Source: Neoarius graeffei (lineage: Eukaryota > Chordata > Actinopteri > Siluriformes > Ariidae). Taken from it: a stretch of 64,000 nucleotides of DNA. A program made the translations under genes and the position numbers. The notes under the pieces are model-generated. The model searched no databases and had not been told where the DNA came from. It worked only from the letters and a program-made list of their open reading frames with translations. Positions 1-64,000 of this stretch are shown here, piece after piece (the stretch's first letter is position 1; every line of letters starts with the position of its first letter). The DNA lies in NCBI RefSeq assembly GCF_027579695.1, contig NC_083577.1:40305198-40369197 (forward strand), read 5' to 3'.

Positions 1-1515
1 CTACCGACACCAACGCCACGGGGACCTCCTCGTTCCAGAGAAGTAGCGCCTGAACAGCCCCTCGAGTGCCTCCAAATGCGCGAGAATTGCATGCATTATG
101 GGGGGTGAGAGCACAGCAGAATCGCCCAGCTCATCAACTGATGGAAACATGGAAAACGTTTCCTGTCCAATGCGCTCCCTCCATCATTTGATTTTTTTTG
201 ATAAAGCCTTCCATTTTGTCATAGAGGTGAATTGCAACTGTATTGCGGCCTTGCATCGAGCTGTTCAGTTTGTTCAATTCAGCAAAAATGTCAACCAGGT
301 AGGCAAGCGTGGTGAGCCAAACGTTGTCATTGAAAAGTGCAGCCAGGTCTGTTCGCTTTTGCATAAGTAAAAACTCCCGAATGGATTTGCGCAATTCCAA
401 CACACGTGACAACACTGTTCCACGTGAAAGCCATCTCACTTCGGAATGGTACAGTATAGGAGCGCAGTGTGTTGTTCTCCCTCAGCAGCGCAGAGGTTTG
501 AGAAGAGGCGCGTTTGCAAAGCGCTCTTCTTCACTAAGTTGACCACTTTCACCACAGCATCCACGACTTCTGCCAACTCCGCGCTCATGTCTTTGGCAAC
601 AAGTGACTCCCTATGTAACATACAGTGGGTCCAGATTACTTGCGGAGATACATCTCGAACCAGCGCGATAAGTCCGCTTTTTAAACCGGCCATGGCTCTT
701 GCACCGTCCATACACAGCGCAATACATTTTGACCATGGGATGTCATTTTCTCTGAAGAAATTGTCGATTACTTTGAAAATTTCGGAACTGGTTGTGCGTT
801 GAGGAAGGCACTTGCAAAACAAAAATTCCTCTTTCATTTCCTGATTATCTACAAAGCGTACAAACGCCAGGAGCTGGGCGTCATTGGCCACATCTGTAGA
901 TTCATCCAACTGCAGTGCAAATGCATCTGCCATCCTGAGTTTCTCAAGCAGTTGTGCCCTTACATCTGTTGCCATATCATCTATCCGACGAGCTATGGTT
1001 GTATCAGAGATGGGGATAGTTTTCAGTTTATTTATGTCAATATCGCTGCCATCCATTGTTTGACACATGTCGGTTACTACAGGCATTATTAAGTCCTCTC
1101 CAGCTGTGTATGGCTGTTTCTTCTGGGCAATCCTCAGGGCCATTTGATAAGAGCATTTCAAAGCTAGCTCACCAACTTTGGCTGATTTTCTTATCAGTGT
1201 CTGTTGACCTCAGAGGGATTTAAGATTAGCTTGGAAGTATTCAATGGGTTTGTCTTTTAAGTGGCTGTATGTTGTCTCCAAATGACGCTGCAGCTTCGAT
1301 GGCTTCATAGATTGGTTTGAAAGAACAGCGGAGCAAATGACACACATTGGAAATTCAATGCCATCTCTCTCCTTGAAGGTAAAGCCAAACTTCATATAAT
1401 TATCTGAGTATTTTCGGGTCTTTTCTTGTTTGCGCTTACCCTTAGCTCTGACATCAGCAACAACTTCTTCGCCACTTTCAGTCGCGTTTTCGTTCTTTTC
1501 AGAGGTGGATGGCAT
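1..1515 (-). pseudogene. hAT transposase pseudogene with BED-like finger
   Basis: Minus-strand coding remains run from 1515 to the window edge. The first part (1210-1515) starts MPSTSEKNE and carries a BED-like zinc finger (CVIC, then two histidines before LKDKP). It ends at a TGA at 1210-1212, and the same frame continues as GQQTLIRKSAKVGELA, so the stop interrupts one reading frame. The catalytic part follows (436-1161: DESTDVA, DGARAMAG, THCMLHRE). About five extra bases near 443 shift the frame before RWLSRGTVLSRV. A second shift lies near 145, after which VDELGD continues to the edge. Family resemblance is to vertebrate ZBED5/FAM200/SCAND3-type hAT proteins. Several independent breaks argue against a domesticated host gene. 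Confidence 0.85.
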
Positions 1516-1732
1516 TGCTACTGTGCTTGCTGATTTGTTTGGTCGAATTACAAAACGATCTATTTTTCAGTAAGAACAAATATGTGGGTTTAACCCGGTT
1601 ACAGTGGGTAGGCTAAGTTAGCTAACGGAGGCCAGGGGACAGGGCAGGAATATTTTTGTTGATATGAGTGATCCGGTGCGATTTCACGACCCCCCTGTAG
1701 TACCTCCGCGACCCCCCTGTTGAAGACCTCTG
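1..1732 (-). mobile_element. hAT transposon (ZBED/SCAND3/FAM200-like), cut by window edge
   Basis: The element reads on the minus strand. Its 5' end is at 1732, where the minus strand starts CAGAGGTCTTCAACAGGGGG, a typical hAT terminal inverted repeat. The next eight bases (1733-1740, ctctaggt) are the likely target duplication, but the partner lies outside the window. Inside is a broken transposase gene (1-1515). The other end is not in the window. Confidence 0.8.
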
Positions 1733-2240
1733 CTCTAGGTTACTTGAATGTTTAAAACAAATAATTCTGAGAATGAATTTCTCGTTTCCAAGTTTAAAGC
1801 TTTGTTGATTGTGATGTTTGTTTAGTTTTTCTGTGTAAGTTGGTGTGAATTTATGGTTTGTTTGTGTGTTTTGAGTTTTTAAAAAAAGCATTTGTCTGTC
1901 CTGTTACATGAGACAGGATGATTTTGCATTTACTTTTGTTATGTTAGAAATATGTTTCACATGGTAACATATCAATTCTTTGTTTAAAAATTGATACCAA
2001 CTAAATGATAGATACCTGTAGTCATGCTTAGGAAACTGTACTTCATCATTTAAATAACAAATCTGATAGGGTTTAGTTAGCAGCATGATGAAAAGTTGAA
2101 GGACTGAATTGCCACAACATTTTTCTATTGAAATGTATACTTAAGTAGCCTCATTTCTAAAAGTAAAGATTTGAATTGCTATAAGATATCAAAATGTATA
2201 ACATTTAATGTTAAAGAGTATTGAATTAAATGTTTTGAAC
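1733..2240. other. AT-rich DNA without recognisable gene
   Basis: About 500 bases of AT-rich sequence between the hAT end and the LINE remnant. No long ORF with family resemblance, no tRNA-like boxes and no clear repeat ends were seen. Confidence 0.5.
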
Positions 2241-2545
2241 CTATATTTTGTGTTTTGAATTATGTCTCATTATCATTATCATTTCCCTCTTGGCACGAGA
2301 TCGGCCTAGGGGCGCGGCTGCTTGGAGCAGGAGAACCTCATCTCCAACATCCATCCGCTCAAAGTCTTGTTTGTTCATCATAGTTTTTAGGGCCTGTTTG
2401 TCGACCCCAAGCAGTTCCTCAACCTTCTTCCAGTTCCTTCTCTTGTCGAACAAGACAACTTTCTGGATGGCGTCGTTAGCCATTCTGCACGTGTGCTATA
2501 TACTTCAGATACTGAATGTGGCAAAAATCATCAATAGGTCACGAT
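2241..2545 (-). pseudogene. 3' part of a LINE ORF, detached by the gypsy insertion
   Basis: The minus-strand peptide from 2483 begins MANDAIQKVVLFDKRRNW. Upstream of it the same strand reads PIDDFCHIQYLKYIAHV in another frame, with a two-base loss at the junction. When the gypsy element and one copy of its tgggt duplication are removed, this segment joins directly to the LINE reverse transcriptase at 8171-9378. It is therefore the C-terminal end of that retroelement ORF. It carries stops in more than one place and is not functional. Confidence 0.7.
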
Positions 2546-2550
2546 TGGGT

Positions 2551-3201
2551 TGTTAGGTTGAGCTGGGGATTGAACCTGGGTCGCTGGTGTAGAAACCCAG
2601 CAAACACCCACTATGCTAAGCGGAGGAATGACTCAAGTGCAGAGGAGTGAGATCAAAACTACAGTTCAATAATGTTTATTGCCCAAGCTCAGAAGTCCAG
2701 AAAAATCCACAGCTTGTGAAAAAACAAAATCCACCAAGGTAAATCCAAACAAACAGGAGATACAAGAAAAAAAACATCCCAAAGTTCCAAGAGTTCAAAA
2801 ATCCAAAACCAAGGAAGAGAAAGCAAAAATCCAAACGCTCAGAAGATACAAAAGGCAAAGTTCCAAGTAACAAAAAATAGTCAAAATGTCCCAAAAGAGC
2901 AACATACCAAAAACAAAGACAAAGGGCTAAGGCACGCAGTACAAAAGTGACTCACCATAAAACAACACAAAGACTCAGTGACAAGAAAGACAAAATGGGG
3001 TAGTATAAATACCCAAAGTAATAGAACACATGACCAGGTCATAATTGGCAATTAAGACTAGGTGGGGCACAAGGCACATGAAAAACAAAGAAGCACATGG
3101 CTGTCAACACAAAAACACAAACCCCCAGCTGTCAAAACAAACATGACATGACAAGATATAATAGCGGCCTCTAGAGGCCAACATAGTCCCAAAGCCTAAC
3201 A
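2551..3201 (-). repeat. 3' LTR of the gypsy element
   Basis: The LTR starts tgttaggttg and ends aaagcctaaca on the plus strand. It matches 7513-8165 almost base for base. The end of the pol reading frame (to 3104) runs into it. Plus-strand peptides across it are shadows. Confidence 0.93.
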
Positions 3202-6200
3202 GGACCCCCCCCAAGGAGAGTCTCCTGATGTTCCCAGGGCGATCAGGATGGGCCATATGGAAGTCCCGACAAAGTTCTTTGTCTAAAATGTCCTGAGCGG
3301 GGACCCAACAGCGCTCCTCAGGCCCATAGCCCTCCCAGTCAACTAGGTACTGGAGACCGCCACGGACCCGGCGGGAGTCCAGCAGGCGGTGCATGGTGAA
3401 CACAGTCTGTCCACGGAGGATGCGGGGAGGCGGGGGAGTCCTAGGGGCAGGGGCATAAGGGGACAACAGTACTGGCCGCAACAGGGACACGTGGAATGTG
3501 GGATTGATTTTCAGCGACCGGGGCAACTGGAGCCGGTAGGCAACAGGGTTCACTCTGCGCACTACCTTGAAGGGACCAATATAATGAGGGGAAAGTTTGC
3601 GGTTCTCCACCCATAGAGGAAGGTCTTTGGCGGACAACCAAACCCACTGTCCAGGGCGAAAACTGTGGGCAGGCCGTCTATGGCGGTTGGCCTGAGTATG
3701 GTTGGCCCTGGAAGTACGGATGAGAGTCCTCTGGACCTTGTTCCAGGTCTTACGACACCATCTCAGAAAATGATTGACCGAGGGCACCCCAGCGTCCTCC
3801 TCCTGTTCAGGAAACAAAGGTGGTTGGAACCCGAATTGGCATTGGAATGGAGACAACCTGGTGGCCGATGACTGAAGGGTGTTATGGGCGTACTCTGCCC
3901 ATGGCAACCAGGTGCTCCACGACGTCGGGTTGTCCATCGCCAGGCCTCGCAGGGTGGTTTCCAGGTCCTGGTTGAGCCTTTCAGTCTGGCCATTAGACTG
4001 GGGATGGAACCCAGAGGAGAGGCTGGCAGTGGCCCCGATCAGCTTGTAGAACGCCCGCCACACTCAGGAGGAGAACTGGGGCCCTCGGTTGGAGACGATG
4101 TCCTGTGGGAGTCCGAAGACTCGAAAGACATGGGTGAACATTAGTTTGGCAGTCTCGAGGGCAGAAGGGAGCTTGCATAGAGGTATGAAACGACAGGCCT
4201 TTGAGAACCTGTCGAGTATAATTAGAATGACAGCATTACCTTGTGAATCTGGAAGGCCCGTGATGAAGTCGACCGCCACATGAGACCAGGGACGCTGAGG
4301 AATGGGCAGAGGATGCAGGAGGCCCTGGGGATGCTGCTGTGGATCCTTGCTTCTGGTGCACACTTCACAGGACAGGATGAATGACCTCACTTCTTTCTCC
4401 ATGCCTGGCCACCAGAAGTGTCTCTTCAAGAAATCCAGGGTCCTCCAAGCTCCCGGGTGAGCAGTGAGAGGGGACGAATGACCCCACTGGAGAACCTTGG
4501 CCCGGGCTTGACGTGGAATGTACAAGAGACCAGGTGGCCCCGTCCCAGGACTGGGGTCCTGGCGTTGAGCTAGTCGGACAGCCTCCTCAACACCCCAGCG
4601 GACAGGGGCCACAATTCGGGACACAGGGATAATAGGCCCAACTTCACTCTCCCTGTTAGTGGAAGAGAACTGTCTGGAAAGAGCGTCAGGTTTAGTGTTC
4701 TTCGAGCCGGGGCGGTACGACAGGGTGAAATCGAACCGACTGAAGAACAAGGCCCACCTAGCCTGTCGAGGATTAAGTCTCTTGGCTTGCTGGAGGTACT
4801 CCAGGTTTTTGTGGTCTGTCCAAACCAGGAATGGATGTTGAGCTCCCTCCAGCCAGTGCCTCCACTCCTCAAGGGCCAGTTTGACAGCAAGCAGTTCTCG
4901 ATCACCCACATCATAACGGGACTCCGCAGGACTCAGACGGTGGGAGAAGTATGCACAGGGGTGCAACCTTCCATCCGAGCGTTGAGAGAGGACAGCACCG
5001 ACGCCGCTGTCCGAATCGTCCACCTCGACAATGAAGGGTTGCAGTGTGTCAGGGAGGACCAGAATGGGTGCAGTACAGAAACGGTGCTTGAGGTCCTTGA
5101 AAGCCCTCTCTGCCTGAGGAGACCAGACAAAAGACCCACCTGTCCTTTTGGTGAGGTCAGATATGGGCGCTGCTACCGAACTGAAGTTTCTGACAAACTT
5201 GCGGTAGAAGTTAGCAAATCCTAAAAACCGCTGAACTTCTTTCACGGACTTGGGAGTGGGCCAGTCCCGGACGGCCAGGGTCTTGGCTGGATCCATCTGA
5301 AGTTGTCCCGTCCGTACAATAAAACCCAGAAAGGAGACCTCCGGGACATGAAATTCACATTTCTGGGCTTTCACAAACAGGTTGTTTTTTAGCAGCCTCT
5401 GAAGAACCTGACGGACATGGTGGCGGTGCTCATGCAAGGTCTTGGAGAATATTAAAATGTCATCGAAGTAAACAAAAGCATATTTGTTGATCATCTCCCT
5501 CAGGACGTCATTGATAAGGGCCTGAAAGACTGCTGGTGCATTGGTAAGTCCAAAGGGCATCACTTGGTACTCATAATGTCCCGATGGGGTGTTAAAGGCA
5601 GTCTTCCATTCATCTCCCTGTCAGATACGGAAGAGGTGGTATGCATTTCGTAAATCCAACTTAGTGAAGACTGTAGCACCTTGGAGCAGGTCGAATGTGG
5701 TGGACATCAGCGGAAGGGGATAGCGGTTGCGCACTGTGATCTTATTCAGGCCCCTGTAGTCAATACACGGTCGCAGTCCCCCATCCTTCTTGCCAACAAA
5801 GAAGAAGCCTGCACCAGCAGGTGAGGTGGAGGGGTGGATGAATCCCGAGGCCAGGGCATCCTTGATGTACTCATCCATGGCCTTGCGTTCTGGCTGAGAA
5901 AGGGAAAACAGCCTGCCCCGAGGAGGGGTAGCACCGGGGAGCAAGTCTATGGCACAGTCATAGGCACAGTGAGGAGGAAGAGTGGCGGCCCTACTCTTGC
6001 TAAAAACTTCCCTCAAATCCCAGTACTCTGTGGGAACTTGAGATAACTCGGTGAGGTCAGGGGGCTTGGCTGGAGACACAGGAGAACTAGAGAGCAGACA
6101 AGAGGCATGGCATGTAGGGCCCCATTCCACAACCTGGTTTGTTGCCCAGTCTATGCAAGGGTTGTGGCGGGTGAGCCAAGGAAAGCCTAGAATCACTGGG

Positions 6201-6331
6201 AACTCTGGTGAATGAATCAGGTGCAGGGATATTTCTTCTCTGTGACCTTGAGACTGGAGAAAAACTGGAGAAGTTACTTGGGTGACTCTACCATCACCTA
6301 AAGCTTGGCCATCTAGAGCAGACGCAGACAA
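3104..6331 (-). pseudogene. gypsy pol (protease end, RT, RNase H, integrase, chromodomain), broken
   Basis: The minus-strand frame is one long pol interrupted by TGA codons at 5621-5623 and 4064-4066; all three pieces are in the same frame. Piece 1 (5621-6331) holds the protease tail (PVILGFPWL) and the RT start ([27 protein letters not shown]). Piece 2 (4064-5563) holds RT ([23 protein letters not shown]), RNase H ([10 protein letters not shown]) and the integrase zinc and core regions ([30 protein letters not shown]). Piece 3 (3104-4063) holds the integrase end (FHPQSNGQTERLNQ) and a chromodomain (YLVDWEGYGPEERCWVP). The chromodomain places it among chromoviruses. The copy cannot make a full polyprotein. 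Confidence 0.92.
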
Positions 6332-6338
6332 CGGAGCT

Positions 6339-7454
6339 TCAAGGGGTACAGTAGGGACATTGATTCTTCGGGCAAAGTGAAAAATTTCCAGCAGCCCCGA
6401 AGTCTAACAATGCTTGGCAAGAGTGGACGGACTCACCCCAGGAGATGAAGACAGGGATATAGACTCCTTGGCCAGGAAGTTCGGGAGAGAGGGTAGTCCC
6501 CATCACAATCCTCCCTCGGCTGGACGGGATGGTTCTTTTCCCCAAGAGCTCGGGACATGACGCTCGGAAATGGCCAGGCTTGCCACAGTAGATGCAGCAC
6601 TTGTCCCTCCTCCTGCGCTCCCTCTCAGATGCGGAGAGACGAGTACGGCCAACTTGAATGGGCTCCGGACAAACACTGGATGAGGTGGATGGACTCCAGG
6701 TTGAAGCAGTGAGGTAAGGGAAGCTCAGGTCTTGGCTACGCTCTCTAATCCTGTTATCAAGGCGAATGGCATGTGAGATCAGAGTTTCAAGGTCACTTGG
6801 GCAACCTATCGAGGCCAGACCGTCTTTGATGGAGTCCGACAGACCATGGTGGAAAGCTGTAGCCAGGGCAGTCTCATTCCATCCACTGACTGCTGCGAGC
6901 GTCCGGAACGAGATGGCGTAGTCTGCGACACTTCCTCCCTGCTGGGTGGACATGAGTTTCCTGGCTGCATCCTTGCTGATGTCCGACTGATCGAAAACAT
7001 GAAGCATCTCCTCCGTAAACATCTTGAAATCGGAACACTCGGGTCCCTGTCTCTGCCAGATGGCTGTTGCCCAAGCTTGTGCCTTATCAGCTAACAATGT
7101 TATTACATATGCAATCTTGCTACGGTCAGTAGTGTAGGTGGTAGGCTGGAGCTCGAAGGTGAGTTGACACTGGGTAAGGAACTCCCGGCACTCACCGTGC
7201 TTGCCGTCATACCTCTGTGGTGCAGGAAGGTGGGGTTCATGAGGTGAAGGAGGGAGTGTGGCAGGAGGCACTGGAGCAGATGGTGGAGCAGGAGCAGAGG
7301 GAGGATCAGGAGATGAGGACAGAGGAGTCAGCCGTGCAAGGGCCTTCCCAATTTGCTGAAGCAGTGCATCATGGCGAGCAAGGGTCTCTTGTTGGCTTAC
7401 TAGTGCTTGTCCATGAGTGTCGATGGTAGCCCCAAAGCTTGTTAAAGCGGCCAT
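6339..7454 (-). pseudogene. gypsy gag with CCHC knuckle, fused toward protease, frameshifted
   Basis: This 371-codon ORF starts MAALTSFGATIDTHG. It has a proline-rich stretch (PPSAPAPPSAPVPPATLPP), a gag capsid-like middle, and a CCHC knuckle (CCIYCGKPGHFRASC). It runs on into the protease active-site region, which reads [10 protein letters not shown] here; the usual DSG/DTG triplet is DFG, so the protease would be dead even without the other breaks. The frame is lost just after this motif (near 6375), and pol continues in another frame from 6331. Gag and pol therefore appear to have been one continuous frame. Confidence 0.9.
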
Positions 7455-7512
7455 TATCCTCTGAAAGACAGCTGAAGAAGCCTCTGCTGAGTCAGTAATG
7501 ACTGAGTCTTTC

Positions 7513-8165
7513 TGTTAGGTTGAGCTTGGGATTGAACCCGGGTCGCTGTTGTAGAAACCCAGCAAACACCCACTAGGCTGAGCGGAGGAATGACTCAAGT
7601 GCTGAGGAGTGAGATCAAAACTACAGTTCAATAAAGTTTATTGCCCAAGCTCAGAAGTCCAGAAAAATCCACAGCTTGTGAAAAAACAAAATCCACCAAG
7701 GTAAATCCAAACAAACAGGAGATACAAGAAAAAAAAAACATCCCAAAGTTCCAAGACTTCAAACATCCAAAACCAAGGAAGAGAAAGCAAAAATCCAAAT
7801 GCTCAGAAGATACAAAAGGCAAAGTTCCAAGTAACAAAAAATAGTCAAAATGTCCCAAAAGAGCAACATACCAAAAACAAAGACAAAGGGCTAAGGCACG
7901 CAGTACAAAAGTGACTCACCATAAAACAACACAAAGACTCAGTGACAAGAAAGACAAAATGGGGTAGTATAAATACCCAAAGTAATAGAACACATGACCA
8001 GGTCATAATTGGCAATTAAGACTAGGTGGGGCACAAGGCACATGAAAAACAAAGAAGCACATGGCTGTCAACACAAAAACACAAACCCCCAGCTGTCAAA
8101 ACAAACATGACATGACAAGATATAATAGCGGCCTCTAGAGGTCAAGATAGTCCCAAAGCCTAACA
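7513..8165 (-). repeat. 5' LTR of the gypsy element
   Basis: The LTR starts tgttaggttg and ends aaagcctaaca on the plus strand, 653 bp. The base run just inside it (minus strand GAAAGACTCAGTCATTACTG) is where the primer-binding site should be; it does not start with the usual TGG, and the primer tRNA was not identified. Confidence 0.93.
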
Positions 8166-8170
8166 TGGGT

Positions 8171-9378
8171 AATTTGATGGAGCTTCGTATTGGAGATCTT
8201 GAAGGCCCAATCCAAGTTCCCGTCAACTAGGGATGCAGGGTCAATTCCCTTCTTACATTGGCCTTTGGGTGGTGTGTTTTTCCTTGCATAGCCCCCAGTG
8301 ATCATTTTTTGAAGGAACCCATTCCAGACAGCATTCAGTTTCTGGAGTTTAGCACCTGATAGTTCGCACATCTGCACGCTGTACAATAGGCAGGACCGCA
8401 CACAAGTAGTCAAGATCTTCATGCGAGTGTTGAGGTGGATTTCGTGGTCAGTCAGCATGTGCTTCAGCTCAATCCATTTTTCAAATGCCGATGCAGTCCT
8501 GTGATGCAAAAACGTCAGTGACTTCCCAGTGTTGGTAATGAGATGGCCAAGATAGCGGAACTGCCTCACATTCTTTATTTCTACATTGTTTACCATCAGT
8601 AGGCTTGTTCTAGATTGTATGCTTTTGTCAACATTAAAAGCCATTGTCTCTGTCTTCTTATATGACATCTGTAGACCAAATCTCGAGAAAGTGTTGTCAT
8701 ATATCTCTAAGATCTTTTTTAGCTTGTCCAGGTTCTCAGAGAACATTGCAATATCGTCAGCATACATGAGTTCTAATATTCTGGTCACACCATATGACGT
8801 CTTAGTGCGAAGTTCTCGGGGAGACACTTCATTCGGCATAACAAACTCGATCCGTGCTCCAGCCTCTGGGAATTGGCTTTTGATCTCATGGTATGCACAT
8901 CTCATGACAAAGTCCATATACACATTGAATATGCTTGGACTTTCAAGAGCACCTTGGCGACACCCGATATAAGTGTTGAAATAGTGGTTGGCGCCTTTTA
9001 TGCAGGCCATTGTGTCAGTGTACAGAGCTTTAAGAATGGAGATCAGTTTAGGGCACCGAAGACGGATCTCCAGGACACGAAAGAGTGCATCACATGGTAC
9101 CCAGTCATACGCCGCCTTAAGGTCGATAAAGCAAACAAAGGGTTACGTTCTTTCTCTAGTATATGTCATACAATGCGGATTGCATCACAGGTGGGTCGAT
9201 TGCTTTTGAATCCGAACTGCGTAGGCAGTAGGATGTGTTCATAAACTGGCCTTACTCTTTGGACAACAACCATGGATAATAGCTTTGACAGTGTTGTGAT
9301 TATAGAAAGACCCCGGTAGTTTTCCGCTAGGGATCTCGTCTGTCCTGTTATGTGAGTGACATTAGGGTAAAAATACAT
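8171..9378 (-). pseudogene. Non-LTR retrotransposon (LINE) reverse transcriptase remnant
   Basis: The minus strand encodes a non-LTR reverse transcriptase in several frames. From 9378 to 9166 it reads ENYRGLSIITTLSKLL and EHILLPTQFGFKSNR. From 9010 it reads GCRQGALESPSIFNV and the catalytic box MYADD (YADD at about 8753-8764), then the thumb region (FRYLGHLITN) and LNAVWNGFLQKMI. The RT order and the YADD box are typical of LINEs; the clade was not determined. It is 5' truncated, frameshifted near 9010-9166, and cut at 8170 by the gypsy element, beyond which it resumes at 2545. Confidence 0.85.
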
Positions 9379-9539
9379 AGCATTTTAACAGGAACCACTA
9401 CAAAGACTATCTTTTATTTATTATTTTTGTTAAATTTATAGTTCAGGTCACTGTGGAAAACAATTTTTATGTTCAAAATATGATGTTTATTTTTTCAGCA
9501 GTATGTCCTCATGAAAGGCTTAAGAGCAAGTAGAGAGCC

Positions 9540-9576
<37 letters not shown>

Positions 9577-10012
9577 AGGCACACCTTCTAATTCGGTGTT
9601 TTTTTTCTTTATATTTATTAATTAAAAGACATTTCATGTCTTAAAGTAATAATGGACTGTCATTTCTCTTTACTTAGTTGAACAGTTCTTGATATAATAT
9701 GGATTACTCCAGTTGTGGAATAGGGCTATTTACTGTATTTTTAGCACTTAGCCATGACAACAAAACAAAAAGAACAAAAAGAAAAAAAATCACCTTGCTG
9801 TTCAAAGCAATGTTTCTATTCAAGCCAAGTCTTTTCCTGTAGTTCACACCTTTATGTACTGGTTTGTTTGAAAACTGGTTTCTTTGTGCCTTTAATTGCT
9901 TTTGTTGGTCGTCGGCCTCTCCTGGTGTGACTGGTATCTAGATGTTATGCACTGTGTTTTTTTAAGGTTCTTTTACACTGTTTGTTTCACCAGTAGTTTA
10001 CCAGTTATTGCT
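9379..10012 (+). other. Mx upstream region
   Basis: AT-rich DNA between the LINE and the Mx start codon. It contains a (GATA)n microsatellite (9542-9576). A likely 3' splice site (tttgtttcaccag, ending near 10001) lies just before the start codon, suggesting an upstream non-coding exon that was not identified. No convincing interferon-response element was seen. Confidence 0.4.
9542..9576. repeat. (GATA)n microsatellite
   Basis: About eight to nine uninterrupted GATA units. Confidence 0.95.
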
Positions 10013-10889
10013 ATGTCACGGAAGGCCTCCAAAAAGGTAGAAGTTGAAGGAATGAGTAACAGCCTAAACCACCACTATGAGGACAGGGTGCGTCCCTACA
10101 TCGATCTTGTGGACAAGCTAAGGTCTCTGGGAGTAGAGAAGGACCTGAACTTGCCAGCCATTGCTGTTATAGGTGATCAGAGTTCAGGAAAGAGCTCTGT
10201 GTTGGAGGCTCTTTCAGGGGTGGCCTTGCCGAGAGGCACAGGTGAGACAAAAAAAAAAAAATCTTTCTCTCTCTCATTAATCAGACACAAAGATTGTTCA
10301 AGTATTCATGCTAAATAACTCCAATTTCATTTATAGGTATTGTGACCCGCTGCCCTTTGGTATTGAAACTAACCAGAGTTGAAAAGGGTGTCATATGGTC
10401 TGGAACTCTAATATACAAAGGCCAAAAAAAGATCCTCCACAAGCCATCAGATGTGGGGAATGCTATTTCACATGGTCTGTATTTCACTTTTTTAAGTAAC
10501 ACCTTGAATGAGAAGGTTTGCACACTTGCACAGAACAATATAAAAAGGTGTGCTGTTCTCTATAGCTCAGAATGTCTTGGCGGGAGAGGGGAAGGGAATC
10601 AGCCAGCAGATGATCTCTCTAGAGATCAAATCCAGTGAAGTTCCTGATCTCACCCTTATTGACCTGCCAGGCATTGCCAGGGTCGCAACAGGTGACCAGC
10701 CATTTGACATTGAGAAGCAGGTGAGACAAAATTGAGAAAAGTGAATTATATTCTTTGTTTTAATCCAGTTTTTCTTGTAATTTAGTTTTTCTGATTGATG
10801 CAATTTTTACATTTTTATTTTAACAGAAAGGAAGTACTTCTTCATTGCTCTAGTTTCGTATTTTGTTGTCATATCTTTGCTCTGATACT

Positions 10890-10924
<35 letters not shown>

Positions 10925-13900
10925 TTCTGATTTATGTCAGGTGTGTTGTTTTCTCAGAATGGAAAATTGAGTAAAATGCAGGGCTTTTTTAAATTATTAT
11001 TTTTTAAATATACAGTGGTGCTTGAAAGTTTGTGAACCCTTTAGAATTTTTGATATTTCTGCATAAATATGATCTAAAACATCATCAGATTTTCACACAA
11101 GTCCTAAAAGCAGATAAAGAGAACCCAGTTAAACAAATAAGACAAAAATATTTTATTTGGTCATTTATTTATTGAGGAAAATGATCCAATATTACATATC
11201 TGTGAGTGGCAAAAGTATGTGAACCTCTAGGATTAGCAGTTAATTTGAAGGTGAAATTAGAGTCAGGTGTTTTCAATCAATGGGATGACAATCAGGTGTG
11301 AGTGGGCACTCTGTTTTATTTAAAGAACAGGGATCTATCAAAGTCTGATCTTCACAACACATGTTTGTGGAAGTGTATCATGGCATGAAAAAAGGAGATT
11401 TCTGAGGACCTCAGAAAAAGCATTGTTGATGCTCATCAGGCTGGAAAAGGTTACAAAACCATCTCTAAAGAGTTTGGACTTGACCAATCCACAGTCAGAC
11501 AGATTGTGTGCAAATAGAAGAAATTCAAGACCATTGTTACCCTCCCCAGGAGTGGTCGACCAACAAAGATCACTCCAAGAGCAAGACGTGTAATAGTCGG
11601 CAAGGTCAGAAAGGACTCCAGGGTAACTTCTAAGCAACTGAAGGCCACTCTCACATTGGCTAATGTTAATGTTCATGAGTCCACCATCAGGAGAACACTG
11701 AACAATAATGGTGTGCATGGCAGGGTTGCAAGGAGAAAGCCACTGCTCTCCAAAAAGAACACTGCTGCTCATCTGCAGTTTGCTAAAGATAATGTGGACA
11801 AGCCAGAAGAAATGTTTTGTGGACAGATGAAACCAAAATAGAACTTTTTGGTTTAAATTAGAAGCGTTATGTTTGGAGAAAGGAGAACACTGCATTCCAG
11901 CATAAGAATCTTATCCCATCTGTGAAACATGGTGGTGGTAGTATCATGGTTTTGGCCTGTTTTGCTGCATCTGGGCCAGGATGGCTTGCCATCATTGATG
12001 GAACAATGAATTCTGAATTATATGTGCGAATTCTAAAGGAAAACGTCAGGACATCTGTCCATGAACTGAATCTCAAGAGAAGGTGGGTCATGTAGCAAGA
12101 CAATGACCCTAAGCACACAAGTCGTTCCACCAAAGAATGGTTAAAGAAGAATAAAGTTAATGTTTTGGAATGGCCAAGTCAAAGTCCTGACCTTAGTCCA
12201 ATCGAAATGTTGTGGAAGGACCTGAAGTAAGCAGTTCAGGTGAGGAAACCCACCAACATCCCAGAGTTGAAGCTGTTCTGTATGGAGGAATGTGCTAAAA
12301 TTCCTCCAAGCTGGTGTGCAGGACTGATCAACAGTTACCGGAAACGTTTAGTTGCAGTTATTGCTGCACAAGGGGGTCACACCAAATATTGAAAGCAAAG
12401 ATTCACATACTTTTGCCACTCATAGATATGTAATATTGGATCATTTTCCTCAATAAATAAATGACCAAGTATAATATTTTTGTCTTATTTGTTTAACTGT
12501 GTTCTCTTTATCTACTCTTAGGACTTGTGTGAAAATCTGAAGATGTTTTAGGTCATATTTATGCAGAAATATAGAAAATTCGAAAGGGTTCACAAACTTT
12601 CAAGCACCACTGTATGACTAAATATACTGAGGGTAGTGGTCAGTGTGGAACCCTGCCTAAGTATCACCTGTATCTAGAAACCCTGAATAACCTTGAACTG
12701 TAAATATAGATTATAGTACCTCAGTGTTTTAATGTCAAAACATATCAAAAGATCTCTTCACTTGGATAGAACCATAAAATGCTAAGATAATGAAATAAGC
12801 TTAGTTCAATTTCATTTTTTTTTCAATTATAATGTGCAAATAGGAAACTATTTGTCTCAAACATATTATGCTTCATTTGTTGAATAGATCAAGGATCTCA
12901 TTGAGAAATTCATAAAGAGACAAGAAACTATTAGCTTGGTGGTTGTGCCTGCAAACATTGACATTGCCACAACTGAGGCACTGAAGATGACAAACAAAGT
13001 GGATCCAAATGGACAGAGGACTCTGGGTAATATAGCAGGATAATTTGTACACTTTCAAGTTTTGAGCTAAGGTGACATTACTGAAATATGCAATTCATTT
13101 GGACAGGCATCCTTACCAAACCTGACTTAGTGGATAAGGGTGCAGAGGAAAGTGTTGTAAATACAGTAAATAACCAGGTGATCCCACTGAAGAAGGGCTA
13201 CATGATTGTGAAGTGCCGTGGCCAGCAAGACATCAATGAGGATCTTAGTCTGCTTAAAGCTCTCCAAAATGAGCAAGTCTTTTTTCAGGAGCATCCACAT
13301 TTCAGGCAAGAGATATTCATTATAGAAAATCATCAAAAGATAAAATATATCAATAACTGTAGTTAAGGATTAAATATGTCATGTAATTTTGATTACGATT
13401 GACATTCTTGAAATTCGTGCCATAGATTTGTGATAATGTTAGTACAAATTACAACACCAATGCTTTTTAGTCCAAAATTTGGCTTAATATGCGTTTCCAG
13501 GGTTCATTTCAGACATATTTAAAGGTTAAAAAATACATCTGAATAGAGTTTAGAGTTCTTTTTTTTTATTCCTGTGGGGAATTTTTTTTTGGGGGGGGGG
13601 GTCTTAGACCTCTCTTGGAGGAAGGGAAAGCCACAGTGCCTGTACTTGCAGAGAGACTAACCAGGGAACTGGTAGATCACATTAATGTAAGACAGCTCAC
13701 AAAATACAATAATGCCCTTTGTGTTTTATATTTATGTCTAACAGAATGACAAGGTTTCATTCATTCATTCTTTTTTTGTTTATTTATTTGTTTAGGAATT
13801 ACTCCCACAGTTGCGCCAGCAAGTCGAAGACAAATTGGAGAAAACAGTTGATGATTTGGAAGAGCTTGGAGATGGAGTTCCTCAAGATGAAACTGAGAAA

Positions 13901-16900
13901 AACAATTTTCTTATTGCGGTAAAACCTTATAAGGAACTTAAAATATGTTTGTACTTTGATTTGTTTACGTTTGACCTATTGGTGTTGGTATGTTACAGAA
14001 AATCAGGAACTTCAACAACGTCCTTACAGATGTGATGAGGGCAGAGGAGCACACCCAAAACTCAGAGCCCAAAATTTTTACTAAAATCAGGAAAGAGTTT
14101 GGAAAATGGAAACAACAACTAGATGACAAGGCTAACAGACGTGAGTTTGTCTCAGTAGGTCCCAGCTGGTACAACCCCAATTCCAAAAAAGTTGGGACAA
14201 AGTACAAATTGTAAATAAAAACGGAATGCAATAATTTACAAATCTCAAAAACTGATATTGTATTCACAATAGAACATAGACAACATATCAAATGTAGAAA
14301 GTGAGACATTTTGAAATTTCATGCCAAATATTGGCTCATTTGAAATTTCATGACAGCAACACATCTCAAAAAAGTTGGGACAGAGGCAATAAGAGGCTGA
14401 AAAAGTTAAAGGTACAAAAAAGGAACAGCTGGAGGACCAAATTGCAACTCATTAGGTCAATTGGCAATAGATCATTTACATGACTGGGTATAAAAAGAGC
14501 ATCTTAGAGTGACAGTGGCTCTCAGAAGTAAAGATGGGAACAGGATCACCCATCCCCCTAATTCTGCGCTGACAAATAGTGGAGCAATATCAGAAAGGAG
14601 TTCGACAGTGTAAAATTGCAAAGAGTTTGAACATATCATCATCATCTACAGTGCATAATATCATCAAAAGATTCAGAGAATCTGGAAGAATCTCTGTGCG
14701 TAAGGGTCAAGGCCGGAAAACCATACTGGGTGCCCGTGATCTTCGGGCCCTTAGACGGCACTGCATCACATACAGGCATGCTTCTGTATTGGAAATCACA
14801 AAATGGGCTCAGGAATATTTCCAGAGAACATTATCTGTGAACACAATTCACCGTGCCATCCGCCGTTGCCAGCTAAAACTCTATAGTTCAAAGAAGAAGC
14901 CGTATCTAAACATGATCCAGAAGCGCAGACGTCTTCTCTGGGCCAAGGCTCATTTAAAATGGACTGTGGCAAAGTGGAAAACTGTTCTGTGGTCAGACGA
15001 ATCAAAATTTGAAGTTCTTTATGGAAATCAGGGACACCGTGTCATTTGGACTAAAGAGGAGAAGGACGACCCAAGTGGTTATCAGCGCTCAGTTCAGAAG
15101 CCTGCATCTCTGATGGTATGGGGTTGCATTAGTGCGTGTGGCATGGGCAGCTTACACATCTGGAAAGACACCATCAATGCTGAAAGGTATACCCAGGTTC
15201 TAGAGCAACATATGCTCCCATCCAGATGACGTCTCTTTCAGGGAAGACCTTGCATTTTCCAACATGACAATGCCAAACCACATACTGCATCAATTACAGC
15301 TTCATGGCTGCATAGAAGAAGGGTCCGGATACTGAACTGGCCAGCCTGCAGTCCAGATCTTTCACCCATAGAAAACATTTGGTGCATCATAAAACGGAAG
15401 ATACGACAAAAAAGACCTTAAACTTTTTTTTTTTTTCCGTTTCTGGTTGAGAGTATGTCGTGCGCATTCTGGCTGCCGCTTCTCACCAGAGCTTTTTTTA
15501 ATTTAATTTTTATTTTCTTTTTCAATTTTCATTTTATTTAATTTTTTTTCTGTGTGTTTGTGTAGTTTAATGTTTGTTTCAGTGTTTTGTCTGCCGGTTG
15601 TGGTGTAGCTCTGGACCCAGTTTTGGGCGTTGGTTCCCTCTAGGCCTTGGTTCGCCGTGGGCGATGCCTGCGCTTCCAGCTATGGACTGCAGTGAGCTCG
15701 CTGCTCATTTAACATTCGTGGTTGTCCAGCGCTCTGTGCTTTTGTAGTAAATGGGATTGTGTTACCAGATATTACCACTAGGTGGAACCATGCCTCCTTA
15801 GAGACTAACCTAGGGGACATAGAGTTAGTATAGGGTACAAGTATCAGTCACGTCAGTGTTGCTGTACATGTGATGACAAGTGTTCAGTAAAGTCAAGAGA
15901 AACCTACCGTCTTGTGTCCGCGTATCCTTCACTTACAAGGATATCACACTTTAATGCTTGGTGTGATGTTCTGAGCGATGTTGCTCGGTGGCGTCGTGGC
16001 AGCTGTGCAGGCGGTTTGGGACACACCAGCGCGCTGCGTGGCGGAGCTTCTGTGCTCGCTTTGTGGATCCACGGCGTGGTGTTTGAGCGATGTTGCTGAC
16101 GGCGTCACAGCGGCTGTGCTGGAGATGTGGGACTCGTTTTCATGCACCTTTTGGTGGGACTGTGGCTGCTACACCTCTGGAATTACATCCTGACTCCTAC
16201 TTGGTGGACTTTTTATTTTTTATTATTCATTCATTCATTCATTCATTCATTCATTCATTTATTTATTTATTATTTTTTATTGTTATTATTTTTTTCTTTG
16301 TTTATAATTGTAAAGCATCCTTGGGTTTCTTGAAAGGCGCTATATAAGTTGAACTTATTATTATTATTATTATTATTATTATTAGACAGTTGAGCAACTA
16401 GAATCCTACATTAGACAAGAATGGGTTAACATTCCTATCCCTAAACTTGAGCAACTTGTCTCCTCAGTCCCCAGACGTTTACAGACTGTTGTAAAGAGAA
16501 AAGGGGATGTCTCACAGTGGTAAACATGGCCTTGTCCCAACTTTTTTGAGATGTGTTGTTGTCATGAAATTTAAAATCACCTAATTTTTCTCTTTAAATG
16601 ATGCATTTTCTCAGTTTAAACATTTGATATGTCATCTATGTTCTATTCTGAATACAATATGGAATTTTGAAACTTCCACATCATTGCATTCCGTTTTTAT
16701 TAACAATTTGTACTTTGTCCCAACTTTTTTGGAATCGGGGTTGTATTTAGTAGATGGCATGCAAATACTCTGTTTGTGGAATTGGAATGAATTCTTTTTA
16801 AATATATTTTTTTCTGTTTTGACCAAATAACCAAATTTTAAAATGACATGTTTTTACTTGCGGCTATGCTCCATGCAAATAATAGACCAATTCCATTTCC

Positions 16901-19900
16901 AAAAAGCATGTAATTTTTAGGACTAGTGTGTGTGTGTGTGCGTGTGTGTGTAATAAAAAAAATGCCAAAAGGTTGCCACACAAATACAGTCTCTGATCTT
17001 TACCTGAATGGCTGCCTGAATAAAGAGTTTGCTCCATATTAGCCATATGTTTATTTGTTTGTCTATGTTTATGATGTACAAATGAAACGTTATGTCCATA
17101 ATTTTTGCTGTTTGGATGGAAGAAAAACTTCTCTGCTCAAACTGAATATGCAATTAGTCAATCAATCAATAGAATCATTTTTTGAGGGGCCTGTTTGATC
17201 AAAGACTTAAAGACCTTTCAGGATTGTCTCATTTTCCACACTTAGTATGTCTTCTCTATCATGTTTCTTTCTCCAGTTCAGGAAAACCTCCGTGATGAAA
17301 TTGAAGAGTACACCAAGACCTGTCGGGGAAAGGAGCTTCCTGGATTTGTTAATTACAGAACTTTTGAAAACATTGTCAGAGGACATGTACAGGAACTGGA
17401 GGAACCTGCTATACAATTACTGAGAGACATCACTGGTAAATATCAACAACTGAACTAACTGAGTTAGTTTTCTCTCTGATGCATTTGATGCACTGTCTAA
17501 TTTGTAAAGGGATATTAATACTGAAATAATATCGCTGTAAAGATAGATATATGGCTAGGGTGGCACGGTGGTGTAGTGGTTAGCACTGTCACCTCACAGC
17601 AAGAAGATTCTGGGTTCGAGCCCAGCGGCTGATGGGATCCTTTCTGTGTGGAGTTTGCATGTTCTCCCCGTGTCTGTGTGGGTTTCCTCCGGGTGCTCTG
17701 GTTTCCCCCACAGCCCAAAGATATGCAGGTTAGGCTAATTGGTGGCTTTTATCTTGACTGTACATGTGAATGGTTGTTTGTTTCTGTGTCAGCCCTACGA
17801 TAACCTGGCGCATACATGTCAACCTTTGGTCAATCAAACCTGTATAACCAACCTCAAATCCTTATTTCCCTTATAAAATCCTTATAAGATGCAAATTAAA
17901 ATAATTTACCTAAAATTTGAATGATAATTAACAATGATATATCCCAGTTACTTTTTATTAAATATTAATAACAATAAACCTTCAGAATGAATACAAAGCT
18001 CCAATGTTTGACAAAAACACAAAGTGTCACTCTAATGTTCTGAATTGTACTCCATGACAGCTTTTTAACACTCTGCACCAATACCTCACTAGGCTGCATG
18101 TCACAGCAAGTGTCTAGCTGTGTTGATCTTACACTGCAAGTAGGCCAGGTCAGTGTGTCTGCATTCAGGTTCTTTCTGCTCTCTGTGTGTATCTTCCTGA
18201 CTTGAGAGAAAACTCTCTCACAGTCAGCATTACTGTGGGGTAAACAGAGCACTGCCTAACTTGAACTAAAATGCCCACTACCTTGTGTTTTCTGTCTTTT
18301 CCAGTTGTTGGCATATCAGTTTTTGAGCGCGCAAATACTGTGATCAGTGGCTGATTTTGCCTTTGGCTTGCATTCCGCTGATGTAGTTTCGATTTGAAAT
18401 GTTCTTTCACATCATACACTCCCGATGCTGCAACTTTGATGTCATGCACACACAGTGTGCAGTGTGCGTATTCGTTGTTTTTGGAGGCTGCCGGTTGGAT
18501 TACGCCATTGAAAAGGTCCTTCCATTCAGGGAGAAACCTACTGCTGTATTGCGTTTTGAATTTCTTTGCTGGAGTGCCCATTCAGAATCTTTTCAGTCGC
18601 TATTGAAAGTCGCTCAGGTGGAAATACGCTTTTCAAACAACGTTACTTCACGGTTGCCGGGATTCTCGCAATGCGGTGTGCGCATGATCAAAAGCGGAAC
18701 GAAGTCTCGCTACCACAAGATAACGTGCGATTTCATAAGACTCTTTACTGGCTGTCTGTGCTTTCTGTGGTGTACAGTATGTTTGTAAATGTTATGCGCT
18801 CTTTTATCATCGTGGGAATTGATTATAGCTCTAAATAAATATTGAAGTTTTTTAAAATAATCCGTATAACTTTATTTGTATGCCCGTATACTAAGTTTAT
18901 TGAATCAAATCCGTATAAAATACGGACATTCCGTATAGGTTGACATGTATGACCTGGTGACTTGTCCAGGGTGTACCCTGCCTCTCGCCCATAGTCAGCT
19001 GGGATAGGCTCCAGCTTGCCTGCGACCCTGTAGAACAGGATAAGTGGCTACAGATAATGGATTGATGGATGTTGTTAATACTGAAATAATATCGCTGTCA
19101 AGATAGATATAAGACTAGGACGGCATGGTGGTGTAGTGGTTAGCACTGTCGCCTCACAGCAAGAAGGTTCTGGGTTTGAGCCCAGCGGCTGACAGGGGCC
19201 TTTCTGTGTGGAGTTTGCATGTTCTCCCTGTGTCTGCATGGGTTTCCTCTGGGTGCTCTGGTTTCCCCCACAGTCCAAAGATGTGCATGGACTAACATGG
19301 GGCGGCCTTGGGCTGAAGTGCCCTTGAGCAAGGTACCTAACCCCTAACTGCTCCCTGGGTGCTGTAGTATGGCTACCCACTGCTCTGGGTGTGTGTGTGT
19401 ATGTGTGTGTTCACTGCTTCAGATGGGTTAAACACAGAGGATGAATCTCACTGTGCTTGAATGTGCATGTGACAAATAAAGGTTCTCATCTCATTATCTC
19501 TAGCCGCTTTATCCTGTTCTACAGGGTCGCAGGCAAGCTGGAGCCTATCCCAGCTGACTACGGGCGAAAGGCGGGGTACACCCTGGACAAGTCGCCAGGT
19601 CATCACAGGGCTGACACATAGACACAGACAACCATTCACACTCACATTCACACCTACGGTCAATTTAGAGTCACCAGTTAACCTAACCTGCATGTCTTTG
19701 GACTGTGGGGGAAACCGGAGCACCCGGAGGGAACCCACGCGGACACGGGGAGAACATGCAAACTCCACACAGAAAGGCCCTCGCCAGCCACGGGGCTCGA
19801 ACCTGGACCTTCTTGCTGTGAGGCGACAGCGCTAACCACTATACCACCGTGCTGCCCCACAAATAAAGGTTTCTTAAGATAACTAGCACAATTAAACTAG

Positions 19901-21691
19901 CCTTTTCATATTAAACCTCTTGATGCTTCAGATGTTTTTAATAAAATTGCTAATAGTTTGTATTAGTGCATGTGTCCAGAGAACTTCAAATTAGCAAGTA
20001 TGTGTAATGAAAAAACAGGGCATGATGTGAGTGCTGCAGCCAGTTTCTTCCAGCTAAGGCTGTCAATCATGTCATTCCCAAGTGTAACCACATATGGGAA
20101 GACAGTTTAGATCAGAAAATTAACACATGCAAAACAAAAAAAAAGGCTATTTTGGCATTGAAACTCTTGCTAAAAACTGTACTGCAGCCAGCCAACCAGA
20201 GCACGAGACCTGAGGTGGCTCCACTTTTTAGAAACGATACGTTGTCCATGGGGTGGCACGGTGGTGTAGTGGTTAGCACTGTCGCCTCACAGCAAGAAGG
20301 TCCGGGTTTGAGCCCCGTGGCCGGCTAGGGCCTTTCTGTGCGGAGTTTGCATGTTCTCCCCGTGTCCGCGTGGGTTTCCTCCAGGTGCTCCGGTTTCCCC
20401 CACAGTCCAAAGACATGCAGGTTAGGTTAACTGGTGACTCTAAATTGACCATAGGTGTGAATGTGAGTGTGAATGGTTGTCTGTGTCTGTGTCAGCCCTG
20501 TGATGACCTGGCGACTTGTCCAGGGTGTACCCTGCCTTTCGCCCGTAGTCAGCTGGGATAGGCTCCAGCTTGCCTGCGACCCTGTAGAACAGGATAAAGT
20601 GGCTAGAGACAATGAGATGAGACGTTGTCCATGTTTTCTACGGTCATTGACCTTGGGCAAAGTCCTGACATACCATACTGCCTGCAGAGGTGTGAGAAAG
20701 TGCTGTGTCATAGGCTGGCTTTAAGTGTCCTGCCTGGCAGCTGCAGGAAGTCCAGGTTAATCAACCTGGAAGATTCTGGGCTACTGAATCCTCCTTCATG
20801 GTTGTGTGCTGATGCTGCCATCTCCTGGCTACTGGCAGTGTAGAGCAGCTTATTACCTATTGCTGTATCTTGGCTTAGATATGTTTAATTTTGAAACATG
20901 AAACATTATTTGATCTACATTTTTTACATCCAGAACAGGGATGTTGAATGAGTCAGTGCACAAGTCTGCCATAATCTGCTTGTCCTACTGTAGTTACAAT
21001 TTCCTGACTGTCTTTGTTATTTCCTCTCATTTCTGTAAGATATTGTTCACACCTGTGTGAACAAGGTGGTCGGCTCCCATTTTGAGTCCTTTCCCAACCT
21101 CTTGAGGGCAGCTAAAGAGCCAACTGAGGATCTGCTTGAGCAGGAGCATGGAAAAGCCCTAAAGAAAGTACATTCTCAATTTAAAATGGAAAAAATTGTC
21201 TATTCACAAGATGGTCTCTACAGCCACCAGCTAGAGACTGTCAAACAGAAACCGGACCCTAGTAGGACATTTATTAACTTAAAAGGTCAAATCATCACCA
21301 AGCAAGTGAGTGCTGATGTCAGGGAGATGGCTCAGCACCTGAATGCCTATTTCATGGTATGCAAACATTCAGTTTACTATTTCTATGAAACTGCATGCTG
21401 TTTGCTTGAACTATCAACTAATATATAAATATAAAATATAGCATGTGTGTGTGTGTGTGTGTGTGTCAGATCACCTCTGACCGTCTGGCCAACCAGGTGC
21501 CCCTCATAGTGCAGTACCATATGCTGGACCAGTACTTCATTCAGCTTCAGGTTGCCATGTTGAGCATGATCGGATGTCAGAATGCAGAGAAGCTTATCCG
21601 AGAGGATTCTAGTGTAGCTCAACGTCGGAAGAACTTGAGGGACCGCTTGGAGCGTCTAAAAAAAGCAAGCCGGATCTTGTCCAAGTTTTAA
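10013..21691 (+). CDS. mx: Interferon-induced GTP-binding protein Mx (11 coding exons)
   Basis: Mx is a cytosolic dynamin-family GTPase of innate antiviral defence that self-assembles into rings. Coding exons: 10013-10241, 10337-10474, 10566-10720, 12888-13026, 13107-13305, 13608-13686, 13796-13918, 13999-14140, 17277-17435, 21040-21356, 21470-21691. They total 1902 bases, 633 codons plus TAA, close to the usual fish Mx length, and every junction keeps frame. The start is [13 protein letters not shown]; a second in-frame Met follows at residue 14. Seen motifs: P-loop GDQSSGKSS (54-62), dynamin signature LPRGTGIVTR (72-81), DLPG (155-158), TKPD (224-227), then the stalk and a C-terminal effector region ending [12 protein letters not shown]. 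Introns are GT-AG except intron 5, which is GC-AG (13306-13607). No coding break was seen. Introns 3, 8 and 9 hold transposons. Promoter and 5' non-coding exon not identified. Confidence 0.95.
10892..10922. repeat. (TC)n microsatellite in Mx intron 3
   Basis: Uninterrupted TC dinucleotides about 30 bases long, upstream of the intronic Tc1 element. Confidence 0.9.
11013..12612 (+). mobile_element. Tc1/mariner element in Mx intron 3
   Basis: Both ends carry the inverted repeat CAGTGGTGCTTGAAAGTTTG, and the element is bounded by TA target dinucleotides (11011-11012 and 12613-12614). It is 1600 bp long, the usual full length of vertebrate Tc1 elements, with a degraded transposase gene inside. 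It is inserted in the sense direction of Mx, between coding exons 3 and 4. Confidence 0.93.
11380..12392 (+). pseudogene. Tc1 transposase pseudogene
   Basis: The plus strand shows Tc1 transposase pieces in shifting frames. A helix-turn-helix-like start lies near 11380. Later pieces are [35 protein letters not shown] and [15 protein letters not shown], i.e. the three acidic blocks of the DD34E catalytic domain. Many stops, including TGA soon after the start and TAG before QDNDPKH, make it non-functional. It ends ...[13 protein letters not shown] at 12390. Confidence 0.88.
13306..13607 (+). other. GC-AG intron of Mx (intron 5)
   Basis: Exon 5 ends CATTTCAG and the intron starts GCAAGA, a GC donor with otherwise perfect U2 consensus. 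The intron ends in a T run, then about a dozen Gs (13590-13601), then TCTTAG. Joining 13305 to 13608 keeps frame and gives the conserved reading [12 protein letters not shown]. Confidence 0.85.
15743..15948. repeat. Solo LTR (206 bp) with 4-bp target duplication
   Basis: The sequence runs TGTAGTAAATGG...GATATCACA, i.e. TG...CA, and is flanked on both sides by cttt (15739-15742, 15949-15952). Removing it rejoins the host LINE fragment. No internal region or second LTR is present. The superfamily cannot be told from the LTR alone. Confidence 0.6.
16226..16275. repeat. (ATTC)n/(ATTT)n microsatellite
   Basis: Tetranucleotide tract followed by ATTT units within the LINE-derived fragment. Confidence 0.9.
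17521..17560. repeat. Flank duplicated at 19081
   Basis: The stretch ctgaaataatatcgctgt.aagatagatata is repeated at 19081-19120 with few changes, each time directly before a SINE head. The offset is 1560 bp. Confidence 0.7.
17560..19070 (+). repeat. tRNA-headed SINE (SINE-A) interrupted by a hAT
   Basis: The head GGTGGCACGGTGGTGTAGTG with a B-box-like GGGTTCGAGCCC marks a tRNA-derived pol III promoter. The body ends at about 17810, is cut by the hAT element 17811-18951, and resumes at 18952 with the usual tail (tagaacaggataagtgg). Sense direction in Mx intron 9. Confidence 0.85.
17811..18951 (-). mobile_element. Internally deleted hAT transposon
   Basis: The ends are a perfect 15-bp inverted repeat, CATACATGTCAACCT. 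The SINE host is duplicated for 8 bp (acctggcg 17803-17810, acctggtg 18952-18959), the hAT target size. On the minus strand an N-terminal piece (18165-18581, [31 protein letters not shown] plus two histidines) is followed directly by the C-terminal dimerisation block ([18 protein letters not shown], near 18250). The catalytic middle is missing. Confidence 0.88.
19121..19486 (+). repeat. SINE-A variant with alternative 3' body
   Basis: It has the same tRNA-like head as SINE-A but after about 19285 switches to a different tail (tggggcggccttgggctgaa... gacaaataaaggttct). The same tail type occurs in reverse at 34508-35814 and 57715-57850. Confidence 0.7.
19487..19858 (-). repeat. SINE-A, full length, reverse
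   Basis: A reverse SINE-A from the CATCTCATTATCTC tail to the tRNA-like head at 19858. It is flanked by acaaataaaggtt on both sides (19472 and 19859), so it inserted into the tail of the preceding SINE variant. Confidence 0.9.
20251..20621 (+). repeat. SINE-A, full length, with 12-bp target duplication
   Basis: The head GGTGGCACGGTGG to tail GAGATGAG is bounded by perfect copies of acgttgtccatg (20239-20250 and 20622-20633). Inserted in Mx intron 9. Confidence 0.93.
21443..21467. repeat. (GT)n tract forming the end of Mx intron 10
   Basis: Twelve or so GT units lie immediately before the CAG acceptor of exon 11 (21470), in the place of the polypyrimidine tract. Confidence 0.92.
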
Positions 21692-22033
21692 CTGTCTGTC
21701 TCATAAATGAATTCTAATTAGTAAAGGTCATTAGAAGGATAACCCCTTAAGGCTGGAGACTTTCTTTTACTTTATTACTTCTGTTCACATTACTGTATCT
21801 TTGCAATGATTTTACAAAAGGCATTCCTGTTTTGTTAGAGTTGGCTAAAACATGTTAGGTACATGTTAATATTAAATGTTATTTACATGTCATGATATTT
21901 TATTAATGTTCTAGTGCTATTACATGATACTATTAAATATGTTACACAGAATTATAAATATTAGGGTTTAGAGGTTTGAATTGCATGGATCCCCATTCTA
22001 TTTAGAGAACCTGTACTGTTTTGGAGTCCAGAA

Positions 22034-22039
22034 AATAAA
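22034..22039 (+). terminator. Mx poly(A) signal AATAAA
   Basis: Canonical AATAAA about 345 bases after the Mx stop codon, followed by a T-rich stretch. Confidence 0.7.
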
Positions 22040-22175
22040 TACAACTTTATCAAACCATGTTTTACTTTTTGCTTTATGGTGTTTGTGTAGAGTGTGTGTG
22101 TTGTGTTCATATTAAACATAATTTATCTACTTACAATTTACTTACAAACATATTTATGATAATCACCTTTAAGAT

Positions 22176-22548
22176 AGGTGGCACGGTGGTGTAGTGGTTA
22201 GCGCTGTCACCTCACAGCAAGAAGGTCCGGGTTCGAGCCCCGTGGCCGGCAAGGGCCTTTCTGTGCGGAGTTTGCATGCTCTCCCCGTGTCCGCGTGGGT
22301 TTCCTCCGGGTGCTCCGGTTTCCCCCACAGTCCAAAGACATGCAGGTTAGGTTAACTGGTGACTCTAAATTGACCGTAGGTGTGAATGTGAGTGTGAATG
22401 GTTGTCTGTGTCTATGTGTCAGCCCCTGTGATGACCTGGCGACTTGTCCAGGGTGTACCCCGCCTTTCGCCCGTAGTCAGCTGGGATAGGCTCCAGCTTG
22501 CCTGCGACCCTGTAGGACAGGATAAAGCGGCTAGAGATAACGAGATGA
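22176..22548 (+). repeat. SINE-A, full length
   Basis: From tRNA-like head (GTGGCACGGTGGTG) to the tail ATAACGAGATGA. It lies just 3' of Mx. A degraded tail of the SINE variant follows at about 22740-22850. Confidence 0.88.
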
Positions 22549-23043
22549 TCTGGCTAAAAATAGGCTTACCTGGATGCAGCCATTTTCACTGAAACCGGAT
22601 AACTGATTGTGACATAACCGGCACACTAATACGCCGTTTCCCTCTGTTACACAGAGCCATCAAATAAAGGCTTCTAATTAAAAAAAAAATCCCTGGGTAC
22701 CACTGCGCTCTCTCTCTCTGTATGTGTAGAATTTTAAGAGTGTGTGTGTGTGTGTGTGTTTTCACTGCTTCGGATGGGTTACATGCAGAGAAAGAGCGTC
22801 ACTGTGCTGTAATGTATATGCGACATATAACAACTTCTAGTTCTAAAAATCTAATCAGAAATTTCTGTAACCACGTGATATTTACTGGCAACAAAATACA
22901 CAAATTAACAGATTTTGACTAAATCTAACTCCGTTAGATAACACATACACAGTACTGACACAGATAAGAGTAAGATACTAGTATGTCACATAAAAATACA
23001 AGGAAAATGTAATTTAAAAAAATAACATAACAATACTGACAGT

Positions 23044-24289
23044 CAGGGCCGTTGACAGCTTTGGCTGGGCCCGGGACAAAATAATCTGAGTGGGCCCCCC
23101 CCCAAATAATCTGAGTGCGCCCCCCCCCCCACACACACACACACGCGCGCACGCACATCGCCACACAGCAACCACCCACACCCAAACCCTCTTTTCACAG
23201 TCTCCATTCACTCCAACCTTTAAATAACAGGTATTCCAAGCCCGTTATAACAGTCAACCATTTTATTTCAACATATATACAGTCTGAACATTTCCTTAGT
23301 CTGCAACTATTCAGGTGCGAAATGCAATGCGCCGGACTTTTGCTGTGGCAAAGTCGTCAATAAGGTCATTGAAGTCGAGCTTCTTTGCAAGTTCGCGCTC
23401 TATAGAGAGCATAGCCAGCCCATTGAGCCTCTCCTGTGACATGTTTGAGCGCAGGTAGTTGATAAACCAAAATGATTGTTTACGGGATGGAACCGGGCCT
23501 CAATGAGAACAGAGTTATGGCTTTCCCAAAATCTGAACATAGAAGCATCACCACTAGTGATGTATACAGTGAGTTTTTCAGTGTATTTTTTTGTCTTGTT
23601 TTTCATAAACATCCTTTCCGTACTCGATTTAGAATGTTACAAAAAAAATTGACACCCTCCCAACCACGTAACATTAGCCTATCTGACCTGGGGGCTGACA
23701 CGTTTATTACGGATAAACCAAAAGGATTACAACGTTCCCTGGATATAGAACTGGACCGAGAAGATTTCAAAATCTTAACGTGTAAGCAACAACAATAAAA
23801 CAGAGGTTGTTTTATTCATTTAGGGCTTATTAGGCTACTTTCATTAATTGCGCTTTTCATACAGGCCTATCATTTTTCACTTGAGCAAGGGAATTGTTTG
23901 AAGAGTATCCAGTCTAAGTGAAAGTTTAATGTTTTGCAACAGACTAACCTCAAAACACCCCATTTATAGCCCATTCGTTACATTAAACTCTATCTAGCTG
24001 GCAATTTCACATGCCGTTGTATCTACACGGGATGATTTCCAACAAAATAAGGTTTAATTAACAAGAGGCAGCGTTCCACGGGCTTTCAGCTAACCGGAGT
24101 CCAGCTCAGCGCAGCTCAGCAAGCGTGCCTAAAACCAGGGTTCGAATTATAAATTTGACCCTATGGGGGTCTCTATTTAAAAAAAAAAAAGCAATGCATA
24201 CTCGCTCTCCTGGACCAGCGCACTTTTGCGCACTGCAGTGCACAGCTTTCACACACAGGCGTGCGCATGCACGCACGCACACACGGTGT

Positions 24290-24330
<41 letters not shown>

Positions 24331-25370
24331 AAACAAAGGAAGATCGTTGTGAGATAGAGGACAAGTCTTCTTCGGACTTAACTTCACATTCGATTTCGCA
24401 GGCTGCAAATTTCAGTTTGCGCGCATAGTGGTGTGGTGGTGAAGTACAGCCGTACATGTTGCGGTTTAATAACACGTTCAATACAAAGTTATGGCTGCAT
24501 GGTGATCGGAAATGAAACGAGTTTTATTTATATTTATATGGTGATATAGGCTATTCAAGCTTATTATGGTGATATATGACGTATTTGAGAGACTTCCACA
24601 GAAAATTAAGTTTGCTTCTTTCATGGGAGCCTGAGGGAATGGGAGCTCAGCTCCCATTGGCTCCCACGTAATTCGAACTATGCCTAAAACATTTGGATAT
24701 GATTGCGGGCCAATGTGCTATTCTTTGCTTCATTGAGATATATGCAACACAGTATTATTAAACCGATATGTTTATGAAATAATTCAATGCCCTGTGCATT
24801 TCAGTGTTCACTCAGTGTACCCTGCTATCCCCTACTTTATAATTATGAATGGCGCGTCGCGCGTGCTGGGGTTACATTACGGGGCTGGAAAAAAGTTATC
24901 TGTGTCTTACCTGGCTCAGCTGCCCCACTGCCTTCACCACCTGCTGCATCATCGAAATCTTTTCTAAAATATCTATGCAGTGAGCCCCTGAGGCTCTTGG
25001 CTTCTTCATCTCTTTTTCTCTTTTCTTTGCTCCTGACTTGTGCATGTTGGCAAACGGGCTCGCATGCTTATTGTCGAAGCGTTATGATGGAATAGTGCCG
25101 TGTTATTTAGCGCCTTAATCAAAGACCAAACCATTTCTGCATTAGGGGTGGTAGGTGGGTTCTTGAATCTATTTTCGAAGACAATAAAGGCAAAAGAACC
25201 AGAAATCATTCATTGAATGCAAATATAGCACATTTTTCTCCCCCAAATCAACACATTTTGAAATGAAACAGAATGATTAATGGCATCTTCATGAGGGACC
25301 AGTTCTGGGCCCCCCTCATGCCTGGGCCCGGGACAAAATACCCGGTTGTTCCCCCCTGTCGACGGCCCTG
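23044..25370 (-). mobile_element. hAT transposon of ZMYM1-like type, degraded
   Basis: The inverted ends are CAGGGCCGTTGACAG and, at the far end read in reverse, CAGGGCCGTCGACAG. A perfect 8-bp target duplication ctgacagt flanks it (23036-23043, 25371-25378). Transposase remnants are on the minus strand: an N-terminal basic/acidic leader near 24840-25030 (KKRKRDEEAKSL, LHRYFRKDF) and the C-terminal dimerisation region at 23311-23470 (NMSQERLNGLAMLSIERE, DLIDDFA). The middle is lost or unrecognisable. A smaller element is nested at 24136-24682. Confidence 0.9.
24136..24682. mobile_element. hAT-like MITE nested in the ZMYM1-type hAT
   Basis: Ends CAGGGTTCGAATTAT and, read in reverse, CATAGTTCGAATTAC; flanked by perfect 8-bp copies of cctaaaac (24128-24135, 24683-24690). 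No coding capacity. Holds an (AT)n tract at about 24295-24326. A related end (gtgttcgaactatgcc) appears at 37745. Confidence 0.82.
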
Positions 25371-25422
25371 CTGACAGTAGCTGGCGATGTAGCGTTTATA
25401 GGCAGCTAAAGGCTCCCAAAGG

Positions 25423-25423
<1 letters not shown>

Positions 25424-25470
<47 letters not shown>
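25424..25470. repeat. (TG)n microsatellite
   Basis: About 23 uninterrupted TG units. Confidence 0.95.
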
Positions 25471-25471
<1 letters not shown>

Positions 25472-25934
25472 AAATCACTGCTTCAATGATTGGGCTTACT
25501 CAGGCACCTTCAGGGTTGTTTACAACAATTTAGAAGTGATGTATCCACTAGATCTCAGACTTGGTAAGTCATTTAGCGTGTAATTGACCTCATAATGTTG
25601 GATACTCTCGTATAATTTGCACTCACAGCATAAAATTTGAACCTCAGAGAGAGTAAAATGGCAGCACCCAGGGACATTGTTTTTCTTTTAAAATAAAATC
25701 TGTACACAATATACAGGCACAAATATGAACAAGTGAACACTTGAACATGTATGGATATTATCTGTCAGTATAAAGGTGCTTATTTTGGTTTTATTTTTTT
25801 GCCTTTAGGTTTGAGATGGCAGTCTTTTGAGAGGTTTCCCAATCATCATATAGATAAGCTGTGTATCTAAAAAAAAAAAAGATGCTTTTACAAAATGTGC
25901 AGTCTCCAATAAACATTAAGAACCTTTTTTCTAT

Positions 25935-26606
25935 TTGCCCCTTTCACAAATCCCACAATCCACTGCGTGGTTGGGAACTTCCAGTGGCCAGGCCCAGGCT
26001 GCTGATAACGGTACAAAAAACAATACTGGGTTATATAATCGGTTTTGATGTTCAAATATCGGATGTTCAAATATTATTACAGGTTTGCATGGTCTCACAG
26101 ATTTTTTTTCAAGATTAATACTGCTCGAAATGATTGCACATTTACAATTTGTCATCAGTTTCAATGTTCAAATATTGGATACAAGCTGAAGTGTGATGCT
26201 ATTAGATTGCTTTTATATGTTTAATTACTGGTTCCATGGTATTTTTCGTCAGCACAGAAGCTTTTAATCGGCCATCCTTATATTAATCGCCCATACGCCC
26301 CTTTCACATTCTCTCTCTGCATTGTTTACACGAAATACATGTTCCAACTACTCAGCACTATAACTCCAGCCAACAGCATTAACAGTGTACATTTACACCA
26401 ATGACAAATTGTAAATCTGCAATCATTTTGAGCAGAATTAATCTTGAAAAAAATCTGTGATACCATGTAAACCTGTAATGATATTTGAACATTGAAACTG
26501 ATTGTATAGCCCAATACTGGCTTTTGTAACATAATCAGCAGCCTGGGGCTGGCCACCGGAAGTTCCCAACCACGCAGTGAATTGTGGGATTTGTGAAAGG
26601 GGCGAA
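25935..26606. mobile_element. Fold-back element with ~220-bp inverted arms
   Basis: The arm 25935-26160 (TTTGCCCCTTTCACAAATCC...) is the reverse complement of 26392-26606 with scattered differences. The ~230-bp loop has a second CGCCCCTTTCAC at about 26288. No coding region. It is probably a non-autonomous DNA transposon; the superfamily is not clear. Confidence 0.8.
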
Positions 26607-26918
26607 TGCAAGACCTACCCCTGGAACACTCATTCATTCACTGACTCCCATTAAAGCTGTGCATCAGGATGGGACCCAATATTATGTATTAAAATTGCTG
26701 ATGTCCAATAAATATTTAATTTTTGCTCCATTAAAATACTGTGTTCTTGAATCTGCCAAAGAATACTACTGAAGCTGTGCATCAACTTTCAGCAGTGTGT
26801 CTATGGGCTTTCCATGAACACTGTGTTGTACACTGAACACATTTTCATGAAATGAATGAACAGCACAGAACTGCAGTGAGATACCTGATATTTTGGATTT
26901 CCCCAAGAATGATGAATA

Positions 26919-26996
26919 TCCATCCAACCATCCATTATCTGTAGCCGCTTATCCTGTTCTAAAGGGTCGCAGGCAAGCTGGAGCCTATCCCAGCTG
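26919..26996 (-). repeat. SINE-A fragment, 5' truncated
   Basis: Only the 3' tail is present, in reverse. Flanked by aagaatgatgaata on both sides (26905-26918, 26997-27010), so it inserted in this truncated form. Confidence 0.85.
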
Positions 26997-27031
26997 AAGA
27001 ATGATGAATAACATATATAATATTTCAATGC

Positions 27032-28151
27032 AGGGCGGCACAGTGGTGTAGTGGTTAACACTGTTGCCTCACAGCAAGAAGGTCCTGGGTTTGAGCCCAG
27101 CAGCTGACGGAGGCCTTTCTGTGTGGAGTTTGCATGTACTCCCCGTGTCTGTGTGGGTGTCCTCCGGGTGCTCCGGTTTCCCTCAAAGTCCAAAGACATG
27201 CAGGTTAGGTTAACTGGTGACTCTACGTTTACATTAGACCGTATCTGTCTCGTTTTCTTCGCGGATGCACTGCCCATTTACATTAAACCGCCTGGAAATG
27301 CCGGGAAACGGGAATCCGCCAGCGTCCACGTATTCAATCCAGATTGTGTCAGCTCCGGTGCTGTGTAAACATTCAGAATACGCGGATACGCTGTGCTGAG
27401 CTCTAGGTGGCGTCTCATTGGACAACGTCACTGTGACATTCACCTTCCTGATTCGCTGGCGTTGGTCATGTGACGCGACTGCTGAAAAATGGCGCGGACT
27501 TCCGCCTTGTATCACCTTTCATTAAAGAGTATAAAAGTATGAAAATACTGCAAATACTGATGCAAATACTGCCCATTGTGTAGTTATGATTGTCTTTAGG
27601 CTTGCCATCCTTCCACTTGCAAGTGGTAAGTGATATGCGCTGGGATCACACACACAGCGGCTCAGTCCCGAATCACAGCTTGTTCACTTCACTCGCATGC
27701 TCTGTGAGCTGCGCAAGGCCGGAGTGCGCACCCTCCAGAGGGCACTCGCTGTTCAGGGCGGAGTGATTTGGAGCGCAGGATGCCTGCGGAGCCGAGCGTA
27801 TCCGTGTATTGGTGTTGCTGTGTGAACGCAAATCGTGTATTGGTGTTGCTGTGTGCACACTAATCATTTTAAAAACATTAATCTGATGATCCGCTGATAC
27901 GGTCTAATGTAAACATGGGCTTAGCAGTCCAAAGACATGCAGGTTAGGTTAACTGGTGACTCTAAATTGACCGTAGGTGTGAATGTGAGTGTGAATGGTT
28001 GTCTGTGTCTATGTGTCAGCCCTGTGATGACCTGGCGACTTGTCCAGGGTGTACCCCGCCTTTCGCCCATAGTCAGCTGGGATAGGCTCCAGCTTGCCTG
28101 CGACCCTGCATAGGATAAGCAGTTACAGATAATGGATGGATGGATGGATGG
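27032..28151 (+). repeat. SINE-A interrupted by a Harbinger-like MITE
   Basis: The head lies at 27032 and the tail ends in (TGGA)n at about 28150. The target duplication is atatttcaatgc (27020-27031, 28152-28163). The MITE at 27226-27920 splits it. About 39 bases before the MITE are repeated after it, far more than a normal target duplication. Confidence 0.85.
27226..27920. mobile_element. PIF/Harbinger-like MITE, copy 1
   Basis: Ends GTTTACATTAGACCGTATC and its reverse complement followed by ATGGGC. It matches copies at 40893, 42922 and 44812. The left tip lacks the GGCC... bases seen in the other copies. Non-coding; the repeated ~85-codon ORFs in it are family shadows. Confidence 0.82.
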
Positions 28152-28417
28152 ATATTTCAATGCCATATTTGAAGGAAAATTTAACAAGAGGCTTGGGTAT
28201 AACAGCCTGGGTTAAAGCAATCACCTGTGATACAGATGCACGAAGGTAGAAAATTTAAAAAATAAGTAGCTCACACAGTCAATATAATGAATGAACTTGG
28301 CAGAAATGGACAAAGTACCCAACTTCATTACTTATGTCAAAGTACAGATCCCACTGGTCAAATGTTACTCCGCTACAAGTGAAAGTTGTACAGTCAAATT
28401 TTTACTTAAGTTAAAGT

Positions 28418-28548
28418 CTCATCTCATCTCATTATCTGTAGCCGCTTTATCCTTCATCAGGGTCGCAGGCAAGCTGGAGCCTATCCCAGCTGACTATGGG
28501 CGAAAGGCGGGGTACACCCTGGACAAGTCGCCAGGTCATCACAGGGCT
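28418..28548 (-). repeat. SINE-A fragment with 13-bp target duplication
   Basis: A 5'-truncated reverse SINE flanked by perfect copies of cttaagttaaagt (28405-28417, 28549-28561). Confidence 0.92.
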
Positions 28549-28619
28549 CTTAAGTTAAAGTATTGAAGTATTTGCTTTTAAAAATACTTAAGTATTAAAA
28601 GTACATTTTCTGTCAATGC

Positions 28620-29460
28620 ACTGTTGTATTATTGCCACAATGCTTACAAAACCGCACGCCTCTGAAGCAACCGACTGGATTTACTGACTAGCTTGTAGAA
28701 CCTGTAGAGCTGACGCTCCACCTGACATGCTAGCAAACTCTTTTCAAACTCAAAATCGTATTGGGTAGCTAACGTTACTAGAAAAGAAAGATTTCTATAT
28801 TCTGTTTATTTGGCAAGATTATGCTAAAACATATTTCTGAAAGGACTTCAGATAAGTTAACATTATTCATGTTAGCGTAACTCCGTTTTTACATGCTAAC
28901 TAACAGTGTCCAAGTTAACTAGCTATGTGTTAACATTAGCCGTGGACAAGGCTATGGCAACTTGGCGGGAAAATCCATAGAAAGTCATTTGACTAACCAG
29001 ACTGCATAGCTATTGCAATGTTATTGCTAGCTCTAAAAGCACAGACAACTTCATTGCAAGCTTTCTCTTGGAATAAAACATTTATGCTTCTACAGGTTGG
29101 ATGGTGAGTTTTTGTAGGCTGTGATGTGCTCTGTTTTTGTGAAACAAAGCAAACATTTAAAGCGAAGCAAATCTATCCTTTCAGAAAACTGAAACATGGG
29201 TTCTAGGTATGGCCATGGGTGTGTGTGCATTCTCCAGAAGAACCGCCTCGTTCCATTCTGTCGTCAACTGATCGTGTTCAAGTAATGCTGCGGAGAATTC
29301 ACTGAACTTGATTTTATACAGTCTATGGATGTGACTTGACCCGAGTGATTACTGATCGACTCTCAGTGTCACCTGCGGAAAAAAAAAACAATCATGTTTT
29401 AGAATAGAAAAGAAAAGAAAAAAAATCCCCTTTCAAAGCTGTTTCATCGTAACAAGGACC
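28620..29460. other. Non-coding DNA, no recognised feature
   Basis: About 840 bases without a supportable ORF or repeat boundary; part of the repeat-rich intergenic region between Mx and GATD3. Confidence 0.4.
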
Positions 29461-29503
29461 TTGATAGAAATGTAGTGGAGTAAAAAGTACAATATTTGCC
29501 TTT

Positions 29504-32500
29504 GGGTCATTCCGTGCCAACTCACCTAAATTTCAGGAACTCCCCCACATCACCGTCTCAGATTTTACTCAAAAAATTCTCTAATCAAGAATCATATGTT
29601 TGTACCACACATGCAAAATATTAGCCCCCAATTATGTTGTAGTTTTGGAACTACAGGCCTTTGAAATATTGATGTCAAAACACCACGTCGAAATTGGCTC
29701 TTTCCCCAACTTCAGAGACCCATAACTTTTTATTGCAGCTATCTAGAAAGTTGTGTGTGCAGATTCTTACTGAATGATACCCACTCTTTTCAAATCTGTT
29801 GCCAGAAAGCCTCTGAAGGACATACTTTTTGCATAATAGGAAGCCAAAAATGGCATTTTGGCCAAAATCGCTTAAAATTCATTAAAACTCAAAGGGGCCT
29901 AGTAGAAATATGAAACTAGTTAGATTTTTTTCCTCATTACATAGTAATTGTAGGGTTGTTATCTGTTCACAGAAACATATTTTGCGATGAAAATTATATT
30001 CCTGAATTTTTAAAATTTTTTTTAACATCTTACGTCCTTTCCGAGGGGGCTAAAATAGGGCATTTTTGCCATCTTATTTGTTAATGTGGCTAGGGGTTTA
30101 GGATCTTCTAGTTTTTTGTGAAGATGCTCTCATATAAGATGTAACTACTCCCTGATTTTTTTTAACAAACGCCCCTTGCTTCATATTTTAATATTTTTTT
30201 TTGTACATGGACAGTTTCATCATTTTTCACTTTTTTCCACATTCAGAACTCTGTAACTCTAAATTGGAAGATTCCTACTAGCAGCTATTTCAGATTTACA
30301 TACACTGACACACAAATTTTCATATTTTAGTAGTTGTATGCCCAAGAAATTCATATTTTTCTTTCTATTGGGACCTAAAAACAGCTATTTGGCCAAAAAT
30401 GACAAAAACGCTGGGCAGCTTTTAATAAACAAGGGAATAATAAAGGGGTGTTTTGCACACAAATTAAGGCTTATAAGAACCTAATCTAGGCATACACATT
30501 TCCTGAACAACTTTTTCTGTATTGTATATTATTTTTTGCAATTAGAAAATTTTAGGTATAATTGCAATTTTTGTTGAATATCCTTGGAAAATATAGAAAA
30601 ATAACAACAAAATTCTGGAGTAGTATTTTTTATATACTTCAAGGTTGTGTAAGCACAAAACATTTAGCAATGAGGTTTTATTTACATATTAACACATTCA
30701 ATGATCCATGATCATGATGTTGAAAAACATCACAAGATTTGTACATAATTTAAAGTCAAATATGGGCATCCGTGATAATGGGTAATTCATTCACAGGCAG
30801 TACAGTTTCATGTGATGTGCTCAGACACTCATAAACTGTCACCTAGTAGTACATAAGTTAAAACTTAAGTCTTTCACAAGTTTGAAGTCATCCTCTGTTA
30901 GTTGGTAATGGCATCCCCCACTTTTTATGTTTGGGGCCTCTACCACACAAAGGACATGAAGCAAAGGCACCCAACATTCATCTTTCCTGCTTTGTGGTGG
31001 CCATGAGAATGTGTTGCCTCGTCCTTGTCTCATGAAATTGACATACACATCATTTTCTTCTTCATTTCTGGTGACAATATTTCCAATGTACCATTTTCTG
31101 TCATAAACACAGGCAATATATTTGCCTGGCTGGTACATATTTGGTGCAGATTGGGACATTTGGCTTGGGGCCTGTAACTGGGACTGTAAAACTGGTGTGG
31201 TTTCAGGTCCTATGTCCACTACCGATGATGGTACCACATCAGAAGAAACCCTTCTCATCTCCAGCTGAGTGGGTGCAATTGGGCAGAAGCTGTGATGAGA
31301 TCTTGTTCCAGGAAAGGTTGAAACATTTTTGAAACGCTGTTCCAACTTGTATGCCACAGCATTGTGAAGAATTTCTTCTGCAGAGACAAAGAAAAACTTG
31401 ATTCCCATGATATTCTGGTCAGCCCATTTATACATTGCTTCAGCTGTGAGAATTTGGTTATGGTCAGCTGCTTGCAAACTAGCCCTTGCAACAAGTCGTT
31501 TCACTGTGCCCCCAATACCGTCACACGGACTTTTTCCGTGGCTGGTGGCAAAAAAATGCCACTCAGCCTCCAAGTTGAAGTCATTCTGATGGTGCAAGAT
31601 GACAGTTTATGAGTGTCTGAGCACATCACATGAAACTGTACTGCCTGTGAATGAATTACCCATTATCACGGATGCCCATATTTGACTTTAAATTATGTAC
31701 AAATCTTGTGATGTTTTTCAACATCATGATCATGGATCATTGAATGTGTTAATATGTAAATAAAACCTCATTGCTAAATGTTTTGTGCTTACACAACCTT
31801 GAAGTATATAAAAAATACTACTCCAGAATTTTGTTGTTATTTTTCTATATTTTCCAAGGATATTCAACAAAAATTGCAATTATACCTAAAATTTTCTAAT
31901 TGCAAAAAATAATATACAATACAGAAAAAGTTGTTCAGGAAATGTGTATGCCTAGATTAGGTTCTTATAAGCCTTAATTTGTGTGCAAAACACCCCTTTA
32001 TTATTCCCTTGTTTATTAAAAGCTGCCCAGCGTTTTTGTCATTTTTGGCCAAATAGCTGTTTTTAGGTCCCAATAGAAAGAAAAATATGAATTTCTTGGG
32101 CATACAACTACTAAAATATGAAAATTTGTGTGTCAGTGTATGTAAATCTGAAATAGCTGCTAGTAGGAATCTTCCAATTTAGAGTTACAGAGTTCTGAAT
32201 GTGGAAAAAAGTGAAAAATGATGAAACTGTCCATGTACAAAAAAAATTATTAAAATATGAAGCAAGGGGCGTTTGTTAAAAAAAATCAGGGAGTAGTTAC
32301 ATCTTATATGAGAGCATCTTCACAAAAAATTTGAAGATCCTAAACCCCTAGCCACATGACCAAATAAGATGGCGAAAATGCCCTATTTTAGCCCCCTCGG
32401 AAAGGACGTAAGATGTTAAAATTTTTTTTGTAAATTCAGGAATTGAAATTTCATGGCAAAATATGTTTCTGTGAACAGATAACAACCCTACAAATACTAT

Positions 32501-32928
32501 GTAGTGAGGAAAAAAATCTAACTAGCTTCATATTTCTACTATGCCCCCTAGAGTTTTAATGAATTTTATGTGATTTTGGCCAAAACGTCATTTTTGGCTT
32601 CCCATTATGCAAAACGTATGTCCTTCAGAGGCTTTCTGACAACAGATTTGAAAAGAGTGGGTATCATTCAGTAAGAATCTGCACACACAACTGTCTAGAT
32701 AGCTGCAATAAAAAGTTATGGGTCTCTGAAGTTGGGGAAAGAGCCATTTCGTCATGTGGTATTTTGACATCAAAATTTCAAAGGCCAGTAGTTCCAAAAC
32801 TACAATGAATTGGGAGCTAATATTTTGCATGTGTGGTACAAACATATGATTCTTGATTATAGAATTTTTTGAGCAAAATCTGAGACGGTGATGTGGGGAC
32901 CCTTAGGTGAGTTGGCACGGAATGACCC
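29504..32928 (-). mobile_element. DNA element with 1.33-kb inverted arms around one ORF
   Basis: The arm 29504-30841 and the arm 31600-32928 are reverse complements over their whole length with scattered changes. Both tips read GGGTCATTCCGTGCCAACTC, and a 4-bp duplication cttt flanks the element (29500-29503, 32929-32932). The 758-bp centre holds a single minus-strand ORF. The arms show no coding evidence. The layout fits a DNA transposon derivative in which one terminus was duplicated in inverse and replaced the start of the gene. The superfamily was not determined. Confidence 0.85.
30839..31597 (-). pseudogene. C-terminal fragment of a transposon-encoded protein (Tudor-like tail)
   Basis: An open frame of about 252 codons with no start: the first codon is TTG, and an in-frame TAA lies five codons upstream inside the arm; the first internal Met comes only after about 50 codons. 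It reads EAEWHFFATSHGKSPCDG and GIGGTVKRLVARASLQ, a block I associate with uncharacterised transposon proteins of fish, Hydra and insects, recalled without a search. The C-terminal part (GKYIACVYDRKWYIGNIV, then NFM and CWVPLLHVLC) looks like a Tudor/SH3-like barrel. The stop codon uses the last bases of the left arm. It is therefore a truncated tail, not a complete gene. Confidence 0.65.
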
Positions 32929-33163
32929 CTTTCAAATGTAGTGAAGTTAAAGTCATAAGTTTAAAAAAAATACTCAAGTAAAGTACAGATAACTCCTCTC
33001 TGGGGGGGAGGAGGGGTAATAGGAGGACAGAGGATGGGAAGGAGTAGTAGCCTAGCCTGACAAAGAATACTGGACAATGTGCAATATAATGTGCAATACC
33101 TCTTCCGTTGGCCCTTCCCCCCATCATGTTCTTATTCTTTTTTATATTTGTATATGCAAATAC

Positions 33164-33540
33164 CTCATCTCATCTCATTATCTCTAGCCACTTTATCCTG
33201 TCCTACAGGGTCGCAGGCAAGCTGGAGCCTATCCCAGCTGACTACGGGTGAAAGGCGGGGTACACCCTGGACAAGTCGCCAGGTCATCACAGGGCTGACA
33301 CATAGACACAGACAACCATTCACACTCACATTCACACCTACGGTCAATTTAGAGTCACCAGTTAACCTAACCTGCATGTCTTTGGACTGTGGGGGAAACC
33401 GGAGCACCCGGAGGAAACCCACGCGGACACGGGGAGAACATGCAAACTCCGCACAGAAAGGCCCTCGCCGGCCACGGGGCTCGAACCCGGACCTTCTTGC
33501 TGTGAAGCGACAGCGCTAACCACTACACCACCGTGCCACC
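33164..33540 (-). repeat. SINE-A, full length, reverse
   Basis: From CTCATCTCATCTC to the tRNA-like head at 33540; flanked by tgcaaatac (33155-33163, 33541-33549). Confidence 0.92.
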
Positions 33541-33549
33541 TGCAAATAC

Positions 33550-33717
33550 CTCATCTCATCTCATCTCATTATCTCTAGCCGCTTTATCCTGTTCTACAGG
33601 GTCGCAGGCAAGCTGGAGCCTATCCCAGCTGACTACGGGCGAAAGGCGGGGTACACCCTGGACAAGTCGCCAGGTCATCACAGGGCTGACACATAGACAC
33701 AGACAACCATTCACACT
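33550..33717 (-). repeat. SINE-A fragment, reverse, truncated
   Basis: A second SINE starts directly after the target duplication of the previous one and breaks off after the CAACCATTCACACT motif. Confidence 0.88.
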
Positions 33718-33806
33718 GTTTATCCTGTAATGATGCTACTGGAATTTTAATTTCCCTGAGGGAACCCACCCAAAGGGATCAATAAAATTCTATCTAATCT
33801 AATCTA
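33718..33806 (+). repeat. Retroelement 3' tail with (TCTAA)n
   Basis: Reads tttccctgagggaaccc ... gggatcaataaaattctatc then TCTAA repeats, a common end of teleost LINE/SINE copies. Confidence 0.6.
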
Positions 33807-34098
33807 AGATACTCAAGTAAATGTACTTTGTTACTGTCCACTTTTGGAACTTGGTTAGTTGGAGTTTTTTGGCATCAGTTTATTTCCATATCTTTGGTGC
33901 GAGGCTTCAGCAGGATCACTGCTCAACGTCACTACCTCCTCTAACCACAGGGTGGCACTACAGTGTTGATTACAGGATTGAAAGATGGTGGAGGAAGATT
34001 TTACCGTAATCTTTAGACGATACGAGCAGCTTCTGACTATATACCATTGACCGTGTGGTACATACAAAACTAATTCGTTTCTACACGGTGTTTTACGG

Positions 34099-34107
34099 TA
34101 TAAATAG
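34099..34107 (+). promoter_or_regulatory. Putative TATA box of GATD3
   Basis: TATAAATAG lies 77 bases before the GATD3 start codon, a spacing that allows transcription start near 34130. No experimental support; a promoter without TATA remains possible. Confidence 0.4.
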
Positions 34108-34175
34108 AGCTATTTTTGACTGCGTTCTAGCTCGAGTGTTGTATTTGGAACTGAAAAGTTGTAATTGTTGTGAAG

Positions 34176-37100
34176 ATGTTGTCGGTTCGCTCAGTGCTCT
34201 GCAGATCTTACTCCTTTCTGCTGAAGCCTCCAGCAGCTCGCCTTGCTCAGACACACGGTGCGGGCTTCTTCCACACCAGCGCCGAGTGCAGCAGCAGCGC
34301 CAGGGTAGCAGTGGTGAGTCCGGGGTCACCTTATGGTGTTGATGAACTTTACTTCCTGCTACAGCTGTCGTCCTGTCAAATGGAAAGCTAACTTTAGAAA
34401 ATGAATGAGTGCTTGTGCTTAACATTCCTGCAGCTCTGCAGACAAACATGTTTATATACATTTTGAACAACACTGGTGCTGTTTTAGAGAAAACTAAGGG
34501 TAGAGAAGAAGAAGAAACCTTTATTTGTCACATGCACACTTCAAGTACAGTGAAATATTCATCCTCTGCATTTAACCCATCTGAAGCAGTGCACACACAC
34601 CCAGAGCAGTGGGCAGCCACACCAGAGCGCCCGGGGAGCAGTCAGGGGTTCGCGGGTCGGATTTTTCAGTCCCGCTCCCGCCCGCATTGTGCAGTCCCAC
34701 TCCCACCCGCAAAGAATTATGATTTTCAGTCCCGCTCCCGCCCGCGCCCACAAAAAAATTATGATTTTCAGTCCCGCTCCCGCCCGCAAATCCCGCATGA
34801 TGCAGACATTCGCGTTATTTCTAAGGAAAGTTCTTGTCTTGACACAGCGTGATGGTGCCCCGCCCCTACTTTGAGTGGATTTCAGCATAAATATTTACAG
34901 CTCACGTTGTTATTATTTACCTTGATTCGCAATTCAGCATGTACTGTCTCTATTAACAATAATAATTAGTGCTGTCAAACGATTAAAATATTTAATCGCG
35001 AATCACACATTTTTTTTCATATTTTTTTTCATATGAGAATCCATTATAATTCTTCGATCAGCATAAAAAAAGTGAATGGACTTGCTTTGTATCAATGGTG
35101 TGTGTTGTTTTTTTTTTTTTATTGCAAAGCAGAGCTAGTAAGAAAAGTGAATCAATTTACTGCTTGAGTTAGTCTACAACTTTAGTCAGAGAGACATGTT
35201 ACACAGTGACGGTAGGCTTGACTCAATGCTATCCCAGAAATCCTTCCTGTAATATGCAAATTTGGCCACCTCTGATTGGACAGCCAAATTTGCATATTAC
35301 AGGAAGGATTTCTGGGATAGCATTGAGTCAAGCCTACCGTCACTGTCTAACATGTCTCTCTGACTAAAGTTGTAGACTAACGCAACAAGTAAATCACTTC
35401 ACTCATGGTTCTCTGGGTAGCTGGGTGTGAACTGCGAGTCGTTAGCGTGATCAAAGGATTTCCCGTTAGCTTGATCAATGGCAATCTAACTCTCTGTGCA
35501 ATTTTAGGCATCTTAAAATGTTTTTGTTAATGCAAAATAAAATATCCAGCACAAATTATGTATGATAGACATAAATAATTTATGCATTTTATTTCAAATA
35601 CATTTTTAGTTAGCGGGACTGCAGCTTATCACCGCTCCCGTCCGCGGCGCGTATGTGCACTTGCGCCCGCAATGAGCTTTCAAAATTTCTCCCGTGCCGC
35701 ACTGCTTTGCGGCCCGCGGGAGTGCAGGGGGCGGGTCCCGCGGGACTCCCGCGGGAGTGCAGGGCTCTATTCGGTACCTCGCTCAAGGACACCTCAGCCC
35801 AAGGCCGCCCCACGTTAAAGTGCCATTCCACCATTGGATGTATTCTTTGGCATAAAATACAATATATTTTATGACAACATGACTAGACAGAGAAATCTTT
35901 TAGCTTCAAAATGATATATCAAACATAATTTTTTGACAACGACAAGTATATTAATTTTGCGACCAAAGTCACCTACCCTTTTAATTTCCGCGCGGTAGTG
36001 AAACGTGATGTCATCGGCAGGTTCCCCTTCTTGTGTACCACGTGTCGGTCTATTTTTAGACCAACTCAAACTCAAAGTCCTTCCCACGCCTTACAGTACC
36101 TGGTATTCCTAGTCAGTCTCCCACTCAAGTACTAACCAGGCCCAACCTGTATGTGGCGCATCGGGCGGCGCCGATCTCCGTTTCCATAGCCCTCGGCCTC
36201 TCGCCTATTACATAGCTAGGGTTACAGTGGGGGGCTAGTCCTCTGGTAACCACGAGAGTTTAACTCCCCATGCACATCTGTATTGCAGCGTGCCTTGCCA
36301 GATGGCGGTAGGTACCATTTTTATGATGGTCTTTGGTATGACCCGACCATGAATAAAACTCACAATCTCCCGATCGAGAGGCGGACACGCTACCACTAGG
36401 CCACTAGTCGGTACATTTTTAGACCAGGAAACCCCCAAAGTGAGAGAGTCATTTCTCCTCGTATATGGGGGCCAAAAAAATTGCGAAAAATTTTGAGTTA
36501 ATCTTTCAGTTAGCTAGATTTATTGGTATTAGCTAGATTTATTGGTATTATTTTTATCGCGTTCTATCCGCCATTGCTGATAATATGTGCCACGTCACAC
36601 GTCACGTGGTACACAAGAAGGGGAACCTGCCGATGGCATCATGCGCAGAAATTAAAAGGGTAGGTGACTTTGGTCACAAAATTAATATACTTGTCGTTGT
36701 CAAAATTATGTTTGATATATCATTTTGAAGCTAAAAGATTTCTCTATCTAGTGATACCATTTATATATGTTGTCAAAATATATTGTATTTTATGCCAAAG
36801 AATACATCCAATGGTGGAATGGCACTTTAACCTAACCTGCATGTCTTTGGACTGTGGGGGAAACCGGAGCACCCGGAGGAAACCCACGCAGACACAGGGA
36901 GAACATGCAAACTCCATGCAGAAAGGCCCTCACCGGCTGCTGGGTTCGAACCCAGAACCTTCTTGCTGTGAGCCAACCACTACACCACCCGTACACTACC
37001 GTTCAAAAGTTTGGGGTCACCCAGACAATTTTGTGCTTTCCATGAAAAGTCACACTTTTATTTCCCACCATAAGTTGTAAAATGAATAGAAAATATAGTC

Positions 37101-40100
37101 AAGACATTTTTCTGGCCATTTTGAGCATTTAATCGACCCCACAAATGTGATGCTCCAGAAACTCAATCTGCTCAAAGGAAGGTCAGTTTTATAGCTTCTC
37201 TAAAGAGCTCAACTGTTTTCAGCTGTGCTAACATGATTGTACAAGGGTTTTCTAATCCTCCATTAGCCTTCTGAGGCAATGAGCAAACACATTGTACCAT
37301 TAGAACACTGGAGTGATAGTTGCTGGAAATGGGCCTCTATACACCTGCGGAGATATTGCACCAAAAACCAGACATTTGCAGCTAGAATAGTCAGTTACCA
37401 CATTAGCAATGTATAGACCCCTTTCACATGACGTCACCGCGCCGCGAGATTTTGTTAGGCGCCATATTGGAAGACCAAGTACATGCACTCACAATATAAA
37501 ACAAAGTACGAGCGAGAGTAAAGTGACACGATGGATGATAATTCTGGTTATGTGAGTACATTACCAGTTGCAGAAAGGGCACGGTATGTGCAGAAACTGG
37601 CTGTGATTGATGGGTTTGACCCATATGATAAGACTCGGGGCAAGGGAGAATGGAAACATAAGGAGGACCGGACACCAATTCTGCCATCTGTTTGCTACCC
37701 AGACATTGTAAACTATTTGTTGTTTACACCCAGTGCCTACACTCAGTGTTCGAACTATGCCGATATTTTCGGGGGGCCCCTTTTTTTCCCTTGGGGGTGT
37801 GTGTGCTTGCGCTTGTCTCGGAGCGCGGATCTCCAAACACATGAGAAACCTATCTTACGCACATATCACGCGGACTCCACACCTCCACACACGCATCGCA
37901 TCTGGAGTCATAACTCATTAGGGGAAATCGTGTCCGCATTGGCATGTTCAAAAAACAACCTCGCGTCAACAATGATACCACACGCAAGAAAAAAAAAAAA
38001 ACAGTCAGGCTACTCAACAACCAACCTGGCAGCAGCGAGCAAGCCCCAAACCATCCTAAATTATTATTATTATTATTAAATTGTAGAAGTCTGGGAGGCT
38101 TGCTCCTCATACAGTTATCAACTTGGGGCCACTTTAGCATGTTTTAAATCTGAATTTCTTGCGTTTGCTTACCTCAAAGTGTCCGCAGATCATGCACAGA
38201 CTTATCCATTATATCCACAGTTTTTTGCCAAGTCTCACACAGGTTTCTTTCAAATCTACTGTTGGGCCAATAAATCATAAATAAAACAGCTCAGATTTGT
38301 TTGTTTAAGTCGTTTGCCACTCCACTTTATTCTCGTGGGTTCACATACCGCTGCCGTTATTATCCCCTTATCACGAGTTTGTTGGTCTTCCAAAATGGCG
38401 CAGGGTCTGTTTACTTCCGGTTTCGGGTGACATCAGTGAAAGGGGTCTGTAGAGTGTATTTCTGATTAGTTTAAAGTGATTTTCATTGAAAAGAACAGTG
38501 CTTTTCTTTCAAAAATAAGGACATTTCAAAGTGACCCCAAACCTTTGAACGGTAGTGTATATTTAGATCTGTCTAAGTATACACTATATGGCCAAAAGTT
38601 TGTATCCACCTGACAATCACACCCATACAATACATGGTTCTTCCCCAAAGTGCTGCCTTCATCTCCTTAAAGCAGATATGCAGAACCTTTTATTTTAAAA
38701 TACATTTCTGAGTGAATAGTATTTCCATCCTTGACTCTTGTGTGCTGCATAAATGGGAATAAAAATCAAAAATATATTTTTGAGAGTTAAAATCGACCGC
38801 AAAGTTGGCATTCGAGCTGCCCCGCTGCCCCAGCCAGCCCTGAGTGTGTGACGTCACAGCGGTAATCGGTTTTAAGGCCGCATCCTTTTACAGCTATAGA
38901 CCAAAGTCCGTCCGTCCATCCATCCATTATCTGTAGTCACTTATCCTGTCCTACAGGGTCGCAGGCAAGCTGGAGCCTATCCCAGCTGACTATGGGCGAG
39001 AGGTGGGGTACACCCTGGACAAGTCGCCAGGTCATCGCAGGACTGACACATAAAGACAAACAACCATTCACACTCACATTCACACCTACAGTCAATTTAG
39101 AGCCACCAATTAGCCTAACCTGCATGTCTTTGGACTGTGGGGGAAACCAGAGCACCTGGAGGAAACCCACGGGGAGAACATGCAAACTCCACACAGAAAG
39201 GCCTAGACCAAAGTCATATCAATAAAAATTTACGGTGAAAGTAAGAAATACCGTTACCGACTTGCTCAACTAAGACTGATTTGACTTCACTGATTGTGGG
39301 TTGACTCTCATTAAAACAGGATGGGTGTTATAACTTATGCAGCATACATGTACATGCATGCATTTTCACCGATAAAACGTCAAAGGCTAATTAAATAATC
39401 AGACGAACTGAGACAATCGCATTCTGAAGCAAATTAAATAATCTTATACCAGGAACTTAAACACACAATACAAGTTACATGTATTAATCTAAATGCAGGT
39501 GAACGTGTTGTTTTATATCCAAATGAGAGTCGCATCTTACCCGTTTGTGTTCTCGCTTCTTGAAGGCCGACCTTGTGACCGATTGATTTGAAACCAAATG
39601 ACTTTCAGTTGTTCATTCAGTTCTCCGTTCATTCACTTCTTCCACATAAGGGCGAGATATTGCTGCTGAGGCAAGCATATCCAGCGGAGAAATTAGACTG
39701 CTGGTCCACTCATTCTCCATTTTCTCCATACTGAGTACTCCACCATTACTGCTTGGCTTGAGCAGGCAATTACTAAAACCCAAGATGGGACGGGATGTCA
39801 CCGGTCTTAGCAACAACCATGGGGAGGTCACTGCCCGAGCAATAATACGTCACGTCCCGTTCCATCCCGGGTTTTACCAACAACCCTCGGCTCACACTCC
39901 GGGAGAACTGGTGCAACTGAACTTGCTTTCCTTTTAAAATAAATAAATTAAATAAATATCTTCCTTTTCTTGTAGTTTTCTTTTCCTTTAATTGTTGGTA
40001 CTGCACCCTCTTTCAATACCGCGAGTTGGCCTAGTGGTTAGCATGTCCGCCTCTCGATCAGGAGATCGTGAGTTCTACTCACGATCCGGTCATATCAAAG

Positions 40101-43100
40101 ACCATCATAAAAATGAGTACCTACTGCTGTCTGGCAAGGCATGCTGCAATACAGATGTGAGTGGGGAGTCAAACTCTCGCAGTTACCAGAGGACTAGCCC
40201 CCCACTGTAACCCTAGCCATGTAATAGGCGAGAGGCCGAGGGCTACGGAAACGGAGATTGACACTGCCCTATGCGCCACATAGCGTGGGAAGGACTTTGA
40301 CCCTCTTTCAATATGGGCTTATAGCCAACGATCCTCAACAGATCAGAGGTTTCATATGAATCTTCAGTAAAATGTGCAGAGGAGAGACCACTTCGTAGGC
40401 ACCCAATGTGCCCAACTTCTCGCAAAACACATCCAAATTTTTGCAGTTTGAACATTCTTGAGCCATGAATGCAACATAAATCCACCTTCTGTCGTGTCGC
40501 TGCACCCGCCAGCAACACATCTACATGGCATGGCAATAAATTAGCTCAAAATTGAGGATCGGAGTTGGAGTCAGCTCTGTGTTTTAGTATAGCGAAAATG
40601 GCGATGACCAATAGCCTTCTTGCAGTGACGTCACAGATGTCAAGGTCATTCACTCAGACCGCTACCTATGTGAATTATTTTAATCATAAAAATTACTATA
40701 TTAGATTTATTGTGGCGGTACGGTGGTGTAGTGGTTAGTGCTGTTGCCTTACAGCAAGAAGGTCTGGGTTTGAGCCCCGTGGCCGGCGAGGGCCTTTCTG
40801 TGCGGAGTTTGCATGTTCTCCCCGTGTCCGCGTGGGTTTCCTCCGGGTGCTCCGGTTTCCCCCACAGTCCGAAGACATGCAGGTTAGGCTAAGGCCAAGT
40901 TTACATTAGACCGTATCTGTCTCGTTTTCTTCGCGGATGCACTGTCCGTTTACATTAAAACGCCTGGAAACACCGGGAAACGGGAATCCGCCAGGGTCCA
41001 CGTATTCAATCCAGATAGTGTCTGATCCGGTGCTGTGTAAACATTGAGAATACGCGGATACGCTGTGCTGAGCTCTAGCTGGCGTCGTCATTGGATAACG
41101 TCACTGTGACATTCACCTTCCTGATTCGCTGGCGTTGGTCATGTGACGCGACTGCTGAAAAACGGCGCGGACTTCCGCCTTGTATCGCCTTTCATTAAAG
41201 AGTATAAAAGTATGAAAATACTGCAAATACTGATGCAAATACTGCCCATTGTGTAGTTATGATTGTCTTTAGGCTTGCCATCCTTCCACTTGCAAGTGGT
41301 AAGTGACGCGCATGCCCGACATGCACTGAGATCACACACACAGCGGCTCAGTCCCAAATCACTGCTTGTGTGCTTCACTCGCGCGCTCTGTGAGCTGCGC
41401 AGGGCCGGAGTGCGCACCCTCCAGAGGGCACTCGCTGTTCAGGGCGGAGTGATTTGGAGCGCAGGATGCCTGCGGAGCCGAGCGTATCCGTGTATTGGCG
41501 TTGCTGTGTGCACGCGAATCGTGTATTGGCGTTGCTGTGTGCACACTAATCGTTTTAAAAACGTTAATCTGATGATCCGCTGATACAGTCTAATGTAAAC
41601 CCCACCTAATTGGTGACTCTAAATTGACCGTAGGTGTGAATGTGAGTGTGAATGGTTGTCTGTGTCTCTGTGTCGGCCCTGTGATGACTTGGCGACTTGT
41701 CCAGGGTGTACCCCGCCTTTCGCCCGTAGTCAGCTGGGATAGGCTCCAGCTTGCCTGCGACCCTGTAGAACAGGATAAAGCGGCTACAGATAATGAAATG
41801 AGAGTGAGATTTATTGTTAATGCTTAAAACTATTCCTGTGCCATTCTTGAGATCTCAAGGCATTTATAAACAAAAAGTGAGGCCATGGTTCTGCGTATAT
41901 GCTTTAACACTCCATTACTACTCTGGGGTGGGCTTTCCAAAAGCCTCTTAACACTAGGAACATCTTAACTAGGAGAGAGTGCTCATTGTGCTGCTCACGC
42001 TACCATTTAACTATGATCTTTATCAGCTGATTGTGATTTACTAGTAGTTATTGCCTGTGAACCTGATTTCCTCTGAATGGTGCTCTTCACAGGGGCTAAA
42101 TTGCTCCCCACGTCTCCTCAGTGATGCAGACTCGGCCCTAGCGGAAGTATCGGGTGAGGAGTGCCGATTGCGAGGTCCTGTACAATTGAAACTCTCAGGC
42201 GAGTGGGGGAGGGAATTTGCTGCCAAGGCTGCATGCAGTTTGTTAGCGTGAGCGTATAGCCAATGGGAAATGAATAGTGTGCTGGATTAGCACTAATCCC
42301 ATGATTTGGAGAATCGAAAATGTTGTCTTGGAGCCCCTTTGGGGTGTCACCAATCCATGTGCAAAGTATGGAGGACTTTGTGCATTCAGCCGTGTCAATC
42401 TGCATAGGTGAACAGACAGAGAGACAGACAGCCTTCCTTTATTAGTATAGATGGCGTTACAAAAACGTGTTACCAATGGTGTAGTTGTAGTGCGCCTTCT
42501 GGTGAACAAACTATGCAATGACAACATTCATAAGATGGTTAAAGGATCCATCTTCTGTCTCTCCATTTGTTTTTGGTTTTTTTGGTCATTTATCTGCCAT
42601 TATCAAAGCAAATACTGATTTATCTGCGTTTAGCTCATGTTAGCCGATAATATCAGCATGCCGATTAATTGGTCGGGTGCTGTTGTATAGAATGTACACT
42701 ACCGTTCAAAAGTTTGGGGTCACCCAGACAATTTTGTGTTTTCCATGAAAAGTCACACTTTTATTTACCACCATAAGTTAGTGTATTGTATTGCCCATGT
42801 GTACAAAGTGAGGTCCATGAAGACATGGTTTGCCAAGTTTGGAGTAGAAGAACTCGAGTGTCCGGCACAGAGCCCTGACCTCAACCCCACTGAACACCTT
42901 TGGGATGAACTGGAATACCGAGGTGGTGTTTACATTAGACCGTATCCGTCTCGTTTTCGTCGCGGATGCACTGTCCGTTCACATTAAAACGCCGAGAAAC
43001 GACTCCACAGGCGGAACAACTTGAATCTGCCAGGGCCCATGTATTCAACCCAGTTCGTATCTGATCCGGTGCTGTGTAAACATTGAGGAACGCAGAAACG

Positions 43101-46100
43101 CTGTGCTGAGCTCTAGCTGACGTCGTCATTGGACAACGTCACTGTGACATCCACCTTCCTGATTCGCTGGCGTTGGGATCACACACACAGCGGCTCAGTC
43201 CCGAATCACTGCTTGTGCGCTTCACTCGCACGCTCTGTGAGCTGCGCAGGGCCGGAGTGCGCACCCTCCAGAGGGCACTCGCTGTTCAGGGCAGAGTGAT
43301 TTGGAGCGCAGGAGGAAGCGCTGAGCCGCACTGAGGTTTATTTACACATTTCAACTTATTTACCTCCTTCAGGCGCTTAAACTCAGTGAGAACATGAACA
43401 TCATAGCCAGGTGTGGTTATCTGCTGGAGAAGGTGTTCGCTTCCCATTCTTCCACCTGCAAGTGGTGAGTGACTTGCGCATGCCCGATATGCACTGGGAT
43501 CATGTGACGTGCTGTCTAATTAGTCATGTGATTAGCGTATCCGTGTATTGGCGTTGCTGTGTGCACGCGAATCGTTTTAAAAATGTTAATCTGATGATCC
43601 GCTGATACGGTCTAATGTAAACACCACCCAACTGAACACCACCTTGCTCTGCATCAATACCTGACCTCACTAATCCTCTTGGGGCTGAATGAGCACAAAT
43701 CCCCACAGCTACACTCCAAAATCTATTGGAAAGCCTTCCCGGAAGAGTGGAGATTATTATAACAGCAAATGAATGGGATGGGATGCTCAGAAAGGACACA
43801 CAAGTGTGATGGTCAGGATTCCACATACATTCGTGTGAAAAAGAAAGTACACCCTCTTTCAAGTCTAGGTTTTAACTGTCAGGACATAATAAAAAAAAAA
43901 AATCATCTGGTCCTTACCAGGTCTTAAAATTAGGAAAATACAACCTCAGATGACCAATAACATGACATATTCACCATGTCATTATTTATTTAACACAAAG
44001 TAAGCCAAAAATGTAGTCGCAGTGTGTGAAAAATTAAGTACACCCTTACTGCTTCCATAGAAATTATGAAAGCAATTAGCAGCTAGGTGTTGATCAAATG
44101 AATTTGATTACTTGATCATCAGCAAGTGTGACCATCTCTTAAAAAGCAGAAATTTTGCCAGTTTGCTTGTCTAGAGCACTCAGGTGTATGTTAACACAAT
44201 GCCAAGGAGGAAAGACATCAGCAATGATCTTAAAGAAGCAATTGTTGCTGCACATCAGTCTGGGAAGGGTTATAAGGCCATTTCCAAACAATTTGAAATC
44301 CATCATTCTACTGTGAAAAAGATTATTCAGAAGTGGAAAACATTCAAGACAGTTGCCAATCTTCCCAGGAGTGGACGTCCCAGCAAATTTACTCCAAGGT
44401 CAGACTGTCCAATGCTCAAGAAATTGCAAAAAACCCAAGAATTAGGACTCTACAGGCCACAGTTAGCATGTTAAATGCTAGTTCATGACCGTACAATTAG
44501 AAAAAGACTGTGCAAGTATGATTTGTTTGGAAGGGTTGCCAGAAGAAAGCCTCTTCTTTCTAAAAAGAACATGGCAGCACAGCTTAGGTTTGCAAAGATT
44601 CATCTGAACAAGTCACAAGCCTTCTGGAACAATATCCTTTGGACAGATGAGACCAAAGCGGAAATATTTGGCCATAATGCACAGTGCCATGTTTGGTGAA
44701 AACCAAACACACCTCATACAAACCATCAAGCACTGTGGTGGAGGGGTGATGATTTGGGCTTGTTTTGCAGCCACAGGACCTGGGCACCTTGCAGTCATTG
44801 AGGCTACATTTACATTAGACCGTATCTGTCTCGTTTTCTTCGCGGATGCACTGTCCGTTTACATTAAACCCCCTGGAAACGCCGGGAAACGGGAATCCGC
44901 CAGCGTCCACGTATTCAATCCAGATCGTGTCAGCTCCGGTGCTGTGTAAACATTCAGAATACGCGGATATGCTGTGCTGAGCTCTAGCTGGCGTCTCATT
45001 GGACAACGTCACTGTGACCTCCACCTTCCTGATTCGCTGGCGTTGGTCATGTGACGCGACTGCTGAAAAACGGCGCGGACTTCCGCCTTGTATCACCTTT
45101 CATTAAAGAGTATAAAAGTATGAAAATACTGCAAACACTGATGCAAATACTGCCCATTGTGTAGTTATGATTGTCTTTAGGCTTGCCATCCTTCCACTTG
45201 CAAGTAGTAAGTGATATGCGCTGGGATCACACACACAGCGGCTCAGTCCCAAATCGTGGCTTGTGCACTTCACTCGCGCGCTGTGTGAGCTGCGCAGGGC
45301 CGGAGTGCGCACCCTCCAGAGGGCACTCGCTGTTCAGGGTGGAGTGATTTGGAGCGCAGGATGCCTGCGGAGCCGAGCGTATCCGTGTATTGGCGTTGCT
45401 ATGTGCACGCGAATCGTGTATTGGTTTTGCTGTGTGCACACTAATCATTTTAAAAACGTTAATCTGATGATCCGCTGATACAGTCTAATGTAAACATGGG
45501 CTGAGTCAACCATGAACTCCTCTAGAATAATTTGGTATACAGAGGCAAATGTGAGGCCATCTGTCCAACAGCTAAAGCTTGGCCACAATTGGGTCATGCA
45601 ACAGGATAATGATCCGAAGCACATCAAAGCAAATCTACAGCAGAATGGCTGAAAAAGAAAAGAATCAAGGTGTTGGAATGGCCAAGTCAAAGTCCAGACC
45701 TCAACCCAATTGAAATGCTGTGGTGGGACCTTAAGAGAGCTGTGCATAAACAAATGCCCTCAAACATGAATGAACTGAAGCAATGTTATAAAGAGTGGGC
45801 CAAAATTCCTCTACAACGATGTGAGAGACTGATAAAATCGTACAGAAAACGATTGCTTCAAGTTATTGCTGCAAAATGTGGTTCTACAAGCTATTGAATC
45901 ATGGGGTATACTTACTTTTTCACACATGGATTCTGCATTTTCACTTAATTTTTATTAAAGAAATTATGACATGGTGGAATCTGTTGTGTGTTGCTTTACA
46001 CCTAAGGTTAGATTTGCATAATTTTAGGACCTGGTAAGGATCAGATGATTTTTTTTTTTTTTTTTTTTTTGTCATGATTAGTAAAACCATGTAACTGGAA

Positions 46101-48744
46101 GAGGGTGTACTTTTCTTTTTCACATAACTGTACTTTTTGGTCATGTAGTGCATTTTTTTTTTTTTTCAGCAAAACTTAGACATCCTAGTCCTAATATCCC
46201 TAGAGGAATCCCTTCTGTCAACTTTCAAAGGTGTTGTTCTGTATTTGCTGAGGGAAAATATTGTATTGCTTTGTCACTGCAAACAGCTGTATTGTCATTT
46301 AGCTATTAATAGCTAATAGTAAATAAGACATGTTACAGGGCTCAACATTAAGGACTGCCCGATTGCCCGGGGCAAGTGAAACATGCATTGGGGCAAGTAG
46401 GATATGTCCTTGACATGCCCAGCTGGGCAAGTTGGAAAGAGCATATATTATGAACTAGCACCACAAAAGTTAGGCTTTTTGATCTTTTTATTTCAGTTCC
46501 TAAAAGCGTCCCTCACTACGTATCCGCCATTATGTCTTGGCTGTTTTCTTAGTCTCTGTCTCGTTTACTGCTTTGCAAGTTATTTTAAATACCCCTGCTG
46601 TTGTAGTCTGGTATGCATACTGTTTGATAGACCCCTTGTGCACGACATCACGCATCACGTGATAATTACAGCTGGGGTCAGACAGACACCGTCTTTCATG
46701 CAAGCAAGGCTTAATCTGTCTTCAGTATGGTTCATTTTTGTGCTGTTTTTGCTTGTTCAAACAGAGAAATAAATAAAAGGCATTCCCGTCTCCCCACCAT
46801 CAAGAAAAATGTTAACAAATTGAAGCAAATGCTTCAAGAACAACGGGTAAATGAGTGGTTAAAGAATACGGCGAGAGGAGCTCAGCCTGAAAACTCCAGA
46901 GGAATTCACGATTGTATTTAAAATATATTTTACAAAAGCAGAAAGTCGGAAGTGAGGATGGAAGAGTTTGATTAAGAATCTCGTTTTATTTTTTTCTGTT
47001 CGCACTTGAGTTAGCTCCATGAAATTGTTTGATTTTCTTAAAGGTGAAGCCGCTTCCTTATTCGACACAGAAAACCCGGATTCAAAACAACTCTGGCATA
47101 AAAAAACTCAACAAGGAGCGACATGCTCGATGAATCCTGAAAGAAGAGAACAGATTAAGAGCAGAGAGAGCTGGAGCTTTGTTTCTGTTATCAGAGGAAC
47201 ACAGGCCTGTGCAAAATATTTATGTATCTGTTTGTTTGGGGTTTTTTTGTTTGTTTTCCCCTCCCATCATCCACCTCTAGGTTTATTTAAAAAAAAAAAA
47301 CGTGCTGTGTCATGACAGACCGGCTGCACTGATTCAGTTACAGGTTACCAGGTCTGTATAAAACACCCACAACCTACACACTAAACAATAATTTTAAACT
47401 CGAACACTATCCTGTCTGTCATGACGCAGCGCAGGTTTTTTTTTTAAACCTAGCGGTGAATGATGTAACACACAAAAAAGATATATTCTCAGAACAGTAC
47501 TGTTCAAAAGTCTTGGTGAATAGCTATCAAAAATGCATTCCTATATTTAATTAAATGAGAAATAGAATTTTGATTTTAATGAATTTGCTTTCAGCTCTCC
47601 TTTAAATCAAATTTGAGGCTTTTGATTAATTCCTCGCTCTGCACTGTAACTTTTATTCTTGTATTTTGTCTTATTCTATTTTAGATGTTTTTACTATTTT
47701 TAATTGTACTTGAATGATCATTTATAATGTGTTTCTTCCTCTGTCCATTTACCCCAACATGCTACAATATTATTGCCATTTTCACGCCACAACTTATAAA
47801 TTTGTCTTGTGCCCGTTGTCGTAAGGAACTGCACTGTATGATGGTATATATTGCTTGGTTCATGACCATCACTACTTTTCACAGTGCATTCTGGGATACT
47901 ATGAGTCCATTATATAGGGTGTAATAATTCTCACTATACATTCGGACAGCACTACAAAATGGCGAACTTGCTATATAGTCCACTATGTACAGTAGTGAGT
48001 GATTTCGGACACAACTCCGCAGTACATGTCCAGCTTGAGAGAGAGAAATAGTGTTTTTGTTTTTAACCTAAAGTAGCTTAAAAGGATTTATGCTGTGATG
48101 AAGCAGGGACTAGTGATGCCATTATACCTAAAGAGAGAGCTAGAAGGTAATGCAGGCATAAGGGTATGCTAAATAGTGTGTTCAGCTGCAGCCATGTTTT
48201 TTACTTCCCAACAGTGTTACTACTTTCACCCTTTATACTGTATGGATTACTCTATGGCTTGTCATTGGACTTTACCTTCTGATTGTCCTGGTTTCCAGGT
48301 ACTGTCTGGATGTGGAGTGTATGATGGTACAGAGATCCATGAGGCATCAGCGTGAGTATCAGGCTCCACCCAAAACCTCATGCTACTGTACCATACATGA
48401 TGTTGGTTACTCCATAAGTGAATATTTTTGCCTATGGGTTTTGGAAATGGACTTCCCACTACAATAGATTTTTGTGCCTTCATAAATCATAACCATTTCT
48501 TTAGGATATATTCACTCAGAAATATGCATATGTACAGAATCCTGGTGCATCTGAGTCGGGGTGGTGCCGAGGTCCAGATGTATGCTCCTGATGTGACTCA
48601 GATGCATGTTATAGACCACAGCAAGGGGCAGCCTTCAGAGGAGTCCAGGTAATCAACAGGGCTCGACATTTAACTTTTAAACCCACTTGCCCTGGGGGGG
48701 CAAGTGGGGGTTAATTTCCACTTGCCCCCTATTTTGCAAGTACT

Positions 48745-48776
<32 letters not shown>

Positions 48777-51700
48777 TTAGGAAAACCCATAGGATAGTTG
48801 TGAATTGCAACATAAAATGAAGATCACACACTGACTTGAAGTTTGGTTATTGATTAAGTTTGGTTATCCGTTACTTGTAACGGGCAATAATGATTTTATC
48901 CAAAATAGTTTTTCCTGCCTTAGTCAATTTATTTCCATTTCACATGCCTACAGCTCATTACTCGATAATGTAGAAATCATAAAATAGAACTCGATAACAA
49001 AGTTTGCATGAAAAAAAAAAACAATAGGGTGCCAAAACTTTTGAGCAGTACTGTGTTTGAGAATATTTATATTTCTTTTTTTTTTTTAAATATCATCCAC
49101 CTCTAGGTTTAAAAAAAAAAAACAACGCGCTGCATCATGACAGACAGGATAATGTTGGAGTTTAAAATTATTGTTTATTGTGTAGGTTGTGGGTGTTTTA
49201 TACAGACCTGGCAACCTGTAACTGTTGAGTGCAGCCGGTCTGTCATGATGCAGCGGGTTTTTTTTGTTTTTTTTTAAACCTAGAGGTGGATAATGTAACA
49301 AAAAAAATTTTATATATATTTTGCACAGGCCTGTGTTCCTCTGATAACAGAAGCAAAGCTCCAGCTCTCTCTGCTCTTAATCTGTTCTCTTCTTTCAGGA
49401 TTTATCACGCATGCCACTCCTTGTTGTGTTTTTTTTTTTTTTTTTTTTTTTTTAAATGCCCAAGTTGTTTCGAAACCAATCTGGGTTTTCTGTGTCGAAT
49501 AAGGAAGCTGCTTCACCTTTTAAGAAAGTCAGACACTTTCATGAAGGCGCTAACTCAAATGCGAGCAGAAAAAAATAAAACGAGATTTTTAATCAAACTC
49601 TTCCATCCTCACTTCCGACTTTCTGCTTTTGTAAAATGCATTTTAAATACAATCGTGAATTTCTCTGGAATTTTCAGGCTGAGCTCCTCTCTTTGTATTC
49701 TTTAACCACTCATTTACCCGTTGTTCTTGAAGCATTTGTTTCTATTTGTTGACATTTTTCTTGATAGCGGGCAGACGGTAATGCCTTTTTATCTATTTCT
49801 CTCTCTGTTTGATCAAGCAGAAACGGCGCAAAAATGAACCATATTGAAGACAGATTAAGCCTTGCTTGCATGAAAGATGGTGTCTGTCTGACCCCGGCTG
49901 TAATTATCACGTGATGCGTGATGTCATTGCACAAGAGGTCTATAAACAGTACGCGTACCATACTACAACAGCGGGGGTATATAAAATAACTTGCAAAGCA
50001 GTAAATTAAACTGAGACTAAGAAACAGGGTTCCCGCGGGTCCTTAAAAAGTCTTAAATACAACTTTCGGTTTTCAAGGCCTTAAAACGTCTTAAATTGTT
50101 TGGAATGACTGGAATTTTCGAAAGGGAGGTATTAAATTTTAATGTTGGACCGAACGAGTGAAATGTCTCCATCCGGTTTGGGTATTTTTTTTTTACCGTA
50201 ATTTTAAAAGTGACCAGCGTACCTTTTGGGGGCAGCATTGGTTCTGTGTGTTCTGTGCATTTCGTAGATCAAGAACTAACGTTAGGAGGCTACTGGAGAA
50301 AGTGTGGTGTGGTGCGGTGTGGTGGTTGTGAAGAGTGAGAGATACGCAGGTAGCTTATGCGGGTGCTAGAAAGCGTTGATAATTATGGGAAGATGTCTGT
50401 TTAACGACAAGTGGTTGGGGGATGACAAATACCCCCACAATAAGGAGAAGAATCGTTTGCGATAAAAAGCGCTGGATCGCACAAATGTGTTTAAAGAGGG
50501 TACCGCAGCGCTGGGGACACAGCGGACTGGGAAACTGGCTTTTCACGGACACGAGGCGCGCGCGTGTGTTAGAGGTCAAGCGCTCCGGAGTGAAATGCAG
50601 GGGGGTTCGCGCATGCGCACAAGAGCCAGGTGGAAAATGGGGCTTATAGGAAATACTACTAATAGTAATGATTAGCATCTTTTTTTTTTTTTACATAATT
50701 AACATTGTTTATTGTACTAAGTTTAATATAAATATATAAACAACCTTTATTTCAAAACTCAATTACAAAGAACTCCAGAAAATACAATAATTCTAAATAT
50801 AGTACAATATAAATAATTTGTACAAAAAGTTTTTGTTTTATTACTTATCATCTACAACAGTGTTTTTAATATAATAATAAGAATAATATTAACAACCACT
50901 AATAATTAGTAGTAATAGTAATTATTATTGATTATTAATCATTACTACTTATGAATTAGTGATTAATAAGTACTAGGGATTATTAAATGTTATAAAATTA
51001 AGTTATTAAAAATTATTACAAATTATTAAAAAGTAGTAATTGGTAGAATACAAACAAATACTCATGGATTATAGATAATTTTTTTTTAAATAGTAAACAT
51101 TGATATAAAATAACTGTACTACTACTACTACTAATAATAATAATAATAATAATAATAAACAATAATACTACTAGTAATACTTGTTAGTTATTATTATCAG
51201 TTCAATTGTTATATCAATGTTCACTATTAAAAACAAATTATCTATAATCCATGAATAGTTTGCATCACTACTACTACTAATAATTACTATTTTTTTAATA
51301 ATAATTTTAACTAATCTTATGACTCAATTTTATAGCATTTTTATAATCACTACTTATTATTTATTAGTATAATTTAGTAGTTGATAATAATTACTACTTA
51401 TTATTAAATTACATTTTGATAATCACTGCTTATTAATTAAGTAGTAATTAATAATACTGAATTATAATTGCTACTCTAATATAGCTAATAAGTAGTGATT
51501 TAAAATGTTATAAAATTGAGTTAATTTTTTTAAATTATTAAAAAGTAGTTATTATTATTATTATTATTATTATTAGTAGTAGTAGTAGTAGTAGTAATAC
51601 AAACAATTATTCATGGATTATAGATAATAATTAATGATTATTTTTGAATAATGAACATTGATATAACAATTGCACTGATAATTAGTTTAGTTATTAGAAC

Positions 51701-52974
51701 ACATTGATTAATATTGATAATGGTTATGAAAGGTGACAGTAGTTGTTCTGTGTTTAATGTAACGCTCTGATGATTGTATGACTGCATAAACAGGTTTATG
51801 CTGTTACCTGCTATAATGCAGAAGATACTCGAGAACTTCCTCAGCCAGCTGTATACTGTACGACACTCAGACTGATTTTGCTGTCGGACACAAAATCACA
51901 CATCATCAAAGATAATCTTTGGGGATTGAAATAATGCTGGCTAAGGTTGTTCAGGTGGTTCTACTTGCTGTTTATTGTTTTCGTTTTTGAAATGATTCAT
52001 GGTGTTTTCTCCAGTAAACACCAGTCTTCTCCTTGCTGCTACAGTAGTTCTGCAGGCCCAGAACACATGACTTTGCTTCAGCTGTTTGCATGTCTAACAG
52101 TTGCCATTGATGCACCCTGTTGTTCACCAATTGTGTGCATTCTTTTTAAAGTTAGTAAAAAAAACTATTGCAGAAAACAGTTTTAAGTTGTCGTATTTAT
52201 CATTTTCTTTGCCATGGTACAGTCTTAATTTTTCCATTTAGAGGTCTTGAAAAGGTCTTAAAAGTCTTTAAATTTGTACTTGAAAAATGTGCAGATATCC
52301 TGAAGAAAACAGCCAAGACAATAATGGTGGATACGTAGTGAGGGAAGCTTTTAGGAACTGAAATAAAAGATCAAAAAGCCTAACTTTTTTGTGGTGCTAG
52401 TTTGTAATCTATGCTCATTCCAGCTTGCCCGGTCGGGCACGTTGGGGACATATCCCACTTGCCCCAATGTATGTTTCACTTGCCCCGGGCAATCGGGCAG
52501 TCCTTAATGTTGAGCCCTGATGAACAGGGAGGAGATTCTACATCATGACTGCCTTTGGTCTTCTCTGTAACTCTGCTTCTTATATTATTCATAATCCTGA
52601 ATGTATGTTGTTCAGGAACGTCCTAGCTGAGTCGGCTCGCATCGCCAGGGGTAACATCACTGACCTGGTTAAGCTGAGTGCCACTAGCCATGATGCAGTC
52701 ATCTTTCCAGGAGGCTTTGGAGCTGCAAAAAATCTGTAAGGGTTACTGTGATGTTTCTGTTTGGGGGTGAAGTAATGATAAAAAGGTAGCATGTTTGAAT
52801 TGGTAGACATGTATGTACTGGCAATTTCCTTCACATGTTTCCAAAGCTGCATAATTATGACTTTCAGGTCAACATTTGCTGTCGATGGAAGTAACTGTAC
52901 TGTGAGTAAAGAGGTGGAACGTGTCTTAAAGGACTTCCATAAAGCAGGCAAGCCGATTGGGTAAGTACTCCGTC

Positions 52975-53008
<34 letters not shown>

Positions 53009-55134
53009 AATACCATAAATACAGTGTACTAGTGCATCTCAAACAAATTAGAATATCATGAAAGTTTTTTTTTTGTTTTTTTGGTAAAGTGAAACATTTC
53101 AAGCCTTTTAAATTTATTTATTTTTTTAATTTTGATTTTTATGGCTTATAGCTCATGAAATTCAGAAATCCAGTTTCTCAAATTATTAGAATATTTACTA
53201 AGATCAATCAAAAAAGGATTTACAATACAGAAATGTCCAACTTCTGAAAAGTATGTTCATTTATACACTCAATACTTGGTTGGAGCTCCTTTACAACAAA
53301 TTACTGCATCAATGTGGCATGGCATGGAGGCGATCAGCCTGTGGCACTGCTGTGTTACTGAAGCCCAGGTTGCTTTGATAGCAGCCTTCAGCTCATCTGT
53401 AATTTTGGGTCGGGTGTTTCTCATCATCTTCCTTTTGACAATACCCTATAGATTGGGGTTCAGGTCCGGTGAGTTGGCTGGCTAGTCAAGCACAGTAATA
53501 TCATCATCAGCAAACCATTTGGTAGTAGTTTTGGCACTGTGGGCAGGTGCCAAGTCCTGCTGGAAAAGGAAATCGGCATCTCCATCAAGCTTGTCAGCAG
53601 ATGGAAGCATGAAGTGCTCTAAAATCTCCTGGTAGACGGCTGCATTGACTTTGGACTTGATAAACCACAGTGGACCAACACCAACAGATGACCTGGCACT
53701 CCAAATCATCACAGACTGCAGAAACTTCACGCTGGACTTCAAACACCTTGGATTCTGTGCCTCTGGACTCTTCCTCCAGACTCTAGGACCTTGATTTCCA
53801 AAGGAAATGCAAAATTTACTTTCATCTGGAAAAAAAGGACTTTGGGCCACTGAACAACAGTCCAGTTCTTTCTCTCCTTAGCCCAGGTAAGACACTCCTG
53901 ATGTTGTCTCTGGTTCAGGAGTGGCTTGATATGAGGAATGTGACAGTTGTAGCCCCTTTCCTGAAGATGTCTGTGCGTGGTGGCTCTTGATGCACTGACA
54001 CCAGCCTCGATCCACTCCTTGTGAAGCTCTCCAAAGGTCTTGAATCGACGTTTATTGATAATCCTCTCAAGGCCACGGTCAGCTGTGTTGCTTCTGCACC
54101 TTTTCCAACCAGCCTTTTCACCAATGACCTTCTGTGGCTCCTTGTGGAGGGTGTCTATGTTCATCTCCTGGAGAACTGTCAAGTCTGCAGTCTTCCCCAT
54201 GATTGTAGTTGTGTGTACTGAACTAGACCGAGAGATACATGGCATTTATACTGTTTTATTCAGACTTGAAATGAAATATTCTAATATTTTGAGATGTGTG
54301 TTGTTTGGGGTTTTTTTGTGCTGTAGGCCATAGTTATCAAATTTTTAAAACTGAAGAATGCTTGAAACATTTTAGCTTATATGTAATGAGTCTAGCACAT
54401 TTTCACTTTCTTAAATAACTGGTGGAAAATATTGAACTGTTTCATGATATTCTAACTGTTTGAGATGCACTAGTAGTTGCCAGGGCTTACTTTTTTTAGA
54501 AAGCTGAACACAATCATTTTGGAGCTGTTTTACTATCATTTCCCCTCGGCTGGTTTATTTTTTCCCCTGCCCTGGAATGATATTTTCTTTGTTTGTTTTT
54601 GCCCTGCTAAACCACCTTTTATTAGGCAGTTACAGTTGTTTCGTTGTGGTGTGCAGTGTTGATGCTGTTCTCTCATGGTTTCCAGGTTGTGCTGTATCTC
54701 TCCGGTGCTGGCAGCGAAGGTGCTCCCCGGTGTGGAAGTGACCGTGGGCCATGAGGAAGAGGAGGGGGGCAAGTGGCCCTACGCTGGCACTGCTCAGGCC
54801 ATCACTGCACTCGGGGCCAAACATAAAGTCAAAGATGTCACCATATCCTTCTCAGCACATGTCCGATGTTGAATTAATTTTTAATGCCTTTACATCTCTT
54901 CTCCCCTCCTGTCACCAGCATTATTTACTAAGAAATCTGATTAAGGTAATATTTCACATCTGGTAAACACTTGTCCGATTTTAGCCTTAACCTTTTGATC
55001 TCCACGAGGTTCATGTTGACCTAAAGAATAAGGTAGTGACCTCTCCTGCATTCATGTGTGACACACAGTTGCACCTGATCTTTGACGGGATTGGTTCGAT
55101 GGTCAGAGACGTCTTGAAGCTGACTGGGAAATAA
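34176..55134 (+). CDS. gatd3: GATD3/ES1, mitochondrial DJ-1/PfpI-family protein (7 exons)
   Basis: GATD3 (ES1 protein, formerly C21orf33) is a mitochondrial member of the class I glutamine amidotransferase-like/DJ-1 fold; its enzymatic role is poorly defined. Exons: 34176-34313, 48299-48351, 48538-48648, 52616-52735, 52868-52960, 54686-54842, 55006-55134; 801 bases, 266 codons plus TAA, the usual length. Exon 1 encodes a basic presequence ([20 protein letters not shown]) suited to mitochondrial import. The fold begins [20 protein letters not shown], then [25 protein letters not shown], the nucleophile elbow [13 protein letters not shown] and [13 protein letters not shown]. The first five introns are GT-AG with phases that agree. 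Intron 6 is AT-AC with U12 signals. Exon 3 has a second, stronger acceptor giving a start at 48505 and 11 extra codons. Intron 1 is 14 kb of nested transposons. Confidence 0.95.
34651..35772. mobile_element. Inserted repeat rich in CCCGCTCCCGCC motifs
   Basis: Both outer parts hold repeats of cccgctcccgcccgc (left) or gcgggactcccgcggg (right), so the ends are roughly inverted GC-rich arrays. It carries the 98-bp hairpin at 35169-35380. Probably a hAT-like non-autonomous element; exact tips are unclear. Confidence 0.5.
35169..35380. repeat. 98-bp near-perfect inverted repeat with 16-bp loop
   Basis: Arm 35169-35266 is the reverse complement of 35283-35380 with a single mismatch found by eye (tgttaCac against tgttaGac). 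The loop is 35267-35282. Arms begin TTAGTCTACAACTTTAG. Confidence 0.93.
36063..36411 (-). repeat. SINE-B: tRNA-headed SINE carrying a 5S rRNA segment
   Basis: Read in reverse, the head GGCCTAGTGG-TAGC with GATCGGGAGATTGTGAG is tRNA-like. The body matches 40019-40299. Near its 3' end is a 5S rRNA-like segment (36089-36148) missing from that other copy. Flanks share atttttagacca. Confidence 0.8.
36089..36148 (-). repeat. 5S rRNA-derived segment (3' half) within SINE-B
   Basis: The plus strand reads acctggtattcctagtcag and ccactcaagtactaaccagg, the complement of the 3' half of vertebrate 5S rRNA. It is not a 5S gene: the 5' half is missing. Confidence 0.85.
36994..38557. mobile_element. Tc1-like MITE (CACTACCGTTC ends), interrupted
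   Basis: Ends CACTACCGTTCAAAAGTTTG and its near complement at 38557, flanked by TA. About 530 bp without the element inserted at 37415-38448. A truncated relative lies at 42692-42780. Confidence 0.9.
37415..38448 (+). mobile_element. DNA transposon fragment with AGACCCCTTTCAC ends, nested in the MITE
   Basis: Ends AGACCCCTTTCACATGACGT and its imperfect complement at 38448. The junction has gta on both sides; a TA or 3-bp target duplication cannot be told apart. A plus-strand peptide from 37531 ([19 protein letters not shown], then [17 protein letters not shown]) resembles the start of large fish transposon proteins that I associate, without certainty, with ISL2EU/YqaJ-type elements. The rest of that gene is missing. 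Confidence 0.65.
38579..38660 (+). repeat. Truncated Tc1 end (TACACTATATGGCC)
   Basis: The sequence tacactatatggccaaaag is the terminal repeat of a common teleost Tc1 family. It breaks off at about 38660, before the TTAA-bounded THAP element. Confidence 0.7.
38909..39204 (-). repeat. SINE-A, reverse, truncated
   Basis: Flanked by agaccaaagtc on both sides (38898-38908, 39205-39215). The tRNA-like head is missing. Confidence 0.88.
39960..40550 (-). pseudogene. THAP-domain protein pseudogene, split by SINE-B
   Basis: On the minus strand from about 40548 one frame reads [20 protein letters not shown] and later [16 protein letters not shown] and GYKPILKEG after a frame change, i.e. the C2CH zinc ligands of a THAP domain. 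The SINE at 40019-40299 falls inside the gene; past it the frame continues GAVPTIKGK, the AVPT-type end of the domain. A further minus-strand piece (39613-39830) may be the next coding part. Not functional. Confidence 0.7.
40019..40299 (+). repeat. SINE-B: second tRNA-headed SINE family
   Basis: Head GCGAGTTGGCCTAGTGG-TAGC with B-box-like GAGTTCTACTC. Perfect 14-bp target duplication accctctttcaata (40005-40018, 40300-40313). Lacks the 5S segment of the copy at 36063. Confidence 0.9.
40714..41807 (+). repeat. SINE-A interrupted by Harbinger-like MITE copy 2
   Basis: Target duplication gatttattgt (40704-40713, 41808-41817). The MITE 40893-41606 splits the body. Confidence 0.9.
40893..41606. 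mobile_element. PIF/Harbinger-like MITE, copy 2
   Basis: Ends GGCCAAGTTTACATTAGACC and its near complement, flanked by taa (40890-40892, 41607-41609), the 3-bp target size of PIF/Harbinger elements. Confidence 0.85.
41818..42690. other. Intron 1 DNA with possible retroelement tail
   Basis: No supportable gene. The stretch around 42411-42460 (acagacagccttcctttattagtatag) resembles the 3' end of RTE-like LINE/SINE copies. Confidence 0.35.
42692..42780 (+). repeat. Truncated Tc1-like MITE end
   Basis: Reads tacactaccgttcaaaag as at 36992 and stops at about 42780, where another Tc1 family begins abruptly. Confidence 0.75.
42922..43628. mobile_element. PIF/Harbinger-like MITE, copy 3
   Basis: Ends GGTGGTGTTTACATTAGACC and its complement. 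More diverged inside than copies 2 and 4. The target duplication is not clean. Confidence 0.82.
44202..45896 (+). pseudogene. Tc1 transposase pseudogene, split by a MITE
   Basis: Starts [20 protein letters not shown] with the helix-turn-helix block, then [39 protein letters not shown] stop follows MLKKLQ...QLAC (near 44473) and another after CHVW (44699). The MITE cuts it at 44812-45501; afterwards [20 protein letters not shown] continues to 45896. Dead copy. Confidence 0.9.
44812..45501. mobile_element. PIF/Harbinger-like MITE, copy 4
   Basis: Ends GGCTACATTTACATTAGACC and the complement ending ATGGGC; flanked by tga (44809-44811, 45502-45504). Confidence 0.87.
46336..47510 (+). mobile_element. 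hAT-like element copy A with nested THAP element
   Basis: Outer tip CAGGGCTCAACATTAAGGAC. An inner element begins at 46629 (AGACCCCTTGTGCACGACAT), and from 46727 it reads a THAP N-terminus ([19 protein letters not shown]). A small repeat bounded by ATCATCCACCTCTAGG lies at 47268-47466. The same order is found inverted at 49090-52519. The inner end of copy A is approximate and seems truncated. Confidence 0.65.
46727..46921 (+). pseudogene. THAP domain N-terminal fragment
   Basis: [15 protein letters not shown] followed by [19 protein letters not shown] and EWLKNTARG shows the first zinc ligands (C-x4-C) and helix of a THAP domain. It stops before the C-x2-H half. The inverted copy lies at about 49660-49840. 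Confidence 0.6.
48746..48778. repeat. (TTTC)n microsatellite
   Basis: About eight TTTC units, close to the 5' end of GATD3 intron 3. Confidence 0.93.
50025..52302 (+). mobile_element. hAT-like element nested in copy B
   Basis: Left end CAGGGTTCCCGCGGGTCC followed by TTAAAAAGTCTTAAA; right end, in reverse, CAGGATATCTGCACATTTTT with the same AAGTCTTTAAA-type subterminal motifs. Flanks share aagaaa. A plus-strand start at 50385 ([17 protein letters not shown]) resembles a hAT N-terminus but breaks after about 25 codons. The rest is AT-rich filler. Confidence 0.65.
50690..51760. repeat. AT-rich region with repeated inverted units and (TAA/TAC)n
   Basis: The unit catggattatagataat occurs near 51065 and 51615 and in reverse near 51240; ttgatataa/ttatatcaa pairs flank TAC and TAA runs (51117-51160, 51550-51597). 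No coding capacity. Confidence 0.6.
52977..53007. repeat. (TTA)n microsatellite
   Basis: About ten ATT units starting 17 bases into GATD3 intron 5. Confidence 0.92.
53029..54473 (-). mobile_element. Tc1-like element in GATD3 intron 5
   Basis: Ends CTAGTGCATCTCAAACAAAT and the complement at 54473, flanked by TA (53027-53028, 54474-54475). Contains a minus-strand transposase remnant. Confidence 0.9.
53482..54200 (-). pseudogene. Tc1-like transposase pseudogene
   Basis: From 54200 the minus strand reads [20 protein letters not shown], later [20 protein letters not shown], then shifts frame near 53840 into [30 protein letters not shown] and [16 protein letters not shown]. These are the DNA-binding and DD34E catalytic blocks. 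The frameshift removes the first catalytic block from the N-terminal frame. Confidence 0.88.
54843..55005 (+). other. U12-type AT-AC intron of GATD3 (intron 6)
   Basis: The intron starts ATATCCTTCT and ends TCCAC. A U12 branch-site match CCTTAAC lies at 54985-54991, about 15 bases before the end. No GT-AG choice keeps the frame as well: the join gives [15 protein letters not shown]. Confidence 0.93.
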
Positions 55135-55490
55135 GTGACACTGTTTCCTTCAACGAGCTGCATGTTCACTGCACTTACACACACACAAACAGTCACATAG
55201 CGAGTTCTACATGCATTTGATCCTTTTGTGAAATAAGTGAAAGCTTTGTGAGCATTTTGATTCTGGATGTCAGTAAACCACTTTAGGTTGGGAAACTGCA
55301 ACTGATGAGCCTTAGTTCACTCCTAAACAGAGCCCCAGTACTCAAGTGATTAAAATGACAGATATTAGCCACCAAAAGCCCATCTCTGCAAGGCGTTGTT
55401 TCTTCTAAGTGACCACTAGATGGCGTAGTGTCACAGCCAGACTGGCACTGAGCAAGCCACTGCTAGAACAAGAGTAAAACTGCATTTTTG

Positions 55491-55496
55491 AATAAA
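55491..55496 (+). terminator. GATD3 poly(A) signal AATAAA
   Basis: Canonical AATAAA 357 bases after the GATD3 stop codon, followed by a T-rich stretch. Confidence 0.7.
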
Positions 55497-55620
55497 GAAA
55501 TGTTTAATTTCAGGAGTTTTTTTTATCTCATTTGGTTGTGTTTAAATATGCAATTAAAACAGACTTTTGTCAAATTATGAATTGTTATTGTAGAATCTGA
55601 TTTTTTTTTTAATGGTCTTT

Positions 55621-55919
55621 GCTTTATCTGTAAGCTGGAGCCTGTCCCAGCTGAACATGGGTGAGAGGCAGGGTATACCCTGGACAAGTCACCAGCTCAT
55701 TGCAGGGCTGACACATTCAAAAACGACCATTCACGGTCAATCTAGAGCCACCGATTAACCTACGGTACATATCTTTTGGATTGTGGGAGGAAACCCATGC
55801 GGACACGGGGCGAACGTGCAAACTCCACACACAAAGACCCTCGTCGGCCACTGGGTTCGAACCCAGAACCTTCTTGCTGTGAGGCAACAGTGCTAACCAC
55901 TACACCACCATGCCGCCTA
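55621..55919 (-). repeat. Old SINE-A copy, reverse
   Basis: A diverged reverse copy flanked by aatggtcttt (55611-55620, 55920-55929). Confidence 0.88.
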
Positions 55920-55929
55920 AATGGTCTTT

Positions 55930-57700
55930 TAAGATAAAATAAACTTTATTCATCCCTTGGTGAGGAACTGTACATATTCCAGCAGTTCACAGATAGAACA
56001 GGGTCAGGAATAGACAGTAACGAAAAAATAGAGTGCAATAAAAATATAAAGTAAATTAAAAAAAAAGGGGAGGAAAGCACAGGCCATGTATGTAGTGTAC
56101 ACAACAACGTATGGAAGGAACTTTTAAATAAGAGTAGTACTTCACCTGAAGTAGCAATATTGCACTAATAAAATACTGAAATAGAAATATTGCACTAGGT
56201 AGTGAATGTTATTGCACAGCATAATATAACTAACGAAGATGGAATATGTGAGTAAATTTAATTCACCTTTAACATTGCCATTATGTATCTGAGGAAAAAA
56301 GATTGAGGGGGGAAAAAAACATCCTGGATTTCTGTGTAATTTACACAGTCTTGCACTGTGTGTTCTAAGTGAGCCATGTCAAAAGACACAGCAAGAGCAA
56401 ATATAGTTCATATGGTAGCTCAGGAAAAGATCCGAGATTGTAGCAAATGTAATACGTTATATACTAACTCTATACATTTACATGTACATTACTGTTGGTG
56501 ATGCCTTTTAACTGGGCTTCTTCCTTCGGAGACTCCCAAGATAGCCAGTTAAAGACGGAGATGGATAGAGAGTGAATTTTTAAAGTTCAGTGGCCTAACA
56601 ACTCCTAAATAAAAACTAATTTACATCTGGTCATTTATTTTCAGTGTGCCAATTGGACGTGTGAAGGTGTGAAAAGAAAAGCAGTGAGGCGAACTTAAAA
56701 AAGGGAAGAAGTAGAGACTGATGTGGGCGGGTTTGAGGTAACAGGATTAGTTCTGCAGATCAACACCAGTTCCGGTCATCATATGGCATGTTGCAAGAAA
56801 CACACACCCCAAAGCGATGTGGAGTCCACACACACACACACACACACACTCATTTCCTGGTTATTCGTCCATATCTTATTAGAGCATGCTTTGTAGGCTC
56901 ACAGCTGCATGCCCTGTAATCCCTAACAAAACTTTTACACATGCATTGTTTCGCTAAAACAATGAATTAAAACCTCTATAGTACAATAAATTCTGATGCT
57001 ACTGTATAGGTTGTTACTATTAACATAGTTTATATACATGTAGCAGCAACGAACCTTATTTAAATACATCAAACCTGTGCAAAAACAATTTCTGGTGTTC
57101 CTGGGTCATTTCACATAAAAGTTGCCACTCCATCATGGAGTCTGGATTAAATATCAATTTCTTCATTCATTTCAGCTGGATGTTTGAAGATCTTACTTCA
57201 TCTCTGTGCTGTTTTGTTCATTCTCCCTCCTGCGGGGTGATCTGGTCTCCCAGAGAGCTGCGATGCCTTTCTTTCCGTCACTTTTTCTGCTTAAGGGTCA
57301 GGCAGATGCACTCTTCCTGCCTGTTACTTCACACTGCAAGGGAGACCTGCGCTCGGCCTGGGCTGGTTATTTCTCCCGTTCCCAGGCAAGAGTGTGCTTT
57401 GATGGTCTGCCCTTTTTACTGCGTCGCTTCTTCTATATATCCACACTCTTTCCACCGTCATGCAGGGGGCCTGAGCAAATAAGACCACAAGTTTTTCCCA
57501 ACTTGTTTGGACAAAACGAGAGGATTTAGGGCCTACTGACACTCTCACAGGGACAAGTGCTAAGTGTTTGTGTGCCAAGCTGACACAGCAAACACAAACA
57601 CCTTAGCCATCCTCACTCAACTACTGGCTGCTTGCTTTCTCTCAGCAGTGTACACCACCTGCCTTTTGACAGGCTTTTTTTTTCTCCCTCTCTTCTAAAC
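55930..57700. other. Intergenic DNA downstream of GATD3, no gene seen
   Basis: Begins with a retroelement-like tail (aaactttattcatccct). A (CA)n tract lies at 56828-56848. The plus-strand ORFs near 57135-57530 have no recognisable features. Confidence 0.4.
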
Positions 57701-57714
57701 TTGCTTTCCTCTCT

Positions 57715-58012
57715 GCATTTAACCCATCTGAAGCAGTGAACACACACACATCCAGAGCAGTGGGCAGCTATGCTAACAGCGCCCGGGGAGCAGTTGGGAG
57801 TTAGGTGCCTCGCTCAAGGGCACCTCAGCCCAAGGCCGTCCCATATTAACCTAACCGCATGTCTTTGAACTGTGGGGGAAACCGGAGCACCCGGAGGAAA
57901 CCCATGCAGATACGGGGAGAGCATGCAAACTCCACACAGAAAGGCCCTCGCCAGCTGCTGGGTTCGCACCCAGAACCTTCTTGCTGTGAGGCGACTGTGC
58001 CGTGTCGCCCAA
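57715..58012 (-). repeat. Composite SINE variant, reverse, uninterrupted
   Basis: Runs CATTTAACCCATCTGAAGC, then CTCAAGGGCACCTCAG, then CCTAACCGCATGTC to GAACCTTCTTGCTGTG. It shows the original order of the copy broken up at 34508-36986. Confidence 0.85.
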
Positions 58013-58236
58013 ATAGTGTGTGTTTGGAGCGTTTGCCCAAGATGAATTGTGTGTTAGTGGAGTGAGAGATTGGATGCACTAGCAGGAGTGTGAATAGGCT
58101 AAGGTCTGATTACATTAATGTGAGAGGACCAGTCAATCAGGGGCCAACCCGGGGCCTCGGACCCCACAAACCTCTTGGCATCCTGATCAGCGGATTAGTC
58201 AGCACACTGCTCTGGGTCAAGAGCATGCCAGTTGCA

Positions 58237-58238
58237 CA

Positions 58239-58282
<44 letters not shown>
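58237..58282. repeat. (TC)n microsatellite
   Basis: About 22 uninterrupted TC units. Confidence 0.95.
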
Positions 58283-58285
<3 letters not shown>

Positions 58286-58299
58286 GCACTTCTCAACCT

Positions 58300-60525
58300 C
58301 GTACATTTGTGCAGAAGTGGCCTGTGACATGCTGCTCTGTGGATTAGGCCCTGTGTGAAAGCTGACATTCTTCATTTGTATTCTGATTGGTTTATGCTGT
58401 TAAGTGTCTGAGGACCATTTTTCTCATGACATCATGTGCTTTGCAAATTTATCTGCCTACTGAACCATTTTAGGTCAACTTGTACATGAGAATTCTGTTT
58501 TTATTTGTATTTATTTTTAAGATTAATGAATTAAAATGGCCTTACTTGATTGTGGGTTTGGATTTGTATTATTGAGCTCAAGGCTAGATTAATACTAACA
58601 CACTGAAATCGCAATGATCACCTGAGAGAACAAAGCGTAATTCTTTTTTTATATGATGCTCAAACAAATGAAGGAACAAAGGAAAAATGCAGATTATAAT
58701 TTTCATGAGGTGGAGCATAGATGATGCTGGTTTTATTTCACAGTGTAAGTCACTTTGCAGAAAGAAGTGCACTTTGCTATCCAGTCCACTACACAATCAG
58801 CAGCTGGTCAGTGGGTTTTGGTTGAAAGTATCGAACCCCGGAACTGAATGGGTGAGAGGGGAGGGGTGGGGGTGTTGATATACCCAGGGAAGTGTGTCCT
58901 GTCTGCTAGTGTATCCCTGCTCTGACCCCTGGCCACCCCTCCCATGTGCCTCAATAGTGGGACGTTGTGTTGCTCTCAGCATGATGTCCCAGCATCCTCT
59001 GCATGTGATGGTGGGAGGTGCACAGTGAGGGGCCTTTGGAGTGAAGAAAGCAGGAGAGGGGGAATTAGCAGCTAAAATAGATGCTCCAATCTCCATATGC
59101 ATGCTGGTGACAAGTGTTATACAGAAAAACCCGGGGCCAATACGTGCGCAAGGTGGCCCAATGCAGTGCGGCACTGAGGGGGGTTTGGGAAGCAGAGCCT
59201 TTGGGGGAGTGGGTGGGGTGGGGGGTCTACAATATTGGACTAATTCACGAAAGAGACTCACTATCAAAGAGAAAGACACATGATAATTAGCCAGGGCTGA
59301 GAAGGAAAAAAGGGGGGAAAGAAAGACGCAAGAAGAATGGAATAAAAGAAAGAGAGGAACAGACTTGGGTGATTTCGACGTGTAAATGGTGTGTTGATGC
59401 ATTGATTAGCATATGGTTGTTTGTGCAGCTTATTCATAGGGCAAGCTGAATGCGTCCACTGTGTGGATGTGACTTTCTCTTCAATACTACTTTTTCAGTC
59501 TAATGCACCCCTTCTCATACATCACTTTTTTATTCATTTGTGTTGGCCAGTCGCTGTCGCCTTGTTCTTCCTGGCGTTTAATATTCAAACAGCTGAAATA
59601 TTATTGAGGCCCATGTAACAGACAGAATACAGGATTTCACCCTTTTAAAAACATTTTGATAAAGCATGAATGCATTTTCTATTTCTTACATATAATGTTA
59701 TATTGATGTTTTTTAAGCACTTAAAATAAAAAGGGTGATTTGGGCAGCAATAAGACTGATTACAGACTGACAAGCCAGAGACTTCAGACTTTACTGAGTA
59801 AAAACGATGTTCATGTTGAAACAATAAGAAAGAAATTGTGTCAGCTAATCCTGTAACCTGTTATCTAATTTGGCTTTGTAAAAACAGCACCAGTTTTGGG
59901 GCGATACATGGCATCCTCGACATTCAACACCTTTTTAATTCCTTTTTACAGTTTTTAAACTCCAGTCATTAACAAGGAGTGACTTTTTAAGTGTTATACC
60001 TGTCTTCCATTATTGACAAAACGGCATATTTAAGTGTTTTATTATGTACCTTTAATTCCTGTCATTTCCTTTTTGTGTTCTTGGACTCCAGTTTTGGACT
60101 GGAAATGAGCAGGGCGGCAGACCCAGCGTGGTGCCTCTCCTCTTTTGTGTTTGTGTTTCCTCATGCCAGCTTTCTGCTGTCACATTAGTGCATGTCAACC
60201 TCAAAGACACTCCTAGACAAGCTCACACACTCAGATAGGCTGTTTAAGCTACGTGGATATCTGGTGAAAGGAAGCAGTGGACACTCATTTTGCTTGTTTT
60301 GCTGTTGAATTAATGAATAATCAGCCATAAAGAATGATTGAACCGTGCACAATTATTGACTCCTTGGTTACTTTTTTTCTAAATGACTCATGGTCTGAGA
60401 TGCCAAGTTTGATTCCAGTTTGTCTGTATGTTTGTGTGAGGGCTTAGGGGCCTGAGGTGGTGTTTATCTGATAGTATTTATGTTTTGCTGGTCTCCAAGA
60501 AGAAAACTTTTTTTTTTTAATGTAT
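58300..60525. other. Low-repeat intergenic DNA, no gene recognised
   Basis: Few transposons are visible here. The longest frame is minus-strand 58797-59402, proline- and serine-rich at low complexity, without a domain or splice context. It may be unique or conserved non-coding DNA. Confidence 0.35.
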
Positions 60526-60540
60526 ACTGTTTTTAGAGGC

Positions 60541-60900
60541 GGCACGGTGGTGTAGTGGTTAGCACTGTCGCCTCACAGCAAGAAGGTCCGGCGAGGGCCT
60601 TTCTGTGCGGAGTTTGCATGTTCTCCCCATGTCCGCATGGGTTTCCTCCGGGTGCTCCGGTTTCCCCCACAGTCCAAAGACATGCAGGTTAGGTTAACTG
60701 GTGACTCTAAATTGACTGTAGGTGTGAATGTGAGTGTGAATGGTTGTCTGTGTCTATGTGTCAGCCCTGTGATGACCTGGCGACTTGTCCAGGGTGTACC
60801 CCGCCTTTCGCCCGTAGTCAGCTGGGATAGGCTCCAGCTTGCCTGCAACCCTGTAGAACAGGATAAAGCGGCTACAGATAATGAGATGAGATGAGATGAG
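60541..60900 (+). repeat. SINE-A, full length, with 15-bp target duplication
   Basis: Flanked by perfect copies of actgtttttagaggc (60526-60540, 60901-60915). About 20 bases of the usual head are deleted after AAGGTCCGG. Confidence 0.93.
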
Positions 60901-60943
60901 ACTGTTTTTAGAGGCAAAACATTTCATTTTGGTTACTGAGTTA

Positions 60944-61495
60944 AGGCCTCTGCATGCTCTTGTGACAAGGCTTTCGCAGATAGCTTTTCGCAGACAGTTG
61001 TAATTTATTGTTGAGCGGGGACTATAGGCGTGCGCGATGTTATTCACCGGCACAACGCAAGGGGGTGCGAAGTCGCTATGAGTAGTTGGTGGGTGTGGTT
61101 AGTGGGTGTGGTTAGTGGAGTGTTTATCCTCCGGTTACTTATAATGACTAGAACTTTTTTTTTTTATAATGACTAGAACTGGAGTCGTATAGATGTACGT
61201 ACTTCCTCAATCAACCGCTCTTCATGCTGCTCCATCTTCGCTCATGTTTTTAAAAATGCCGGTCGTGAAAACAAAACAAACCGGGAAAGTAGGGAAGCGG
61301 AAGTGCGTGTACAGCGGATGTAGAGTGGACCAATCAGAGCCCTCTTGTCTGCGACGCTGTCTGCGAGGCTTCTGCGGTGGTCACAATTTTTGGGAGGTGC
61401 GCGCAGAGCGTCTGCGAAGGTGGGGGGGCTACGCAGACACTATCTGCAACACCATCTGCGAGGACTGGGTTGTCAGCATAAATTGGCCTTTAGGC
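60944..61495. repeat. Possible hAT-like MITE with subterminal TCTGCGA motifs
   Basis: TCGCAGA occurs twice near the left side (about 60974-61000) and TCTGCGA several times near the right (61345-61470), i.e. inverted arrays. Outer ends read AAGGCCTCTGCAT and near-complementary GGCCTTTAGG. Tips and target duplication are uncertain. Confidence 0.4.
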
Positions 61496-61593
61496 TTGCA
61501 TAGGGTTAGATTTTCATGTCAGGATAATCTCTGGTCCTCACTTTTTCAAAGGGCTGTTTGAGGATTAAGACTAAATTCTAACCCGAGCCTTAA

Positions 61594-62280
61594 AGTGTAT
61601 ATCCTGGGCCAATTTCGTGTTTTTTTATATGAAAGTATGTCCCTTTACACACTCATCCAGAAGGGTAATTTTGCACAAGGCCATCTGTCTACAGCAGAAA
61701 AAAAATAACAAAACGCCTCTGGAAAAATCCCAAGGGAGTCTGGAGCCAGATTCGTGACGTCACCTGCGGATCCGCCAGCAGGCTGCGAGAGCTTGCACGG
61801 TTTCAGTGCACAGCCTGTGTAGACCAAGTTTAGCAGCTAGCGATTTTGCATTGAAATATGGAATTGTCACCTGAGCGCGATGTTACTTCACCTTTGGATG
61901 AAGAATATAATGAGATGTCAGAATTGGGGCTTCATCTGTTTGGATTTGATGATGATTCAAGTAGTGAAGACGATGGAGACAACACCGGGGATGTAAATAA
62001 CACGGTCGTTTTCTCATAAACAAACCAGCGCTGACGTAGGATTCAGAAGGAGACGTCCCACACGTGACGTCACGAAAATCAATGTTTGCCGGGAAATCCA
62101 AATGCCAAGTTTTTTCAGAGGCGGACCAATTCACCTCAAATGACTTGATTTCAACTGAATTTTTCTGGTATTGCGCAAGGTAAAAAATTGCGCAAAATGT
62201 GACAGATATTTGACCAAAGTTTAATATAAAATAGGAGAATTACATTGATCTTGCTCCTGAATTTACCCGTGATATGCACT
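61594..62280 (+). mobile_element. TTAA-target DNA transposon (687 bp, Kolobok-like)
   Basis: Ends AGTGTATATCCTGGG and, in reverse, AGTGCATATCACGGG; TTAA on both sides (61590-61593, 62281-62284). It encodes a short acidic peptide start at 61858. Confidence 0.82.
61858..62019 (+). pseudogene. Short acidic ORF in the TTAA element
   Basis: Starts at ATG 61858: MELSPERDVTSPLDEEYNEM, then FGFDDDSSSEDDGDN and a stop at 62017. The acidic leader resembles first exons of larger transposon proteins, but nothing else of such a gene is left. Confidence 0.4.
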
Positions 62281-62284
62281 TTAA

Positions 62285-62990
62285 AACTAGGTTTAGGTTA
62301 CTGTTAGGGTAAGGGTTGGGATTAAGCATTTAGTTGTGATAGTTAGGGTAAGGGGCTAGAGAATACATTATGTTAATGAGTCCCCACAAATATAGAAGTA
62401 CAAGAATGTATGTATGTGTGTGAGTGAGTGATCTGTTTAGCTAGCAGAATGAATGGTCAGGCTGTTTCAGGTCAGAGTTCATAACCATTTTGGCCACAGA
62501 AAGACAGCTCTCCATCTGGCAGGGACTTTGCCCATGAAGGTCAGAGGCAAGGTTCAGGGGTTGAGATGTGTAATGTAGCAGCAGTGGATGGGTTGGATAT
62601 GCACACAGGTGTTGGTGTGTGTCTGCATTTTTGTGTACCAAACAGTGTCTAAAAATGCTATTGTATATCAGAGATAATCACTATAGCCTAGTGCTAGTAT
62701 GCCTTTATTTATCGATCCTTTAAGCCGTCTCTCCTTCACTTTTTTCTGAATTACAGTCCAGTATTTCTGGTGGCAGAGCTGTAGTCTTGAACTGAATACT
62801 CCAATCACACATCACAATACCTGTCAAGCTATTTGACCATTCACAAAACCCACTGCACTGAGCTCAACCCCTCTCCATCGCTCTCTCCTTCTCCCACTCT
62901 CTCTGTCAACATTAATGGAGGGATGCAAATAATATTTAATATTTTGTAGAAGAAAATAAACTCCTGAACTAATTATTGGTCTTCTTTTTT
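62285..62990. other. Intergenic DNA, no feature recognised
   Basis: No ORF, repeat end or tRNA-like box could be supported. Confidence 0.4.
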
Positions 62991-63002
62991 ACTGAAAAAA
63001 TA

Positions 63003-63004
<2 letters not shown>

Positions 63005-63054
<50 letters not shown>

Positions 63055-63055
63055 G
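63005..63055. repeat. (TC)n microsatellite
   Basis: About 24 TC units with one TTTC interruption. Confidence 0.94.
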
Positions 63056-63060
63056 TGCCT

Positions 63061-63215
63061 GTCACAGCAGCACAATGTCGGTGCATTAGTATGCTAATGA
63101 GGCGGGGGGTGACAGGTGGCCCGATAGACAGCTCAATTAAGCTGCTCGTTAAAGGCCAAGCTAACGAAGCAGCCTGCACCGCAAAGCCGCAACAAACAAT
63201 GTGACTGTGCTGCCT
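63061..63215. promoter_or_regulatory. Candidate conserved non-coding element (TAAT-rich)
   Basis: Non-repetitive stretch with clustered homeodomain/POU-like cores: GCATTAGTATGCTAATGAG and AGCTCAATTAAGCTGC. No ORF. Regulatory role is inference only. Confidence 0.3.
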
Positions 63216-63660
63216 ACAAATTGGTGGGGAGTGCTAGTGTTTGAGTGGCTGTTAGTGTGCGTGTATGTGTGTGTTTGAGGGATAGAGGTTGAGAGAAACT
63301 CTGTGTGTGTGTTGGGAGTGGTAAATGTTAAGAGATTACTGAGACTGCATGTGATGGACATAACTAATAATGACTAATAATGCTGCCTGTTGGGAGGGTG
63401 TCCAACCTTCCCCCTTCCCCTCCCATAAAAAAAAAACATATACCTGACACTTAATTTTAGCTGTCAAGAAACTTGACGTGATCTTCATGTTCAAAATATT
63501 GGCATCCCAGGTTTCTGCTGTATTTACATAAGAAGAAATAATTCTGTGTAATGATATTTTGCTATCATTCAGGACAACCTGAAATTAAGACGTACCTTTT
63601 ACACCTCATTAGTTTCTCAGATGTATTTGGTCATATTGTGCAGGTTCAGCAGAGTCAGTC

Positions 63661-64000
63661 ATCTCATCTCATCTCATCTCATTATCTCTAGCCGCTTTAT
63701 CCTGTTTTACAGGGTCGCAGGCAAGCTGGAGCCTATCCCAGCTGACTATGGGCGAAAGGCGGGGTACACCCTGGACAAGTCGCCAGGTCATCACAGGGCT
63801 GACACATAGACACAGACAACCATTCACACTCACATTCACACCTACGGTCAATTTAGAGTCACCAGTTAACCTAACCTGCATGTCTTTGGACTGTGGGGGA
63901 AACCGGAGCACCCGGAGGAAACCCACGCGGACACGGGGAGAACATGCAAACTCCGCACAGAAAGGCCCTCGCCGGCCACGGGGCTCGAACCTGGACCTTC
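63661..64000 (-). repeat. SINE-A, reverse, cut by the window end
   Basis: From the CATCTCATCTC tail through the body to CTCGAACCTGGACCTTC at the edge, where the tRNA-like head begins. Confidence 0.92.

Follow-up and report, generated by a model that had tools for sequence, protein, structure and literature searches.

U12-type introns have AT-AC or GT-AG ends, and their removal depends on the U11, U12, U4atac and U6atac snRNPs. Their 5' splice site follows the consensus RTATCCTT, and their branch site the consensus TTCCTTAAC, with two upstream pyrimidines. The sections of PMC3584512 that treat these signals describe the 5' splice site as highly conserved, report a second conserved element, the branch site, close to the 3' end, and give 11-13 nt as the optimum distance between branch site and acceptor. 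AT-AC introns, which an earlier note on this DNA had called rare, do not prove to be that rare among minor introns, for Table 2 of PMC7367187 puts them at 22% of the U12-type introns in zebrafish.

Here, we describe an intron of the GATD3 gene in a 64,000-nucleotide stretch of the Neoarius graeffei genome (the window; all positions below are window positions). Intron 6 of GATD3, at 54843-55005, is almost certainly a true AT-AC intron of the U12 (minor-spliceosome) type, inherited from early bony vertebrates, and as such it is an ordinary conserved feature. GT335, an old name of GATD3, may have stood in some lists of AT-AC introns from the 1990s. Searches of the literature for GATD3, C21orf33, GT335 or catfish together with minor introns found, among the papers listed, none on GATD3 intron 6; GATD3 does not occur in the main texts of PMC9501576, PMC10639083 and PMC6717393, nor C21orf33 in those of PMC9501576 and PMC6717393.

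The GATD3 gene

GATD3 (ES1/ElbB-like) is a mitochondrial enzyme gene, and its seven coding exons all lie on the forward strand of the window. Exon 1 (34176-34313) begins with ATG, encodes a mitochondrial-leader-like N terminus ending in ARVAV, and is followed directly by GTGAGT; it was located by tblastn with the first 60 residues of the Clarias protein P0001 (E 8e-13), and its end was read in the sequence. It is followed by exon 2 (48299-48351; 17 residues and a split codon), exon 3 (48538-48648), exon 4 (52616-52735), exon 5 (52868-52960), exon 6 (54686-54842; C-terminal residues KHKVKDVT) and exon 7 (55006-55134; EVHVDLKNK...KLTGK and the stop codon). Both the naming of the gene as GATD3 and the numbering of the final exon as the seventh in the earlier note are thus upheld. 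The predicted protein matches the family through the ElbB equivalog model NF008747 of NCBIfam (262.6 bits against a curated cut-off of 180). The Pfam DJ-1/PfpI model (PF01965) is a near miss with the 220-residue protein of exons 2-7, at 24.3 bits against a gathering score of 26.6; many homologues carry PF01965 as a precomputed domain. Rfam gave no match within the window at the gathering threshold, and a first scan of genome contigs for relatives found none. A scan of 55000-55600 for bacterial-type promoters and terminators carries no information for a vertebrate.

Signals and reading frame of intron 6

Intron 6 stands out because the other five GATD3 introns are all GT-AG. By direct reading, exon 6 ends at 54842 (AAA GAT GTC ACC), the intron begins at 54843 with ATATCCTTCT and ends at 55005 with GATCTCCAC, and exon 7 starts at 55006 with GAG GTT CAT GTT GAC (EVHVD), which leaves an intron of 163 nt in phase 0 on the forward strand. 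The terminal dinucleotides, AT at 54843-54844 and AC at 55004-55005 (in an acceptor CCAC), are allowed for U12-type introns. The 5' splice site (54843-54850) is an exact match to the U12-type ATATCCTT; together with the next base, it would be read through as I-S-F. The branch-site core CCTTAAC (54985-54991) is perfect, but the full TTCCTTAAC is not present, as the two preceding bases are AG and not TT. From the branch adenosine to the last intron base there are 16 nt if the adenosine is at 54989, or 15 nt if it is at 54990, a short distance that slightly exceeds the 11-13 nt optimum given in the relevant part of PMC3584512. The boundaries proposed in the earlier note are right to the base, and its donor, branch site some 15 bases before the intron end, and AC acceptor are all found at exact coordinates. 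An AG also lies in frame 3 bases beyond the real AC (55007-55008), and it could serve as an occasional acceptor.

We infer that intron 6 is removed in the animal by the minor spliceosome. By the general snRNA steps of minor splicing, ATATCCTT would be bound first by U11 and later by U6atac, while the pairing of U12 snRNA to CCTTAAC would leave the adenosine at 54989 or 54990 bulged out; the first AC 3' of the branch site, at 55005, would then be taken as the acceptor, so that KDVT is followed directly by EVHV, in phase 0.

How specific are these motifs? Given an AT at the exon end, the probability of an exact ATCCTT together with an exact CCTTAAC is about 1.7e-7, a post hoc figure that assumes 12 allowed places for CCTTAAC and a first-order background taken from window positions 44001-64000. 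A loose scan for donor, branch site and acceptor over both strands of the 64 kb, with introns of up to about 3 kb, yielded three other donor-branch pairs, and exact CCTTAAC occurs in the window once on the forward strand and twice on the reverse strand. The pairing of motifs would not by itself be decisive. The assignment to the U12-type AT-AC class, as first proposed, is settled because the exact signals coincide with the exon ends and with the reading frame; a chance match was rejected on the exact fit of frame and protein junction.

Junction tests and rival explanations

When in-frame GT-AG, GC-AG and AT-AC junctions were enumerated, only one of 25 restored the conserved protein with no change of length, namely AT-AC at 54843-55005, in keeping with the prior claim that this intron is needed to hold the frame between KDVT and EVHVDL. 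Across the AT-AC junction, the alignment is free of gaps for all 71 bacterial relatives and for all 21 proteins encoded on short, transcript-like contigs (the "lgn" proteins, whose transcript origin is presumed), and neither set has a gap within 10 residues of the junction (0/71 and 0/21). PDB 1vhq, which we take to be the E. coli sequence, is likewise aligned across the exon 6/7 junction with no gap. Against seven scored alternatives, the AT-AC model did at least as well as each: among the bacterial proteins it was better than one GT-AG model in 69 of 71, with two ties, and better than the other six in all 71, and it was better than all seven in every one of the 21 short-contig proteins. U2-type GT-AG and GC-AG junctions were rejected on their length changes and lower scores.

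The most direct rival is a GT-AG (U2-type) intron with its donor GT at 54837 or 54861 and an acceptor AG ending at 55008, in which the AT-AC motif would have arisen by chance. Both of these junctions are in frame, and the second yields ISFSAH|VHVDL, which resembles the public Silurus asotus model P0004 (ISFSAH|AHVD). They nevertheless change the protein length, by -3 residues (54837) or +5 (54861), and it is the former that the AT-AC junction beats in 69 of the 71 bacterial proteins (the other two being ties) and the latter in all 71, with both losing in all 21 short-contig proteins; GAT|GTCACC and CAT|GTCCGA are, judged by eye, also poor U2 donors. This reading is extremely unlikely. An AT-AG intron of the U12 type (54843-55008), which would use the AG 3 bases past the AC at the cost of a glutamate, has a next to negligible probability. 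Direct reading shows that junction to be in frame, and its AG ends 18 nt from a branch adenosine at 54990; however, AT-AG combinations are disfavoured according to the pertinent part of PMC3584512, and the glutamate is kept (EAHVD, EVHVD and similar) in most gap-free homologue rows, among them P0001, from a catfish, and the closely related P0002.

Mis-spliced gene models in relatives

Public gene predictions mis-splice this AT-AC intron in several species of fish, and also in birds, mammals and a lizard. Translated U12 signals are found in 20 of the 120 best-listed homologues (distinct entries), which include entries from catfish, characin, bony-tongue and elopomorph fishes as well as from birds and mammals. 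Donor read-through, in which exon 6 is followed by ISF or ISS, is seen in 14, and read-through of branch site and acceptor, with SLT... before EAHVD, in 7. In the bird form, FSLTPFY-like residues from the translated branch site stand ahead of exon 7. Two additional searches gave the entries P0121, P0129, P0130 and P0131 and added the lizard. P0102 carries ISF and was counted; P0058 was rejected, since its ISS lies in the upstream AISSLGAKHC and its junction is intact; and P0029, P0049, P0055, P0068, P0115 and P0120 (6 of 25 gapped rows), altered in other ways, were not counted. The earlier expectation that standard gene finders would miss or mis-splice this intron is thus realised in relatives, but most of the best-listed 120 show no splicing error, including the nearest named relative, Clarias, and, once the short-contig rows are set aside, the signature is absent from 79 of the remaining 99.

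Might the ISF-type forms be real isoforms made by the major spliceosome, with the intron itself of U12 type? They recur, and intron 6 contains an in-frame decoy GT at 54861-54862, 18 nt inside the intron, which pairs with the AG at 55007-55008 to give the false junction described above. Read-through is nonetheless seen in 0 of the 21 short-contig rows versus 20 of the 99 others (Fisher p 0.022, indicative only, as the rows are related), and both insert length and join vary between species, as expected if software picks a nearby GT and AG. We consider such isoforms very unlikely, and annotation error the better account. GATD3 intron 6 is a clean example of a minor intron that is wrong in a fair share of public models, with errors visible by sight as ISF following exon 6 or FSLTPFY preceding EAHVD. 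Correction would repair GATD3 entries across several vertebrate groups, and a proteome search for translated U12 signals might reveal other mis-spliced minor introns.

Age and origin of the intron

To our knowledge, AT-AC minor introns are almost never gained. The signals translated in the erroneous models of relatives suggest, indirectly, that this one dates to early bony vertebrates; the dating stops there because no invertebrate occurs among the listed homologues with readable names. GATD3 is reportedly of bacterial descent (PMC8935817), and the 71 bacterial relatives are continuous at the site, so the minor intron should postdate the arrival of the gene in eukaryotes. A late entry is unlikely; if true, it would be among very few datable gains of an AT-AC minor intron. 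Dating outside vertebrates could test the mode of minor-intron gain, given the reported origin of the gene.

Comparison with known systems

Bacterial ElbB, or sigma cross-reacting protein 27A (PDB 1vhq, 1oy1, 5lir), belongs to the same protein family as GATD3, and 1oy1 as well as 1vhq is gap-free over the exon 6/7 junction, but the bacterial genes have no intron. Intron 6 resembles the vertebrate U12-type AT-AC introns in its ATATCCTT donor, CCTTAAC core, short branch-acceptor distance and AC end, and in being a single minor intron among major ones. It differs in a slightly long branch-acceptor distance (15-16 nt) and in its phase 0, against which U12-type introns are biased according to PMC7367187. 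Other vertebrate GATD3 genes have an intron at the same position after the exon 6 residues, and their read-through models point to ATATCCTT or a similar donor in catfish, characin, bony-tongues, elopomorph, birds, lizard and mammals. In bird GATD3 the branch site is apparently the fuller TTTTCCTTAAC, at some 11 nt from the junction, as suggested at the protein level by FSLTPFY|E.

Structure of GATD3 and its last intron

The window contains a complete-looking GATD3 gene on its plus strand. A tblastn search with the N-terminal part of the Clarias protein P0001 located exon 1 (34176-34313), whose end was read in the sequence. Exons 2 (48299-48351), 3 (48538-48648), 4 (52616-52735), 5 (52868-52960), 6 (54686-54842) and 7 (55006-55134) join into a single open frame that finishes with KLTGK and a stop. 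Clarias provides the best named homologue, at 94% identity across the 220-residue query (among the best 120 of 7607 homologues at E <= 1e-40, from a database clustered at 90% identity). Intron 1 starts with GTGAGT and ends with TTTCCAG, introns 2-5 are GT-AG, and intron 6 (54843-55005), read directly, starts with ATATCCTT and ends with CCAC.

Several mobile elements were seen along the way. Intron 1 (34314-48298) is about 14 kb long and contains, by eye, transposase-like open frames, so that gene models may lose exon 1 and with it the mitochondrial leader. Intron 5, just before exon 6, holds a Tc1/mariner-type transposase remnant in two minus-strand open frames, 53742-54245 (Pfam HTH_Tnp_Tc3_2, 41.5 bits) and 53485-53877, which by reading looks like the same transposase. 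Another Tc1-like transposase frame lies at 14573-15226 on the plus strand (HTH_Tnp_Tc3_2, 35 bits). A retrotransposon frame at 4067-5620 on the minus strand carries domains for reverse transcriptase, RNase H and the zinc-binding region of integrase; its integrase core (rve) match is under the cut-off. Further long open frames lie on either side of it in that orientation.

Signals of the minor class

How well does intron 6 fit the "textbook" U12-type AT-AC label that the earlier note gave it? The donor and the branch core CCTTAAC are exact, the acceptor is AC, and the possible branch adenosines are 15-16 nt from the final base of the intron, close to the 15 or so bases proposed. The label is nonetheless slightly generous, in that the branch site falls short of the full consensus letters and its distance is a little long. 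The optimal distance is 11-13 nt, and either adenosine can be used, according to passages of PMC3584512, which define the class by its 5' splice site and branch site, name AT-AC and GT-AG as the main subtypes, and describe AT-AG ends as disfavoured.

The window has one exact CCTTAAC on its plus strand and two on its minus strand. For the exact motifs to occur together at the exon end, the probability is about 1.7e-7, a post hoc figure on a first-order background. A loose scan of both strands for donor, branch site and matching end returned four donor-branch pairs, intron 6 included, so the motifs alone are no proof of a U12-type intron. Chance pairs around 30469-31993 sit at mirror positions on the two strands (30578 with 31863, 31972 with 30469), which suggests a mobile element whose inverted repeats happen to contain ATATCCTT.

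In the minor spliceosome, the donor and branch site are recognised jointly by the U11 and U12 snRNPs, U11 is then replaced by U6atac, and the first AC past the branch site is chosen as acceptor. Intron 6 would probably be removed by these steps. If it were retained, translation would read on into the intron and the C terminus would be lost.

Alternative junctions

For donors within 54780-54984, acceptors ending within 54900-55029 and introns of at least 61 nt, we enumerated the GT-AG, GC-AG and AT-AC junctions. Twenty-five are in frame without a stop, and 8 of these differ from the expected protein length by at most 8 residues. The AT-AC junction 54843-55005 is the sole one of the 25 with zero length change, which bears out the claim that it keeps the frame.

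We scored the eight near-length models on 71 bacterial relatives (from 80 loci fetched; the other 9 yielded no protein by the pattern used) and 21 proteins with "lgn" as sole source, whose longest contigs measure 0.99-2.85 kb. Since such 1-3 kb contigs encode a whole protein whose coding exons 2-7 span 6.8 kb here, their size is most simply explained if they are assembled transcripts. The AT-AC model was top or tied against every alternative in both sets, with just two ties, both among the 71 bacterial proteins and with a 172-nt GT-AG model. The 10 residues on either side of the junction were free of gaps in every protein of both sets (0/71 and 0/21 gapped).

A decoy for gene finders is at hand: a GT at 54861 with an AG ending at 55008 gives ISFSAH|VHVDL, the same form as the Silurus entry, and tblastn of the Clarias protein (P0001) on the window aligns EAHV to the intronic SAHV.

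Mis-spliced gene models in relatives

The expectation that automatic annotation would mis-splice this intron is realised in some entries of relatives. Among the best 120 of the 7607 homologues, alignment over the junction is gap-free in 95 and gapped in 25. In 14 of the 120, the translated donor (VTISF, VTISS, VAISF or VIISF) directly follows exon-6 sequence: Tachysurus (P0003), Silurus (P0004), Pygocentrus (P0025), Aldrovandia (P0050), Scleropages (P0057), Arapaima (P0076), five birds (P0074, P0080, P0097, P0104, P0113), P0102, Thomomys (P0111) and Aotus (P0117). I-S-F translates ATA TCC TTY; the ISS forms of P0025 and P0050 would match a donor like ATATCCTC. In seven bird entries (P0060, P0092, P0096, P0108, P0109, P0112, P0113), SLT and a few residues stand ahead of EAHVD instead, where FSLTPFY corresponds to TTT TCC TTA ACN CCN TTY TAY, a minor branch site followed by an AC-compatible end. 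As P0113 is in both groups, 20 of the best 120 carry translated U12 signals. Searches directed at mis-spliced entries brought in P0121 (Rhynchocyon), P0129 (Origma), P0131 (Rhynchonycteris) and P0130 (Phrynosoma), the last with both signals.

Read-through is present in 0 of 21 short-contig rows versus 20 of 99 others (Fisher p 0.022, indicative only as the rows are related). The remaining 79 of the 99, Clarias among them, have no such signature, and 6 of these have other junction gaps. The pattern supports an intron that bony vertebrates share, with one kind of donor among them, and mis-splicing by annotation software that is frequent though not universal.

Relation to known introns and relatives

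AT-AC introns make up 22% of U12-type introns in zebrafish and 26% in human (PMC7367187, Table 2), and sections of PMC2831892 describe U12 introns as strongly conserved across vertebrates and gains as almost unknown. A literature search under GATD3 names, covering partly the top-ranked results, gave no link to minor introns. The main text of the minor-intron papers examined does not name GATD3. Since lists of genes are given in supplements and databases, the human counterpart of this intron may well be on record already. The interest of intron 6 is thus modest, and lies in the annotation pattern and in the way a gene of reported bacterial origin came to hold a minor intron.

The protein is of the ElbB type in the DJ-1 superfamily (NCBIfam 262.6 bits), with a Pfam DJ-1_PfpI score just under the cut-off. 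The mammalian form is reported in PMC8935817 to be a mitochondrial deglycase that originated in bacteria, and the zebrafish form in PMC4772128 to be a factor that enlarges mitochondria in cones. Phycisphaerales ranked best among the 80 loci retained. Close GATD3/ElbB relatives at 49-54% identity (loci L008, L018, L020, L023, L038 and L058) come from Azospirillum, Roseospira, Novispirillum, Telmatospirillum and a Rhodospirillales MAG, all of them alphaproteobacteria. Against these stands the account in portions of PMC8935817, which places the closest homologues of the family outside the alphaproteobacteria.
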